A stretch of DNA of 64,000 bases, taken from Cyclina sinensis (lineage: Eukaryota; Mollusca; Bivalvia; Venerida; Veneridae). Shown in pieces: positions 1 through 64,000 of this stretch (the first letter of the stretch is position 1; each line of letters starts with the position of its first letter). The notes under the pieces were generated by a model. It worked only from the letters and a program-made list of their open reading frames with translations, did not search any database and was not told where the DNA came from. The translations under genes and the position numbers were made by a program. The stretch is from contig JAAONU010000001.1 of the NCBI GenBank assembly GCA_012932295.1, positions 51,991,134 to 52,055,133 of the forward strand, given 5' to 3'.

Positions 1-1430
1 AACAAAGGAGTCCTTTCAATGTTTTCTCCTGACGTGGAAAAATAAAGGTAGAATGATTTTGAAAAACAAAGAAAAAGCTACTATTCATACAGTATGCATT
101 TGTACTTGGTGACTTCCCTGGTTGTGAAAAAAAAAGCTATATGCCAAGAATTCTTTTTGAGTTTTGGTGTATGCATGCATTTTAATTAAGGGACACAATT
201 CAAAAATGGTGCAAGTAAGAGTTATGATTACTGCACATTGCAGTTGCTTTCAATAATATACAACATTGTGTAAACTGAATCACTTCGATAGATTTTTAAG
301 TAATCCTCTGAACAAGCATTACAAACTACAAAAAAGGGCAATAATTAAAAAAAGGAGTGACAGAGTTACAGTTCTTGTATATTGTACTTCCATTATATAT
401 TTGCTGTCAGTGAGTGAAATATGAAATTGCCTAACACAGTTTTTGAGATATCTTCCATACAAGCACTTAAAACAAATGGAGATAATTAAGAACTGGTATG
501 GTAAGTAATTATATGAAAGAACTACCAACCAAAAAGAACCAGCAATTTTGCTATTGGTATTAAACAGATTTTATCTTTCCAACTCTTTCTCATGAAGTAG
601 ATTTACTAATTTCTTTATCTAAGTATGCAAATTCCAGGAAGTTGAACCAAGTCTGTTTCATTGTACTGATACTCTGCTTACGATCATTGAATATCAGCAA
701 AGAAACAAACAGTTGGTTTATGACAGTTAGCTACTGTTACAGTATATACAGGTTAGTTTGGATTTTGAATATTGTTTGGTTCATTATAATTACAATAAGA
801 GCTTTCTAACAAATGCTTGACCACAGAGAATTCCAAACATGCTTAAAAACATAAGACAGAGACAAAGGTGCAGAAATATATATTTCATTAAAATATCTGA
901 AATAGTGCATATCGTTTAAAGAAATAAACATAGCACTAAAAACCTTTTGACCAGTGTGACATTGCTGAGGTATAAAATTATAGCTGTATTAACAGGCTCT
1001 GACAATTTTTATATCAAGGAAACACTTAACTAGAAAAATTATCTACATGAGAATGGCACTTTCTATAAAATAATTTGTTTCTCTCTAGAAGATCAGCTTT
1101 TTATAACTCATTACTACCATGATATAAACATATCTATTATGCTTTGTAATAGAATAAAAATAAAGCCCATTTCTAACAAAACACAATGTCTAAAGGTGCC
1201 TCTATTTCTTCATTCAGTTTGTTCATTAAATGTTTTAAGAATTTTCAGTCGGTATTTAAGTTTTAAACTGTATATATTAAACTAAGCATCAAAATCATTC
1301 ACAGCAAAAAACATAACATAATGATTTTTGTATGTGTGTTACATTATTGCACTTAAATGGAAAAAAAAGTATAAAAAAAAAAACATTCTACATCCTGAGC
1401 ACACCTGTCTGTAAGACAAAAGACAACAGA
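1..1430. other. Downstream flank of MAN2B1, no gene seen
   Basis: The sequence is AT-rich without a convincing reading frame, RNA gene or repeat structure. Part of it may be 3' UTR if a distal polyadenylation site is used. Confidence 0.5.
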
Positions 1431-1432
1431 CT

Positions 1433-1438
1433 TTTATT
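1433..1438 (-). promoter_or_regulatory. Candidate polyadenylation signal of MAN2B1
   Basis: AATAAA on the minus strand lies about 95 bases after the stop codon. It is the first canonical signal downstream; its use is inferred. Confidence 0.55.
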
Positions 1439-1530
1439 TCTTACATCACATTCTCTATCATAGCACAAGTAAATTCACAGTATCAATCGGTGGAATTCAG
1501 TTCATGGAATGAAGATGAAATCACAGAGTT

Positions 1531-3104
1531 TTAGGAAAAAACAGAGAACTTGTTCGCCTGCTTGTGTGGTTTGCCCTGCTTAAGGATAACCTGGAATGTT
1601 CGAATCTCCATGGGATTCAGTGTGATGTCCATTGGTCCAGTCAGTGACTCACGGTTCTCCACAAAATATAGGTTTTCTAGTAAATATACATGAATGTATG
1701 TAAAAAGCAATAAACTATGTTTTGTCAAAATGCCTTTCAATTTTATCACATTTTGATTTATATATAATTTTATAAGGACTTAAAAGTTGTGACCTAATTA
1801 TTTTACAGGTTCTTACATGGTGGACCTGAAGTAACAGACACGGTGTCTCTGGTTGCTCCAAACTTTAGGCAACCATTAAAACAATCATTACAGTAGGAAT
1901 CTAATTATGGTTGGCAATATTCACTGCTCAGTCATTACATCTTTTTAAATTATTACTACTTTCAAAGATAATTGTGAATGTCCAAACAAAAAGATGGAGA
2001 AGTCCATCTGGTAGATTTGAATGACAAAAGTTTTAAATGATTACTTACCTCTGTCACTGACCACCTGGTCCACTGTTTTCCATTTTAACCTGTCAAGCTT
2101 GGACAATGCCATGTTCGCACCTAGTGTTAGTTCCTCTACACTCTCAATGTCAAATGGCACAAACAGATCCTGGAAAAAATACAGGTTTGGTAAAGCATTA
2201 ATTTTTTTTTTATTTTTATGCCTACAATTTCTTATTTTCATTATCAGTAGCAAGTAATTTTACTGACTGAAGTTTCAACTCTAAGACTTGCCAATTAGTA
2301 TCAAAAAGTTGAATAAAGTTAAACTAAAAGTAAATACAATATATACCATGCCTTTGATGGTCAAATAATGAACAGGTTTACAAAGTACATTTGTAACTAC
2401 CTGTAGTGAGACAGTTGCAGGTTTTGACATTTCAGTATCTTCATCTTTCTCATAGAAATGTTCTAGACGTATCAGGTAGGGCTGGGTGGGTGCTGGCTCT
2501 ATTGTGGGTCCACCCCATTGCTCCAGGGTCAGCATGTGAACATTTGGAGGCAGATCTGTCTTCAAACCAGACCACTGAAACATACACATACATACTTAAA
2601 CAATTCCTTGCTACCTAAAGTTCAACCTCAGCACATAATTACATGCATGTTTAGTGTAAACCTTCAGAACCCTTTTTTTCACACCTAAATGCTAATAATG
2701 ATGGCTGAAGACAAGACCTCAAAATATGATGAGTAAGCTCAACTTAGTTTTATTTACTTTTATGAGAGATAAATTAATCTGCAGAATAACTCAAAAAGTT
2801 CACAAAAGTACACTTCCACATACTGATGAGTTATGTTCTATGGCATACCAGTCTGTCTAATTTACTTTCCAAAAGTTCATACCTAATCTTGTGTACAAAT
2901 CTGTCTACTCACAACCAAATTTCTAACAATATTTGATTTGTTTTTCAAAAGAACATACAGTGGTTTGGAAGTACTGTGAGTATTCTGAGTACTTCATGTC
3001 TGTTTTGGCAAATGCAGGGATTGGTGCCATGTATGTCTTCAAACCCATGTCTCTGTGCATCAAGGCTGAGTTTGCTATCGTGTCCATGAAAATATACATC
3101 TTTC
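1531..3104 (-). CDS. MAN2B1: MAN2B1 exons 23-26: C-terminal domain and stop
   Basis: Exon 23 (3104-2959) is the most divergent and encodes KMYIFMDT to [11 protein letters not shown]. Exon 24 (2574-2401) has [15 protein letters not shown] and the [10 protein letters not shown] segment. Exon 25 (2169-2049) has [19 protein letters not shown]. Exon 26 (1676-1531) has [18 protein letters not shown] and ends at a TAA-type stop after KFSVFS. The PMEIRTF motif marks the C-terminus in mammals too. Confidence 0.94.
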
Positions 3105-6100
3105 CTAAAAAAGACAAGTTCACATGTAATACTAACTAGAAATGTGTACACCTGACACCTGCAGGGGAGGGGAGGCATACTTGCTGGAATTAATTCCTGT
3201 AAAGTTTCATAGTTTCGTGATCCTGGATGCAACAGTGATGGCTGAGTGTGTGACACAAAATGTTTGGAAGTGATTTTCACTAAATTAAGGGCCATAACTC
3301 TGCTCAACTCCACCTAGAAGGCTGGAAACGAAAAACTTCATTTGCTGATATACTACTATATCCCTGTAGTTTCATGACCATAGGTGCAACAGTATTGGCT
3401 GAGCAAATGACACAAACTCTGTTCTCCCAAGGAGAAGGGAGACAAAAACTCCAGGAGTGCAACTTCATCTTCTTATCTATATCCCAATGAAGTTATATAG
3501 CTGTAATAGTGTTGGCTGAGTGCAGAACACAAACTTTTTGGTAGGGAGCTATTCTGACTAAATTAGAGGCAATAACTCCGCTTTCCCTGGATAGAAGGAT
3601 ATGAAAAAAACCCAGGTGCACAACTTAACTTGCTGATCTTTATCCCAGTGAAGTTCCATAAATCTTAGTGTAAGTGTTGACTGAGCCTGCAAAGCAAGCT
3701 TTCAGACAGACAACTGGATGAACTGACAAGATCAATTTCTTAATGGGGGCACAATTATTAAAATGGAAATAAGTATTTTAACTAGATACAGTACATATGT
3801 ATAATTTCACTTCAGTTTATAATGAGTAATTGTCAATCTTTTTAAAACCCAGTGTAGTTCCAGTTCAAAAACTGACATGTAAATATTTTCTCAACTTGTT
3901 TGGATAAAACCTTAACAAAAGTTTTATGTAATCGTTCAGCATTATACAGGCATATTAAAATTAAACCTTTGACTAGTTAAAGACTTATCTTACTAATTCG
4001 AATCAAATTAAATTTATAAAAATGACTTAATCCAGATCCTAAACTATCCAAGTTTACTTACAGTTGTTACCATTTTAATGTGATAATGACTAAGACCCCT
4101 AGAATTTTATTTATTAAGTTTTTCCCAGAAAATTGGACTTCTTTTAGATTTTCCCCAGAAAACTACCCATTTTAGGTTAAAATAAAAACTGCAAGACACC
4201 TAAAGTTTTCGAGATCAACAGACACTCTTTTTTTGTTTCAAATGTCCAGTGTGTAAAATGGGGCCTTATTCTAAGACCTCATCCAAAAGAACACTATTAT
4301 TTTAAGTGGAAGAGCCAAGGAACCTTAGGGTTATCCATCATTCATGCTATCAATAGATCATGTATCTGTCTCAACTTCACATTTATCACTGCAAAACAAG
4401 TTAATAACAGTAAATGGCAGAAATAGTTGCGTACCTCTTACAATAAGTCCTTTACCATCTGCTCCTGTCTCGTTAAGTGGTTCTCCAACACCAAGACAGT
4501 CATCAAACAATAGTCGACGATGTAACTGAAAAACCAGAGATTGTTCTTTTTTTTACACAATGTTATACTTCTACAACTAAATGAAAACATTGTTTTCAGT
4601 TGCGAGCATATATATAAGTAACACTGACAAACTGAACAATATGCTTCAGGAATATTGTAGGAAAAACAATTAAAGGAATAAAATCTTTTATGATTGTTTC
4701 TAGAAATTTCAAGTACATGAAGAAATAAGTTGTGCCTTTTTGTAGAATTTATTTCTTTTGTCAGATTGACTATAGGAACAAACTGAAGAATAAACTGTTA
4801 CCATGACTTCAATCTGCCCATCATGTACACTGCTGCCTCCTTGTGACCTGTCAGTCATCACTGTAAACTGCATGTTCTGGGCTTCATCCTATAATATACA
4901 TGCATATTAGTAACATCATTCTTATACATCTCATAGAGGTAAGTCTGTGCCACTAGAAGAGAAACCAAAGACAGGCACATATTCATTCTATAATATTAAT
5001 ATTATATTGTTGATACACACTTCCTATTATACATGTGCTTACAAAAACCTTCAATCAAGGCAGCCCTGTGAGTTAAGGACTGATTTAGTGAAGTGTACAT
5101 AACTCATTGTAGCCATTTTACCTCTAAACAAAACTCAACTGCTGTTAAATGCAAGTAACAGTATATAGGTAGTTACTCCTTAGATGGCATTTGGGCACAG
5201 ATATGACTATACTTTCATTCAGTTTATCTTTAAATAAAATTTTCTGATGATAAACTTGCCCAGAGTTTACAAACCACATTTACGTCCAACTGATCGATGC
5301 ACCAGACAATATTAAAGTAGTCATACTTGCATGGTTTGTACAGAAACTGAACAAAATTCAAGGACTTTTTAAGGACTTTTAAGGCCAGTCTTAAGTTTTA
5401 GGGTCCATAATACTTGAGTATAATACTCGTCTTAGCATATCATGTTGACTAATTAGAGACTCCTATCTTCTTTCATCAATATATTCAAAAACATTTCAGA
5501 ACATTGGTTAAAACTGCCTTGAAATAAGTAACTAAAAATTGAAACTACAATCTACATTCCCTGTTTCCTTATTGTGATGTACAGTAAAGGTCAGAGTGAT
5601 ATAACCTGTATGAAAGTACCTGTATAAATATCCTACTGTTTACTGGATAGTAATTACCAGCTACAGGCTCTGTCTGGTTCAGATTCCAAGTTGGCCTGTA
5701 ATCTCTCCTAAAATATATGTGTTATGTTTGTTCATTATCGCAAAAATGATTATGTTGCAGTCTGATGCTGCAGTCCCTTATACACTTTCGATAAGCCAAG
5801 AAAAACAAAAAACAAAAAATTCCTACAAAATTTAAGTCCTTCATTCTGCTGAGGAAACTACCATATGTGAGAAGTAATCTAAGTTGTATCAAACAAAAAT
5901 CAGGACAAATGAAAATCTTAGGTATAAATGTGTTCAGCTATACTGACTTCATTGGTATAAGATTTATGTAGGCTTATCCACAGTTTGTCAACCTATTGTT
6001 TTTAGAAAGTAACAATAATAACTATCTGTCCTCTGCCAACAATCTCACATAAAAAGCAGGTAAGCTGTAGAACTTCTTATGTGAGAAATTTGACAAGTAT

Positions 6101-9100
6101 TTCAGCAATCTTATTCATGTAAACCATTCACTCACTTGACTGTCTTACTTACCTGTTACCATGCCGTATATTGGTCTCAAGTTATATGTTTTTGTCTTTA
6201 CAATGTTTAAACTATTGTTTGATTATTGAAATCCTCCCTCTGTTTTCCTTCTGTGTTATCATTCATATAAAGGATGTTTTTACACTTGAGTTTACAATAT
6301 CAATATAAGTGTGATTATTTATAGTTGAATAAAGGGAGATAATAATAAACGCCTTACTTTCTCATGAGTACTTCTCTCCCATTAGCATCTGTATAGAATA
6401 CCTTGTTTGAGTTCAGTGTTGTGTTGAATCTTGCTATGACTTCTTTACCACCTTTGTCACTATGACAAAATACATAGATAAATAATTAATATAAATAATA
6501 CATACCAGGGCAATGAGGCTGATTAAATATATATTATACCTGACAAAAATAACCAAGGCAATAATTAGGATGGATAATTTAAGCAACACTTTATATAAAT
6601 GATATGAAAAAGTACTGAATGTCTGCCATATATTAGATAACATATTCATTACCAGTAACTTCTATATAAAAAAATATTCATCAATATTTTAAACTAAAAT
6701 ACTTTTAAACAGATAAGAGTCTGTACCTATAGTAATTCCATTTCCAGATAAGTAAATCAGCTTTTTCTCTCTTAACTCTGTCCATAGATAACTTTTTTTT
6801 CACTTATTTAAATATATCTTACAACCAGTTCCCTTTTAAACTGAATTACAAGTTCTGATCTGCAGTTATGTCTTAGTAGCAGAGTGCAAAATAACTAATA
6901 TGAAACAGACTAACAAAACAACTCAATTTCTGTATCTTGCCAAGCCTGTATCAGTGATGAGTCAATGGGAACTTACTCTATTGGTATAGGTCCAACAGTC
7001 CACTCAATCTCTGCATATTTCTCTCCTTTATATATCCGGGACACCTGAGTAACCCAGGGGCTGAACTTCGTGTAAACCTCTTGTACCAGAGGACCCTTAA
7101 AGGAAAATTAGAAATAATGTTTTCAACTTCAACAAACCTTTGCAAGACAACTCAACACAGTCACACTTTCAACTTTATTAGTAAGGTATTACATTGTTGC
7201 CCTATATCATTAAAAAGTTAGGTAAGTATCTAGTGTATTTTATAGCAAGTATCTTAAGGAAATCCACTTTATAATGTTATAGTGAGACAAAGGTAATGAA
7301 AAATGTATTTCTCAATTGCATGACCGACTGTCATATACAAAATAAAAACTATACTGAAATTAGGAAATTCTTCTTATATGTCTCATTCCATATAATACCT
7401 GTTCAGCACTGCCAGGGTAGGACACCTTCCAGGTCTCTGGTACAGTCTTGTTTGGTCGGAAAATGTAAGCACCTGAAGGCTCAAACTCTGGTTTACTACA
7501 GTTTCCAGGGTGGGCATAGTAGAAGACAATATCTTGTTGGACATCCAGCTCCAAGCCACTTGCAAGGTTAGACAAACCCTTCAATGTTCCTGTCTTACCA
7601 TCAAACTTCAGTGTCATATGCTATTAAAAAAAAAGCTGTTGACATTTAACAACAGATTTTTGTTACCTTGACTTTCTTCATCAAGCAAACATTTTGAAAC
7701 AACACCTGTTAAACTGTAATGAGTATCACTGCTTACTGGAATGCATCAGCAGTTAACACAACATGGGCATAGGATTCTCTAGAAAGAATCTAACTTACTC
7801 AGGTATCAAAATAAATGCAGAAACTGCAAGTGCACATGTCTAACTAAACACAACACTCAGGAAAACAATATTACTGCAACATATTTTTTTGTCATTCCAG
7901 ATTGTGACAAAGTAAGAATAAAGGGAAACAAAAGCAGTAATTTTATACCGAACATACCTCATTCTTCATGACAAAGTCCTCATTATCTTTCATTATCTTT
8001 TTAACAGCCCTCTGTTGCTTCTTTTTCACATCACCTGAAATATTTTTTTGAGGAAAATGAAAGAATTTTGCAGCCCTATATAAAGGTAAAGGGCATATAA
8101 AGGTAACAGAGAGTATGTGTTCATTTTATGTCTTAGAAAATAACATCAAGTTAAACAAATTCATCGTTTTCAACAGATTTTTTAAGATTGTGCATATGTT
8201 TTGATAACATCACAATCTGCGGAAGAATATAACAATTCTTTCCATTCCCAGGGAGGAAAAACATGTAATACAAATCTCCTCTTTTTTTTTCACGGTCTGA
8301 TCTATAAAATATCTTAAATCCTGTAAAACATATTTACTAGGTTATCTCACTTACTGTTTGACATCCTAATGAAGTAAGTGCTGAAGCCAAGGGAAGGTAA
8401 CTTCACCTTGAATATGAGGTCATTAGCTGCCATGAAGCCCTTCCTTTCAGGAATGTCTTTGGTACGCTCTGTTACTGGGGAAATCTGAATAAAAACACTC
8501 TTGTTATTTCTTCTATTTGTAGTGTCAGTAAAAATGTTTTTAAATCTTACATAAAGTTTTGAACATCGAGTTCTTAAGTCTCAAGTCTTCAATTATATAA
8601 CTAAAGCTATTCAACTGACATCTTATAAAAAAAATTCAAACAGGTGTTAACAAGGTCTGGAATAATTTAAACCCTATAAGTAAAGATCATACATGATGAC
8701 TCTAATACGCAGACCAACTTTTCAAAAAGTACCCTTTTCCAATTGAAAACGTCTTTTGCTGAGATGCAAGATCCTTAAATTAGTCCCTTTTCTCTCCTTT
8801 TCCTATTTTATTATTTATCATATGTGGATGTTATTCATATTACAGATACAGAAGACTTTACCTGTGTTTCTATGACTTCATTGTTAGGGCCCATCACAGT
8901 GTATGCCTTGCCTACTACTGGCAGTCTGATCCAGCGGGATACTGCATGACCTAATGGGTTGTACACTACCATCACAAACTGTAATATAGAGTCAGTTAGC
9001 AGTTTAGGTTTTACACAACTATAAAACAAACAAACTACAAGATGATAGGAGATGTTTATCATGAAAAAAAAGATCAGTTCCATTAGTTTAATTCGTTATG

Positions 9101-12100
9101 TGTAACTATAAACTGCATCAAGGATTCCAAACTGTAGCCACATCTTAGACAACATGTACAGTGTAACTGTAAAATAGCCATAAGATCTCTATTGTTGTGT
9201 ATGACTGTACTGCTCATCCCCCTCCAGACATTTAATGCTATACTGATGGTAAAACAAATCTAAGCTTGTGCTGGAAAAAAAGACTTTACTAATGTATCTT
9301 AATGACTAAATTTTTAAACATTTTAATCTACCTTTTAATATGTAAATTGCCATTTAATATATAAATTGCTCATCAAACTAAACACTATCTTGAATGAAAG
9401 TATGATAATCAGATATAGCATAATATAAACTATGTCATTTTCCATATTTTCTACCAACCTGTTTATTGACCTCTGTGAACTGACAAGCACTTATGTTGAC
9501 TAAGTCACACCATACAAGTCCTGGGTAACCTTCAGAACCTTTGGGTATCAACCTGCCAAACGCATCATTCATAACTTTCTGAAATTTAAAAGCACAGTGT
9601 ACTGCTAATTTCTCTGAGTGCAAGACATTTTATTAAAACAGTTTTTGTGTATGTAATTTATAAAGTATATCAGTATTAAATAGCTTGTTTAACTTAGAAT
9701 CCTTCCTAGCAGTAAATATATACAGAACTGTTACAAGCTGAATCATAAAGACTATTGGTAACTATAAGTACAGGTAAATGCTTTTTATCTCAGCATAAAC
9801 ACTTTTTAATACAAAATATACAAAACTGTACAAGGGTTGTTTAATAAGTTCGCTGATATTATCATTTTACGTCCAAATTCAATCAAACTTGCAAGATATA
9901 ATATTACATGTTCACCTAAATTAGTTTTTCATTTTCAAAACAGTTTTAATTTTAAAATGGTATTTTACTTTTAACAATAATGCTACCATGGTAACGCTAT
10001 ATGGAGCATTCTGAAAACTGGACATAAGTCAGTATATAAATGTGTCAGTCAAAGCACGCCCGAATGTCATATAATCGCGGGAATTGATAACGTCATATAA
10101 CACAACGTCAACGTCATTTCTTGTAAATTTCAATGATGTATCCTATTTATATCTGCCATTAAGGTAATAATTTCTATATGACACAGAAAATCATGACGTC
10201 AACTTTACACATTGAAACTAGGGTGAGTATTAAGTTTTGCGTTAACCTGGGCCACACACCAATGGAAACATTCAAATTGCTACAGAAAACACAATCAACA
10301 GGATGCTGTAGAAGTATTGTTTTCAAATGGCATGAAAAATTTCACAATGGACGCCATATTTGCCAGATCTCGCGCTCATGGATTTCAGAATTTTTCCTGA
10401 ATTGAAGCGTCAATTGTGAGGACTGTGATTTGAATCAGGTTCTGAACTCAGTTTGAAGGTTCATTCCATTGTGTCATCTTTTCATGAGAGCTGGTATGCT
10501 TCCATTTATGACTAGTGGATTCGTCATCACGAGAAATGCATTGCTTGGTCAGGTGACTATGTTGAAAAGTGAACAGACGTTTATTTTCTGACGTTGACGT
10601 TCATTGATATTTACAACGTTGTGCTCTGTGGAATGTATATGTACCATTTGCTTTATATTGTTATGTGCATAGTTTATATTGCTAATTTACAGTGTTTTAT
10701 GTATTGTGTTTCTACTGAATCAAGGAACCAGCACATATAAATTTGATATATGTATTTTGTCATTTTCCTTCATAATACACCTTGTCTGCAAACTTATCAA
10801 ACAACACTCGTACTTTTGAAACAGACTGTGAATGCCAGTGAAGCCCTTAATTTAGTAATTTTTGATAACAGAAAACTAATCCAGTAAATCTTCTAGTATT
10901 TTGTGAACAAATTCAGAGAATTCTGTTGGAAATAAACTTTAAATGGCTCAAACACCACTGCTAAATGATTTTTGACTAAAGCACAGCAGAATGTTTCTTT
11001 TGTCATTTTTGAGTTTAAAAAGTGTAAGTAACAGAAACCCTTTATATTATTTAAATTGCATTTTTCCTTAAACCTACCATAAGCATTCTTCTAAAATACT
11101 GATTTCTCTAATTCTTGAGCAATACACAAAATCTGCTTTTAACATTTGTATAACTCACCTGACATTCAGACCTGCCATATGCCAGTCTCAAAGCATAATC
11201 ATATGCCACCTCTTGCTTTTCTGTTCCACTATAAAAACACAAATTATCATTAAATCATTAGCATTTTTTGGTAAAGAATAGACCCTATGCTGACCTTAAG
11301 CTCAATCGTAACATTGTATGGAAGGGCATTTGCCCCAATATGATATTTGAGCAAGTAACTATATAAATATCAGAGCAACCCTCAACAGTAGAAAGGTTGT
11401 AAAAAAATACTTTAAGAAGCACTAACAACCTTTATGCAGTGTAGCATCAATTGGATTTTTAAAGTAAAAAAGACTGAAGATATTCAGGTGACATTCTAAA
11501 CATGTAAGTGTATAATAAGAACTTACGACACAGCATCATGATGTTGTGCAACTCCCATAGCTTCCTCTGAAAGGAAAGAAACTAGCTCACTTTCATGCAA
11601 TGATAATGTGTGGAAACGGCTTGACATACATGTAAATAAAATTTATTAATTGAAATATATTATTTTGATTAATGCTATCATGGCATTGCCAGAAGGCAGT
11701 TAGTGGCAACAAAGGATTCTGTAATTATTGGAATACAACAAAGGCTTTAACAGAATGGCAAATTTATTTTCAAAGGGACTCAATCAGTTTCAGATATCCT
11801 ATACTTTATTACACTCAGCCCAAAAATGTCAAAGAAACCCAAAAACTTTGTTTCATTTCTTTTTCACACCCCTGCTGATGAAAAATAGGGGAACATTTTA
11901 CCCAAGAAAGTTCAACAATAACCACCACTTCCATCAGTGACCTAAAATGTTTCACAAAGCCATAATATTGTAGTGAAAAACAGACAGTAAAGAACGAACA
12001 TACTCAGTATCTGGATGTTGTATGTGCTGTTGTGTGTGTCCTCTAGCATTGCCAAGGCATCCAGCTGTTTACATGCCTAGATGAACAAGACATATAAAAC

Positions 12101-15100
12101 CATGGAAGAAATTTTACAATTTTTGAGTAGTAGATTTCTAAAAGAAAATTTATATCATATTTCATTAACAGCCTTTAAACTACACCAATAAACTACTACA
12201 ACTATAAAACTGGTGAATCAATCTGAATCAATGATATTTTATACTTTTGACATAAAGAAAGTGATGTTTTAAGTGCAATAGCACTTATAAAATAACATGT
12301 GTTAATGTTAAAACAAATCTAAATAGTAAAAACAGTACATTGGCAATTACTCATAAAAATATATATCTCAAATACCATCTTGAATAAATGCTAAAACTTA
12401 ATGCAGAGATAATCAACATGGTATTCTAGCAAGCTAGGTAAGTACAGAATATCTTAGTGTTAGAAAAAACAGGAGTAAAGCAAACCTGGAGGAAAGCATT
12501 GGTTTCTCTCACATATCCTTTAAGTGCTGCTCTGCTTGTGAAATATCCAGTCCAGAAGCTGTGTTTAGCATGTGCATATGGGAAAAAGTCGTCACTTTTT
12601 GTAGGCCACATTTTGTCAGCTCGGTTCAGTTGATAAAGGTAGCATGAAGGTGTAGAGTACAATACATTTATTTTTGAGTTGTTTGTCTCTTGCTGCAGTA
12701 GAAAACAGGGATAAAATACTTTTAAATTTTGTTCTTAATTATTTGTTTGAATTTTCTGGCAGTTACAAAATTTATTGTGTATTATGTAAATCATTACCTG
12801 TATCAACTCAACCAAACACAAGAGCTCTGGGATATATTAAGTAAAGGATAGTGTCACATCTGTGGGAGCTATGAGTCATTTTTGCTGTGAATAGGTGTCA
12901 CAACACTAGGGACTGTTGTCACATTCAATGTGGAATGTCACACATGATAAGGACTTGTGTCACATACAAATATTTTTACATCAATACCTGCAGAAAATTA
13001 TTTGTCTCACGTATGTACTGTTTAAGAGCTGGTCTGCTTGTAAAAAACCCAGTGAGAAATCCATGTGGAAACATACCATAGGGGAAAAAGTCATCATGTT
13101 TCATTGACCATGTTTCATTTGCTTGGTTTAATTGATACAGGTAACATGATGGGGTAGAATACAGAACATTGATTTTAGAACCATTTGTTTGCTGCTGAAA
13201 GTTTAAATAAACCAGGCAATTTGTAAAACCAACATAAGTACACTCCCTAAGGGCAAATAGTATTGTAATAGACAATCATTCTGAAAACGAAAACAAAACG
13301 AAAACAATAAAAAAAACACACAAACAAACTGAAAATACAATACTGAACATGCAATGTTTTATAAGCTACACAGTCTAAAACTTTGCTAGGATTCATTAAG
13401 AGTATTTCTGTTCAATTTATTGAAAACTAAGTAAACTGATAATGTATAAAGTATGGACTGTCATCACAAGTGTCCTAAATTTTATTGACAAAAAGCCCTA
13501 CTGGTGTAAGAATGCCAACATCTTACCAGCATGTTTGTATATTTGATAAGTTTGTCCATGTTCTTGTACCAATGTTGAGCACTCTGGTACTGGAAGTCTG
13601 AACCCATTGTCATTATTATATGGTTAGTCTTGTAGTGACTGGCCTAAAATGATAAATGAGAAAGAACTGTTAACTAGCAAACACAGGTTCATCAACTATC
13701 CTCAAGTCATAATTCAGCTTTCAAATGTTCGCCTACAGATATATCCTAGTTATATCTTTAATCAAATTTCACTGTTATGTATTTCTATGATAAAATACCG
13801 TATGTACTGTTTTAAGAGTTTCAGAAAATTTAAATGTCAAATTTTCTGAACAAATCTGGAGATACAGTTCAATATGCAATTAAACAGTGTCACAAATTTG
13901 TTTTTATTTTGACTTTCAACATCAATCTAATTTATACTGCACTGAGTTAATCTCATTACTTCCAAGGCTCTTGTTTGGCAAAATCTGGGGCCTAATATCA
14001 GCCCGATTTCCCTCTTAAAATAGTACCGGGGCATGTTTTTCCCCCCTATTCCAAAACAAATCCCCATTGAAAAAATGATGAGCAGACATAGATGAAAAAT
14101 ATCTAAAAATCATGCAAAATTTCCACTTCATTGGACCCTGGTCCCAGTCTAAAAATGCTAACGAGAGCCCTGACTTCATATATTTAGAAGTCTTCATAAA
14201 GTACTACCATATATAAATTTCAAGATCAATAAAAATTGCCAAAAATCACATGACACTTGGCCATACATAGTTGAGAAGAAAAAAATTAAGTTCAAAATAT
14301 TCATTCATCAAGTAAGACTGTCTTGTTTGTCTTCCTTAGCCTACAGTCTAAATATAGAACAGTGAAGATGGGATATTTCAAAAAAAGTTTTCTTATTTGG
14401 GATATATAATTCAATAGCTTGTCCTATGTAAGACCAAAAAAGGACTCAACAGCTCCCTGATATTAATTAAAGTATTAAATAATGGGAGAACCATCTCTGG
14501 CAATTAACAACTCTTTGTTTTCTTCTTTCAGAAAAAAAATGACTTCTCCAAAACAGACAACAGGTGGTCAAAACTCTTGCCTTCCTTTTTGAGCTGGATA
14601 AGCTTTGAACAGGTGTGTATCTATATGTACCTGTGTCTGCACAGCTTTGACAAAGTCTTTGACTTTCTGGTCCACATTGTAGTCATGGAGACGAGGATCA
14701 TCCTATAAACATATAAGATACTTAATCTGGAAAATGTTTTTACATATTTATTCATTTACCAATGAATTTGTTCAGTGTAAGAAGAACAACACAATGTTCA
14801 AAACTGAGTAACTACCTATCAACAAACTGGTAAGTACACAACATACAAGAAACATGTCAAAGACATTAATGCCCCCTGAAACATGGCAATGGGCACAGTC
14901 ATGGAAGCTTATAACTTGATGTTACCTTGATCATTTGCAGTCTGTGAACTGAACAATCTAGAGGCCTAGGTGAGACTATTATATGTCCTTTACCCCTTTG
15001 CATGGCTGGTAGAAGTAATAAATTTCCCAAAATGATGTGTTTCAAGAGATACTGATCTAGTGTTTTTTACCCATAGGTCACCACATGTCTTTTACAGAAA

Positions 15101-18100
15101 AGGTGTTTCAAAACAGTTTCTTAGCTTACAACTTTTGGATTTTATGCTCCGGTTGAACACAACAGGTGAAAATATAGTTCAATCATAAAACTGTAGGTGT
15201 TGCAGACTGAAGCACTACTGAGTTAAATTTAAGGAAAGGCAATAACTCCACTAAAGATCATCAATATCAAAAGTCTGAGTATATGCACTGTGGCACTTGA
15301 TAATAATCATTGTGTGAAAGACTGGTGAAAATTTCATGAGAAATGTAGGAGAAGTTGTGCACAGAAGCAATATTAAGTAAAATTTAACTAAGGGCAATAA
15401 CTATGTCAAAAATATTTGAATTGCAAAGGCCAGACCAAATGCACTGTGGCACTTGATAATGATCATTCTATGAAAGGTTGGTGAACATCATATGAGAATG
15501 GTAGGGGGAATTGTGTATAGAAGCAATATTAAGCAAAATTCACTTTCTAATGATCTTTCTGTGAAAGTTTGGTGAAAATCACATGGGAAATGTTAGCGGA
15601 GTTTTGCACACATGAAATACTAAGTAAAATTAAACAAAGGATAATAACTGCCAAAAAAAAACAAATCTCAAAAGCCTGAGTACAGGCACTGCGGCACTTG
15701 ATCATGATCATTCTGTGAAAGTTAGGTGTAAATCATTTGAGAATTGTGGGAGCCGTTGCACACAGAAGATGGGATGGATGGACAGATGGAACAATGGAAG
15801 GACAGTATGACTACTATATGCCACCCTTGGGAGTCATAAAAATGGGAGCTCAACACTGAATGTTATCATCGAATATACTGTAATCACCAATTATAATCAG
15901 CAATGAACTATAACACATGTTTTTACAAAGATAAACATACCTGTCATTTAATAATAAACAAAATGAGCAATATCTTAAATAAAGCTTACTGTTTCCCAAT
16001 CAAGCATTTCATTAAAAACTAGCATAAATTAATGTTCTTACTTTTTAATGAATACAAATAGAAATTAATTACTTCAAATCCGATATGAAATAACAATCTG
16101 ATATGAAATAACAATGTGTATTTAAGACATGGAATAAAAGACAAATCTGCACTGTTTCTTTACTCAGGCTTGCCACAAGCCCAGACTTCTCACAATTATA
16201 AGAGACAAAAATATCCAAGAATTATTCACTTTTTTCATTTTAAGGTAATTAAATATTCGTCCAGTGGTTTATCAGGAGTTTCAAACATTGTTCGCACAGG
16301 AAATGGGTAGAAAATTAGGAAAATACCCTTTAAAGACACAAGGCATGAAAGACAAATGAAAGATTTACCATTTAACAAATGAAATTTGCTAGGTCACAGT
16401 TTATTTAAGCTTACTTATATACTTTACTGGCATTTAACTCTTTGTTAATACTCTGCTTTGAATTCAAATATGACAAACTTTATCTAATGTTTAAAAATGG
16501 TAAAGAAGTATCTATTTAATGAAAATGCAGATAGAGTCAATGTAAAATTATCAAAAATTAGCAACACATTATTACACATATTTTAACTGCCTGTGTGAGG
16601 TAGCTATTAAAATTCTTTAAAAGGAATACAACAAGGAGACCATTGGCCCCGAAGCGCTCACCTGAGGACAGACTGTTATTTGTGTGGAAGCTATCATTAT
16701 TTTTTGTAAATCTAAGCTTTAGCCTTTGAAGCTTCAAAGAATAATTTTCTTATAAGTTTTTACTAAATGCAAATAATGAATATCTATGACCTCCGGGCAG
16801 GCCCAATTTTTACCCCGGATATAATTTGTACAAACTTGGAACAGGTTCACTAGACAATATTTCATGCCAAATAATTAAGCTTAAGGCTTTGCCATTTCAG
16901 AGGATAAGATTTGGTAGAGGACCTATAGATGATATCATATTCCAAATACCAAATCTCTAGCCTTTGTCATTTCAGAGAAGAAAATTTTTTAAGTTTTTAC
17001 TATATACATATATGGAAAACCTATGACCCCCCTGGGACAGGGCCAAGTTTGGCACTAGGGGCATAATTTGAACAACTTTGGTAGAGGACCTATAGATGAT
17101 ATCATATACCAAATATCAAATCTCTAGCCTTTGTCATTTCAGAGGAGAAAATTTTTTTTTTAAGTTTTTACTATATACACATAAGGAAAACCTATGACCC
17201 CCCGGGGCGGGGCCAATTTTGAGACTAGGGGCATAATTTGAACAACTTTGGTAGAGGACCTATAGATGATATCATATACCAAATATCAAAGCTCTAGCCT
17301 TTGTCATTTCAGAGGAGAAGGTTTTTGAAGTTTTTACTATATACATATATGGAAAACCTAACCCCCGAGGGCGGGGCCAATTTTGGCACTAGGGGCATAA
17401 TTTAACAACTTTCGTAGAGGACCTATAGATGATGTCATATACCAAATATCAAATGTCTAGCCTTTGTCATTTCAGAGGAGAAGATTTTCTAAGTTTTTAC
17501 TATATACATATAAGGAAAACCTATGACCCCCTGGGGTGGGGCCAATTTTGGCACTAAGGGCACAATTTGAATAACTTTGGTAGAGGACTTATAAATGATG
17601 TCATATACGAAATATCAAAGCTCTCTGCCTTGTACTTACTGACAAGAAGATTTTTTTAATTTGCATTTTTGAAACTTCTTTTTTGGCCCTGTGACCTACT
17701 TATGCAACAGACCAGAACCATTTGAACAACTTTGAAAGGGGACCACCCATGGATCATTCCTGTGTAGTTTGGTTAATGTACAGTCATTGGTGCCAGAGGA
17801 GATGTTGTTTTTATGAAATTGTTGACGAGGCACGACGCACACCGCATGACGATGGATGCCAGACACAGGGGGATCACAAAAGCTCACCATGAGCACGATG
17901 TAAAAACATACATAACAACAGAATGAATATGAAGGTACTGAAAGTATACCCATACCATGATAGGGTCATCATCACAGAACACATCAAAACAAAAGCCACT
18001 AGGCGGCTGGTAAAGGTTGGGTAAAACACCAGTAAACAGGTCAGCCTTCGACCCTGAAACATTGCCACATTGACACTCTGTATTTCAATTTACCACTACA

Positions 18101-21100
18101 GTTCCATACAACCCAAAACTGACAGCTCACAAAAAACAATCACAGCAACAGCAGATGTAGTTAATTTATCAAACAATAGAATGGACAGGCCTTGTCCCCC
18201 TCACCTCCCCCACACCCCACCTACACCCCTGCCATCTTAAAAAAAGAAAGAAGAGTTTGACCAAAAAATTAAAACAGCAATAAACCCTATGCAAAAGTGT
18301 TTTACAAATGGCATAGGCAAAGAAAGAGGAAAAAGCAGACCAAGTATTATCTGTGAAGATCATGACTTGTGTTCACAACAATTCAACACACTTCCATGTG
18401 AAGTAACAGTAACACAAATGTCATGATATGCGAGACAAACAGACAAAATGGGAAATATAATGAGGACTACACACTGTACTCAAGTGACAATGTCAACCAA
18501 ACAGAACAGCGAAGACTGAGATTTATGACATGTATTGCAGTGCAGGATACACTTCTGTGCAATTTCAATGAGCACTACACAGTTTAGAATACACTACACA
18601 GTTCAGAGAAGATGTGCACTACACTTTTCATTGCAGTTATGGTGTGTCAAACACATTTAAGAGCAGTAACTTTGTGCGCATTACAAAACAGAACAGTTCT
18701 GGAGCACACTTCACAGTTCTGTTGTAAATGTGCACTTCTCAGTTACAGATAGACTAAAATACACACTGCAGTACAAAAATAAGGTATGCATTATACACTG
18801 CAGTGCAAAAAAAGGTATGCACAATACACTGCAGTGCAAATAGTGGTGTGAACTCGTTACACACTGCAGTGCAAATAGTGGTGTGAACTATATAGCACAG
18901 TGCAAATAGTGGTGTGAACTACATAATAAAATGCAAATTAATTTTTTCCAATACACCATTTAGTGCAGAGCCAGAGATGATAGTGTGCAATACAGTTAAG
19001 TGCAGTTTAAGGTGTGTGCTAAAAAGTGTGGGGAGGAAATGTACAAAATAATGTTAAGTTCATAGTTTGGTTTATATTACTCAGTTTCTTACAACAAAAT
19101 CAAGTGCACTGTTACATTATTGCTTTGATATTCAGGAAAGAATTATGGTGAGCACACAGGAAAGGGCTGAATTATATGTTACCTGTATGGGATCATCACT
19201 ACAGAACAGATCAAAACAGTAGCCGCCTGGAGGGCCATACCCATTGTACAGAACACCTGTAAACAGGTCTGCTTTCTCCCCTGGATTAATGAGTAATGTT
19301 TACAAAATTAGTACAGTGCTATCCAGTAGAGATAGACATCTGAATTTCAGATATTTTTTTCTGTTTAAGTAGTAATAACTACTTCATTATAACACACCCA
19401 AACTGCTTTAACATCACAGCCAAGATGCATACAACTTTTTAAGAATCTGTATCAATTATTTCATGTGAGAATACCAGAGGTTATATCAGTAATATCAATG
19501 TATATACCAGTAACTCTACTTAAAGCCATTTCTTGTTTCCGTACAATGGTAATAATAATCCAAATGACTATCTCTATGATTTCAACAAGATATTGCCACC
19601 AAATGGTGTTACCCAGATGAGGCCTAAAAAAAAGATAATGATGATAATTTCAACAAGACATTGCCACAAAAAAATAGTGAAAGAATGTCAAGACAACAGG
19701 AAATTAAAAATTTGTAGTCAACAGAAAATAAGCATAGCATCAAACAGATAAAACATCTCATTAAAAAAAAATCTCAGGGAAAAAGCAGACTGTTTCGTTA
19801 GGCTGACACAATGGGTAGAAATTAAAATTCAGATAATCACTTCATGAAATATGAAGGGCTTCTACATTAAAACCACTATCATTTTGAATTTTAACCTTAA
19901 AACGGAAAGTAGCTAGGACTGACTTTATACAAGAGATATTAGAATAAGAACTGTGTTTTACGGGCTGAGAATATGACCACTTAAGTCCATGAGAGCAACA
20001 GTTCTGAATTTTATAAGCACATACATGTAACTTTGTTTCCCTATGGTCTACATTTCCTCATATTCCAAAACAAATCATTATTTCCTATTCATATGAAAAT
20101 CAGCTAAGATTAAAAAAGTCAAGGGCCATAATTCTGTTCCAAGCAAGAAAAGTACACAAAGCTACCCCCAAGGTGCAAAATTTCAAACACTAATCACAAT
20201 TTCTAGAAAGAAAAACATAGTTTTCAAAGTGTTTGTAAAGTGGTAAAAAATAAAAACCCTTCCACTCCTGATATGCTTGTCCAAAATCAATACATTTAAC
20301 CATTGTTTTAAAATTCTAAATTTTGACCTTTTAAGTTCATAGAGGGTCATTTCGCCTAACCTACCTTATAATGACAAAGAAACAGAGCACAGCGGCTACA
20401 TGTTCTACCATGTCCTAAGACCATGATAAAGGTAACTTGCTTACATCTTGTTTTTATATCTACAATCTCTGGAATGAACTTTTGAAAACAGATCAAAGAC
20501 AATAAACTGAGGAAGGTAAGGTTGTTGGGGAAACTACTGGTAGTATATAAAGTTACAATGCCTTGTATGATACAAAATTACCTGAATAGGGTCATCATTA
20601 CACATCATTATATCATAACAGAAGCCATTGGGTGGGTTATAATGATTGAAAAAGACACTTGTAAACAGGTCTGCTTTCTCCCCTAGGTTAATCAAAGACA
20701 GGACATCATGATAAAATAAAACAGGAGAAAATGTAAAAGTTCCAACACTAATGATTAGATTACAAGAATACATGTATAAAGTTTTAGTGGCATTAACTAA
20801 GTCTCTTATATATCTAGGCCAAGCCATTATGACCATTAACAGTTTGTTAAAAGACAAACCAAGCATAAGCATTACATACAACTATTATATATAACATTTA
20901 TTACAGTTAGTTATATAAACTAAAGTTTAAAAAAAAACCATGCCCTTTACAAAACAGCCCTAAAATTCTGGGTCTTAATATGTCAAACATGCTTCTCTAA
21001 GATTATACATATATAATGTAACAAAGATTAACTCAGATAAATAATATATTCCCAAACACAGGTCATGATAATCATGATAATCAGCACATGAATACAAGTG

Positions 21101-24100
21101 ACCATAAACCTTTAAAAGATTTTTCAGATCTTACCCAGATTTTTCGGGCTTCCATGCCATAACATTTCCATGGTGATATTCTTTAACCTCTCATTTTTAT
21201 CCTGGAAGTCTAAACGTCCAAAGAACAAGCCATCAAAGCCAAACTAGAAGTAAACAATCATACTGGTATATATATCAAAGGCAATAGTTAAGTGTGACTT
21301 GTTCTATCAGCAGCTGTTAAGTTTTCACTAAACATTCTACACTGGAATTACCTGTGTTTGAAATATGCTGTAAAAAACTACTTGTTTAGCATATAGAAAA
21401 CTGCTGTTTCTGAGTTTGAGTGAAACAGAAGTTTAAAATACAGGTTAAACAATCTGAAATATCTACAAGGGATAATTCTTATAGAATGAATACAGAAAAA
21501 CTAAGTTTCAAGTGAGAAAATATCAAGGACTTCATTAAGTGACACCCAGCATACATGCACCAATATTGTCCTAGATCTGTTTAAAGTCTTTAGAAACATA
21601 GAAAGTCACATTTCTCAAAAACCTTGAGGATTAAGGAGTAAACTCTATAAGAAACTGCAGTTGACAAAATACACTGCATAAATATCTGTGATACCTGAGC
21701 AAAGAGTGAGGCTTGTTCTCTGGAGTGACCAAATGGATCAATCTGCCAGCCTATCTTTGGTCTTCCGCATTCACCAAAGTTTTGTCTGAGAAATTCAAAG
21801 CCGAGAGAATGTTGGTCTATGATGGCATTGTAGTGAGTAGCTGCTTCGTCGTTCATACACCAGCCGCCCAGGATAAACTCTAACTGACCTATATGTATAG
21901 ACAGAAATATATATACAGTTTTATAAGTTCTTAAAGTTTCAAAATACAATGTCATGGTTTTTGTAGTAAAGTATACAGCACATCTTAAGTTTTAGAAAAC
22001 CAGGTGTCTGAAAAACTTCATGCTGAACTTGTAAGGAAAATTGTGAACAGAATTTTATGAAATCACCCATGCTAATATTTTATCAGACATGCATCGGTTG
22101 AATATGTACATCGTCATTACTACATGTAGTTTGGATAACATTTACAAAAGTAAGACTACCATCTGTTTGAATTTGTAAAACTCTTTAAAAGCTTTTGCTT
22201 GGAGCTCAACAATAATATTATATAACTTTAATATTATATAACTTGTAGAGGCTGAAGTACCTTTTATGGGCAATGTTTGATCATAAGATCTAAAGTGCTT
22301 CAGCATCACTATTAGAACTCTTATTACAGAATAAAGTTAAGTACAGTAACAGTATCATATTCCTTTGCTTAATGTACTGGTTGTAATGAAATTTCAACAA
22401 TATGTGCCATTACACAAACTGCATTTCTGGCATATATGCTAACATGTAAAATCAACATACTTGTGTTATTGCAAGACTATGACCATAGTCTCATGAAGAA
22501 GACATGAGAAAAAGCCTATGTCTATTTCAAGGTTTTTATCTGATCTTGAATTGATTACAAGGTTCAAAGGACAGTGATTTTGTATTAGGAAATTCCTATA
22601 AAAATGAAAGCTCTATAATACTGTACAAATGTATATTCTTACCCATTAAATTTCAAGGTTTGGTCTTTGCTACAAAGATTATAAGAATGATATTCTTTCT
22701 TTGGCACCAGCTGTCAACCATGATACTATTTTATTTATAATTAATTAAAAAAAATCACAAAATGTTTCTATTCTTTCAACATACCACTGTTGACAAGGCC
22801 TTTCACCACATGTCTCATGCTGTCATGTTGTTCCCTCCACCAGCGTGCAAAGAATGCTATCTCCACATAGATGAAACGCTTTGTAGGATCGGCAAGAAGC
22901 TGGGGTATAACAGTGTCCAGGACATACTGAACTCCTGCATTCTGGATGTTGTTCCTAGCTGTAAATGAAACAAACCTTTAAGAAGAAATACAGGTAGTAC
23001 TTCCTGTTGATAAAGTAAAGCTAAATTTGATTACAGCAACAAGAGCATGACATTTTCCAATTATGCAGATTTAAAAAGTAATGGTATTCAGCCTGATGAA
23101 TCAACCTACAATTACAGCATGACATTTACCAATTATGCAGATTTAAAAAGTAATGGTATTCAGCCTGATGAATCAACCTTAGTCACATGGATAAAAACAT
23201 TAGTTTGTTTTAGCCCGAGGATCTGATATTGTATGCACACAAATAGTATTAATTTAGAATGTAACAAATACCTGTATAGGTTTAAGTTATGTTATACATT
23301 TGGGGGTTGGGGATGGGTTTTAAGAACTCCTCACATGGGGCAGAGAGCTCTTGCAAATTTTTTATTTCAAAAATGATTCTATGACAACTGATATGAAAAT
23401 CCGAATCACAGATTTTTAACATCGTATTTAGTCTTATTCTAGTCTAATGATGACATAAATGTTAGTATTCTACATATGCACTATTTTAAGGACACCACTT
23501 ATCTGTATGAGCTTGTTCAACATACTTACCCTTTGATATGTAACATGACACCAATGATACCAGTGTTTTAAGAGCACTGACATTGTTTATTGTATTTATC
23601 GTATGACATTTTGACTATCTAAATAAGGCCATATTCATAGACAAAGTCAGCCCATTTATAAACAGAGAGCATTTATCAAGTCTGTATGATATAGTTCAAC
23701 ATACTTTAAAGATACAAGTACAACTGAACAGATATAGCATCTTTGCTTCCATATAATGCTGTCTGCAAACAATTTCTTTTTCAATTTTGTAAGACTCCCT
23801 GGACCAATCTGAACTTTCTGAACACTTATGCCCTTTTAATCCAAGAACACTTCCTAAATGTTTAAAATTTCTGTCAGAAATTTGGTTCTGACAATTTTTG
23901 AAAACTGATCAGAATGAAAGAATTTCTGTCTGACTGATAACAAACTTTTTAAAACATTACTTTGAAAAACAGCAAGGCTGTCAGACAGTTTTCAGATAGT
24001 CTGCCTAAGATGACAAGTCTACTAGTATCATTTATTTAGACTGTTAATAACTTTCTCCATTACATTTGTAAGTGAACATTTTTCATGAACTATGATTGTT

Positions 24101-25711
24101 TTTGCAGTTGCCATTAAGGACAATTACATGTTATTTCCAATATTTCATAGCTCTTCCTCATAACTGAAAACTTTATATCAATTTAAAGTCTTGCAATTTA
24201 ATTTCTTCCAATGACTTACACCCATAGAAGTACTGGTCAACAGTTTTCAGCCAGCCAACGTCATCATGTGTATGTGGAACCAAATGTACATTTACCATGT
24301 CATCTTTAACTGGGTTACAACTCTGAAGTATACAAATATATTAAGTTTAACTCAGGGTTTTTTTCCCCCCAATCTGGACTTCCTCTATCATGCTTCACCA
24401 TGTTGCAAAAATAGCTAGCCGATAGGCAATAATATATCTCTACTATAAAGCTTAAAAGAGATGATTGTAATTTTTGGCAATAATTATAATTCTTGAAACT
24501 TAGATAATTTCTTCTTGGTAAGTGATGTTCAAAGTCTGAACCAGACTGCTACAGAGCTGTCACAGACTAAGCTCTCTGAAGATATTACAATATTTGAATG
24601 ACAATAATAATTTCAGTGCCATAGCTACTTGAGGCACATCGAGGCAGATGCCTATGTGTTTTTTGGGCATATACCATTTTCGATAGCTCTAAAACGTAAC
24701 TCCCAGTAACTTTTCTTATTTGCCTTCATTCCACCAAAAACTACTCCAGAATGCAAGAAATCGCTCCAAGCAAACAACCATTTCCTGGGGAACATGCCCC
24801 CGGACCCCACTGAATATGTTCTGCCTCGGTGTTTTTTCAGGTCTGGCTACGGCACTGAATTTGATAAAATAAAATGTACACATAATACTTGAAGTTATAC
24901 CCTACAAAGCTACATGTACAATGAAGTGTATATTCACATTTCTTATCTAAGCATTTCAAACTGAAACCTTTTAGTGCTGGTTACCCATACGAAGAAGATC
25001 ACAGAATAGTCTAATTTATTGAGGTTGTGGGGGACTGCGCAGGACAAAGATGATCTGACTGTCAAAATAACGTCAAGCAAAAAAGCTTGGTTGAATGTCT
25101 TGTCGGAAAAACAAAAAAAATCAACTTTTACTTGATACTGCATAACAAGTGATACATGTAACAATTACAACTGTCAGGCGAATGTCAGAAAACACGAATT
25201 TAGTCTGCCATAACAAAAATTAATTTAGATTTGTCTGAAGTGTTCACTGAAGCTGTCTGGCCAGAAAAGAATTAGTTACAGCAGCTGTGGATCTAACTGC
25301 AACCCCTTGATTATAGCATTACACCAGCAAGTATTTAAAAATTAAGGAAATTAAATGCTGGATGATGTAGTAAAACTTGTGATTTCAAATCTGATTTGAT
25401 TTTAGGAGTTAACTCCTGCTGAATATCGAAGTATTAAAGGTATTATCCAATGACTGCATGCATAGATACGTTTGACCGGTAAGTTATCTAACAGTTTTCT
25501 GCAGTGAAATTATACTAAATACAGAGGAAGAATATAATTTTTCAGTCTTCCACGAAAACAATGACCGGCTATATTTTCAAGTAGAAGTATTTACAGGCAA
25601 AATTGGTAAAATACTTACTCCGTATCCACATTCAGCGTCTTTCTGTCGTACAGAAGCAGACTGACAGGTTGCCACAAAGCAAACGACACAAATTAAGGTT
25701 GTAACACGCAT
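1531..25711 (-). CDS. MAN2B1: Lysosomal alpha-mannosidase (GH38), complete gene, 26 exon positions
   Basis: The enzyme is a secreted or lysosomal zinc hydrolase that removes alpha-linked mannose from N-glycans. Exons in transcription order: 25711-25619, 24322-24220, 22958-22785, 21888-21695, 21243-21135, one of three exon 6 versions, 14702-14631, 13643-13527, one of two exon 9 versions, 12076-12004, 11566-11527, 11228-11159, 9578-9459, 8978-8862, 8484-8355, 8034-7958, 7620-7399, 7095-6977, 6459-6358, 5707-5620, 4888-4802, 4525-4435, 3104-2959, 2574-2401, 2169-2049, 1676-1531. With one 98-nt exon 6 the coding length is 3090 nt, exactly 1030 codons with stop, close to the roughly 1010 residues of mammalian MAN2B1. 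Every junction is GT-AG and phases match. Family motifs run in order: [91 protein letters not shown]. The Asp of IDPFGHS is the family nucleophile. Confidence 0.97.
3140..3770. repeat. Degenerate dispersed tandem-type repeat in MAN2B1 intron 22
   Basis: Three to four diverged copies of a unit of roughly 130 bp recur. Each has a phrase like 'ggctgagtg...acacaaa', then 'ggcaataactccgct', then 'tatcccagtgaagtt'. It resembles repeat families common in bivalve introns. Confidence 0.6.
4435..7095 (-). CDS. MAN2B1: MAN2B1 exons 18-22
   Basis: Exon 18 (7095-6977) has [18 protein letters not shown] and EWTVGPIPI. Exon 19 (6459-6358) has [10 protein letters not shown]. Exon 20 (5707-5620) has [19 protein letters not shown], with an N-glycosylation sequon. 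Exon 21 (4888-4802) has [18 protein letters not shown]. Exon 22 (4525-4435) has [19 protein letters not shown]. These are the most conserved parts of the C-terminal half and align directly with mammalian MAN2B1. Confidence 0.95.
7399..9578 (-). CDS. MAN2B1: MAN2B1 exons 13-17: middle region
   Basis: Exon 13 (9578-9459) has [12 protein letters not shown]. Exon 14 (8978-8862) has [20 protein letters not shown], aligned to mammalian VIVYNPLGRKV. Exon 15 (8484-8355) ends [15 protein letters not shown]. Exon 16 (8034-7958) is Lys-rich ([19 protein letters not shown]) and longer in charge than the mammalian counterpart. Exon 17 (7620-7399) encodes [15 protein letters not shown] and SGAYIFRPN. Phases connect throughout. 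Confidence 0.93.
9831..10810 (+). mobile_element. Internally deleted mariner-type DNA transposon in MAN2B1 intron 12
   Basis: The element is 980 bp long, flanked by TA on both sides (9829-9830 and 10811-10812) as mariner insertion requires. Terminal inverted repeats of about 23 bp match at 19 positions (left starts CAAGGGTTGTTTAATAAG). Positions 10178-10402 encode a recognisable mariner transposase N-terminus ([20 protein letters not shown], then [11 protein letters not shown]). Near 10480-10575 the transposase C-terminus appears ([16 protein letters not shown]) with an in-frame stop. The catalytic middle is missing, so the copy is dead but may once have moved in trans. Confidence 0.85.
10178..10575 (+). 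pseudogene. Mariner transposase remnant (N- and C-terminal pieces)
   Basis: The N-terminal helix-turn-helix region and the last 30 or so residues of a mariner transposase lie only about 80 bp apart, with stops between and within them. The DDD catalytic core has been deleted. The reading direction is opposite to the host gene. Confidence 0.8.
11159..12076 (-). CDS. MAN2B1: MAN2B1 exons 10-12: second zinc-ligand motif
   Basis: Exon 10 (12076-12004) starts [11 protein letters not shown]. Exon 11 (11566-11527) is only 40 nt long and encodes [12 protein letters not shown]. Exon 12 (11228-11159) completes the split Ser codon and continues [18 protein letters not shown] to SECQ. HHDAVSGT is the family motif that supplies a zinc-binding His. 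The Cys in ACKQL and in SECQ correspond to a disulfide pair in mammalian lysosomal mannosidase, as I recall it. Confidence 0.94.
12486..12692 (-). CDS. MAN2B1: MAN2B1 alternative exon 9b (second of two)
   Basis: This 207-nt exon (69 codons, phase 0 at both ends) encodes [34 protein letters not shown] and [10 protein letters not shown]. Acceptor is CTGCAG, donor GTTTGC. The FWTGYF core with Trp is the standard family form. It lies 295 bp downstream, in transcription order, of its sister exon 9a. Joining both in one mRNA would stay in frame and simply double the segment, so reading frame alone does not force a choice. Confidence 0.9.
12988..13194 (-). CDS. MAN2B1: MAN2B1 alternative exon 9a (first of two)
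   Basis: This exon of exactly 207 nt (69 codons, phase 0 at both ends) encodes [35 protein letters not shown] and [10 protein letters not shown]. Acceptor is TTTCAG, donor GTATTG. It is 49 of 69 residues identical to exon 9b. It keeps the Cys of STPSCYL and the KHDDFFPY form seen in mammals, but has Leu (codon CTC) where exon 9b and mammalian MAN2B1 have Trp in the FWTGYF motif, and YGMF where mammals have YADG. Confidence 0.9.
13527..14702 (-). CDS. MAN2B1: MAN2B1 exons 7-8
   Basis: Exon 7 (14702-14631, 24 codons) starts DDPRLHDYN and ends AVQTQ. Exon 8 (13643-13527, 39 codons) contains [17 protein letters not shown] and [11 protein letters not shown], the family signature between the nucleophile and the second zinc-ligand motif. 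Both begin and end on codon boundaries, so any exon 6 version can join upstream and either exon 9 version downstream. Confidence 0.94.
15200..15850. repeat. About 140-bp degenerate tandem repeat in MAN2B1 intron 6
   Basis: Roughly four copies share phrases such as 'gcactgtggcacttgataatgatcatt', 'gtgaaagtttggtgaaaatca' (broken here by divergence) and 'gttgtgcacagaagcaatatt'. The block ends in 'ggatggatggacagatgg', a tail often seen on such bivalve elements. Confidence 0.65.
16630..17890. repeat. Tandem-repeat element between exons 6c and 7 of MAN2B1
   Basis: Five to six copies of about 145-bp units recur, each with 'ggcactaggggcataattt', 'aacaactttggtagaggacc' and 'agcctttgtcatttcagagg'. The whole is bracketed by GCTCACCTGAGG near 16660 and AAAAGCTCACCATGAGC near 17880, which suggests one mobile unit with an internally amplified core. 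Its right edge lies about 65 bp from the donor of exon 6c. Confidence 0.7.
17956..18053 (-). CDS. MAN2B1: MAN2B1 alternative exon 6c (third of three)
   Basis: This 98-nt exon encodes the segment starting [17 protein letters not shown] and ending CDDDPIM, with acceptor TTTCAG and donor GTATGG. By eye it is the version closest to mammalian MAN2B1, which has [10 protein letters not shown] at this point. The Cys-X4-Cys pair (CFDVFC) is present. It is separated from exon 7 by 3.25 kb of repeat-rich intron and from 6b by 1.1 kb containing short degenerate repeats. Confidence 0.9.
18530..19030. repeat. Short degenerate repeats between exons 6b and 6c
   Basis: Units of about 30-36 bp built on 'cactgcagtgcaaatagtgg' and 'tgtgaact' recur, clearest from 18760 to 18935. 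The stretch is intronic, between two competing exons. Confidence 0.65.
19183..19280 (-). CDS. MAN2B1: MAN2B1 alternative exon 6b (second of three)
   Basis: This 98-nt exon encodes the segment starting [17 protein letters not shown] and ending CSDDPIQ, with acceptor TCCAG and donor GTAACA. Its entry and exit phases are identical to exons 6a and 6c. It shares 23 of 32 residues with 6c. The Cys-X4-Cys spacing typical of lysosomal alpha-mannosidases is kept (CFDLFC). Confidence 0.9.
20582..20682 (-). CDS. MAN2B1: MAN2B1 alternative exon 6a (first of three)
   Basis: This 101-nt exon encodes the segment starting [17 protein letters not shown] and ending CNDDPIQ. It has an acceptor ending CCTAG and a donor GTAATT. 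It begins with two bases that complete the Gly codon left by exon 5 and ends on a codon boundary, like its two relatives. It matches exon 6b at 21 of 32 aligned residues and 6c at 20 of 32. It has one extra codon (Met-Met-Cys where the others have Phe-Cys), so the family Cys-X4-Cys pair becomes Cys-X5-Cys. Which version is normally used cannot be told from DNA alone. Confidence 0.88.
21135..25711 (-). CDS. MAN2B1: MAN2B1 exons 1-5: signal peptide and start of the catalytic domain
   Basis: Exon 1 (25711-25619) starts at an ATG with A at -3 and encodes a hydrophobic signal peptide ([18 protein letters not shown]), then CGYG. Exon 2 (24322-24220) carries [12 protein letters not shown], whose His and Asp are zinc ligands in the family. 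Exon 3 (22958-22785) contains GVQYVLDTV and [13 protein letters not shown]. Exon 4 (21888-21695) contains GGWCMNDEA and [16 protein letters not shown] with the catalytic nucleophile. Exon 5 (21243-21135) carries [15 protein letters not shown] and ends with one base of a Gly codon, which sets the phase required of exon 6. Intron 1 holds a short inverted-repeat element and intron 3 a 72-bp duplication. Confidence 0.95.
23044..23187. repeat. 72-bp direct duplication in MAN2B1 intron 3
   Basis: Two nearly identical 72-bp copies begin at 23044 and 23116 (AGCATGACATTT start). This is a simple recent tandem duplication. Confidence 0.8.
24614..24857. mobile_element. Short inverted-repeat element with 5-bp target duplication, MAN2B1 intron 1
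   Basis: The 244-bp element begins CAGTGCCATAGC and ends GCTACGGCACTG (11 of 12 bases inverted). It is flanked on both sides by AATTT. It carries the core 'gaacatgcccccggacccc', also seen in the element at 29393. No coding capacity. Confidence 0.75.
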
Positions 25712-26085
25712 TTTGTTTACAAGCCTCCCACTTCCGCATTACAACCAAGGGCGAGAACTCCAAAGTGATAATAGTCTAACGCGGGAAATTTAAAACTTTG
25801 CAGACGTACGCAGCGGTCTAGACATTAGTCTGGATTACCTGCCCCTGACACTACGTTATTACACTAATAATCGAAGTATATTAGGCAGGGAACCAGACTA
25901 TGGTAAAGAAACGCTTTGAACTCAAATATTATAACTGTATCTTCAAAAGGTAGATCTACTCCTCTAATGTTGTTTTGGTACGCTGAACTTAAATATCTTT
26001 TCGAATCATTTTCAGAGAGTCTAGCTAGATCTACATTCTATTCACTCTAGGCTTTAGACTTCCTCGAGTAGTCTATTGTACTTGT

Positions 26086-26150
26086 CTGAATCCAGGAAGC
26101 ATCCATCGAGCGCGGTTGAACGTGTTGCCCAGGCAGTGATTGTAAAATGA
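26086..26150 (+). mobile_element. Fragment of a tRNA-derived SINE tail
   Basis: The stretch matches the body of the SINEs at 40848 and 63083 around 'ccaggaagc..ccatcgagcg'. The tRNA-like head is missing. Confidence 0.5.
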
Positions 26151-26475
26151 CTTGGTTTAAACTAAACTAGATCTATATCTGTTGTGAAGGCCTTCTACAA
26201 AACATTTCATTTGGCGGCGTCAGACAGGCGTGTGTGCCGCAGCAGCTGCATCTGTATCAAATGTTGCAGTAGCGGAAGGCGTAGGCCTATGTGTCACAGC
26301 AGATAGGCATATAGGCCAATCTGACTCGATCTATTCGGACATGACGTGACTAAGTGCACGAATAACTCCTTCAATATTTCTCAGTACCTTTGTATATATG
26401 TATACATCTAGCTTAAATGCAGTCCGCTGTTGCTCTATCTATCATTTAGCTCGACAATGGTATAAGGGCTGGGAA

Positions 26476-26483
26476 TCACGTGA
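26476..26483. promoter_or_regulatory. TCACGTGA palindrome, candidate CLEAR/E-box site
   Basis: The eight bases match the core of the motif bound by MiT/TFE factors (TFEB) in promoters of lysosomal genes. It lies 765 bp upstream of the MAN2B1 start codon. CACGTG also occurs by chance elsewhere in the window (near 35690 and 51625), so this is suggestive only. Confidence 0.3.
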
Positions 26484-26774
26484 TCGAGAATGATAGGCAC
26501 CACGGAAACATGGCCGCGGAAGTCTGAGTTTTTTACAGATAAGCCCCTTTTTAACTTTTCTGCTATTAATTTCATTTTGTCATATAGGGCCTAGCCCTAT
26601 ATAATAACGACCGTTTCATGCTTTCTAGAAGTACCCAGTTTGTCTCTCTGAGTGTCCTGATTTTTTTCCAAACACTTTCACCGAAATATCGAAGTGAAGG
26701 AATTCGACCGAGTAAAATGTTTGGGTAGCTTACACGTTAAAATATTTTTTCGGTGAAAAAAAAATGCTTCCTTT

Positions 26775-27000
26775 ACTAGTTTTCCCCACTGTCGTATGTG
26801 AATTTATTTTATTGTTATATGCATTTTTAATGAAATGATAGCTAACATGTAAAAACGGATATGGATAGACACCACGGAACGTTTTGTGAATTCTATTTTT
26901 TATTGTTATAACTGTAAAAGAATTCACATAACGTTCCGTGGTGTCTATTCATAAAAAAATTAACGTGTTAGCTTTCATTTAATTGAAAATGCCTACTAGT
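26775..27000. repeat. Fold-back (inverted repeat) structure upstream of MAN2B1
   Basis: Two arms of about 105 bp are imperfect inverted copies, each ending in ACTAGT. The inner 19 bases are perfect (26865-26883 and 26930-26948, right arm AACGTTCCGTGGTGTCTAT). Outside them a direct repeat around 'cttacacgttaaa' occurs at 26730 and 27022. Confidence 0.75.
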
Positions 27001-27004
27001 ATTA

Positions 27005-28505
27005 CAGTAAAATTTAGTAACTTACACGTTAAACATGTTTTCGATAAAAAAAAAAAAACTGTACGCACTGCAGCTAGCGTATGTGCATTCATTTCTTCAG
27101 TTGTGTGTAGATAAAGTTTTACTTAGAATTTGATATTCCTTCATGGGCGGACCTTTAAATGGTCAGCAACACATTGTGGTTTAATTGGTCTGTGGGCCGA
27201 AATTAAACTTAAAAGAACAAAAGACAGTTATGCTTGTAAAATATATGAATTTAGAATGATAGCATTACAGGTCACTTTTTTTATTTTTTTCAGATACATG
27301 CAGTATGTATCACCATAAGAAGCACACGATCGATCCGATCTACTATAATGAATATCACTGCTGATTTTGATTAGTTTCACATGTATAAAGCCAAATATCT
27401 TAGATATCCACCTCTACATAATACATGCAAATCGGACAAGAAACGAATATTACAAAAAAAGAAAAAAATGAAAGCCGCAAGCTGTGACAATAAATCTTAT
27501 GTTTCTGTTAACAATACTACTTTCACCCATTCTTGCTTTTACGTTTTTGTTGTAATTACTTTTTTGTTGTAAAGCCTACTCCCACGATATACAGACTCAG
27601 CAAGATTGTCATGGATAGATGTGACTTAAGTATGCCATATCAAAGGCCAGTCACCACCTCTTTTATAGAGCAGTATCGTTCCAAGAAAACTGCCTCGTCG
27701 TGTTGTCAGTTTATCACTGTAAAATCCTGTCTGTGTCACTTGTTAAACGAAAAACAGAAAAAAAAACAGATGGAGACCAAAACGTCTCATCTTTTTTGTA
27801 GAGTTAGTGCATGTAAAATAACTACTGCCGTTCGACTGTGACTTATGCTTCATAATGTATGATTTCCAATGAATTTAAAATTGACCTTACAAGAATGTGA
27901 CAATCTTCTGCAAAGTTTCAGATCTAAGGTTTTTGTCAGGCTTAACCTTTGATGGTTAATTATGACGTTAAGTCGTTTATTTGCACAAACTTAAGGTTTA
28001 CCCAGAGTTTGGTCTGGCCATTTTAAAACTCCATTTGAATTAGCAAAGCATTTATTCCACCGAGGTCGCTGTTCACAGAACTGTCAGACATCGGGAAAGA
28101 CATATTACTGAGCTGTTCTCCCGAACAGCAGTAGTTTTTTTACAAGTGTATGTTCTTCAATCTCTTAAGACAATTAAAACAATATGCATGAATTTTACGA
28201 GAAAAGACATGAAACCAGACAACCATAATGCGCTCATTTGTATGCGCGCCTGCAAGCGACTTTAACAAAACCATCTGACAAAACAACCTGCATCACGTAA
28301 CAATAAATAAAAGTGTTTTGCAACAATTACAAATCATCATGTCTTTGTTGTTGTTTATAAAACATATGCACCTCATGGGCGTAAATAGTGAATGACACAT
28401 AATGTTACACCATATATTTATCCTATGACTGGCTTGAATATTTCAGCTTTAACAGATAAATTATGCTTACACAGAAAAGAAAAAACTGCGTGATCCGCTT
28501 GGTGA
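27005..28505. other. Intergenic stretch, no gene seen
   Basis: Short reading frames occur (for example 27130-27318 and 27533-27841), but none has recognisable similarity, splice context or composition suggesting coding. Confidence 0.5.
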
Positions 28506-28507
28506 CT

Positions 28508-28700
28508 GTTTAACCCATTATTGTATAGCGTCCCCAAAATTAGACGCGGCGTCTGATCGAGGTCTACACTGTTTGGATAAAGGACTTACTTCCCTTATTA
28601 GAATGAAATTTAAAATTTATACCAGAAAACTTTTAAATTGAAAATGGATTTGTCCATCTAAGAAGGATGGCACAGTCCATTTGGCATAAATGGGTTAAAC
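28508..28700. mobile_element. MITE-like element with 12-bp perfect inverted ends
   Basis: The 193-bp stretch starts GTTTAACCCATT and ends with its exact inverse AATGGGTTAAAC. No clear target duplication is seen. It resembles dispersed non-coding elements of molluscs. Confidence 0.6.
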
Positions 28701-29392
28701 CAGTTCTCACTTTAAAATTGTGGATTGAGACGCTCTTGGCTGGCAGAAATCGAAACGGCGACCTACGGGTCAGGAGTTTATCAGTAAAATTAAAGTCCCC
28801 TTCAATTAACTCAATGACAAAGGGCAAAGGAACATCAGTTATGATTAAGATTGTAACAACATTGCATACTTTGCAACTGCACAATCTTTACCCTTTACAA
28901 ATCACTCATACATTATTGAACTCTTATCTTGGGCCTCGTTCAATTTTTTTGTGACGTTAGCATCACATCTTTTTGAACTGATACACTTCTGATCACATAC
29001 TCATTAGTTCGGCAGCCAAGTTCTCCCGCTTTACAGCTTTCTACTCCAGTAAACTATGGTGGTTTCATTTTGGGTTGTATAGGTTTCGTAAGTATAGAAG
29101 CGGGCGTAAAACACAACAGCGAGGTCTGACGAACTGTAAGGACGACACAAGTGATAAGGGTTCAATACCCAGACGCGACTAATTTCTCAAGATCTGCGCA
29201 AGATTGTCTCCTAAGCTTGTACTGCTACTGACTATAACTTACAGTGTTCGACTTGAAATAGTTTGCCTTATCACAGTTTAAAAACCCCTGTTTTAAAACC
29301 CACACTATTCTGTTTGCAGATATTTCAGATTACTTGAGAACTGATAAATGAATGTTGTCTCACATTATCTTCCGCAACTCGATGTATGACAG

Positions 29393-29631
29393 TCAGGCGC
29401 GTAGCTGCCTATACGCGAGTACGCAGCTGAATCCACATTATTTTGACAAAGCTATTCATCTCCATTTTTATGCTAAAATAAATGGATTTTCGTTGGTCAA
29501 GAAAGCTCTCCGGAGGCCCCAAAACGCACCAAATTGCACCATTTATTTCAAAATTTTCAGGGGGGGCATGCCCCCTGACCCCCCTAGATTATTTTGAATT
29601 CACATTCTTTATAGGCTAGCTACGCGCCTGA
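29393..29631. mobile_element. MITE-like element with GC-rich palindromic core
   Basis: The 239-bp element starts TCAGGCGCGTAGCT and ends CTACGCGCCTGA, with a possible 3-bp target duplication CAG. A core 'ggggggcatgccccctgacc' near 29560 resembles that of the element at 24614, suggesting one superfamily. Confidence 0.7.
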
Positions 29632-29639
29632 CAGTGTTT

Positions 29640-30385
29640 GAGGTCAGTTAAATACTGATGTTTAAAGAGTCCTGTTACCAACTGGTACTTCAATGCTTTA
29701 CAAAAATAGTCCTTACACATGAAGTCACTTCCGTCTTTTTCCTTGGCAAAGGATCTCTAATACGAGATTAATCACCGCAAATTATGTGCAACAGATATCG
29801 CTTGCATAAAAATACTGTTTTTTTTACACTAACACTCCGTCAGAGAAACCAACGTCAGTCATCATCATCAGCAGCAGCAACATCATCATCTTCATCACGA
29901 AAGACTTCTTTATCATCATCTGTTTCGACGTGTAATTGAAACAGTTGAACAAATGTTGATTGGTTTTATGATAACATATTATACGAGAGATGAATTATAT
30001 AATATATTCACATACAATATACAGTTTATGTTAATTTATAATTATCTTACTGCAGTTACATAATACAATACATGTTTCTAATGACAAATATAATCATGTG
30101 CTATGCTAACCTAATTAAGCCTTTATATGTTATCAGTGAATCATGTTGGTCATACTGTAATAAAACAACAGAAGTGTGTTTGCATGGCATGATCATTAGA
30201 GTATCGCCTGTCACAAGTCTTGATTGAATGAATAATTCTGACATAATACCTGCCCTTTTCTATGAAGTAATGAAAAATGAAGTATAATGGAAAAAGACAC
30301 TGAATATGAAAAGGTTATACGTGTGATATTGACGTTTTTCTTCGAGTGAATCCCGCCGTTGTTATAGTGTTTGTGTGATTAACAT
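29640..30385. other. Intergenic stretch with a short CAT/CAG-rich tract
   Basis: A simple tract of CATCAT and CAGCAG lies at about 29860-29925. Nothing else is recognised. Confidence 0.5.
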
Positions 30386-30389
30386 TTGT

Positions 30390-30800
30390 ACTTAAAAACA
30401 AGGATGACTATTTGCACAGTCATACATTTGTACTCTATCATACGCGGCTATCTGCACATACATCTGTATTAGAACAAGGGCGGCTATCTTCACATATATT
30501 AATTTTAAAACAGGGCGGTTATTTCACATAGATTTGTACTAAAACATGGTGGCTATATGCACCTGTATATACAGTGACTATCTGCACATACTTTTGTACT
30601 AAAACATGGTGGCTATATACACCTGTACATGCAGTGACTATCTGCACATACTTTTGTACTAAAACATGGTGGCTATATGCACCTGTACATGCAGTGACTA
30701 TCTGCACATACTTTTGTACTAAAACATGGTGGCTATATGCACCTGTACATACAGTGACTATCTGCACATACTTTTGTACTAAAACATGGGCAGCTGTATG
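30390..30800. repeat. 60-bp minisatellite
   Basis: Four near-identical 60-bp units run from about 30539 to 30790 ('actaaaacatggtggctata', then 'gcacctgtac', then 'cagtgactatctgcacatac'), with more diverged units back to about 30390. The period is a multiple of three, so long frames appear on both strands by repetition. They are not genes. Confidence 0.9.
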
Positions 30801-30829
30801 TATCTGTACATAAATCTGTATGTGCTATC

Positions 30830-33080
30830 TACAAATACATTGTACAAAAACAAAGGCGTATTCGAGTTCTGATAACATGCTGAACAAAATACCAGCAAAA
30901 GAACATGAACAAGACCATTGCCAAGGGGTCCCAAGATTTTTAAAGCTGTTGTGTAAAATGCATTTAAGTAATGTAAGACAGAGAAAATTAAGACCCGTTT
31001 TGTAACACCCAATGGAACAGCAAACATGTGTGTAAGCGTTTTAGTTGTTTGTTTGTTCTAATTTGAATGTCCCCCTTGTTCAAGAAATCTCTAGACGGTA
31101 TTTACTTGCTAGATTTTAACTGGCAAAATTTTGATCTCTACTAGACAAGATTTACCCCCTTAGTTTCTCTTACCAAATGATCATCTCATAAGACTGATTG
31201 GACACGAAGAGATACATCAGAATGGAAAATTGGAGCGGGCACAACAACTTCATGAATACCATTTCATTTTTATAACTGTTTATCTTTAATCATATTTCTA
31301 TATCTACACTAATACAATTAATACTATTAATATTTAATGTGACTGGAAAAACGAAAACACAATAAATAATAATGGTTTCATTTGGATTTAATTAAATATG
31401 CATATGTAATATTGACATTAATCATATCGCTTAATTTCATTTATTTTTACCTAAAGTATATATCCTAAATATTCACATCCAAGCACTGATTAGACAAAAA
31501 GAACAGAGTAAGAACAAGCCAGAGAAAACACGCTGAAATAGCATTTGCAGAAGATTTGTAAAAATTGCTTTTCACATATTCATTCCGACATTCATCTGAA
31601 GTTTTACCTGTTATTTTATGTCAGAAAAAAATTGTATATTCATAAAATGTTTCTTTTCCGTTGACGTGAACGGCGATTATTTCTAAAAAAGACAAGAAGA
31701 GATTTACGAAGTAGCCCATGTACGAAATGAGATAATTTCTGACTTTTCTACTGTTTTAAATTTATAAACTAAACAAAATCCTTCCTTTTATGATAGCCAA
31801 TTAGAATCATCGAAGTTTTCCAATGTTTTATTTAAGTCATGTTTCATTTGAGGCGAATAAGGTGACTAATAATTTAACCGTTCGTGATAAATTTTTCGTG
31901 TAAATACTTTGAACAGACCACAGCAGATTAAAAATTTGAACTAGAAGTCTCGATATATTTGGTAAGTTAATCTCAACCACATTTTGTGTCGTTCACATGT
32001 TGCATGTAAATGCACGTATTTAAAAAATCTGTTTAACAGATAATTTGATGAAAGCAACCAACTGCACACTATTAACCGGTGGGCTGCGACAGAGCTTCAG
32101 TGTTATCCCACTTTCATAAGCAAGTTTCTTGAAATTGTGCACAAACATTTGAATTTTTTTTCAAATCAAAGAAAAAATATCTGCACATGTTTATAAAATC
32201 CACATCTTTATTCTTACATAAAAGGTCATAATTCCAAATATAAGCTATATCTTTTTACATGTTAATTTATTTAAAAAGTTCCTTATGTATTTTAACATAA
32301 TGACATGACAAGTCAATTCCACGGAGAAAAGGCGTACCGATGGCATTTAACCATTTAGAAAAAGCTGATCTGACTCAAAGGTACAAATGAAAAACATACA
32401 CAAAGATTTCAAATGTCAAGAAAATATGACAAACTTTCCATTAGTCCAGCGCTATCAAAAGGTAAAAAAATGCAGAGAAATCCATTAAAACCATTTCAAG
32501 TTACTGTCCTTGTAAATAGCTAATCACTTGTATTTTGTCCTCATAATGACCCATGAATACTAGTATAATGTAAATCAAAAAGCATAATGTGTTTTGGGTT
32601 TTCAATACAAATGTAAAAAGAAATTTTATTTAGTGTAAATTTCTTTTTAGGAACTATAGTTTTCTAGAAACGCAGAACCTTGAAAATGGGATTGGGACAC
32701 TTACGACTTTCCTTAAAATACTAACTCCATTATGTGCAAAATTCATACCTTATTTTTGAAGAAGAGATGTTCTAACTATTAAAAGTCATAAACAAACAAT
32801 TCACAAATATTGTGACAATCTTAGGCTTGTCATGTAAATGATATCTTATACTTTATCCTCGGATTCAGCTTTGTGCAAATATCTCAATGCATAGCTGCAA
32901 ACTGCCTCAGTTTGATCGACAATACTATAAACAGGACATCCTTCACATTTTTTTTTCAGTAATAATTGATGTTCAATATTTTGTACCGTACAATTCACTT
33001 CTGAAGCACGCCCGAAGCAAATATTACTTCGCAGAGCTTCAAAACACGTCGAGTTTGTTGAATATATATTGTCTACAGAA
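30830..33080. other. Intergenic stretch downstream of the LPMO gene, no gene seen
   Basis: AT-rich with only short frames. It may include LPMO 3' UTR: minus-strand AATAAA occurs at 32625-32630, about 450 bases after the stop codon. Confidence 0.5.
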
Positions 33081-34405
33081 TCAATGCTCCTCTTTAAAAA
33101 GTCGAATTACTACAACAGCACATAATGTTAATAGGAATGAAAAACTGTAATTATTGGCACTATTCTGACACATACACATGCACACTTGATTGTCTTTTCC
33201 TTCTAAACCATCAAAGAATTTGACCTCAATACTGTTTTCCTTGCCGCCATTCATTTTTAGTGGCGCCTTTTTACATATACACATACATGGACTCATTCCA
33301 TTATTGTTCATCACAGGCATAAAACTGAAAGACTGAGAATCGTGATTAATAGTATGTATTTGTTTATCATTGTTTGCTTCCCACTCGGGAGTTATTTCTG
33401 GTTTTGCTGTCCAGTGCCACTCGGTAATATCTGGGACAGTGTCAAAATCTTCTTTCGGATCTTCATCCTCATCCGCCGGAAGTTGCTTATGGGAACTTAT
33501 TTTTATGTCGTCATATCCGATTGTGATGTCTGCGCAACCGTAGAATTGTTCCTGGTTCCCACAACCAACACATCCTCGTCCGGTCCGTTTATCTACTCCC
33601 CAACTATTTCCAGCATTGTACATCCACTGGAAAACACATGCTTTGCATTTTACATCATCTGGAAGCTTAAGTCTTATTCTCAATTTCTGATAACCATTTT
33701 TATTTGGCACAGGGTATCTTCTAGACCTAGTGTCAGCCATTGGTAGCACATATCTGTCCAAACATTTCTGTGTCACAGTCTCTGATGGATCGTCATTTGG
33801 GCATATTTTGAATTCCATCCAGCCTTTGTGATTAGCTGTGAGTTCTATAACAACTGTTATAACTTCTCCGGGTGAGTACTTCCGAACAATAATTCCATTT
33901 GCATATTTCCCTGGGGGTTCGTTAGGTCGGGGCCCATTCCAAGGATCTCCACAAATACCACATTTCCCGCCATTTTGCTCATACTGTACCTAGAAATTAT
34001 TGCAAAATACAGGTTTTTACAAAATCTTAAGTAAATCTGTTGCCTTCGAAGACTCACTTTTAAACTAACCAATTTTATATTATATTAAGTCTAACACAAA
34101 CAATTAGCTTTAAATGACATTTGCTTTCTATTTCTTAATGTCAAGAGAACCCAGTATTACGTGTATCATCTACATGTTCTGTTACAAATATGTCTGTTCT
34201 ATTAAAAAAAGAGAGACAAAAATTCACTTTTTGTGAAATTTACCTGAACACCTCCACAATACAATTGATTGTCGTCATAGTTCGGTGGGTTGCTGAAGCC
34301 ATATCTCCACATGGACGACCTTGAAGGAGGGTCTATGAGTCTACCGTGACCTATGACCTCTGGTACCAAGTACAGTGGCAGAATCACGATGAACTGGTAC
34401 CACAT
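33081..34405 (-). CDS. AA15-type lytic polysaccharide monooxygenase, two coding exons
   Basis: Exons are 34405-34244 and 33989-33081, joined in phase 0, giving 356 residues. Residues 1-19 form a signal peptide, and cleavage would expose His20 of HGRLIDPPSRSSMWR, the first copper ligand of the histidine brace. His108 in TANHKGWMEF is the second. CGICGDPWNG and CGNQEQFYGCADITI are AA15 signatures. These copper enzymes oxidatively cut chitin or cellulose. After the catalytic module (to about residue 212) come an acidic linker (ADEDEDPKEDFD), two clusters CMCIC (289-293) and CMCMC (324-328), and a hydrophobic tail (335-349) ending RLFKEEH, which may anchor the protein in a membrane or be a GPI signal. 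The start is favoured because a splice acceptor (TTTCAG at 34413-34418) just precedes it, implying a 5' UTR intron, and because an upstream in-frame Met would spoil the signal peptide. Confidence 0.93.
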
Positions 34406-34412
34406 AATGGAG

Positions 34413-34430
34413 CTGAAATGGAAAGAAGCA
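34413..34430 (-). promoter_or_regulatory. Splice acceptor before the LPMO start codon
   Basis: A pyrimidine-rich tract ending in CAG lies 7 bases before the ATG at 34405, indicating a non-coding first exon further upstream. That exon was not located. Confidence 0.55.
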
Positions 34431-34589
34431 GTTGTAAAATTTGTTACTTTTTGCATACACTGGTCCATGTATCTGTATTATATTTCCATTTCCTATAACC
34501 GTCAACTTTCGCTTCTTAACGAAAATAATGGAACATTAAGGATATTAATGCGCACTTACAGAAATGCCAACATCTAATAACATCTAACA

Positions 34590-34795
34590 CTAATAACTGT
34601 CTTTCGGATAAGACTTTAAACCCAGGTTCCATTCTACTCTGAGCAAGTAAAAGAACCAGGAGTTCACTGGAATGAGTTGTTTTCTGTATCTTTTATAATC
34701 CCCCACAACATAAAATATCTAAACTCCTCTTGGGAAGTCTGTCAAATGAAAAATTGGCATCAATGATAAATAAATTCGAATAAAAAGATAGATGT
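34590..34795. mobile_element. SINE-type repeat, copy 1 of a second family
   Basis: It shares with 45030-45255 the order 'aaaagaaccagg', 'ggaatgag', 'taaactcctcttgggaag' and 'gtcaaatgaa', ending in an A-rich 'aataaattcgaataaa' tail. Confidence 0.55.
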
Positions 34796-34799
34796 GAAA

Positions 34800-37700
34800 G
34801 TAATCTTGATTTGTCAGGTAGCACGCAACTCAACATTTAGTATTCTGATTCTCGTAAAACACAGACACTCACTTAACCGAACAGACCAGTTAATTTAACT
34901 TTCAAGTATTTTGGTTGCTATGTCAATGTCAACTTCAATAACAACCAAGTTTTGATTTAAGCTATATATACATTATAAATCAAGTGATATACATTATTTA
35001 TCAAGTGACACTTGTGTCAGAGAAGTTCTTCTAGCACATAGAAATGTAATTCTCCGCTTTTTTCATTTTAGTGACTGTTAAAAGTGAGCAGTGACCCGGC
35101 TTTTCCCTGTATGATGGATCTAAACTGACCATGTGTCAGTGTCATATGTGAAGCGTAAACTGGCCATGCCAAGCTCGTAATTAAAATTTGACGGACAAAC
35201 TAATTGCATACGTCAAAAGTATTTGATTGGGCTACCTAATGAAGATTATCGTTACTTGGCGGAGCATATTACGTAAATATATGGCTTAATATGTTGATAT
35301 ATTGATTTGCATACTCATAAATGTTAAATGTAACATACTGAGTTAATAAAACGTTGTTCTGTTCTGTTCTGCTTTGGAAAAGATTTAATACTAAATGCTT
35401 ATATGTTATAAGTACCTTCCAAGTACCTATCCACTAAAAAAAATATTTTGAAAAATATAAGCGCATTAAGCAATGTGGAAAATTTTGCAAAAATATGCAA
35501 CTGAAAACACCAGTGGCAACATATTTGAAAACATAGCTACAAAATGTTATGTAAAATTCTTCTACACAAGTCATCCATAGGTTTTAAATGAATCCTAAAG
35601 CCTTTCTTTCAGAAATAAAAGACGTTATATATTGTGAAAGTTTAATTTAAAGATAAAATTTTGGCTGTTCCAGTACCTTGAAAAAAAAACACGTGACGAA
35701 AGCCAAAATAACGTTCCATCCATGTTATCGTAATTTCTTTTTTATTGGTCATAAGAAAATTATCTTTAAAATACGTCGCAAGATCTCTAAAATAAAACTT
35801 GATCTTATATTAAAAGGAATCGACTTTAAATCTTAAAAATTGAAAGAAACTTGTCTCTCTAGTATGCTCTCAAATTTCCTCCTAAAATAGAATCAGCCTC
35901 TTTCAAACGAATAAATTTTAGAAACAACACTTTATCAAAACCATATCATATTTACACACTGCACGACTTCAAACTTCATGTATCAAAAAGCAATAACATT
36001 TATTTAAGAGAGACTAAACATTTATTTAAAATATGCAGCAATAAAATTCAGATTGATAATTAATCAAATCGCCCACGACATGAATAAGAAATACATAACT
36101 CCGTGAACAAATCGTACCTGCATTCAGTAACGAAACGCAGTATAAATTGATATTCAATTTTTTAATGACAAAAAGAATGCCCACCTTTTCCGTCTTGTCT
36201 TAAAACAGAACAAAGTGATTTTACAAATTCCAATGCAAATGTCTGAAGTTAATATAGAACATATTCGCTCGATAAAAATAAAAATACTGTAAACATTATT
36301 ATGATAATGAGTTAAACGTTAACTTTAATAATGACAACAGAACATGTTCTTGACAAAATTTTGGCCACCTGACTGAGGGCATAAACATAAAACTTCGTGT
36401 CTACAATTGTTTACAAGTTGTCGCACAGATAGTAACCTATGTTCTTTGAGTAACAGGTCGCAATTGTAGGAACATGTTATGTTGTACCTGTCATTCGAAA
36501 ATCAAACACATCCACTGATGATCTATACCTTGTTTCCAAACTTCAGTAAAGCAATAATATTCATATTTTGGCGTGCTCTGTAATGATTAAAAGGTATTTA
36601 TGATTATCTGTAACAATTTTATGGCCTCACTCATTGTTACAGACTCGTGCAAAGTATTTTTTCTTCTTTACTTCCGTTATCTGGTTTTACAAATGGTGCA
36701 AGCTATTTAAACGTAAAAGGATACTCATTTCTGATTTGATATTTCAAACTGGCAACACAAATTTTCGGAGGAATTTGATTTTTTTTACTTTTATTTTGTT
36801 TAAATTTGTATTCAAATGTACGGCAATACAAATCTAACGCTTAGGACTTTTCCAAACTACGTTGTTACTTTATGCGTGTTTTAATAAATATAGTTTAAGA
36901 ATATAGCTCACAAATACTGAAGCATTTCCACTGCTATGTTGTCGTAATTTCCAGACTGACTGAAACAAATCTTTAATCTGAGTACCGAGACAAGCCAGTG
37001 AACAGCTGACCGTGTGACCGTAAAGCTGTACCAAAAATTTCTCATAGAACTATTTTCATTGTAAACTTTTGGTTCTGTTAATGTTAAAGTACCCACATAA
37101 TCTTTTAGAATAGGGTATTCCATAGAAAATGATATTTCTGGGTCCTCCATATAGACACACAGGCAAGTCTTTGCCAATGATATGAAGGCTTGGTGGGACA
37201 TATGAAATACTTTTGTATTTAATTTCACTACAGGGGAAGATAATTTGCAATCAAGCAAAATCAATCCTGAATAACACCATTAATTTATACAGCAAAGATT
37301 GTTGTTACATAATCTGCAAGTATTTTACCGACAGTTAAACCTGAGTGTTAGCACAAGCAGCGCTATAAATGTAACAATTTGTCCCCATTAATCATTTACA
37401 CACAGGTTTCGATCTATTGACACTTAAATGGTATACAATCTGTCGAAAGGATAGTAATATATGTTCACTAGGCTGACATGTTTATTTTCTGTTAGTTTCT
37501 TTGCATCACAAGCATTATTATAAACATTGTATTACATATTTGATTGTAGCTTATAATATACTAGTATAAAAATGTATACATTTCTGTAACATTCAGCGTC
37601 ACGTTGTTTTTAGCTCCCTTTGATTGTGGCTCAACGTTGAGAACACTAGAAACATTGAAAGATTTTAGAATATCGCATGCCAGATGTCTCAATGGTCTTT

Positions 37701-40550
37701 GGTAATACCGTTCTCATAATAGTATATACTATAGTTACTTAGTAGTCGTTTCTCAGAGTTAAAATGCTGCTCCAGTTAACCCTGATTTAAGGAAAAACTT
37801 TTTAAGTCGTGAACGCCACCATTTTGTTTTAAAGTCATTATTTACGTTTACACTCACGAACATACAAGCTGTAAACTGTGACACAGCAACCAAGAAAAGC
37901 TTGTAGTATATCCGTTATATATTTTTTGCAGTTACAAACTATACGCCTACAACTCACCTTTTCCGCAAACCAACCTTTGCTAATTAAAATAGTTTAAAAA
38001 GTCCAAAATGCTTATTTATAGGTAGGTGTCGCACGTTGTTTGAAATCGTGAATCATGTTTTGTACATCATGTGTTTTAGGACTGACTACATTCTATACAC
38101 CATGTTAAACACATAGGACTTTTGTGACACTTATATTTCAAAACTTGAGACAGAATAATGGTCTGTCATGAAACATGCATTTTGAAATGATGTCTGATTT
38201 TAAGGAAGCTATTTTAATCAATCAACATTTAAGATTTTATGGTGTCGTGAGAATCTTACATATACACAAAGCGACGACGAGCCTTTCTTCCTACCAGATA
38301 TATGCCAACGGAAGCTTTGGAATTTTATCCCATAAAAATCTTAGCATAAAAGTAAATGCAAATTGATATATTTAAACGAGGCACAGTATGTGGCAAGTTA
38401 GTGTTCGGCGAATAATGAATCACTTCAACTTTGATGATCGAAAATCTGCAAGCGTTTAACAGACGAGTGAGTAAAGATAGACGAGTTTAATTTCATCATT
38501 TACATGCACTGATATCATTCATTTACTTTATGGTTTCTCCACTCAACATTTTTAAGAAGAAAACTGTCTGCAGGTTTTAGCATATTTCATGGCTTTTTAA
38601 TCTTTAACCGCTATCTTTAAGGACCGTTTTTTTTCTCAGAAACTGTTCAACAGAATAAAGAAGGTCTTCAATTTAATACTAGGACCTTATTTTACATGGG
38701 ATTAAAATTGAATTCATAATTGATTTCCTGTGAGATTAAACCAAGTGTTTTTTTTAATAAATCAGTACAATGGAAACAAGACAACGCCACCAAGTTCTAA
38801 CTTTTGAAGAGAATAATTTTCAATTTGTTAATTTACTTATATTGCAGGGCAGTCAAAACTAAATTTATTACCATAAAATCTGATCTCATATTCGTAAAGG
38901 ACTAATTCGATATCTAAAAATTTCGAAATCCGATTTAACACAATTGACAGAATAGCGAAGGCTACGAACATTCGACAGTTTCCAACATGTACTAAATAAT
39001 GCGAAAATTAATTACCGACGATCATTAATGACTGATTGACTGGCCTGCAGGCGATGTTTTAATTACTTCTTACGACAATAAATCACGTTGAAGTATGCAA
39101 ATACCTGTTTTATGTACAAAATAATGATATTTCCTCCATGTTTAACAAAATGTGTATTATTTATAAAAAAAAAATGCTGAAAGCTGAAAAATTGCTTTTG
39201 CTCCATCTAAAATAAAAGAACGGTTTCAAAATCCAACGTGAGACTAGCATTTTGAGGACGATGATTCTTGAGAATTTTGTAATATATATATATATGTAAC
39301 ATCTGACTAGTATCATTATCGTTCTCATTTATTCCTTCCATCTGTCTTGCTCTTTTTCTTATTACTTCTATCTTACTATTAAACATAAGCAAAATCTTAA
39401 TGAGAGAGACAGATCTACCAGTTGAGGTTCAACTGAAAATATAAATAGAAAAATACCAAAAAATTTAACTATTGTTTTTTAGAGGAAATTATATCATATT
39501 TCGTAAATTTTTTACATGGTAAAATATGTAAAAGTTTCTTACCTCCTGCTAAGCAAAATCTTAATTCACAGAATATACGTTAGTCACATTATGTAAACTG
39601 AAAATATCCTCACATAGTACAACAAATAAACGAGTGAAATGTAAATGATGTAATAGCGACCGCTGTTCATCATCGTGTTTCGTCGTAGCAGCCTTCAGCA
39701 ATTTGTTTGATTTACGATTGGGTGTATCGACGTGCCGTACACTTTCGTTAATTTCCGTGATTGCTACAAGCGTAAACGTTGTTGGCGTATTCGCTGTACG
39801 GTAATTTCTGAACTAATTATGTTGAAATGGATGAGGGTGATTTATTATAATCAGTAATCATGTCCTAAATGGTACGCTTTTATAGACTTCAAAGGCTTTT
39901 GTGGCTTTAACACGCGAATTTGACAAATGAAAATGAATCTGGGTTAACGACAAGATATGAAAAAATGTAAGTGACCGAGGCTTAATTAGCCTTTGATTAA
40001 AATGTTGTATGAAGTCATGGTTTGGTACTCGTTTATATCAATAATCTAACATATTTAGTGACATATCTCCCTTTTAAAAACTATTTTCACTTGGTTTTGT
40101 GGTTACTGCTGTTTTGTTCTTGATGTAAGAATGTGTAGTTTTTGAAAGTATGGTGCTAAATAACAGATATTCGCACTTTATACAACGTGAGCTTTGTTTT
40201 ATCGAAAATGCTTCACTTTAATTTAATTTGCGTGTCGAAATTTTCAAAAAATTGATATTCATTTTTGAACAGGACTTTCATCTTTTTCATGTTTTATCTT
40301 ACCGTATCATTGTTACCTGTCTAACGCCTGGTCGAAAGACACAAATGCCTTCTTCGTTAAACCAGTTAACACATTTTTTTATCCATGTTTGTCATGTAAC
40401 TTTAATTAAAATGTCCCAGAAAACTCAATATAAATGAGTTTTGACAGTGCTTATGACACTTTAATATCAGAATAGTAAAGAGAATAAGAATTTCAATATG
40501 TTCTTGGGTTTTAATCTGAGTAATCTACTTGAACATGAACCATGCAGAGA
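34800..40550. other. Intergenic stretch, no gene supported
   Basis: The sequence is AT-rich with short frames only. The longest (36908-37264, minus, 118 codons) has no family I recognise and overlaps another frame of similar length, so it is not called. A short (TA)n run lies near 39280. Confidence 0.5.
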
Positions 40551-40559
40551 CAATATATC

Positions 40560-41420
40560 TAAGATAGCCGTCTGACGTCTAGGACCGCATTTGGCAGCTC
40601 AACATTGACGTCATCGTCAGAAATGGGTACGTCAGTATGCAAGTTAAACAAAACGAGACTGGGTTACAGTACTGTATGGTGAAGAATCTCGATTGTGTTT
40701 AGACCGTGATGGACGAATATATTGTTACTGACGAAATGAACATTACTCTCAAAGAAACCGTTATGGCGACAGTAATGTCATTGCTTGGGTGGGAATATCT
40801 GATAGTGATCTCACAGTTGTAGTCAAGGTCAAGGCAGACATATCATGAGGAGGCACCGTGGTCCAGGGGTAGAGCGCAGGGCTCCGGATCCGGAGGTCGC
40901 GGGTTCGAATCCCGTCAGAGGCGAGATTCTCTCACGATCTTCACATTCCTCACAGCTGCGCGAATACTGGTATGGAACCCAGGAAGCAGTCATCGAGCGT
41001 GGTGAATCTAAGTTGTTAGAACTTGTATCGCAATCGATGTAAAATAAATGAGTCTAAACCATCTTGAGACCAGTATTTGTTGCAATCTTTGTTGCCCATC
41101 GTAAAGTTAGATTATTCCTCCAAGACAACGACCGATGCCACCCGGCTCGCGTATGAAGCGCGTATGGGCCGCTGGCCCTGAAGTGCTATCTCGACAAGAT
41201 TTTTTCCCCAGACCCGTCTCATATTGAACATTTATGGTGCATTTTGGATGGTTGCGTGCGATGTCGATGTCCGAAGACAAGTGAAGAACTTTTACGTCTG
41301 TTGCATACCACAGCAACAAATACTGACCCGTACACTTTTAATGCGACACCATTGTGAAACAGGAATTTGTCCATGACCTTAAATGCTACTCTTGCTGAAA
41401 AAGAATACATTTTTTTACAA
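40560..41420 (+). pseudogene. Tc1-like transposase relic interrupted by a SINE
   Basis: Before 40840 the broken frames spell Tc1 pieces such as RPHLAAQH, then SNVIAWVGISDSDLTVVV (the family's VMVWAGIS region). After 41080 they spell LQDNDRCHPAR and SHIEHLWCILDGCVR (the QDNARPH and PIEHLWDELGRRVR regions of the DDE domain). Frames shift and stops are present. The two halves are separated exactly by the SINE at 40848-41050. Confidence 0.8.
40848..41050 (+). mobile_element. tRNA-derived SINE
   Basis: The head (40851-40923) has RNA polymerase III box A (TGGTCCAGGGG) and box B (GGTTCGAATCC) and a loop resembling tRNA-Arg with CCG anticodon, but the acceptor stem does not pair. The body contains 'ggaacccaggaagcagtcat' and ends 'aatcgatgtaaaataaat'. 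The same body and end recur at 63083-63275. Confidence 0.82.
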
Positions 41421-41604
41421 AAGCATTGTCATTTCGAGAAGACATTTCTGATGTTCTTTACTTGTATGGAAAATTAAATGTTGGACATGTCTTGGTATCG
41501 TTTCTTTTTAAGGATGAGTATTGATTAGGTATTTCACAAAAATTCAAATAAATGTAAACTAACTCATAAAAATAAAACGGATTTACAGATTAAATGGGAG
41601 CAAC

Positions 41605-41610
41605 TTTATT
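41605..41610 (-). promoter_or_regulatory. Candidate polyadenylation signal of the sulfotransferase
   Basis: Minus-strand AATAAA lies about 130 bases past the stop codon. Confidence 0.5.
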
Positions 41611-41738
41611 ATTCATACGTCAGTTAAGTTGCCATTTATAGCATAAGTCGACTATTAGTTTCAGATTCTGTCAAAGTACTATTGCTAGATCGTTCTCAAA
41701 ACACACCGACACATAGATATTATTCTCGTAGGAAACTG

Positions 41739-44190
41739 TTAATCCTTTGAAAGGCCATCGAGATAAGTAAAATCATCCTCAACATTAACAGTTCTGTTGA
41801 ATAGTATCTTTGGTCGATCGTCAAAACCAAATAGCAAGCAGTCTTCAAGGACGTAACGTCTAAGTCTTTCCATGTCCTCTAGTGGCACCTGTCTGTACGC
41901 CTGGATTAGAGCTTCTTGTCGTTGCTGCTTAACCTCCGAACGATTAACTGGAATGCTCAATGCTGTCTTAACAGCCTCGAGAAATTCGTCTTTAGTTATA
42001 GAGTCTGCATTACGCTGTGTGTATGGAAAGTTGATGTATTTTGACAGATAACCCCGTATTTGTAAGTCTCTCCATGTCCGAAGCATCATTTTGATAAAAG
42101 GAAATTTTATTTCTTTAAGTATTTTCTTTGCTTGAAACAGAAAATTTACACGCCCGCTTGCGGTGTCGACAGCGGTCTCCATATGGAAGTCATCGAAATG
42201 TAAGAAGACTTCAGGGAACTGATTTTTCCACTTAGAGATAAGAAAGTCTGCATCCTCTCTTAGTGTTTCTAACTTTCCAATGTACTGGAAATCCGTTGAA
42301 CATGGATCACACATTTCATTCATTGGTGAAAAGTGTATATTGATATGATTTCCGGACTCGCTAAGATACAAAATATACTTAATGAATTCTAAAAATGTAA
42401 CATCAAACCCAAAGTTTTCATAAACATCGGAATAATTACCTCTTATTTTATGAACTACCTGTCTGCCAGTTGCTCTCCAAAAAAGTAAGTTCGCGTGATA
42501 AAGTTTGTTTTCATACCCAGAAAATAATCTTGCATAAGGATCACGGACAAATATGAATGATGTTCCATTTTCTTTCAAATTTCTTTTTTCTTCCTCTGAA
42601 AGTTGTTTCAGTTTTGAGAGGTTCACTCCACCTAAAGATATATCAAACGGTGACTTCAGTTTTCCCTGACTAGCAAATACAGTCAGTATTCTTTTCCAGA
42701 ATGTTGAACTTACTTTAGGTATTGGACAATAATAGATATTATGAATCTTTTCTACAAGTATTCTGGAATTGTTGCTGTCTAAGCCCTTTACCACCGCCCT
42801 GTTCACTTTTCTGCAGCCATCTTGAATAAGTGCACGACGATCTTCGTATACATGTTCTCTGCCATATACATTAGCTTCTGTCTTCGGAATAACGCCAGAG
42901 CTTTCGAAAATATTATATGGAATCCCTGCTAGAATAAGGCGACGGTAGCTGACATTTTCTGAAGTAACAATATGATGGAAAATGATTAGTAAATGTTTCT
43001 TTGCTGATTGTCAGCAAAGGTGCATGATTAAATGAGTAAGAGTGATTAATGGTATTATTTTTTTGATGATATCTTATCACAGTACCTTGTTTCGTATGAA
43101 TGGGTCACAATAAAAATGCCGCTATAGTGTAACGGAAGGCTCTGATAGCAACATAAACGTTACGTTTCCATGGTTTAATGTTTGATTTGAAAGGACAGGT
43201 TGGTTGTTGCCTCAGTCAGAGTAATTAAATTTTCTTGTTGTATTCTTTTTACTTAACAGTCATATATAATAATGAATATCAATTAACAAATATGTCAACT
43301 TTCGTAATAGAAAGAAAATTAAAATAATTGACACGTCCTTGTATCTTTTTATTACCTAAATGTTGTCACTTTAAAGATGTGTATTTTATTAAATTTATAG
43401 CATCATGTCAAGAAAAAAATCCTACATAACAACAATTAACAATACATGTTTGGTCATGTGACAAAGCTGAATATGTCATACCAAACTGATAGCAAATATT
43501 ACAAAATGATGGCTCAGCCATCTAAAAAAACATCATTATTGTTTTATATATCGGTAAAGTTTATATGTCAAATCAGATGTCTACGTGGTTGATCTGGAAC
43601 AAATTTCTCATTCCTCACAAGCGAGTCTTATGTATCTACATAAACCCAAAAGTATCGTTTTGTTGTTACTGTGAAGCAACTGTACTAATTTAAACATACT
43701 AGATCTTTCATGATAATACTTTATTATGTATTCAGATCTCATTTCCTTGTACATTATACATTTTAAAATAAAGTGATATTCGTCTCTTATTTTATGTTCC
43801 TAACATAGTTCACAAAATCTTTCATGACGCCCAAGTCTGCCCTACCGTACCTGCCAGTTTCTGCTTGCAAACTATGTGTGAATACTCTAATTCTAGTTAC
43901 ATATCGTCTTGTTTCCTTACACCATTTTTTTTCAAGGTTGTATTCAATATCAAAATTTCGTTTAATGTACTTGTACACAGTATTTTATTAAAACCAGAAA
44001 AGTATTTTCCTAAATACATGTAGAGGAAATATCTAAAACATCAAATATTACTTCTTCTTAACAATTTCCGTTTTATTTAAGTTCATGCCAAAAATAATAA
44101 AAATTAAAAATTACACAAACCTTGCAGGATTACTATTATAGTCAGAAAGCACAAGACCACCAAAACAAGAAATATGAAAGAAGTACGCAT
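41739..44190 (-). CDS. Carbohydrate sulfotransferase, Golgi type II membrane protein
   Basis: Exon 1 (44190-44121) encodes MRTSFIFLVL followed by more hydrophobic residues to position 23, a short cytoplasmic end plus signal anchor. Exon 2 (42958-41739) carries the rest; the split codon G|AA gives Glu24 and the total is 429 residues. The sulfotransferase family 2 signatures are clear: PKVSSTFWKR (residues 104-113) binds the 5'-phosphosulfate of PAPS, and VRDPYARLFSGYENK (from residue 161) binds the 3'-phosphate. Such enzymes, like the vertebrate CHST8-14 group, transfer sulfate to hexose or hexosamine of glycans in the Golgi. Which sugar it uses cannot be read from sequence. A minus-strand AATAAA lies at 41605-41610, about 130 bases after the stop. 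A degraded paralogue lies 18 kb away. Confidence 0.93.
42959..44120 (-). other. Intron of the sulfotransferase gene
   Basis: It has a GTTTGT donor and TTCAG acceptor. No repeat or nested gene is recognised inside. The same exon 2 acceptor phase is preserved in the broken copy at 62415. Confidence 0.8.
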
Positions 44191-45025
44191 TGTTAATTAT
44201 CGGAGAAAATATTTAAACTGATTTCTGTAAATTTTCCCTATCAAGAAAATATTGTGTAATATATTTCCGACATACACGAGATTGTGCAGGCGGAGAAATC
44301 TCTCTATTAATTGGTTCTTGTCTGTTATTATTGATGCATTATAATCGCTATGATCTTTTCTGTTCTTATTCATAAAACATACGCTTGATTCGTTTGATAG
44401 CTTAATTTGGCAAATTTTAAATAATGCATCAGAAGTTTTGGGGTTTAATGAAGGTTTTCACGTTGAAAGCATACATCTCGGTTTTTGTTAACACTTACTG
44501 GGTGTAAAATCTTTTACACAAAATAGTTTTATAATTGGCGTAACTGAAACGATAAGTCCTACTAACCAACGTTAATTTTATGAAACAAGTTGGCTGCTTA
44601 AAAAAGCATCCAATGGGTTATGCCAAATAATTGAATTTTACATATGATCAAATCTTTATGCAACATTCCTTGCGATATTGATAGTTGTCCTCTTCCTTTA
44701 ATATTTCAGTCTATGTTAGTTAAAATTGTCAGTGTGTGAACAAAGCAAGTAATTTTTTAGAATATATAGTATATCAGTGTTTACGAGCACAGGATATAAT
44801 GAATATACTATAAAAATATAAAAATAAAATCTTTGAGAACTCAAGACAACTACGATTATCTATTTCAGAAATTATTAAAGTATCGTAAATAGAGCTAAAA
44901 AGGGAAAAGGGAACGGCATAACAATTTTTTATTTAACAAGACTAACATTTCCAGCGTGCAGTATATATTTACTTACACATTTGAAATGAAACCACTGTAT
45001 TTTGCATTTTTGTTGTCAACATTTC
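44191..45025. other. Upstream flank of the sulfotransferase, no gene seen
   Basis: This is AT-rich promoter-side sequence without a motif I can support. Confidence 0.45.
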
Positions 45026-45029
45026 AACA

Positions 45030-45255
45030 AGCCGGTATCCTGCAGTAGCAGTGGTAACGCACTGAACTGATATTCCAGGGTTCCTGTATATTAGTGCTAT
45101 ACACAGGGCATGCAAAAGAACCAGAGGCGTCATTGAAATGAGATGCTTTCTAGTCTTGCACTATACCCAACATCCTAAAAAAGCTAACCTCTCTATGGGA
45201 CGTCGGTCAAATGAACAACACGTACCGACGAGAAATAAACTCAAATAGATAAAGT
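45030..45255. mobile_element. SINE-type repeat, copy 2 of the second family
   Basis: It shares the block order of 34590-34795 ('aaaagaaccagaggcgt', 'gaaatgaga', 'aacctctctatggga', 'gtcaaatgaac', A-rich tail). The head 'gcagtagcagtggtaacgca' resembles a decayed tRNA box A region. Confidence 0.55.
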
Positions 45256-45649
45256 AATATACAGTTAATTTAGCAACGATCACATCACCTGTTGACATTA
45301 TATGCATTTTCTGAATTCTTCGAAATTATTCAAATTGTTGAAGTTCTAAAAATTCATTTAAATGAGGCTTCATTTAAAAATATCAAGTCTAATGTTTATA
45401 TCAAATGATTTAAGTGTGAAACATGTTTCTACGGCAAAACAGCTGCGAAAATCCTAAAGTCTGAATTGTAAGTCTGTTTTCTTTGTGCAGTATATAGATT
45501 TCAATTTTATTTCTGTTGTTTTTAAAAATTATGCAAAATTATATGTAAATTACAATCAATTTCTGTGTTGAATTTAAACACATTATTTACCTAAAACACA
45601 AACATATATTTGCCACTCACATTGATACAATCAGATTCAATACATTGAA

Positions 45650-45800
45650 TGCAGCTTCAGCAAGGGTCAAGCCGTTGTTTCCTTGAGCAAGAAACTTTAC
45701 ACTCATTGCTTAGTACTGGTTAGTTCCAGGAACGGATTCGAGAGTGTGTCTATAAGCTAAAAGCTTCCTACACAATCGAACTAAAATAAATTTGGTATAA
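45650..45800. mobile_element. Probable SINE tail of a third family
   Basis: The phrase 'ccttgagcaagaaactttac' followed by 'gttccaggaacggattcg' and an 'aaaataaa' end is typical of tRNA-derived molluscan SINEs. Only one copy is present, so this rests on recall. Confidence 0.4.
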
Positions 45801-48330
45801 ACTAAATGCAGCTTCCTTAATCATATGACTGTACATTATTAAAACTAGGGTCGCAATAGGGCCGCAAATAGGATCGCAGGGCCGTAGTATAAGGATGTCA
45901 GAAAATCTCCGGATCTAGACGCTCTGCTCCATATTCTTTTTCAACAGACGCTCTGTCGCATTTTGACTTTTGAAAACTCGCCAGTATACTGGACAAGTTG
46001 GCTTCCTTTAAAAAGTAAGCCAAAGAGAGGTCAGCAGCTGTCGTCACTGAAAGAATGAATCTACTTGTTTCCAAGATCATTTGAATTTTTTAAACGTTCT
46101 GTGACTTAAATAATTATAAAAACTAGTAACCTAACTATTATTAATAGTTAATACCTTATTAGGCAAAATGACAGAAACTGACTATAATTTAGTTATTTCA
46201 AATGTTTTTATAGTGGCGTATCTAAATTTAAATAATCAGCGATAGTATCTGTTAAGCTTGACTAAATATGAAAAGGGCGTAAATTTGATCCAAATCGAGT
46301 AAATGGACTTGTCAAAAATGCTCTGAAATTCGTAAAAAGTATTTACCATATTTTCATGACCATGGCTAAATATTAATTTGTTCTACAGGCTGATGAGTTT
46401 CTCAGAAAAAATGCATTTTAGAATTTGTAGTTTTTAAAAAGTAGCATGCATTATAAGAAATGCATCCCTATAATTGTATTTTTTGTGTGTTTAGTTAAGG
46501 GAATACAAAATTATTCTGTACGTTCTGTTCATAATGTGCCGTTTTAACCATGGGCCGTTTTGACCCGATGTTAAATTTTGGTTTCGTTTAAATAAATTAG
46601 TATTTTGATTCGGAGCATGCGCATAACTATCTTTGTAGACTTGTTTTCATGATTTTAGGCATAATATGAGGTCATTAACTAAAATTTGATACGCAAAAAT
46701 GGATGCCGCCAGCAATTAAAGCTAACACTGTGGAGATGATACCCTAAGGGGCATAACCCAATAAAGTATTGGCTAAAACTGTGTAATATCAAAAAAGAGA
46801 AGAAAATGTTGCTGTAAAGGCTAGGTTATTATGTTGTATGGCTTGCATAAGGCGTTTGGGATGTAAAAAAACTTTCTGAATTTAGGCAATGTTTAAAAGA
46901 TACATATTTACAAGATTTAGATATAGTAGTTTTCAAGAATCAATGAGTGCTCTGTTTTACAGTTTCAGTTACAGATTGAGTGAATGCTTAAACATAATAA
47001 ATATCGGAAAGTACAGAATGTCTTTGTCAAAGTTACAACTATCTTCACACAGGCTAGCCGTTGAATCTGGGAGGTAGCATAGACCAAACATAATAATTTC
47101 AATGTAAGAAAAAGCTTAAGTTTCTATATATAAGATGACAAGTAGAATTTTATTTTAGAATGTAGACTGTCTGCAGACTTACGCAAACAATACATTAAAA
47201 ACTTTTAATGGCGACACCCGACTTTTGTAAATTTTTGCAACTGGTTAAATCAAACAAATTTTCAGAAATTAGAAATTTGACTATTTTTATATACAAAGCA
47301 TTTGAAAGCCAAGGAATACATGATTGTCTCGCCCTGATTTGGTACAGAAATTTGCTACAGAAGTATTCATGAAAACATGATAATACATGTGTTTTTATCA
47401 TTCATTGCAATTTTGTTTAAAATATCTGTCGTCTTGTTGTAAATTGTTGTACATTGATATTGTATTTGTTCCACTGATGTAATGCTCATGAACCTAGTTA
47501 TATTTTTTTGCATTGATAACGTTCATCTCTTTAAAATGCATGTTATTACTAGTGTGAAAGGTCAATGGAATACTTGCACACATAAGTTTCACATATTTTG
47601 ATGCAACGTGGACGATTACAAAAAAGTGATGGGATTGAATTCCATGGAACCAGTTGGTTTTCAGTCAGTATTTCTATACCCCAATCTATAATGTAAGCAA
47701 TTCTGATCACTATATACATGTATTTCTATTTTATTTTAAGAAGTATATAAAGAGAGATAGAAAAGCAGAGATGTCATGAAATAATACAGCATATGTCACC
47801 TTATTAGATTAATCAGATTACTTTGTTTATAACATTCAGTCTAATTAAGTTTAACGATCAGTCCAAACTTAATTATGATCTTTATTTATCGCACAATAAA
47901 TATGTCTTTAAAAAAACACTTAGCACATAATAACTCCATCTGTGACCAGAACATGAATGATTCACAAAGGCACCTTTACATTTTCTTTTACACGTGTTTG
48001 CATTAAGTTTAATTGAGCACGATGTTGGGAGTTTAGGATCAATGATTGTCTGTCGTCTGCCCGTCCTTTGACGCTCATTGGCCAGTTTTCCACAGAACGG
48101 GCCACCATCATTTTGTGCAATAGTTTCAATCAGATTTGCTTAAAATTTTACGCTACATTGCACATTACGGGCTGTAGAAGTAAAAAAAAAGAGAAAAGAA
48201 TAAACCCATTTTTACACGCATATGTCCATGTGTCTGTTCTTCATTACATGGCTTTTACGTACTGACATGTCACAACTAACTATTATCTGAGTACAGCTTG
48301 AAACATTTCGTTTGAAAGTTCGTGAAGTTG
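45800..48330. other. Intergenic stretch, no gene seen
   Basis: Only short, unconvincing frames (for example 46889-47077). Confidence 0.5.
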
Positions 48331-48334
48331 GCTC

Positions 48335-48860
48335 TGAGATCAGCATCCAAATTAAGCTCGACATTCATTTTCCACAGTCTCTTCGTTTTCTGAATGTTGA
48401 GTCGAATGAGCAGGTTCAATATTTAGCTCAACATTTGTTTTTTACCTTTTTTGAATGTCGAGCAGTGTGATTTCGTTTTTTGAATGTTGAGTCGAATTTG
48501 AACTCAATCATTTCTCACTTATAAATGTCGAGGCGGGTGTCAAGCTGGCTCAACATTCAGCTTGGTATTTGCCTTTACGTTTTGACCCCTTTTCGATTTT
48601 TAGGTATCGTCCGAATGTCGAGCTCGCTCAGTATTTAGCTCGACATTCGATTTTACCTTTTTTAAATGTAAAGTTGTATTGGCTCGTCATTCGTTTTGTG
48701 TTTTTTTTCTTTTTTTCGTTTCCTTAAAGTAAAATTGACTGTCTTTTTTGTTAAGCAATTAACTGGACATTCGTTTATTTTAAAAACAAACTTTTGTTTA
48801 TTTTAATGTCGATCAGGATGTTGATCTTTTTTTCTTGAGTGACAAGTCGAATATCAAGGA
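48335..48860. repeat. Degenerate repeat built on 'gctcgacattcg' in both orientations
   Basis: The words GCTCGACATT and AATGTCGAGC, with variants, recur about a dozen times in alternating orientation, separated by T-rich tracts such as 'ttttaccttttttgaatgtc'. The unit length is irregular. Confidence 0.65.
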
Positions 48861-48921
48861 AGCCTTTTAAAACAGGTCCAGTTAAGTCCCAACACTTAAA
48901 AATTAGATGCCCAAGGGCAAC

Positions 48922-49020
48922 CAATCTCATTAAAATCATTTCCTAATTTCGCTCCTCTACTTTACGCCAGTTAGCGTATAGAATAGGAGCTTAAGACTGG
49001 AGCTGATTTTAATGAGATTG
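48922..49020. mobile_element. 99-bp MITE with 17-bp perfect inverted ends and 9-bp target duplication
   Basis: Left end CAATCTCATTAAAATCA (48922-48938) is the exact inverse of the right end (49004-49020). AAGGGCAAC flanks both sides (48913-48921 and 49021-49029). A 9-bp duplication is typical of the Mutator superfamily; that assignment is inference. Confidence 0.88.
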
Positions 49021-49079
49021 AAGGGCAACATGTCGAAACCGCCGCGTGTCAACAGTACAACAGGATAAAAATGTGGAAT

Positions 49080-50070
49080 AGCTTTGCAGAGTTATGCCCT
49101 TGTACAGAGCACTTCTGGTTAATGATCCTTATTACTGTGTGAAGTTTAAACAAGGTCTTTCAAACAACTTTGAGAAAAGCGGAAGTAAATTGAAAAAAAA
49201 AAAAAAACTGAATCGATTAAAAAATCTAAGCAAGGCAGAGTTATGGGTCTTGTACTCTGCACTCCCTTTAATTGACCTCTATCTCTGTTTGAAGTTTCAA
49301 CAAAGTCCCTCTTACAATTACTGAGTTTTGCTCCATAAAAGAAATAAATTAAGGGAAATAATTATAAAAAGAAATAAGGCAAAGTTTTGGTTCCTGAACA
49401 TTGCACTCCAGCTTACCAAGATCTATCTACTGGCAGTTTCAAGTATGTGACTTTAATAATTTACGGATTATCGTCCAGGCAAAAATAGGTAAATATGTCA
49501 CTGTGACCTTGACTTTCAAGCTAAGGATGCGGGTCTTGCACAATGTCTTATCAAGGTGAACAAAAGCCCCAAAGTATTTAAAGAATTTATGCTTCCATGC
49601 ATGGAGAAGTTATGGCATAGTAAGCAAATCTGTCCATATTTTTAGCATTTAAACTGTCACTATGACCTTGACCTTTGAGATAGGAACCTGGGTCTTGCAC
49701 GCGACACGCCGCCTCATCAAGGTAAATAAAAGTGCGAAGTCATTTAAGAATTACTCCATACATGTAGAAGATATGACCCGGACAAGCGAATAAATCAAAA
49801 CAATTTTAACCTTTGAGCTGTCGCGTTGACCTTTACCTTTGAGCTATGAACCTATGGTTGACCTTCACCTTTGAACTATGAACCTGTGTTTTGCACGCGA
49901 CACGCTGTCTCATTAAGGTGAACAAAAGTGCCAAGGTATTAAAAATTCTCCAAAGCATGGAGAAGTTATGTCCCAGACAAGCAAATACGGACAGACCCAC
50001 GCACTAACGCACTCACATAACCGAACTGCCATAGTGACAGTAGCTATGCCGAACTCACCGCTAGTGGGCT
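49080..50070. repeat. Bivalve-type degenerate tandem repeats
   Basis: From 49080 to 49440 two to three copies contain 'gcagagttatg' and 'gtttgaagttt'. From 49500 to 50000 about three copies contain 'ccttgacctttgag', 'ttgcacgcgacacgc' and 'gtgaacaaaagtgcc'. The block ends with 'gacagacccacgcactaacg'. Confidence 0.7.
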
Positions 50071-50074
50071 GGAC

Positions 50075-51950
50075 AAAAAGCACTGAAAATTGAATGTCGG
50101 GCTGAAAGTTGATAGCTTATTTCTGAACAAATTCAAATGGTTTAATCAAGCTCGACAGGAATGTTTTTTTCTCCTTCTTAATATATCGATTATAAAAGCA
50201 AATTAATCTGTTAGTTGAGTTTCCTATTTAGCCACATTCGGAAAGTAATGTCCATTGAATAATCAAAATTGCATTATCTATAACCTGATTTTTCCGAAAA
50301 CACGTATGAAAATATTAAAAGTGACGGACATTCGCATCATTTTGAACACGATATTTCCGCATTACTAAAGCGACGACGCAAATCTAATGTAGTTAATATG
50401 ATAACCTGATAATACCTAGAAGTTTACTGAGAGCAGTCTAGGCAATATATGAGGGCATTTTTACCTGTGTGAAGATATTCATCTTCCGGTAAAAGGGTAT
50501 TTTGCGATAACAAGTTATCGTGAATACTATGTAACAACCGCGAACGTGTTTGTAAACCTAAAACATTAGTCAGTGCAAGTCTGTGTAGTAATCTAAGTAA
50601 TTGTATCACATCTCATAATTTTTTTTATTTCCGAACAGTTATATTTAGAACACATTTTTTTTCTTTTAAGCATATGCTAATGATATAGTTGTATTTTGAA
50701 ATACAGCTACATACTTGCAACAAATCTAAATTTATTGTGTGATATTGTGTTGAACTGGACTGAGTTATAATATTGCCGAACTGTAAATTGTGATGATCAG
50801 TGACCAATGAACTTAACACTCTACAATGGAAATAAAACTGATATCTGCATTGTAGAAAGAATTTGTTTCTTTTTAGTAAAAACACATCTTCGGGTCGCGG
50901 CCTTAACGATTATTTAAGTTTGAAAATACTTGTACAAATTAACTCAGATTATTACAGAGCCTCTTTATCAGGACCAATTGATATAACTCGCATATATTAC
51001 GCAATCAGTTTCTGTCCAGTTGGTGTTCTTAACAAAGTGTTCAGTATAGATATTGAGCTAGACTAAACACAACCAGTTTTTCGAGCTAAAAATCAATACA
51101 AAAAAAAAACAAATTTTGATCTGAGAATTTTAATAAAAAAGGTAATAATCTAATAAAGAAAAGGATTGGTAACACAAGACTTGTAAGTTGCATCGAGAAA
51201 TAAGGAAGTAAAGCTGTTTATCAGATTGGACTACATGCTGTTGCCTTGGTCTAGGTGCAACAGTAGGCCGCTATGTAATTTATTTCATTAAGCATAGCTG
51301 ATCATTGCGAACCACTATAACAGGTCATCATACAGAACAAAATCAGAATAATCACTCCCGGTAATATCTCGGAATTGAATCATTATAACTACGACCTGTT
51401 GTAAGTTCCCATTGTCGACTTTGTTGTACGGAAATTGTAATTTTGTTTACATTTACCGTGTCTGTATCATGGTGCGTTTAGTTTGTTTTGTTTTACAAAT
51501 ACTAAAAACGAAATCGGAAGTAAAATTAATCAGACACATGTTTGGATCCTTTCAAATTTGATTATATCTACTGAGACAAGTTTTCTTGTGCAAAAATGTC
51601 CGTCGGAATGAAAGTAGTAAAGTTCACGTGACTGCTGTAATAATACTATTTGAAGGCCCTGATCTGAGTATTGAATTGAAAAGATGTTTTGTAGTTCTTT
51701 TAACTAGTGTTTGATAAATGCGATTTTACGGTAGGTCTTTTTTTCAGAATACAAACCCCGACTTAAATTCAAAGAATAAGGCCCTTATTGTGATAATATT
51801 TTGTTTATTATCTGAAAGACTTACTTTACAATCAAGTTTTTCTTTTTCCTACTGTCTAGAAACCTTAAGTAGAGGTGTCTCGTCCGCAATATGAGAGGTT
51901 CATTTTTTTAGAACCTGTGAAGTAAATCAACATGAAGCGTTTGTATTCAA
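50075..51950. other. Intergenic stretch, no gene seen
   Basis: Short frames on both strands lack any supporting signal. Confidence 0.5.
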
Positions 51951-51956
51951 GGCGTC

Positions 51957-53031
51957 CAAAGTATATTACATGGATATGGATACAAGAAATCTGAAGTTCA
52001 TTATATGGATATGGATACAAGAAATCTGAAGTTCACTACATGGATATGGATACAACAAAACTCTGAAGTTTATTACATGGATATGGAAACAACAAAACTC
52101 AAAAGTTCATTACATTGATATTGATAGAACAAAACTCTTAAGTTCATTACATTGATATTGATAGAACAAAACTCTTAAGTTCATTACACTGATATGGATA
52201 GAACAGAATTCTTAAGTTCATTACATTGATATGGATAGAACAAAACTCTTAAGTTCATTACATTGATATTGATAGAACAAAACTCTTAAGTTCATTACAT
52301 TGATATTGATAGAACAAAACTCTTAAGTTCATTACATTGATATTGATAGAACAAACCTCTTAAGTTCATTACATTGATATTGATAGAACAAAACTCTTAA
52401 GTTCATTACATTGATATGGATAGAAGAAAACTTTTAAGTTCATTACATTGATATTGATAGAACAAAACTCTTAAGTTCATTACACTGATATGGATAGAAC
52501 AAAACTCTTAAGTTCATTACACTGATATTGATAGAACAAAACTCTTAAGTTCATTACATTGATATTGATAGAACAAAACTCTTAAGTTCATTACATTGAT
52601 ATTGATAGAACAAAACTCTTAAGTTCATTACATTGATATGGATAGAACAAAACTCTTAAGTTCATTACATTGATATTGATAGAACAAAACTCTTAAGTTC
52701 ATTACATTGATATGGATAGAACAAAACTCTTAAGTTCATTACATTGATATGGATAGAAGAAAACTCTTAAGTCCATTACATGGGTATAGATACAACAAAT
52801 TTGAAGTTCATTACATGGATATGGATACAACAAATTTGAAGTTCATTACATGGATATGGAAAGAACAAAACTCTAAAGTTAATAAAATGGATAGGGATAC
52901 AACAAATCTGTAGTTCATTACATAGATATGGATACAACAAGTAGGAAGTTCATAACATGGATATGGATAAAACAAAACTCTGAAGTTCATAACATGGATA
53001 TGGATATAACAAATTTGAAGTTCATATCATG
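51957..53031. repeat. About 37-bp satellite array
   Basis: Roughly 29 units of 'aagttcattacattgatatt' plus 'gatagaacaaaactctt' occur. Central units are near identical; both edges carry a diverged subtype with 'atggatatggatacaac'. No spacers or coding frame. Confidence 0.92.
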
Positions 53032-53289
53032 GCACGGGACTTCGCAATTCCACAGGGGGGAATATATCAAGGCATCGTATATGATGGGTAATTCATAGTT
53101 TTATGGTTTTCTAGACAGGTGGTCATAACTCAAAAGGGTCTAGCTTCAAAAATTATCTTTTTCTAGTGCCAAATTGTGTGCTCTTGCAGGATATGATGAT
53201 AAACTTTCTGATAATGGTTGGTCCAACTCTGCTGTGTTACCTAATGACATTCGCCATATTACGACTTTTTTTTACTAAATATTGCATAA

Positions 53290-55600
53290 AAACTAACTGA
53301 AACAGACAAAATTCATATGAAGGTATTATGACATATGATAAATGCCGGAACGCATTATGTGAAATAAACAATAAAAAAGGTCATGGGTCAGATGGTGTAT
53401 CAGTAGAGTTCTCTAAAATTGCGACAAAAACAGTAGCAAACCGATTTTAAAAAAATATATAGATCTAATAATTGACCGTACGTAAACAGGGTTCATCATT
53501 GGAAGATATATTGGACAAAATATAAGATTAATCTTTGAGGTAATTAATTATTCAAAAGAGATATAAGAGCCCAGCTTTTATTATTTGTCGCTTTTTTAAA
53601 AGCTTTTGATAGTTTTGACCATGAATTCATGATAAAATATTTTCACCTCTTTCATTCTGGTGCTGCCTTTATAAAATGATTTAAATACCATGACGTTACA
53701 AGTATTATAATAAAGCATGTTTTTGTTAGATTCTTTTCCTATCCATCGTGGTTTCGTCAAGGATATCGACTGTCATCTTTGCTCTTCTTATTTGTAATGA
53801 AATGTTGTCAAATTTTATTAAAAAAAATGAAAATCATAAAAAAATTTTATTGAATGTAACAAAGAAACAAAACAAACTCTATTCGCAGACAAAGCAACTT
53901 ACATAAACAAGAAATGTTTGTAAAACATACATGCCCCCAAGCAGCACCTAATTGCTTGAGGTTGGGCCAAAGCGTTCTCTAGTTATTGATCAGAAACCGT
54001 TTTTAGGATCAAGGTCCCTGTGGCCTTGACCTTTGACCTAATGACCTCAGAGTCAATAGAGGTCATCTACTGGTGATGACCAACCAGCATACCAAGTTTG
54101 GTGAAAGCGTTCTCTAGTTATTGATCGGAAACTGTTTTTAGGGATGAAAGTCTCTGTGAGCTTGACCTTTGACTAAATGACCTCAAAATCAATAAGAGGT
54201 CATCTACTGGTGATGACCAACCAGCATACTAAGTTTGGTGAACCTAGGTCAAAGCGTTCTCTAGTAATTGATCAGAAACCGTTTTTAGGATGAAGTCTCT
54301 GTGAGCTTGACCTTTGACCTAATGACCTCAAAGTCAATAGGGGTCATCTACTAGTGATGACAAACCAGCGTACCAAGTTTGGTGAACCTAGGTCAAAGTG
54401 TTCTCTAGTTATTGATCAGAAACCGTTTTTAGGATCAAGGTTCCTGTGAGCTTGATCTTTGATCTAATGACTTTAAAATCAATAGGGGTCATCTACTGGT
54501 GATGACCAACCAACATACCAAGTTTGGTGAACCTAGATCAAAGCATTCTCTAGTTATTGATCGGAAACCATTTGTAGGATGAAGGTCTCTGTGAGCTTGA
54601 CCTTTGACCTAATGACCTCAAAATCAAAAGGGGTCATCTACTAGTGATGAACAACCAGCATACCAAGTTTGAAGAACCTAGGTCAAAGCGTTCTCTAGTT
54701 ATTGATCGGAAACCGTTTTTAGGATGAAGATCCCTGTGGGCTTGACCTTTGACCTTATGACCTCAAAATCAATAGGGGTCATCTACTAGTGATGACCAAC
54801 AGCATTCCAAGTTTGGTGAACCTAGGTCAAAGCGTTCTCTTGTTATTGATCGGAAACGAAGTGTCTACCGATGGACGGACCGACCGACCGACCGACCGAC
54901 ATTTGCAAACTATATGCCCCTCATCTTCGAATGGGGGTGCATAATGATGGGTAAAAACATCATACGTAAATTTAATAAAAGTGCTGACGAATTTTGAGTA
55001 CGCATCAAGACTAAAATTAAATACTAGTAAAACCACAATTCTACGTAGATTCAAATCTAAGTTACTGCACTGAAAGGAAATTTAACTGGACCTCAGAATC
55101 AGCAAATACAGTTGAATTCACTTTTACTAACAACGCAGAGTAAAATGTAAGATTAAACTTAAAAAAGAAATTTATAAGCTTTAAAAATTGCTTGAAACAA
55201 TGGGAGTACAGAAAAGTTACACTTCTAAGCAAAATTATTGTAATTAAAACGTTTGTTGTACTCAAACGTTTATACCCATTTACAGTTTTGCCTAATTCAA
55301 ATGAGGAAACAATAAAAAATGTTATTAAAAGTATTTTTTAATTAATTTGCGACAAAAAAAGAAATAGAAAAAAATAAACGAAACCAACTCTAATTGGAAT
55401 ATGAACAAGAATAGTTGATATTTCAAAACCTTTAATCTGAATAAAAAGCTGTCTGGGAAAAAGAATACCGGTGTGCGAAAAGGCAATGCTTGGGACTCGA
55501 GAATCTTTTCTGAAATACTGTGAACAAAAGTAGGTGGAGAACTTGTGTATTCGAATGCAAATTGTATTTGCAAGATATAGAAAATAATAAAATACATGTA
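53290..55600 (+). pseudogene. LINE reverse-transcriptase relic split by an insertion
   Basis: In broken frames the order of a non-LTR retrotransposon ORF2 is readable: GSDGVSVEFSK near 53390, GFIIGRYIGQNIRLIFEVIN near 53490, a KAFDSFDHEF-like segment near 53595, LFADKATYI near 53880 (catalytic FADD with the second Asp lost). After the insertion come NFEYASRLKLNTSKT near 54995 and NCLKQWEYRKVTLLSKIIV near 55185. Stops and frameshifts are many. Clade not determined. Confidence 0.78.
53905..54945. mobile_element. Tandem-repeat element inserted in the LINE relic
   Basis: Six to seven units of about 140 bp occur ('gcgttctctagttattgatc', 'cttgacctttgacctaatga', 'ggtcatctactagtgatgac'). They are bounded by 'acatacatgcccccaa' on the left and 'gaatgggggtgcataatga' on the right, which are partly inverse to each other. 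A (CCGA)n run lies at about 54880-54900. Confidence 0.75.
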
Positions 55601-55823
55601 CTTTCCTGAGGGATATTCTTAATACATGGGTTAGTATACAAACTTTTACAAAAACGTCAGTACATAAAGAAATAATATGGAACAATTCAGTAGTAAAAGT
55701 GAATAGTAATTTTTTACTTTAAAAATGGGATAAAAGGGAATTAAATATATAGATAATCTCTTCAGCTATATTTAAAAAAAAACATTCTACACATTTAAAC
55801 ATTTCAAATTTTCACAGACTTTC

Positions 55824-56563
55824 ATATATCACCTATATCACCGATAGTATATCACCTATATCACCGATAGTATATCACCTATATCACCGATAGTATATCA
55901 CCTATATCACCGATAGTATATCACCTATATCACCGATAGTATATCACCTATATCACCGATAGTATATCATCTATATCACCGATAGTATATCACTTATATC
56001 ACCGATAGTATATCATCTATATCACCGATAGTATATCACCTATATCACCGATAGTATATCACCTATATCACCGATAGTATATCATCTATATCACCGATAG
56101 TATATCATCTATATCACAGATAGTATATCACCTATATCACCGATAGTATATCATCTATATCACCGATAGTATATCACCTATATCACCGATAGTATATCAT
56201 CTATATCACCGATAGTATATCACCTATATCACCGATAGTATATCACCTATATCACCGATAGTATATCACCTATATCACCGATAGTATATCATCTATATCA
56301 CCGATAGTATATCACCTATATCACCGATAGTATATCATCTATATCACCGATAGTATATCACCTATATCACCGTATATCACCTATATCACCGATAGTATAT
56401 CACCTATATCACCGATAGTATATCATCTATATCACCGATAGTATATCACTTATATCACCGATAGTATATCATCTATATCACCGATAGTATATCACTTATA
56501 TCACCGATAGTATATCATCTATATCACCGATAGTATATCATCTATATCACCGATAGTATATCA
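55824..56563. repeat. 24-bp satellite array
   Basis: About 30 head-to-tail copies of 'tatcaccgatagtatatcac' plus 'ctat' occur. The main variation is a C/T change (cacctat, catctat, cacttat); one unit near 56372 lacks 4 bases. No spacers, so it is not CRISPR. Confidence 0.95.
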
Positions 56564-56564
56564 A

Positions 56565-57115
56565 AATATATTAAAGAAAAACTAAGTAAAGAGACACCAA
56601 CAAATAAACAAATTAAATCAGTTTTCAAAATCAGTCAAAAGGTCAGAAAAAACAAAAAAATATTGATATATATTATGCAAATCAAAACTATGAAAGAAAA
56701 AAAAGGAAATAAGATCAGAACCTAAATAAAATTGTACTTTTAAAAACAACAACTAGATAGGGAAAACAATTTTACCAATCAAAACAACAATTGAATCAAA
56801 ACTAAATAAAATTCAATATAAATATCGGATGCTTATAACCAAAAGAAACAAAATTATTTTATCTCTTCTGCCACCGCATACAAGTCATATAAGTCAGTTA
56901 CCAGACCTAGATATTTTGTGCCATTTAAAGCCACGTTCAATCATGAATGTCAAGGCTTTGCGTTTAGAGACTTGTGTCTGCATTTCAAAAGGCTTAAATT
57001 TCCAATCACCGATGTTCTGTGTCAGACATTCATGAAGCCTAAATGCAGTCACCTCCCACTGTACTTGAATCTCAGAAAGTTAATTGTATAAACACAGTTA
57101 AAGGCCATTATCAGG
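56565..57115. other. AT-rich spacer between two satellites
   Basis: No gene or further repeat is recognised. A short frame at 56829-57035 has no support. Confidence 0.45.
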
Positions 57116-57136
57116 GGGGGTGTGTGTTGGGTGTGG

Positions 57137-57738
57137 GGAGAGGGAAGGTTGTGAATCGTATAATTACAAATATAGGCCTTAGGGGCGGGAGAGAAAGAGA
57201 AGGTTGAGAAACGTATAATTACAAACGTAGGCCTTAGGGGCGAGAGAGAAAGAGAAGGTTGAGAAACGTATAATTACAAACATTACAAACGTAGGCCTTA
57301 GGGGCGGGAGAGAAAGAGAAGGTTGAGAAACGTATAATTTCAAACGTAGGCCTTAGGGGCGAGAGAGAAAGAGAAGGTTGAGAAACGTATAATTTCAAAC
57401 GTAGGCCTTAGGGGCGGGAGAGAAAGAGATGGTTGAGAAACGTATAATAACAAACGCAGGCCTTAGGGGCGGGAGAGAAAGAAATGGTTGAGAAACGTAT
57501 AATTACAAACGTAGGCATTAGGGGTTAGAGAGAAAGAAAAGGTTGAGAAACGTATAATTACAAACGTAGGCATTAGGGGTTAGAGAGAAAGAGAAGGTTG
57601 AGAAACGTATAATTTCAAACGTAGGCCTTAGGGGCGAGAGGGAAAGAGAAGGTTGAGGAACGTATAATTTCAAACGTGGGCCTTAGTGGCGGGAGGGAAA
57701 GAGAAGGTTGAGAAACGTATAATTACAAACGTAGGCCA
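57137..57738. repeat. 55-bp minisatellite
   Basis: About 11 copies of a unit with 'ggccttaggggcgggagaga', 'aagagaaggttgagaaacg' and 'tataattacaaacgta' occur, with point variation. One copy near 57275 has an extra 9-bp 'cattacaaa'. Confidence 0.92.
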
Positions 57739-57744
57739 AAACAA

Positions 57745-60220
57745 AGACGAATATTGGAAATCAGTTGAAAACGTCTGAAGTGAAAATCTGTGAGGAAGTC
57801 CTGCAAAATGAGTAAACCTGAAAAAAAGAACAAAGTCAGCCAAACCTGAAAGAGTTTCTGAAAAGTCAAATTTGAAAAATGAAAAAAGTAATGAGAACAA
57901 GAAACTATAAGTGTCAAAGAAAACCTCTGGTAAATTTGAACCAGTTGCCTTTGAAAATGTGGTACTCCTTTTGTTTTGTGCTCATACAAAGGAAGTGAAA
58001 ATGAAGATGCTGTTTTAGACTAAACACTTCTCCTAAAACATCAGCTGCAAGAAAGAAACAACCCCTAAGCACCATTTTTCGACCCGTGGCCGAGGTAGAT
58101 TATATCCCAGCCCTTTTTGAAATATCCTACACACACGGCCTGCTACTGATATTCTTCAGCTGAAATCAGTGACATAACCAGCTTTCATAAGTTAGGAAGT
58201 TAAAGTTCCTTCTTATGCATTTCGATACTGTTCAATAATAGAAATAATAACATAATAATCTATAAGAAAACCTCTTCTTGATCACTCTGAACAGTCATAT
58301 CCTTATGTATTTATTAATTTAGACTTCAACAGTACACATACTAATCCATCCTTCCTTAGATATAATGAATTTTATATGGCCAATTCGAATATATGGCTAA
58401 ATAAATGGCACGTGCTACTTAGAAATGAGTTGTGTTGTGTGCGTGTCATGGCTGGCAGCGAGAAGAGTAACGTGTCTTCGATACCAAGGTTTGTACCTTG
58501 GGTAAATGTGACTTTTGAAAAAACTTGACATATTTGAAATAATGTCCTGTTTACAGGTTGTTAAGGCATGTGTTAAGAGTTTCACACTCCCCGTCACAAA
58601 CTAACAAGAGCTCTTTAAGTTTTTCTGTTATTGTTCCCAAATTAATTGTAAAAACATGTTGTTAACTGCATAACCACACTGAAACTTTTTTCATTTCATA
58701 GAATTTAGGTCAGAGCCGACGATGGAAAAAAGAAAATGTTTATACATTTAGAAATTCTATCTGTAATTGTGAAGAACATACCTAAACTATGTTACTGACT
58801 CATTTTTTGTTACAGAAAAACATCATAATATAGAGTTTTACACACTTTTATCGGTAAAAAATTTACCACGTTACTCACGGGGTAGATACTTTGGTTATAT
58901 CATTAATTTTGACTATTTTTGGTAAATAATGTCTGTGGCTCAGTGTTGTAGATCATCGCTCTTATTTTACTGACCGAAAGGGCATGGGTTCGAATCCTGA
59001 TGAAATCAAAACTTTTTTTCAGTTTAACTTCTCTTAAATTTAAAAGAAAAAAAAAATCAGCTTTAATTCTGTGAGTTCTGTAAGTTCTGTTAATTGAAAT
59101 CCGAGATACAACCGGAAGAGACATTGGGCAAAAATGGCTGCATTTTGAATTCACAGTGCTAATTCTATGAAATTGAGTGAAAAAGATATGATTTGCAAAT
59201 GAATGACATAGTGACTGAAAGGTTCTAAATACAGATATATTTCAGTTAAGTCTTATTTTATTTCTCAGCTAACTGGATGTTTCTAGGCTCGCAGTTTTTA
59301 TGAATTCTATCTATTAGTGTTATTTCACACACCCAACAACTGAAAATCAACTTTTTCAGATAGTTGTTCGAAACCATGACCACTGAATAGGAAATGATGC
59401 AACTATGAAATTGACGAATTACTCCCATTAGGTTTCATATATCAAGTCCATGCTGCCTACTTTTGCCTTGACACAGCAGGTTACGTTGTAAAGTTTACGT
59501 TGTAAAGTCCACACTAACACTACACTGAACATGAAGCAGCAAAAAACACTCATAAAATGTTAAATTTCAAACAAAAACGTTTTGATATGTTATGCTTTTG
59601 TTGCAACTGTCTCTATGTAAGGGGAGTTTAATCATAACATTAATAAAAACTTCAAACTACTTTTAAACCAATGTTCGGCATGAATGCATATAAACGTGCA
59701 GAAAAAGGTCATGGATTTAAAATAAGCACTCTATGATATTTACGTGAATCTTTTGCGAATTACTGCAATATCTTGTTAAAATGTACTTGTAAATTAGAAA
59801 ATTCACATTTCTTGCTTAAATATCCGAGTAAAATACTGTAATGTAATACAGGCGAATTACTACTTTCAGAATATGTACAACAGTATACATGTACAAGCAG
59901 TGCAAAACATCGCTAGATCCATTTATGTCATCGCGTCTATGTATTTACAAAACGTAATCAAAAATACTGGTGATACTCCTAGAGAGATTAAATACTCAGT
60001 AATATCTCTAAAATACGAGAGCTGTCCAAAAATATTTCATTATTTTCTTTATGAAAAAAAAAACAACATTATTGGTCAGTTATTGACTCAGTATATAATT
60101 ATAATGTTGCTACTGAAACTGTACAATTCTAACCAATATAAAAGGCGTGGAAAGAGTTACAAACATGTAACAAGGCTATTCAGGCTAAGATAATAGATTT
60201 TTTTACAGAGAAAGTTAAAC
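57745..60220. other. Intergenic stretch, one tRNA-like SINE head
   Basis: Apart from the tRNA-like segment at 58930-59005, nothing is recognised. A 106-codon frame at 59873-60193 has no known family and ordinary background composition. Confidence 0.5.
58930..59005 (+). mobile_element. tRNA-derived SINE head
   Basis: A box A-like TGGCTCAGTGTTG and a perfect box B GGTTCGAATCC lie about 50 bases apart. Stems do not fold into a good tRNA, so a SINE remnant is preferred over a functional tRNA. Confidence 0.55.
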
Positions 60221-60223
60221 ACA

Positions 60224-61361
60224 TTTCAGCACTTGTTTAGAACATCCTATTTCTTTATATTCAGAATTTGCTAAAATTTACTCAATTTTATTATGTCTTC
60301 GTAAGTAAACCGTGGAATAATTTCTTATGTCCACTTTCCTTCCTTCAAGTAGTTGCGAACCTTCATCAGTTTTTAAAAATCTTTTTGTCAGGATATGGGT
60401 TTGTCCATCGGCAATGTTTCGATCGAAACAATTCAACATAACACATCTTAATGTAATCAGTTCACAGTTTACAGGAAATTAAAAAAATAAAGAAATGACT
60501 CGATCAAATTAAATGATATTTAGACTTAAAAGTCATTTTAGACTTTTAAGATGTGAAAAGTATACCACTAATTCTGCTCTCAGTATGTTCTCTAAACACA
60601 CTGACACACAAGTGATTGCCCCGTAACAAACCGTTAATCCTTTGTAAGACCATCCAGATAAGTAAAATCATTTTCAACCTTCACTGTTCTGTCGAAAAGT
60701 ATCTTTGGTCGATCGTCAAAGCCAAATAACAAGCAGTCTTCAAGGACGTAACGTCTAAGTCTTTCCATGTCCTCGAGTGGCACCTGTCTGCTGTTTCAGC
60801 ACTTGTTTAGAACATCCTATTTCTTTATATTCAGAATTTGCTAAAATTTACTCAATTTTATTATGTCTTCGTAAGTAAACCTTGGAATAATTTCTTATTT
60901 CCACTTTCCTTCCTTCAAGTAGTTGCGAACCTTCATCAGTTTTTAAATATCTTTTTGTCAGGATATGGGTTTGTCCATCGGCAATGTTTCGATCGAAACA
61001 ATTCAACATAACACATCTTAATGTAATCAATTCACAGTTTACAGGAAATTAAAAAAAATAAAGAAATGACTCGATCAAATTAAATGATATTTAGACTTAA
61101 AAGTCATTTTAGACTTTTAAGATGTGAAAAGTATACCACAAATTCTGCTCTCAGTATGTTCTCTAAACACACTGACACACAAGTGATTGCCCCGTAACAA
61201 ACCGTTAATCCTTTGTAAGACCATCCAGATAAGTAAAATCATTTTCAACCTTCACTGTTCTGTCGAAAAGTATCTTTGGTCGATCGTCAAAACCAAATAG
61301 CAAGCAGTCTTCAAGGACGTAACGTCTAAGTCTTTCCATGTCCTCGAGTGGCACCTGTCTG
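60224..61361. repeat. About 567-bp direct tandem duplication
   Basis: Copy 1 (60224-60790) and copy 2 (60794-61361) are nearly identical, differing by a few substitutions and one base in an A run. Each carries the last 50 or so codons of the broken sulfotransferase plus its downstream flank. The join is at 60791-60793. Confidence 0.9.
60634..60790 (-). pseudogene. Duplicated C-terminal fragment of the sulfotransferase copy
   Basis: It encodes the final residues ending FTYLDGLTK-type sequence and the stop at 60634-60636, cut off by the duplication junction. It cannot be a gene by itself. Confidence 0.85.
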
Positions 61362-62415
61362 TACGCCTGGATTAGAGCTTCTTGACGTTGCTGCTTAACC
61401 TTCGAACGATTAACTGGAATGCTCAATGCTGTCTTAACAGCCTCGAGAAATTTGTCTTTAGTTATAGAGTCTGCATCACGCTGTGTGTATGGAAAGTTGA
61501 TGTATTTTGACAGATAACCACGTATTTGTAAGTCTCTCCATGTCCGAAGCATCATTTTGAAATTTTATTTCTTTTTGTATTTTCTTTGTTTGAAACAGAA
61601 AATTTACACGTCCGCTTGCAGTGTCGACAACGGTCTCCATATGGAAGTCATCGAAATTTAAGGAGACTTCAGGGAACTGATCGTTCAACTTATAGGTAAG
61701 AAAGACGGCATCATTTCTTAGTGTTTCTAACTTTCCAATGTACTGGAAATCCGTTGAACATGGATCCCACTCTCTATTCATCGGTGAAAAGTGTTCATCT
61801 ATCGGTTGACCGGACTAGCTTTGATACAGAATGTACATAATAAATTCTAAAAAAGTAACGTCAAACCCATAGATTTTATAAACATAGGAATAATCACCTC
61901 TTATTACATGAACTACCTGTCTACCAGTTAGTATCCAATACATTAAGTTCGGGTGACAAAGTTTTCATACCCAGAAAATAATCTTGCATAAGGATCACGG
62001 ACAAACATGAACAATGTTCCATTTTCTCTCAAATTTCTTTTATCTTCCTCTGAAAGTTGTTTCAGTTTTAAGAGGTTCACTCCACTTAAAGATATGTCAA
62101 ACGGTGACCTTAGTTTTCCCTGACTTGCAAATACAGTCAGTACTCTTTTCCAGAATGTTGAACTTACTTTAGCTATCGGACAGTAAATATTATAAACCTT
62201 GTCCACCAGTATCCTGGAATTATTGTTATCTACGTCCTTTTCAACCGTCCTGATCACTTTTCTGCAGCCATCTTGAATCAGTGTACGACGTTCTTCGGAT
62301 ACATGTTCTCTGCTATATACATTTGCGTCTTTCGTCGGAAAAAAGCCAGAAAAGCCGGAAATAGTATTTGAATGAAACTTGTCTTTTGGTATCAGGTAAG
62401 AGTCTCTCCCAATTT
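61205..62415 (-). pseudogene. Second carbohydrate sulfotransferase copy, broken
   Basis: This is a paralogue of exon 2 of the gene at 41739. The acceptor (TTTCAG) and split-codon phase are kept at 62415, so it arose by DNA duplication rather than by retrocopying. The PAPS motifs remain (AKVSSTFWKR, where Pro of the motif is now Ala, and VRDPYARLFSGY). Three lesions are seen: a 4-base deletion near 61962, an in-frame TAG at 61815-61817 (Glu codon in the intact gene), and an 8-base deletion near 61559. No membrane-anchor exon was found upstream within the window. Confidence 0.88.
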
Positions 62416-62514
62416 CTGAAATAAGAATATGATGGTAATTAGAAAGGAAATAATACTGTCGCTGAATATGTTTGCAAAGTTATACAGTAAATCAAAATAT
62501 GGATTTTTAGCTCA

Positions 62515-63400
62515 CCTGGTTTTCTGTCCGTTGGCAGTCATCCGTCAGTCTGTCGTCCACAATTAACTTCTAACGTCATCTCCTCGTATACCACTGAGCG
62601 GATTGCAAAAAGAAATCACAGAAATGATCCTGGGATGGTCAGAAATGATCCTGGGATGGTCCCTTTTCAAAAATATATAAAGATGGGATTCCGTGCCGAA
62701 TACTGGTTTCCAGGGCAATAGAAAGGAAAAATATATTTAAAAAATCTTGTCTGAACACACAAATGCTAGAGGTTTGATATTTTGTCTGTAGTATCATGTA
62801 GTGGACCTATACCAAAATCGTACAAATCATGGCTCCTGGGTCAGAATTAGTCCTCACCCGAGAGGTCACTTCATTTTGCATAGACATTTATAGAAAAAAG
62901 CTTTCAAAATCTTCTGCTCTAAAGCCATAAGGCTAATTGCATAAAATTGTATGAAAAAGGAATTCCATTCAGAATGCTGGTCTCCATGGCAACTGATCAA
63001 AACTTAAGACATTTTATGTGTAACCGCAAGACATGAAGCTTAGTTATTTGGCTTACAGCATCATCTAGCCATGGCCCGGATAAACAGTGGTCGAGAGGTT
63101 AGAGCGCTGGACTGGAGGTCGCTGGTTTGAATCCCACAGGGGATGGATTCTACAGTGACATTCCACGTTCTGCACTTTCGGCGCGAGTACTGGTTGGAAC
63201 CCAGAAAGCTGTCATCGAGATGGATTAATATAAGTTGGGAGAACTTGTTTTCCAATCGATATAGAATAAATAAGTTTAAATTAATCAAGAGGACCTTTAC
63301 GGGTCAAAATTGGTCCCTTCCGAGGGGTCACTTTATTTTGCATAAATTTTTATTGAAAAGTCTTTCAAAATCTTTTCCTCCAAAGTCTCTGGGAAAACTT
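62515..63400. repeat. Bivalve-type dispersed repeat with nested SINE
   Basis: Two to three degenerate copies of a unit contain 'aatactggtttccagggcaa', 'gaggtcacttcattttgcat' and 'tttcaaaatcttctgct'. It opens with 'agctcacctggttttctgtc' next to 'cagtctgtcgtcc'. The SINE at 63083-63275 interrupts the last copy. Confidence 0.65.
63083..63275 (+). mobile_element. tRNA-derived SINE, second full copy
   Basis: Box A TGGTCGAGAGG and box B GGTTTGAATCC are followed by a body shared with 40848-41050 ('ggaacccagaaagctgtcat', 'gagaacttgttttccaatcg'), ending in 'atagaataaataag'. Confidence 0.8.
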
Positions 63401-63409
63401 TTCATTCAT

Positions 63410-64000
63410 TCTTTTATCTGGCACATGACACTAGCTATTTGACGTCGTCAACAAAATAACGATTTCTGCAAATACACGATGTTTTCTGCCTTTTCTGAAT
63501 AACCATAAAGCGCTGTCGTTTCAAAAAAAGGGGTTAAGTGTTCGATGGTTATAAAAACGTGTATGTGGATCACTCAACAACCCCGCAACTATATCGCATG
63601 TTGCGTGTAACTTGGTATGACGTCCGTGATACCAAAATAATAAGTAGAAATGTCACATTTGCATCGTTTATTCCACAATAAGTGTACCTTCTGGAAGTCA
63701 GGTTGCGATCAAAAGTATACAAAATTGATTTCAAAACAGTATTTTATCTGTAAGTGAAAAAATCCCTGAAAATATGGAATGTTATTTAGGTAAAATTACT
63801 CAATGCCCGCTTACTGTTACAATTCACTCATTGACACAGCTATTGAGCTAACTGGTATAGTCCTTATGCATGCTGGCACCCTCACCACGCTTGTTGACAA
63901 TGATACCATGCTTGCTGGAAGTTACAACGTGTACGCTGTTTAGAACCCGATGTCTATATGATAATGGCATTTGGCTAAATGATAGTGTAATGTAGCGTAA
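63410..64000. other. Window end, no gene seen
   Basis: No reading frame, RNA gene or repeat is recognised. Confidence 0.45.

What the first reader, a model, noticed from the sequence alone, without database searches (positions are those of the whole stretch)
17956..20682. Three interchangeable versions of MAN2B1 exon 6
Three homologous exons (20582-20682, 19183-19280, 17956-18053) lie in a row, all open, all with GT-AG sites. Each starts by completing a codon with two bases and ends on a codon boundary, while exon 5 leaves one base and exon 7 starts a codon. So the frame is kept only if exactly one is used: skipping all or joining two breaks it. This is the sequence logic of a mutually exclusive exon cluster. 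I know of no report of this for lysosomal alpha-mannosidase.
Basis: partly seen in the sequence, partly recalled or inferred. Interest (0 to 1): 0.87.

Follow-up and report, generated by a model that had tools for sequence, protein, structure and literature searches.

The report
One mannosidase gene, six predicted pockets
A gene, likely from a clam, for the sugar-cutting enzyme lysosomal alpha-mannosidase carries three versions of one exon and two of another; probably only one of each is spliced in at a time, which would let a single gene make up to six enzymes with different sugar-binding pockets.

Summary
Confirmed and extended. The minus strand holds a GH38 lysosomal alpha-mannosidase (MAN2B1) gene, about 25711 to 1594, closest to Mercenaria. 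Three homologous exon 6 versions have intact GT-AG sites, and the frame survives only if exactly one is used. By alignment, exon 6 carries the pocket Tyr269 and the Tyr267 position, and exon 9 carries Trp415, which is Leu in 9a (roles from PMC13204073, PMC10012049). The versions look selected (NG86 dN/dS 0.25-0.33 in the 2 of 4 pairs where dS could be computed), and 6b/6c look older than the split from Mercenaria (AU p 0.007 against sisterhood). Two paralogs in the same genome have single exons 6 and 9. The 9a-9b intron holds an element complementary to both 9a and 9b (both scores reached in 0 of 5000 shuffles): a candidate docking site with exonic selectors. Not shown: any RNA. 6a was found in no relative examined, 9a in no heterodont orthologue listed; cluster 9 has no frame lock; the age of 9a is unresolved. 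Best reading: a mutually exclusive exon system that would remodel a glycosidase pocket.

The parts
21135..21243 (-). Exon 5, 109 nt, leaves one base of a codon
20582..20682 (-). Exon 6a, 101 nt; residue before the pocket Tyr is His
19183..19280 (-). Exon 6b, 98 nt; residue before the pocket Tyr is Gly
17956..18053 (-). Exon 6c, 98 nt; residue before the pocket Tyr is Leu; 30 of 32 residues as Mercenaria
14631..14702 (-). Exon 7, starts a codon; joined straight to exon 5 it gives a stop
13527..13643 (-). Exon 8, constitutive
12988..13194 (-). Exon 9a, 207 nt, phase 0/0; pocket Trp replaced by Leu
12486..12692 (-). Exon 9b, 207 nt, phase 0/0; keeps the pocket Trp
12792..12818 (-). Element in the 9a-9b intron complementary to 13146-13120 (9a) and, in its part 12817-12795, to 12641-12619 (9b); candidate docking site
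19384..19401 (-). Piece of intron 6a-6b complementary to 20645-20628 in exon 6a (17 of 18); suggestive only
18327..18341 (-). Piece of intron 6b-6c complementary to the first 15 nt of exons 6a and 6b; suggestive only
1594..25711 (-). Whole MAN2B1 gene as seen by homology; exon 1 predicted at 25711-25619; exons after 11159 placed only roughly

Best explanation
This gene carries two separate sets of homologous exons, three versions of exon 6 and two of exon 9, and the splicing machinery likely includes exactly one of each, so that one alpha-mannosidase gene is predicted to make up to six forms that would differ in the sugar-binding pocket. Shown in the sequence: homology, open frames, intact GT-AG sites, matching phases, and for exon 6 a frame that survives only with one version. 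Inferred: that all versions are used. For exon 6, products with none, two or three versions would carry premature stops and would likely be removed by nonsense-mediated decay. For exon 9 the frame gives no protection; exclusion would come from a short element in the 9a-9b intron that is complementary to coding sequence of both 9a and 9b and could pair with only one at a time (a docking site with exonic selectors; predicted, my confidence in this step about 0.4). The versions keep the pocket tyrosine but change its neighbour (His, Gly or Leu), and 9a replaces the pocket tryptophan by leucine, so they would alter which mannose linkages or glycans are cut (inferred).
For: Exon model and frame logic, 6 of 6 combinations open to the end of exon 12. 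No further copies in a six-frame scan. NG86 dN/dS 0.325 (6a/6b) and 0.248 (6a/6c); dS saturated for the other 2 of 4 pairs with dN 0.24 and 0.23; under neutral simulation the observed residue identity is reached in 22, 8, 0 and 0 of 5000 runs. 6c matches annotated proteins of Mercenaria 30/32, Dreissena 28/32 and Ruditapes 26/32; 6b is the nearest version to Mactra, 24/32 against 22/32 for 6c. AU test rejects 6b+6c as sisters, p 0.0069. Two MAN2B1-like paralogs in the same genome have one exon 6 and one exon 9. Docking element: both pairings reached together in 0 of 5000 dinucleotide shuffles of the intron, predicted duplexes -39.0 and -34.8 kcal/mol; 13 of 13 constitutive exon-intron pairs stayed below their shuffle maximum, lowest p 0.045. 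Exon 6 versions as a set exceed shuffled introns in all but 2 of 300, while none of 10 control exon pieces does (lowest p 0.12). Pocket mapping by alignment, residue roles from passages of PMC13204073 and PMC10012049.
Against: No RNA was available, so use and exclusivity are untested. No 6a-like exon in the proteins aligned, and a dedicated search gave 1 candidate and no significant hit (its word filter is strict, so weak as a negative). None of the heterodont orthologues listed (P0001, P0002, P0003, P0005, P0006) shows 9a. Using both or neither exon 9 keeps the frame. Strong inverted repeats are not rare in the window: 5 of 424 sliding pairs reach the 9a score, possibly including this place itself. 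For cluster 6 no single complementarity survives correction for 12 tests (lowest p 0.005 and 0.007, at or near the limit set by 200-300 shuffles), and 6c shows none. All three exon 6 versions as one clade is not rejected (p 0.0717). Bovine LAM has Met at the Tyr267 position and human Gly (recalled sequence), so a change there need not alter function.
Confidence: 0.74

Rival explanations
1. Only one exon 6 and one exon 9 are really used (probably 6c or 6b, and 9b); the others are relics of tandem duplication that still look intact.
For: 6a has no known relative; 9a is seen in no heterodont orthologue listed; an open frame by itself is not strong for exon 6 (neutral simulation leaves 43-46% of copies open).
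Against: Intact splice sites in 5 of 5 versions; residue identity above neutral expectation and dN/dS below 0.33 where it could be computed; 9a open although only 6.7% of neutral copies would be; 6b/6c split older than the split from Mercenaria.
Confidence: 0.14
2. The extra exons serve mainly to lower output: wrong combinations make stop-carrying mRNAs that are destroyed, and the protein differences matter little.
For: For exon 6 skipping, all three pairs and all three together give premature stops.
Against: Exon 9 pairs carry no such trap; changes fall at positions described as pocket and selectivity residues; single versions keep the frame and are conserved as protein.
Confidence: 0.07
3. 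The exons are alternative, but the 9a-9b complementarity is a relic of an inverted exon fragment or chance, and proteins binding the pre-mRNA make the choice.
For: Weaker resemblance to exon 9 extends past the 27-nt core in the antisense reading; 5 of 424 sliding pairs of the window are as complementary; pairing with coding sequence is unlike the intronic selectors described in PMC6071210.
Against: 0 of 5000 shuffles match both scores; none of 13 constitutive pairs exceeds its shuffles; paralogs with one exon 9 lack it, score 21.
Confidence: 0.45

Closest known systems
Mutually exclusive exon clusters from tandem exon duplication (Dscam, Mhc, 14-3-3zeta; human tandem duplicated exon events)
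   Same: Neighbouring homologous exons of like length and phase; for exon 6 a frame that allows one only.
   Different: Here in a lysosomal glycosidase, in two separate clusters that both map to the catalytic pocket. In human events such regions tend not to overlap small-ligand binding sites (PMC9741552, passages).
Docker-selector competing RNA structures (PMC6071210, abstract and discussion read)
   Same: One element complementary to several copies of a duplicated sequence; only one pairing can form at a time.
   Different: The candidate docker sits in the middle intron, not left or right of the cluster, and its selectors lie in coding sequence. Untested in cells and in other species.
Oyster alternative oxidase with duplicated exon 10 (PMC5589949, abstract read)
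   Same: A bivalve enzyme in which alternative copies of one exon change residues around functional sites; the abstract calls it the first such case in a mollusc.
   Different: One exon pair at the 3' end, expression shown. Here two internal clusters (3 x 2), expression not shown.
Vertebrate lysosomal alpha-mannosidase (bovine structure 1o7d)
   Same: Same GH38 family and the same pocket motifs by alignment.
   Different: As far as I recall (not tested here) the vertebrate gene has one version of each of these exons.

Membership tests
GH38 lysosomal alpha-mannosidase (MAN2B1) | GH38 N-terminal and middle domains | tested here: met
   PF01074 4.9e-83 and PF09261 1.9e-18, both over the curated cut-off
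GH38 lysosomal alpha-mannosidase (MAN2B1) | Closest to named lysosomal alpha-mannosidases, zinc and nucleophile motifs aligned | tested here: met
   Best hits P0001 and P0002, 73% and 71%, are named lysosomal alpha-mannosidase-like; HTHDDVGW and IDPFGHS align with bovine and fly chains (residue roles recalled or from PMC13204073)
GH38 lysosomal alpha-mannosidase (MAN2B1) | Activity in lysosomes | not testable with these tools
   no protein experiment
Mutually exclusive exon cluster | Adjacent homologous exons of the same phase and near-equal length | tested here: met
   6a/6b/6c 101/98/98 nt; 9a/9b 207/207 nt; same phases within each set
Mutually exclusive exon cluster | Open frames and intact splice sites in every version | tested here: met
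   5 of 5 alternative exons
Mutually exclusive exon cluster | Frame allows only one version (common, not obligatory) | tested here: inconclusive
   met for exon 6, not met for exon 9
Mutually exclusive exon cluster | Transcripts contain exactly one version | not testable with these tools
   no RNA reads available
Docker-selector RNA switch | One element complementary to a site in each alternative exon copy, pairings exclusive | tested here: met
   cluster 9 only: element 12818-12792 against 9a and 9b; 0 of 5000 shuffles match both
Docker-selector RNA switch | Docker in the intron left or right of the cluster, selectors in introns | tested here: not met
   element lies between 9a and 9b and pairs with coding sequence
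Docker-selector RNA switch | Pairing conserved or compensated across species | not testable with these tools
   no genomic DNA of related bivalves was available; the two same-genome paralogs lack the element

The most novel reading that the evidence does not exclude
A bivalve rebuilds the active site of one glycosidase by combinatorial splicing: two exon clusters (3 x 2) swap two parts of the catalytic pocket and give a six-enzyme panel from one gene, and the exon 9 choice is made by an antisense intron element that seizes coding sequence of either 9a or 9b, a central docking site with exonic selectors. In other molluscs (Mya, Littorina) the same pairing of Leu before the Tyr with loss of the Trp is carried by separate proteins.
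Probability: 0.27. Interest if true: 0.85.

Novelty: new variant of a known kind. Interest (0 to 1): 0.72.

Why it matters
If the versions are used, the catalytic pocket of a housekeeping lysosomal enzyme is rewritten by splicing at two places, which makes glycan specificity an RNA-level choice. It would show splicing and separate proteins reaching a like pocket change in different molluscs, and it supplies natural variants at positions (Tyr267, Trp415 equivalents) discussed in work on inhibitors selective between Golgi and lysosomal mannosidases. The 9a-9b element is a compact test case for how exon duplication could create an RNA switch.

Tried and rejected
Considered and rejected: one inverted exon copy as the source of the cluster 6 complementarities (pieces not colinear); further hidden exon copies (none); assembly duplication (versions differ at 25, 28 and 31 of 96 nt within exon 6 and 68 of 207 nt in exon 9).

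Tried without a clear result: that 9a is an ancient exon shared with gastropods. In a 179-row tree 9a groups with P0078, P0121 and P0178 (96/88), but in smaller trees it does not, and AU tests reject neither 9a inside the heterodont clade (p 0.27; 0.405 with the motif columns removed) nor 9a+9b as sisters (p 0.225). All three exon 6 versions as one clade: p 0.0717; 6a+6b as sisters: p 0.536. Isoform footprints among 217 listed proteins gave no clean pair; 20 of the top 20 rows involve one aberrant willow model, P0185. The link between L/M/I before the Tyr and loss of the Trp (5 of 18 against 5 of 166, Fisher p 0.0009) includes the window's own 6c+9b row and is not corrected for kinship. YN00 failed for 4 of 4 pairs; for NG86 one Met codon of 6a was dropped to align it. 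Structure prediction was not tried.
Full report
Observation. The window's minus strand carries a lysosomal alpha-mannosidase gene. A tblastn guide search placed its matches from 24325 to 1594, and a scan for a start exon put exon 1 at 25711-25619 (predicted). In the model of exons 1-12 (to 11159) each internal boundary has AG or GT. Pfam gives Glyco_hydro_38N and Alpha-mann_mid. The nearest proteins are Mercenaria mercenaria (73%) and Ruditapes philippinarum (71%), so the animal is likely a heterodont bivalve. Skipping gives an immediate stop, each of the three pairs a stop at aa 322-323, and all three versions a stop at aa 294.

A second cluster. The same gene carries two versions of exon 9, 13194-12988 and 12692-12486, each 207 nt and phase 0/0, with 49 of 69 residues identical. 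An ungapped six-frame scan with 15 exon peptides shows no other copies. So 3 x 2 = 6 combinations exist, all open to the end of exon 12. Unlike exon 6, skipping exon 9 or using both keeps the frame.

Where the variation falls. In the alignment with fly Golgi mannosidase II (chain numbering plus 30, checked on the nucleophile Asp204 in IDPFGHS) exon 6 covers Tyr267, Tyr269 and the neighbourhood of His273, and exon 9 covers Trp415. A gap lies next to the Tyr267 position, so that assignment is less sure. [quoted passage not shown] Passages of PMC10012049 put Trp415 in a hydrophobic pocket with Phe206 and Tyr727; the same paper finds the Phe206-Trp415 contribution to one inhibitor's binding insignificant. 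All three exon 6 versions keep the Tyr269 equivalent; its neighbour is His (6a), Gly (6b) or Leu (6c). 9b keeps the tryptophan, 9a has leucine. Among the 217 proteins listed (the best 120 of 4504 and of 185 hits), 11 lack this Trp, among them molluscs P0007, P0026, P0038, P0042 and P0078 and the unnamed P0121. L/M/I before the Tyr is found in 5 of the 10 countable rows that lack it and in 13 of 174 that keep it, the window's own row included (kinship not corrected). In Mya and Littorina that pairing sits in separate proteins (P0007; P0038 and P0042). These facts suggest, but do not show, that the versions differ in specificity. Bovine (Met) and human (Gly, recalled) also differ at the Tyr267 position.

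Are the versions functional? NG86 dN/dS is 0.325 (6a/6b) and 0.248 (6a/6c); for 6b/6c and 9a/9b dS is saturated while dN is 0.24 and 0.23. Under random substitution of the same number of sites the observed residue identity is reached in 22, 8, 0 and 0 of 5000 runs. 6c agrees at 30, 28 and 26 of 32 residues with the proteins of Mercenaria, Dreissena and Ruditapes; 6b is the nearest version to Mactra (24 of 32, against 22 for 6c); 9b agrees at 63 of 69 with Mercenaria. An AU test on a quick tree of 32 columns rejects 6b and 6c as sisters (p 0.0069), and 6c falls with Mercenaria (support 76, not strong), so that split likely predates the split from Mercenaria; all three versions as one clade is not rejected (p 0.0717). 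The age of 9a could not be settled. A dedicated search for 6a relatives found none (one candidate only, so weak as a negative).

Internal control. The own genome (903 Mb, 154 contigs) holds two further MAN2B1-like genes on the same contig. Each has one exon 6, with the same acceptor phase, and one exon 9; scans of 30 kb each show no extra copies, and exon 9-intron complementarity is low (score 21 up and down). The duplications are therefore particular to the window's gene among these three.

How the choice could be made. For exon 6 the frame alone would remove wrong products through premature stops (inferred). For exon 9 another device is needed. The 295-nt intron between 9a and 9b contains an element (12818-12792) complementary to 13146-13120 in 9a (score 51, 0 of 5000 shuffled introns) and to 12641-12619 in 9b (score 39, 1 of 5000); both together in 0 of 5000; predicted duplexes -39.0 and -34.8 kcal/mol. 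Of 13 constitutive exon-intron pairs none exceeded its shuffle maximum; the lowest p was 0.045. The two pairings use the same bases and cannot form together. Pairing with 9a would loop out the 9a donor, pairing with 9b the 9b acceptor, which would be a switch (inferred). This resembles the duplicated-arm model of PMC6071210 (abstract; discussion), but with the docker in the middle and the selectors in coding sequence. Caution: 5 of 424 sliding pairs of the window, perhaps including this place, reach that score. For cluster 6 the 12 exon-intron pairs together exceed all but 2 of 300 shuffles while none of 10 control exon pieces does, yet no single element survives correction for 12 tests and 6c shows none.

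Prior knowledge. Six paper searches (listings seen) in the open PMC subset returned no report of mutually exclusive exons in an alpha-mannosidase; the main texts of PMC3228551 and PMC9741552 do not contain the word mannosidase. Most subscription journals are absent from that library. The nearest mollusc case met is oyster alternative oxidase (PMC5589949, abstract). PMC9741552 (passages) notes that human duplicated-exon regions tend not to overlap small-ligand sites, which makes pocket-swapping exons unusual.

Verdict. Expression, exclusivity, the RNA switch and the change in specificity remain predictions.

Noticed in passing
window 33081-33818 (-): ORF of 245 aa matching the last part of LPMO_10 (PF03067, E 1.2e-6), likely an exon of a lytic polysaccharide monooxygenase gene.
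   Followed up: partly
window 41739-42806 (-) and 61205-62257 (-): An open 355-aa Sulfotransfer_2 ORF (E 1.1e-34) and a second, similar stretch spread over several frames (PF03567 1.4e-11 in one piece), perhaps a decayed duplicate.
   Followed up: partly
G000:C3:6358102, C16:37316527, C5:21737195 (L001-L003): Three GH38 N-terminal matches that cover nearly the whole domain inside single open frames of 1083, 787 and 1092 aa, unlike the many-exon MAN2B1 genes; further matches in frames of 904 and 887 aa start inside the domain. Origin not examined.
   Followed up: no
L009-L011 and L012-L014 (G000:C1:17.22 Mb and 17.35 Mb): Two very similar MAN2B1-like genes about 130 kb apart with single exons 6 and 9; their exon 6 reads DNVYWPP.
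   Followed up: partly
window 16821-17745: Tandem array with a period of about 165 nt in the long intron 6c-7; repeats of about 155 nt lie at 15199-15785 and GCACTGCAGTGT-type repeats in intron 6b-6c at 18760-18920.
   Followed up: no
protein P0121 (jgi, contig of 2878 bases): An unnamed protein with both a HLYQAP exon 6 and a 9a-like PHGFLTGFF exon 9 (53 of 68 residues as 9a, 44 as 9b); its nearest row, P0046 (72%), has the Gly and Trp forms.
   Followed up: partly
protein P0027 (Haliotis rubra isoform X4): Annotated isoform that lacks the stretch of exons 5 and 6; in the window that double skip (109 plus 98 nt) would also keep the frame.
   Followed up: no
window 12792-12800 (-): The candidate docking element contains CAGGTAATG, which looks like a 5' splice site; the matching exon 9a stretch reads TTACCTG, like the 5' end of U1 RNA (recalled).
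   Followed up: no
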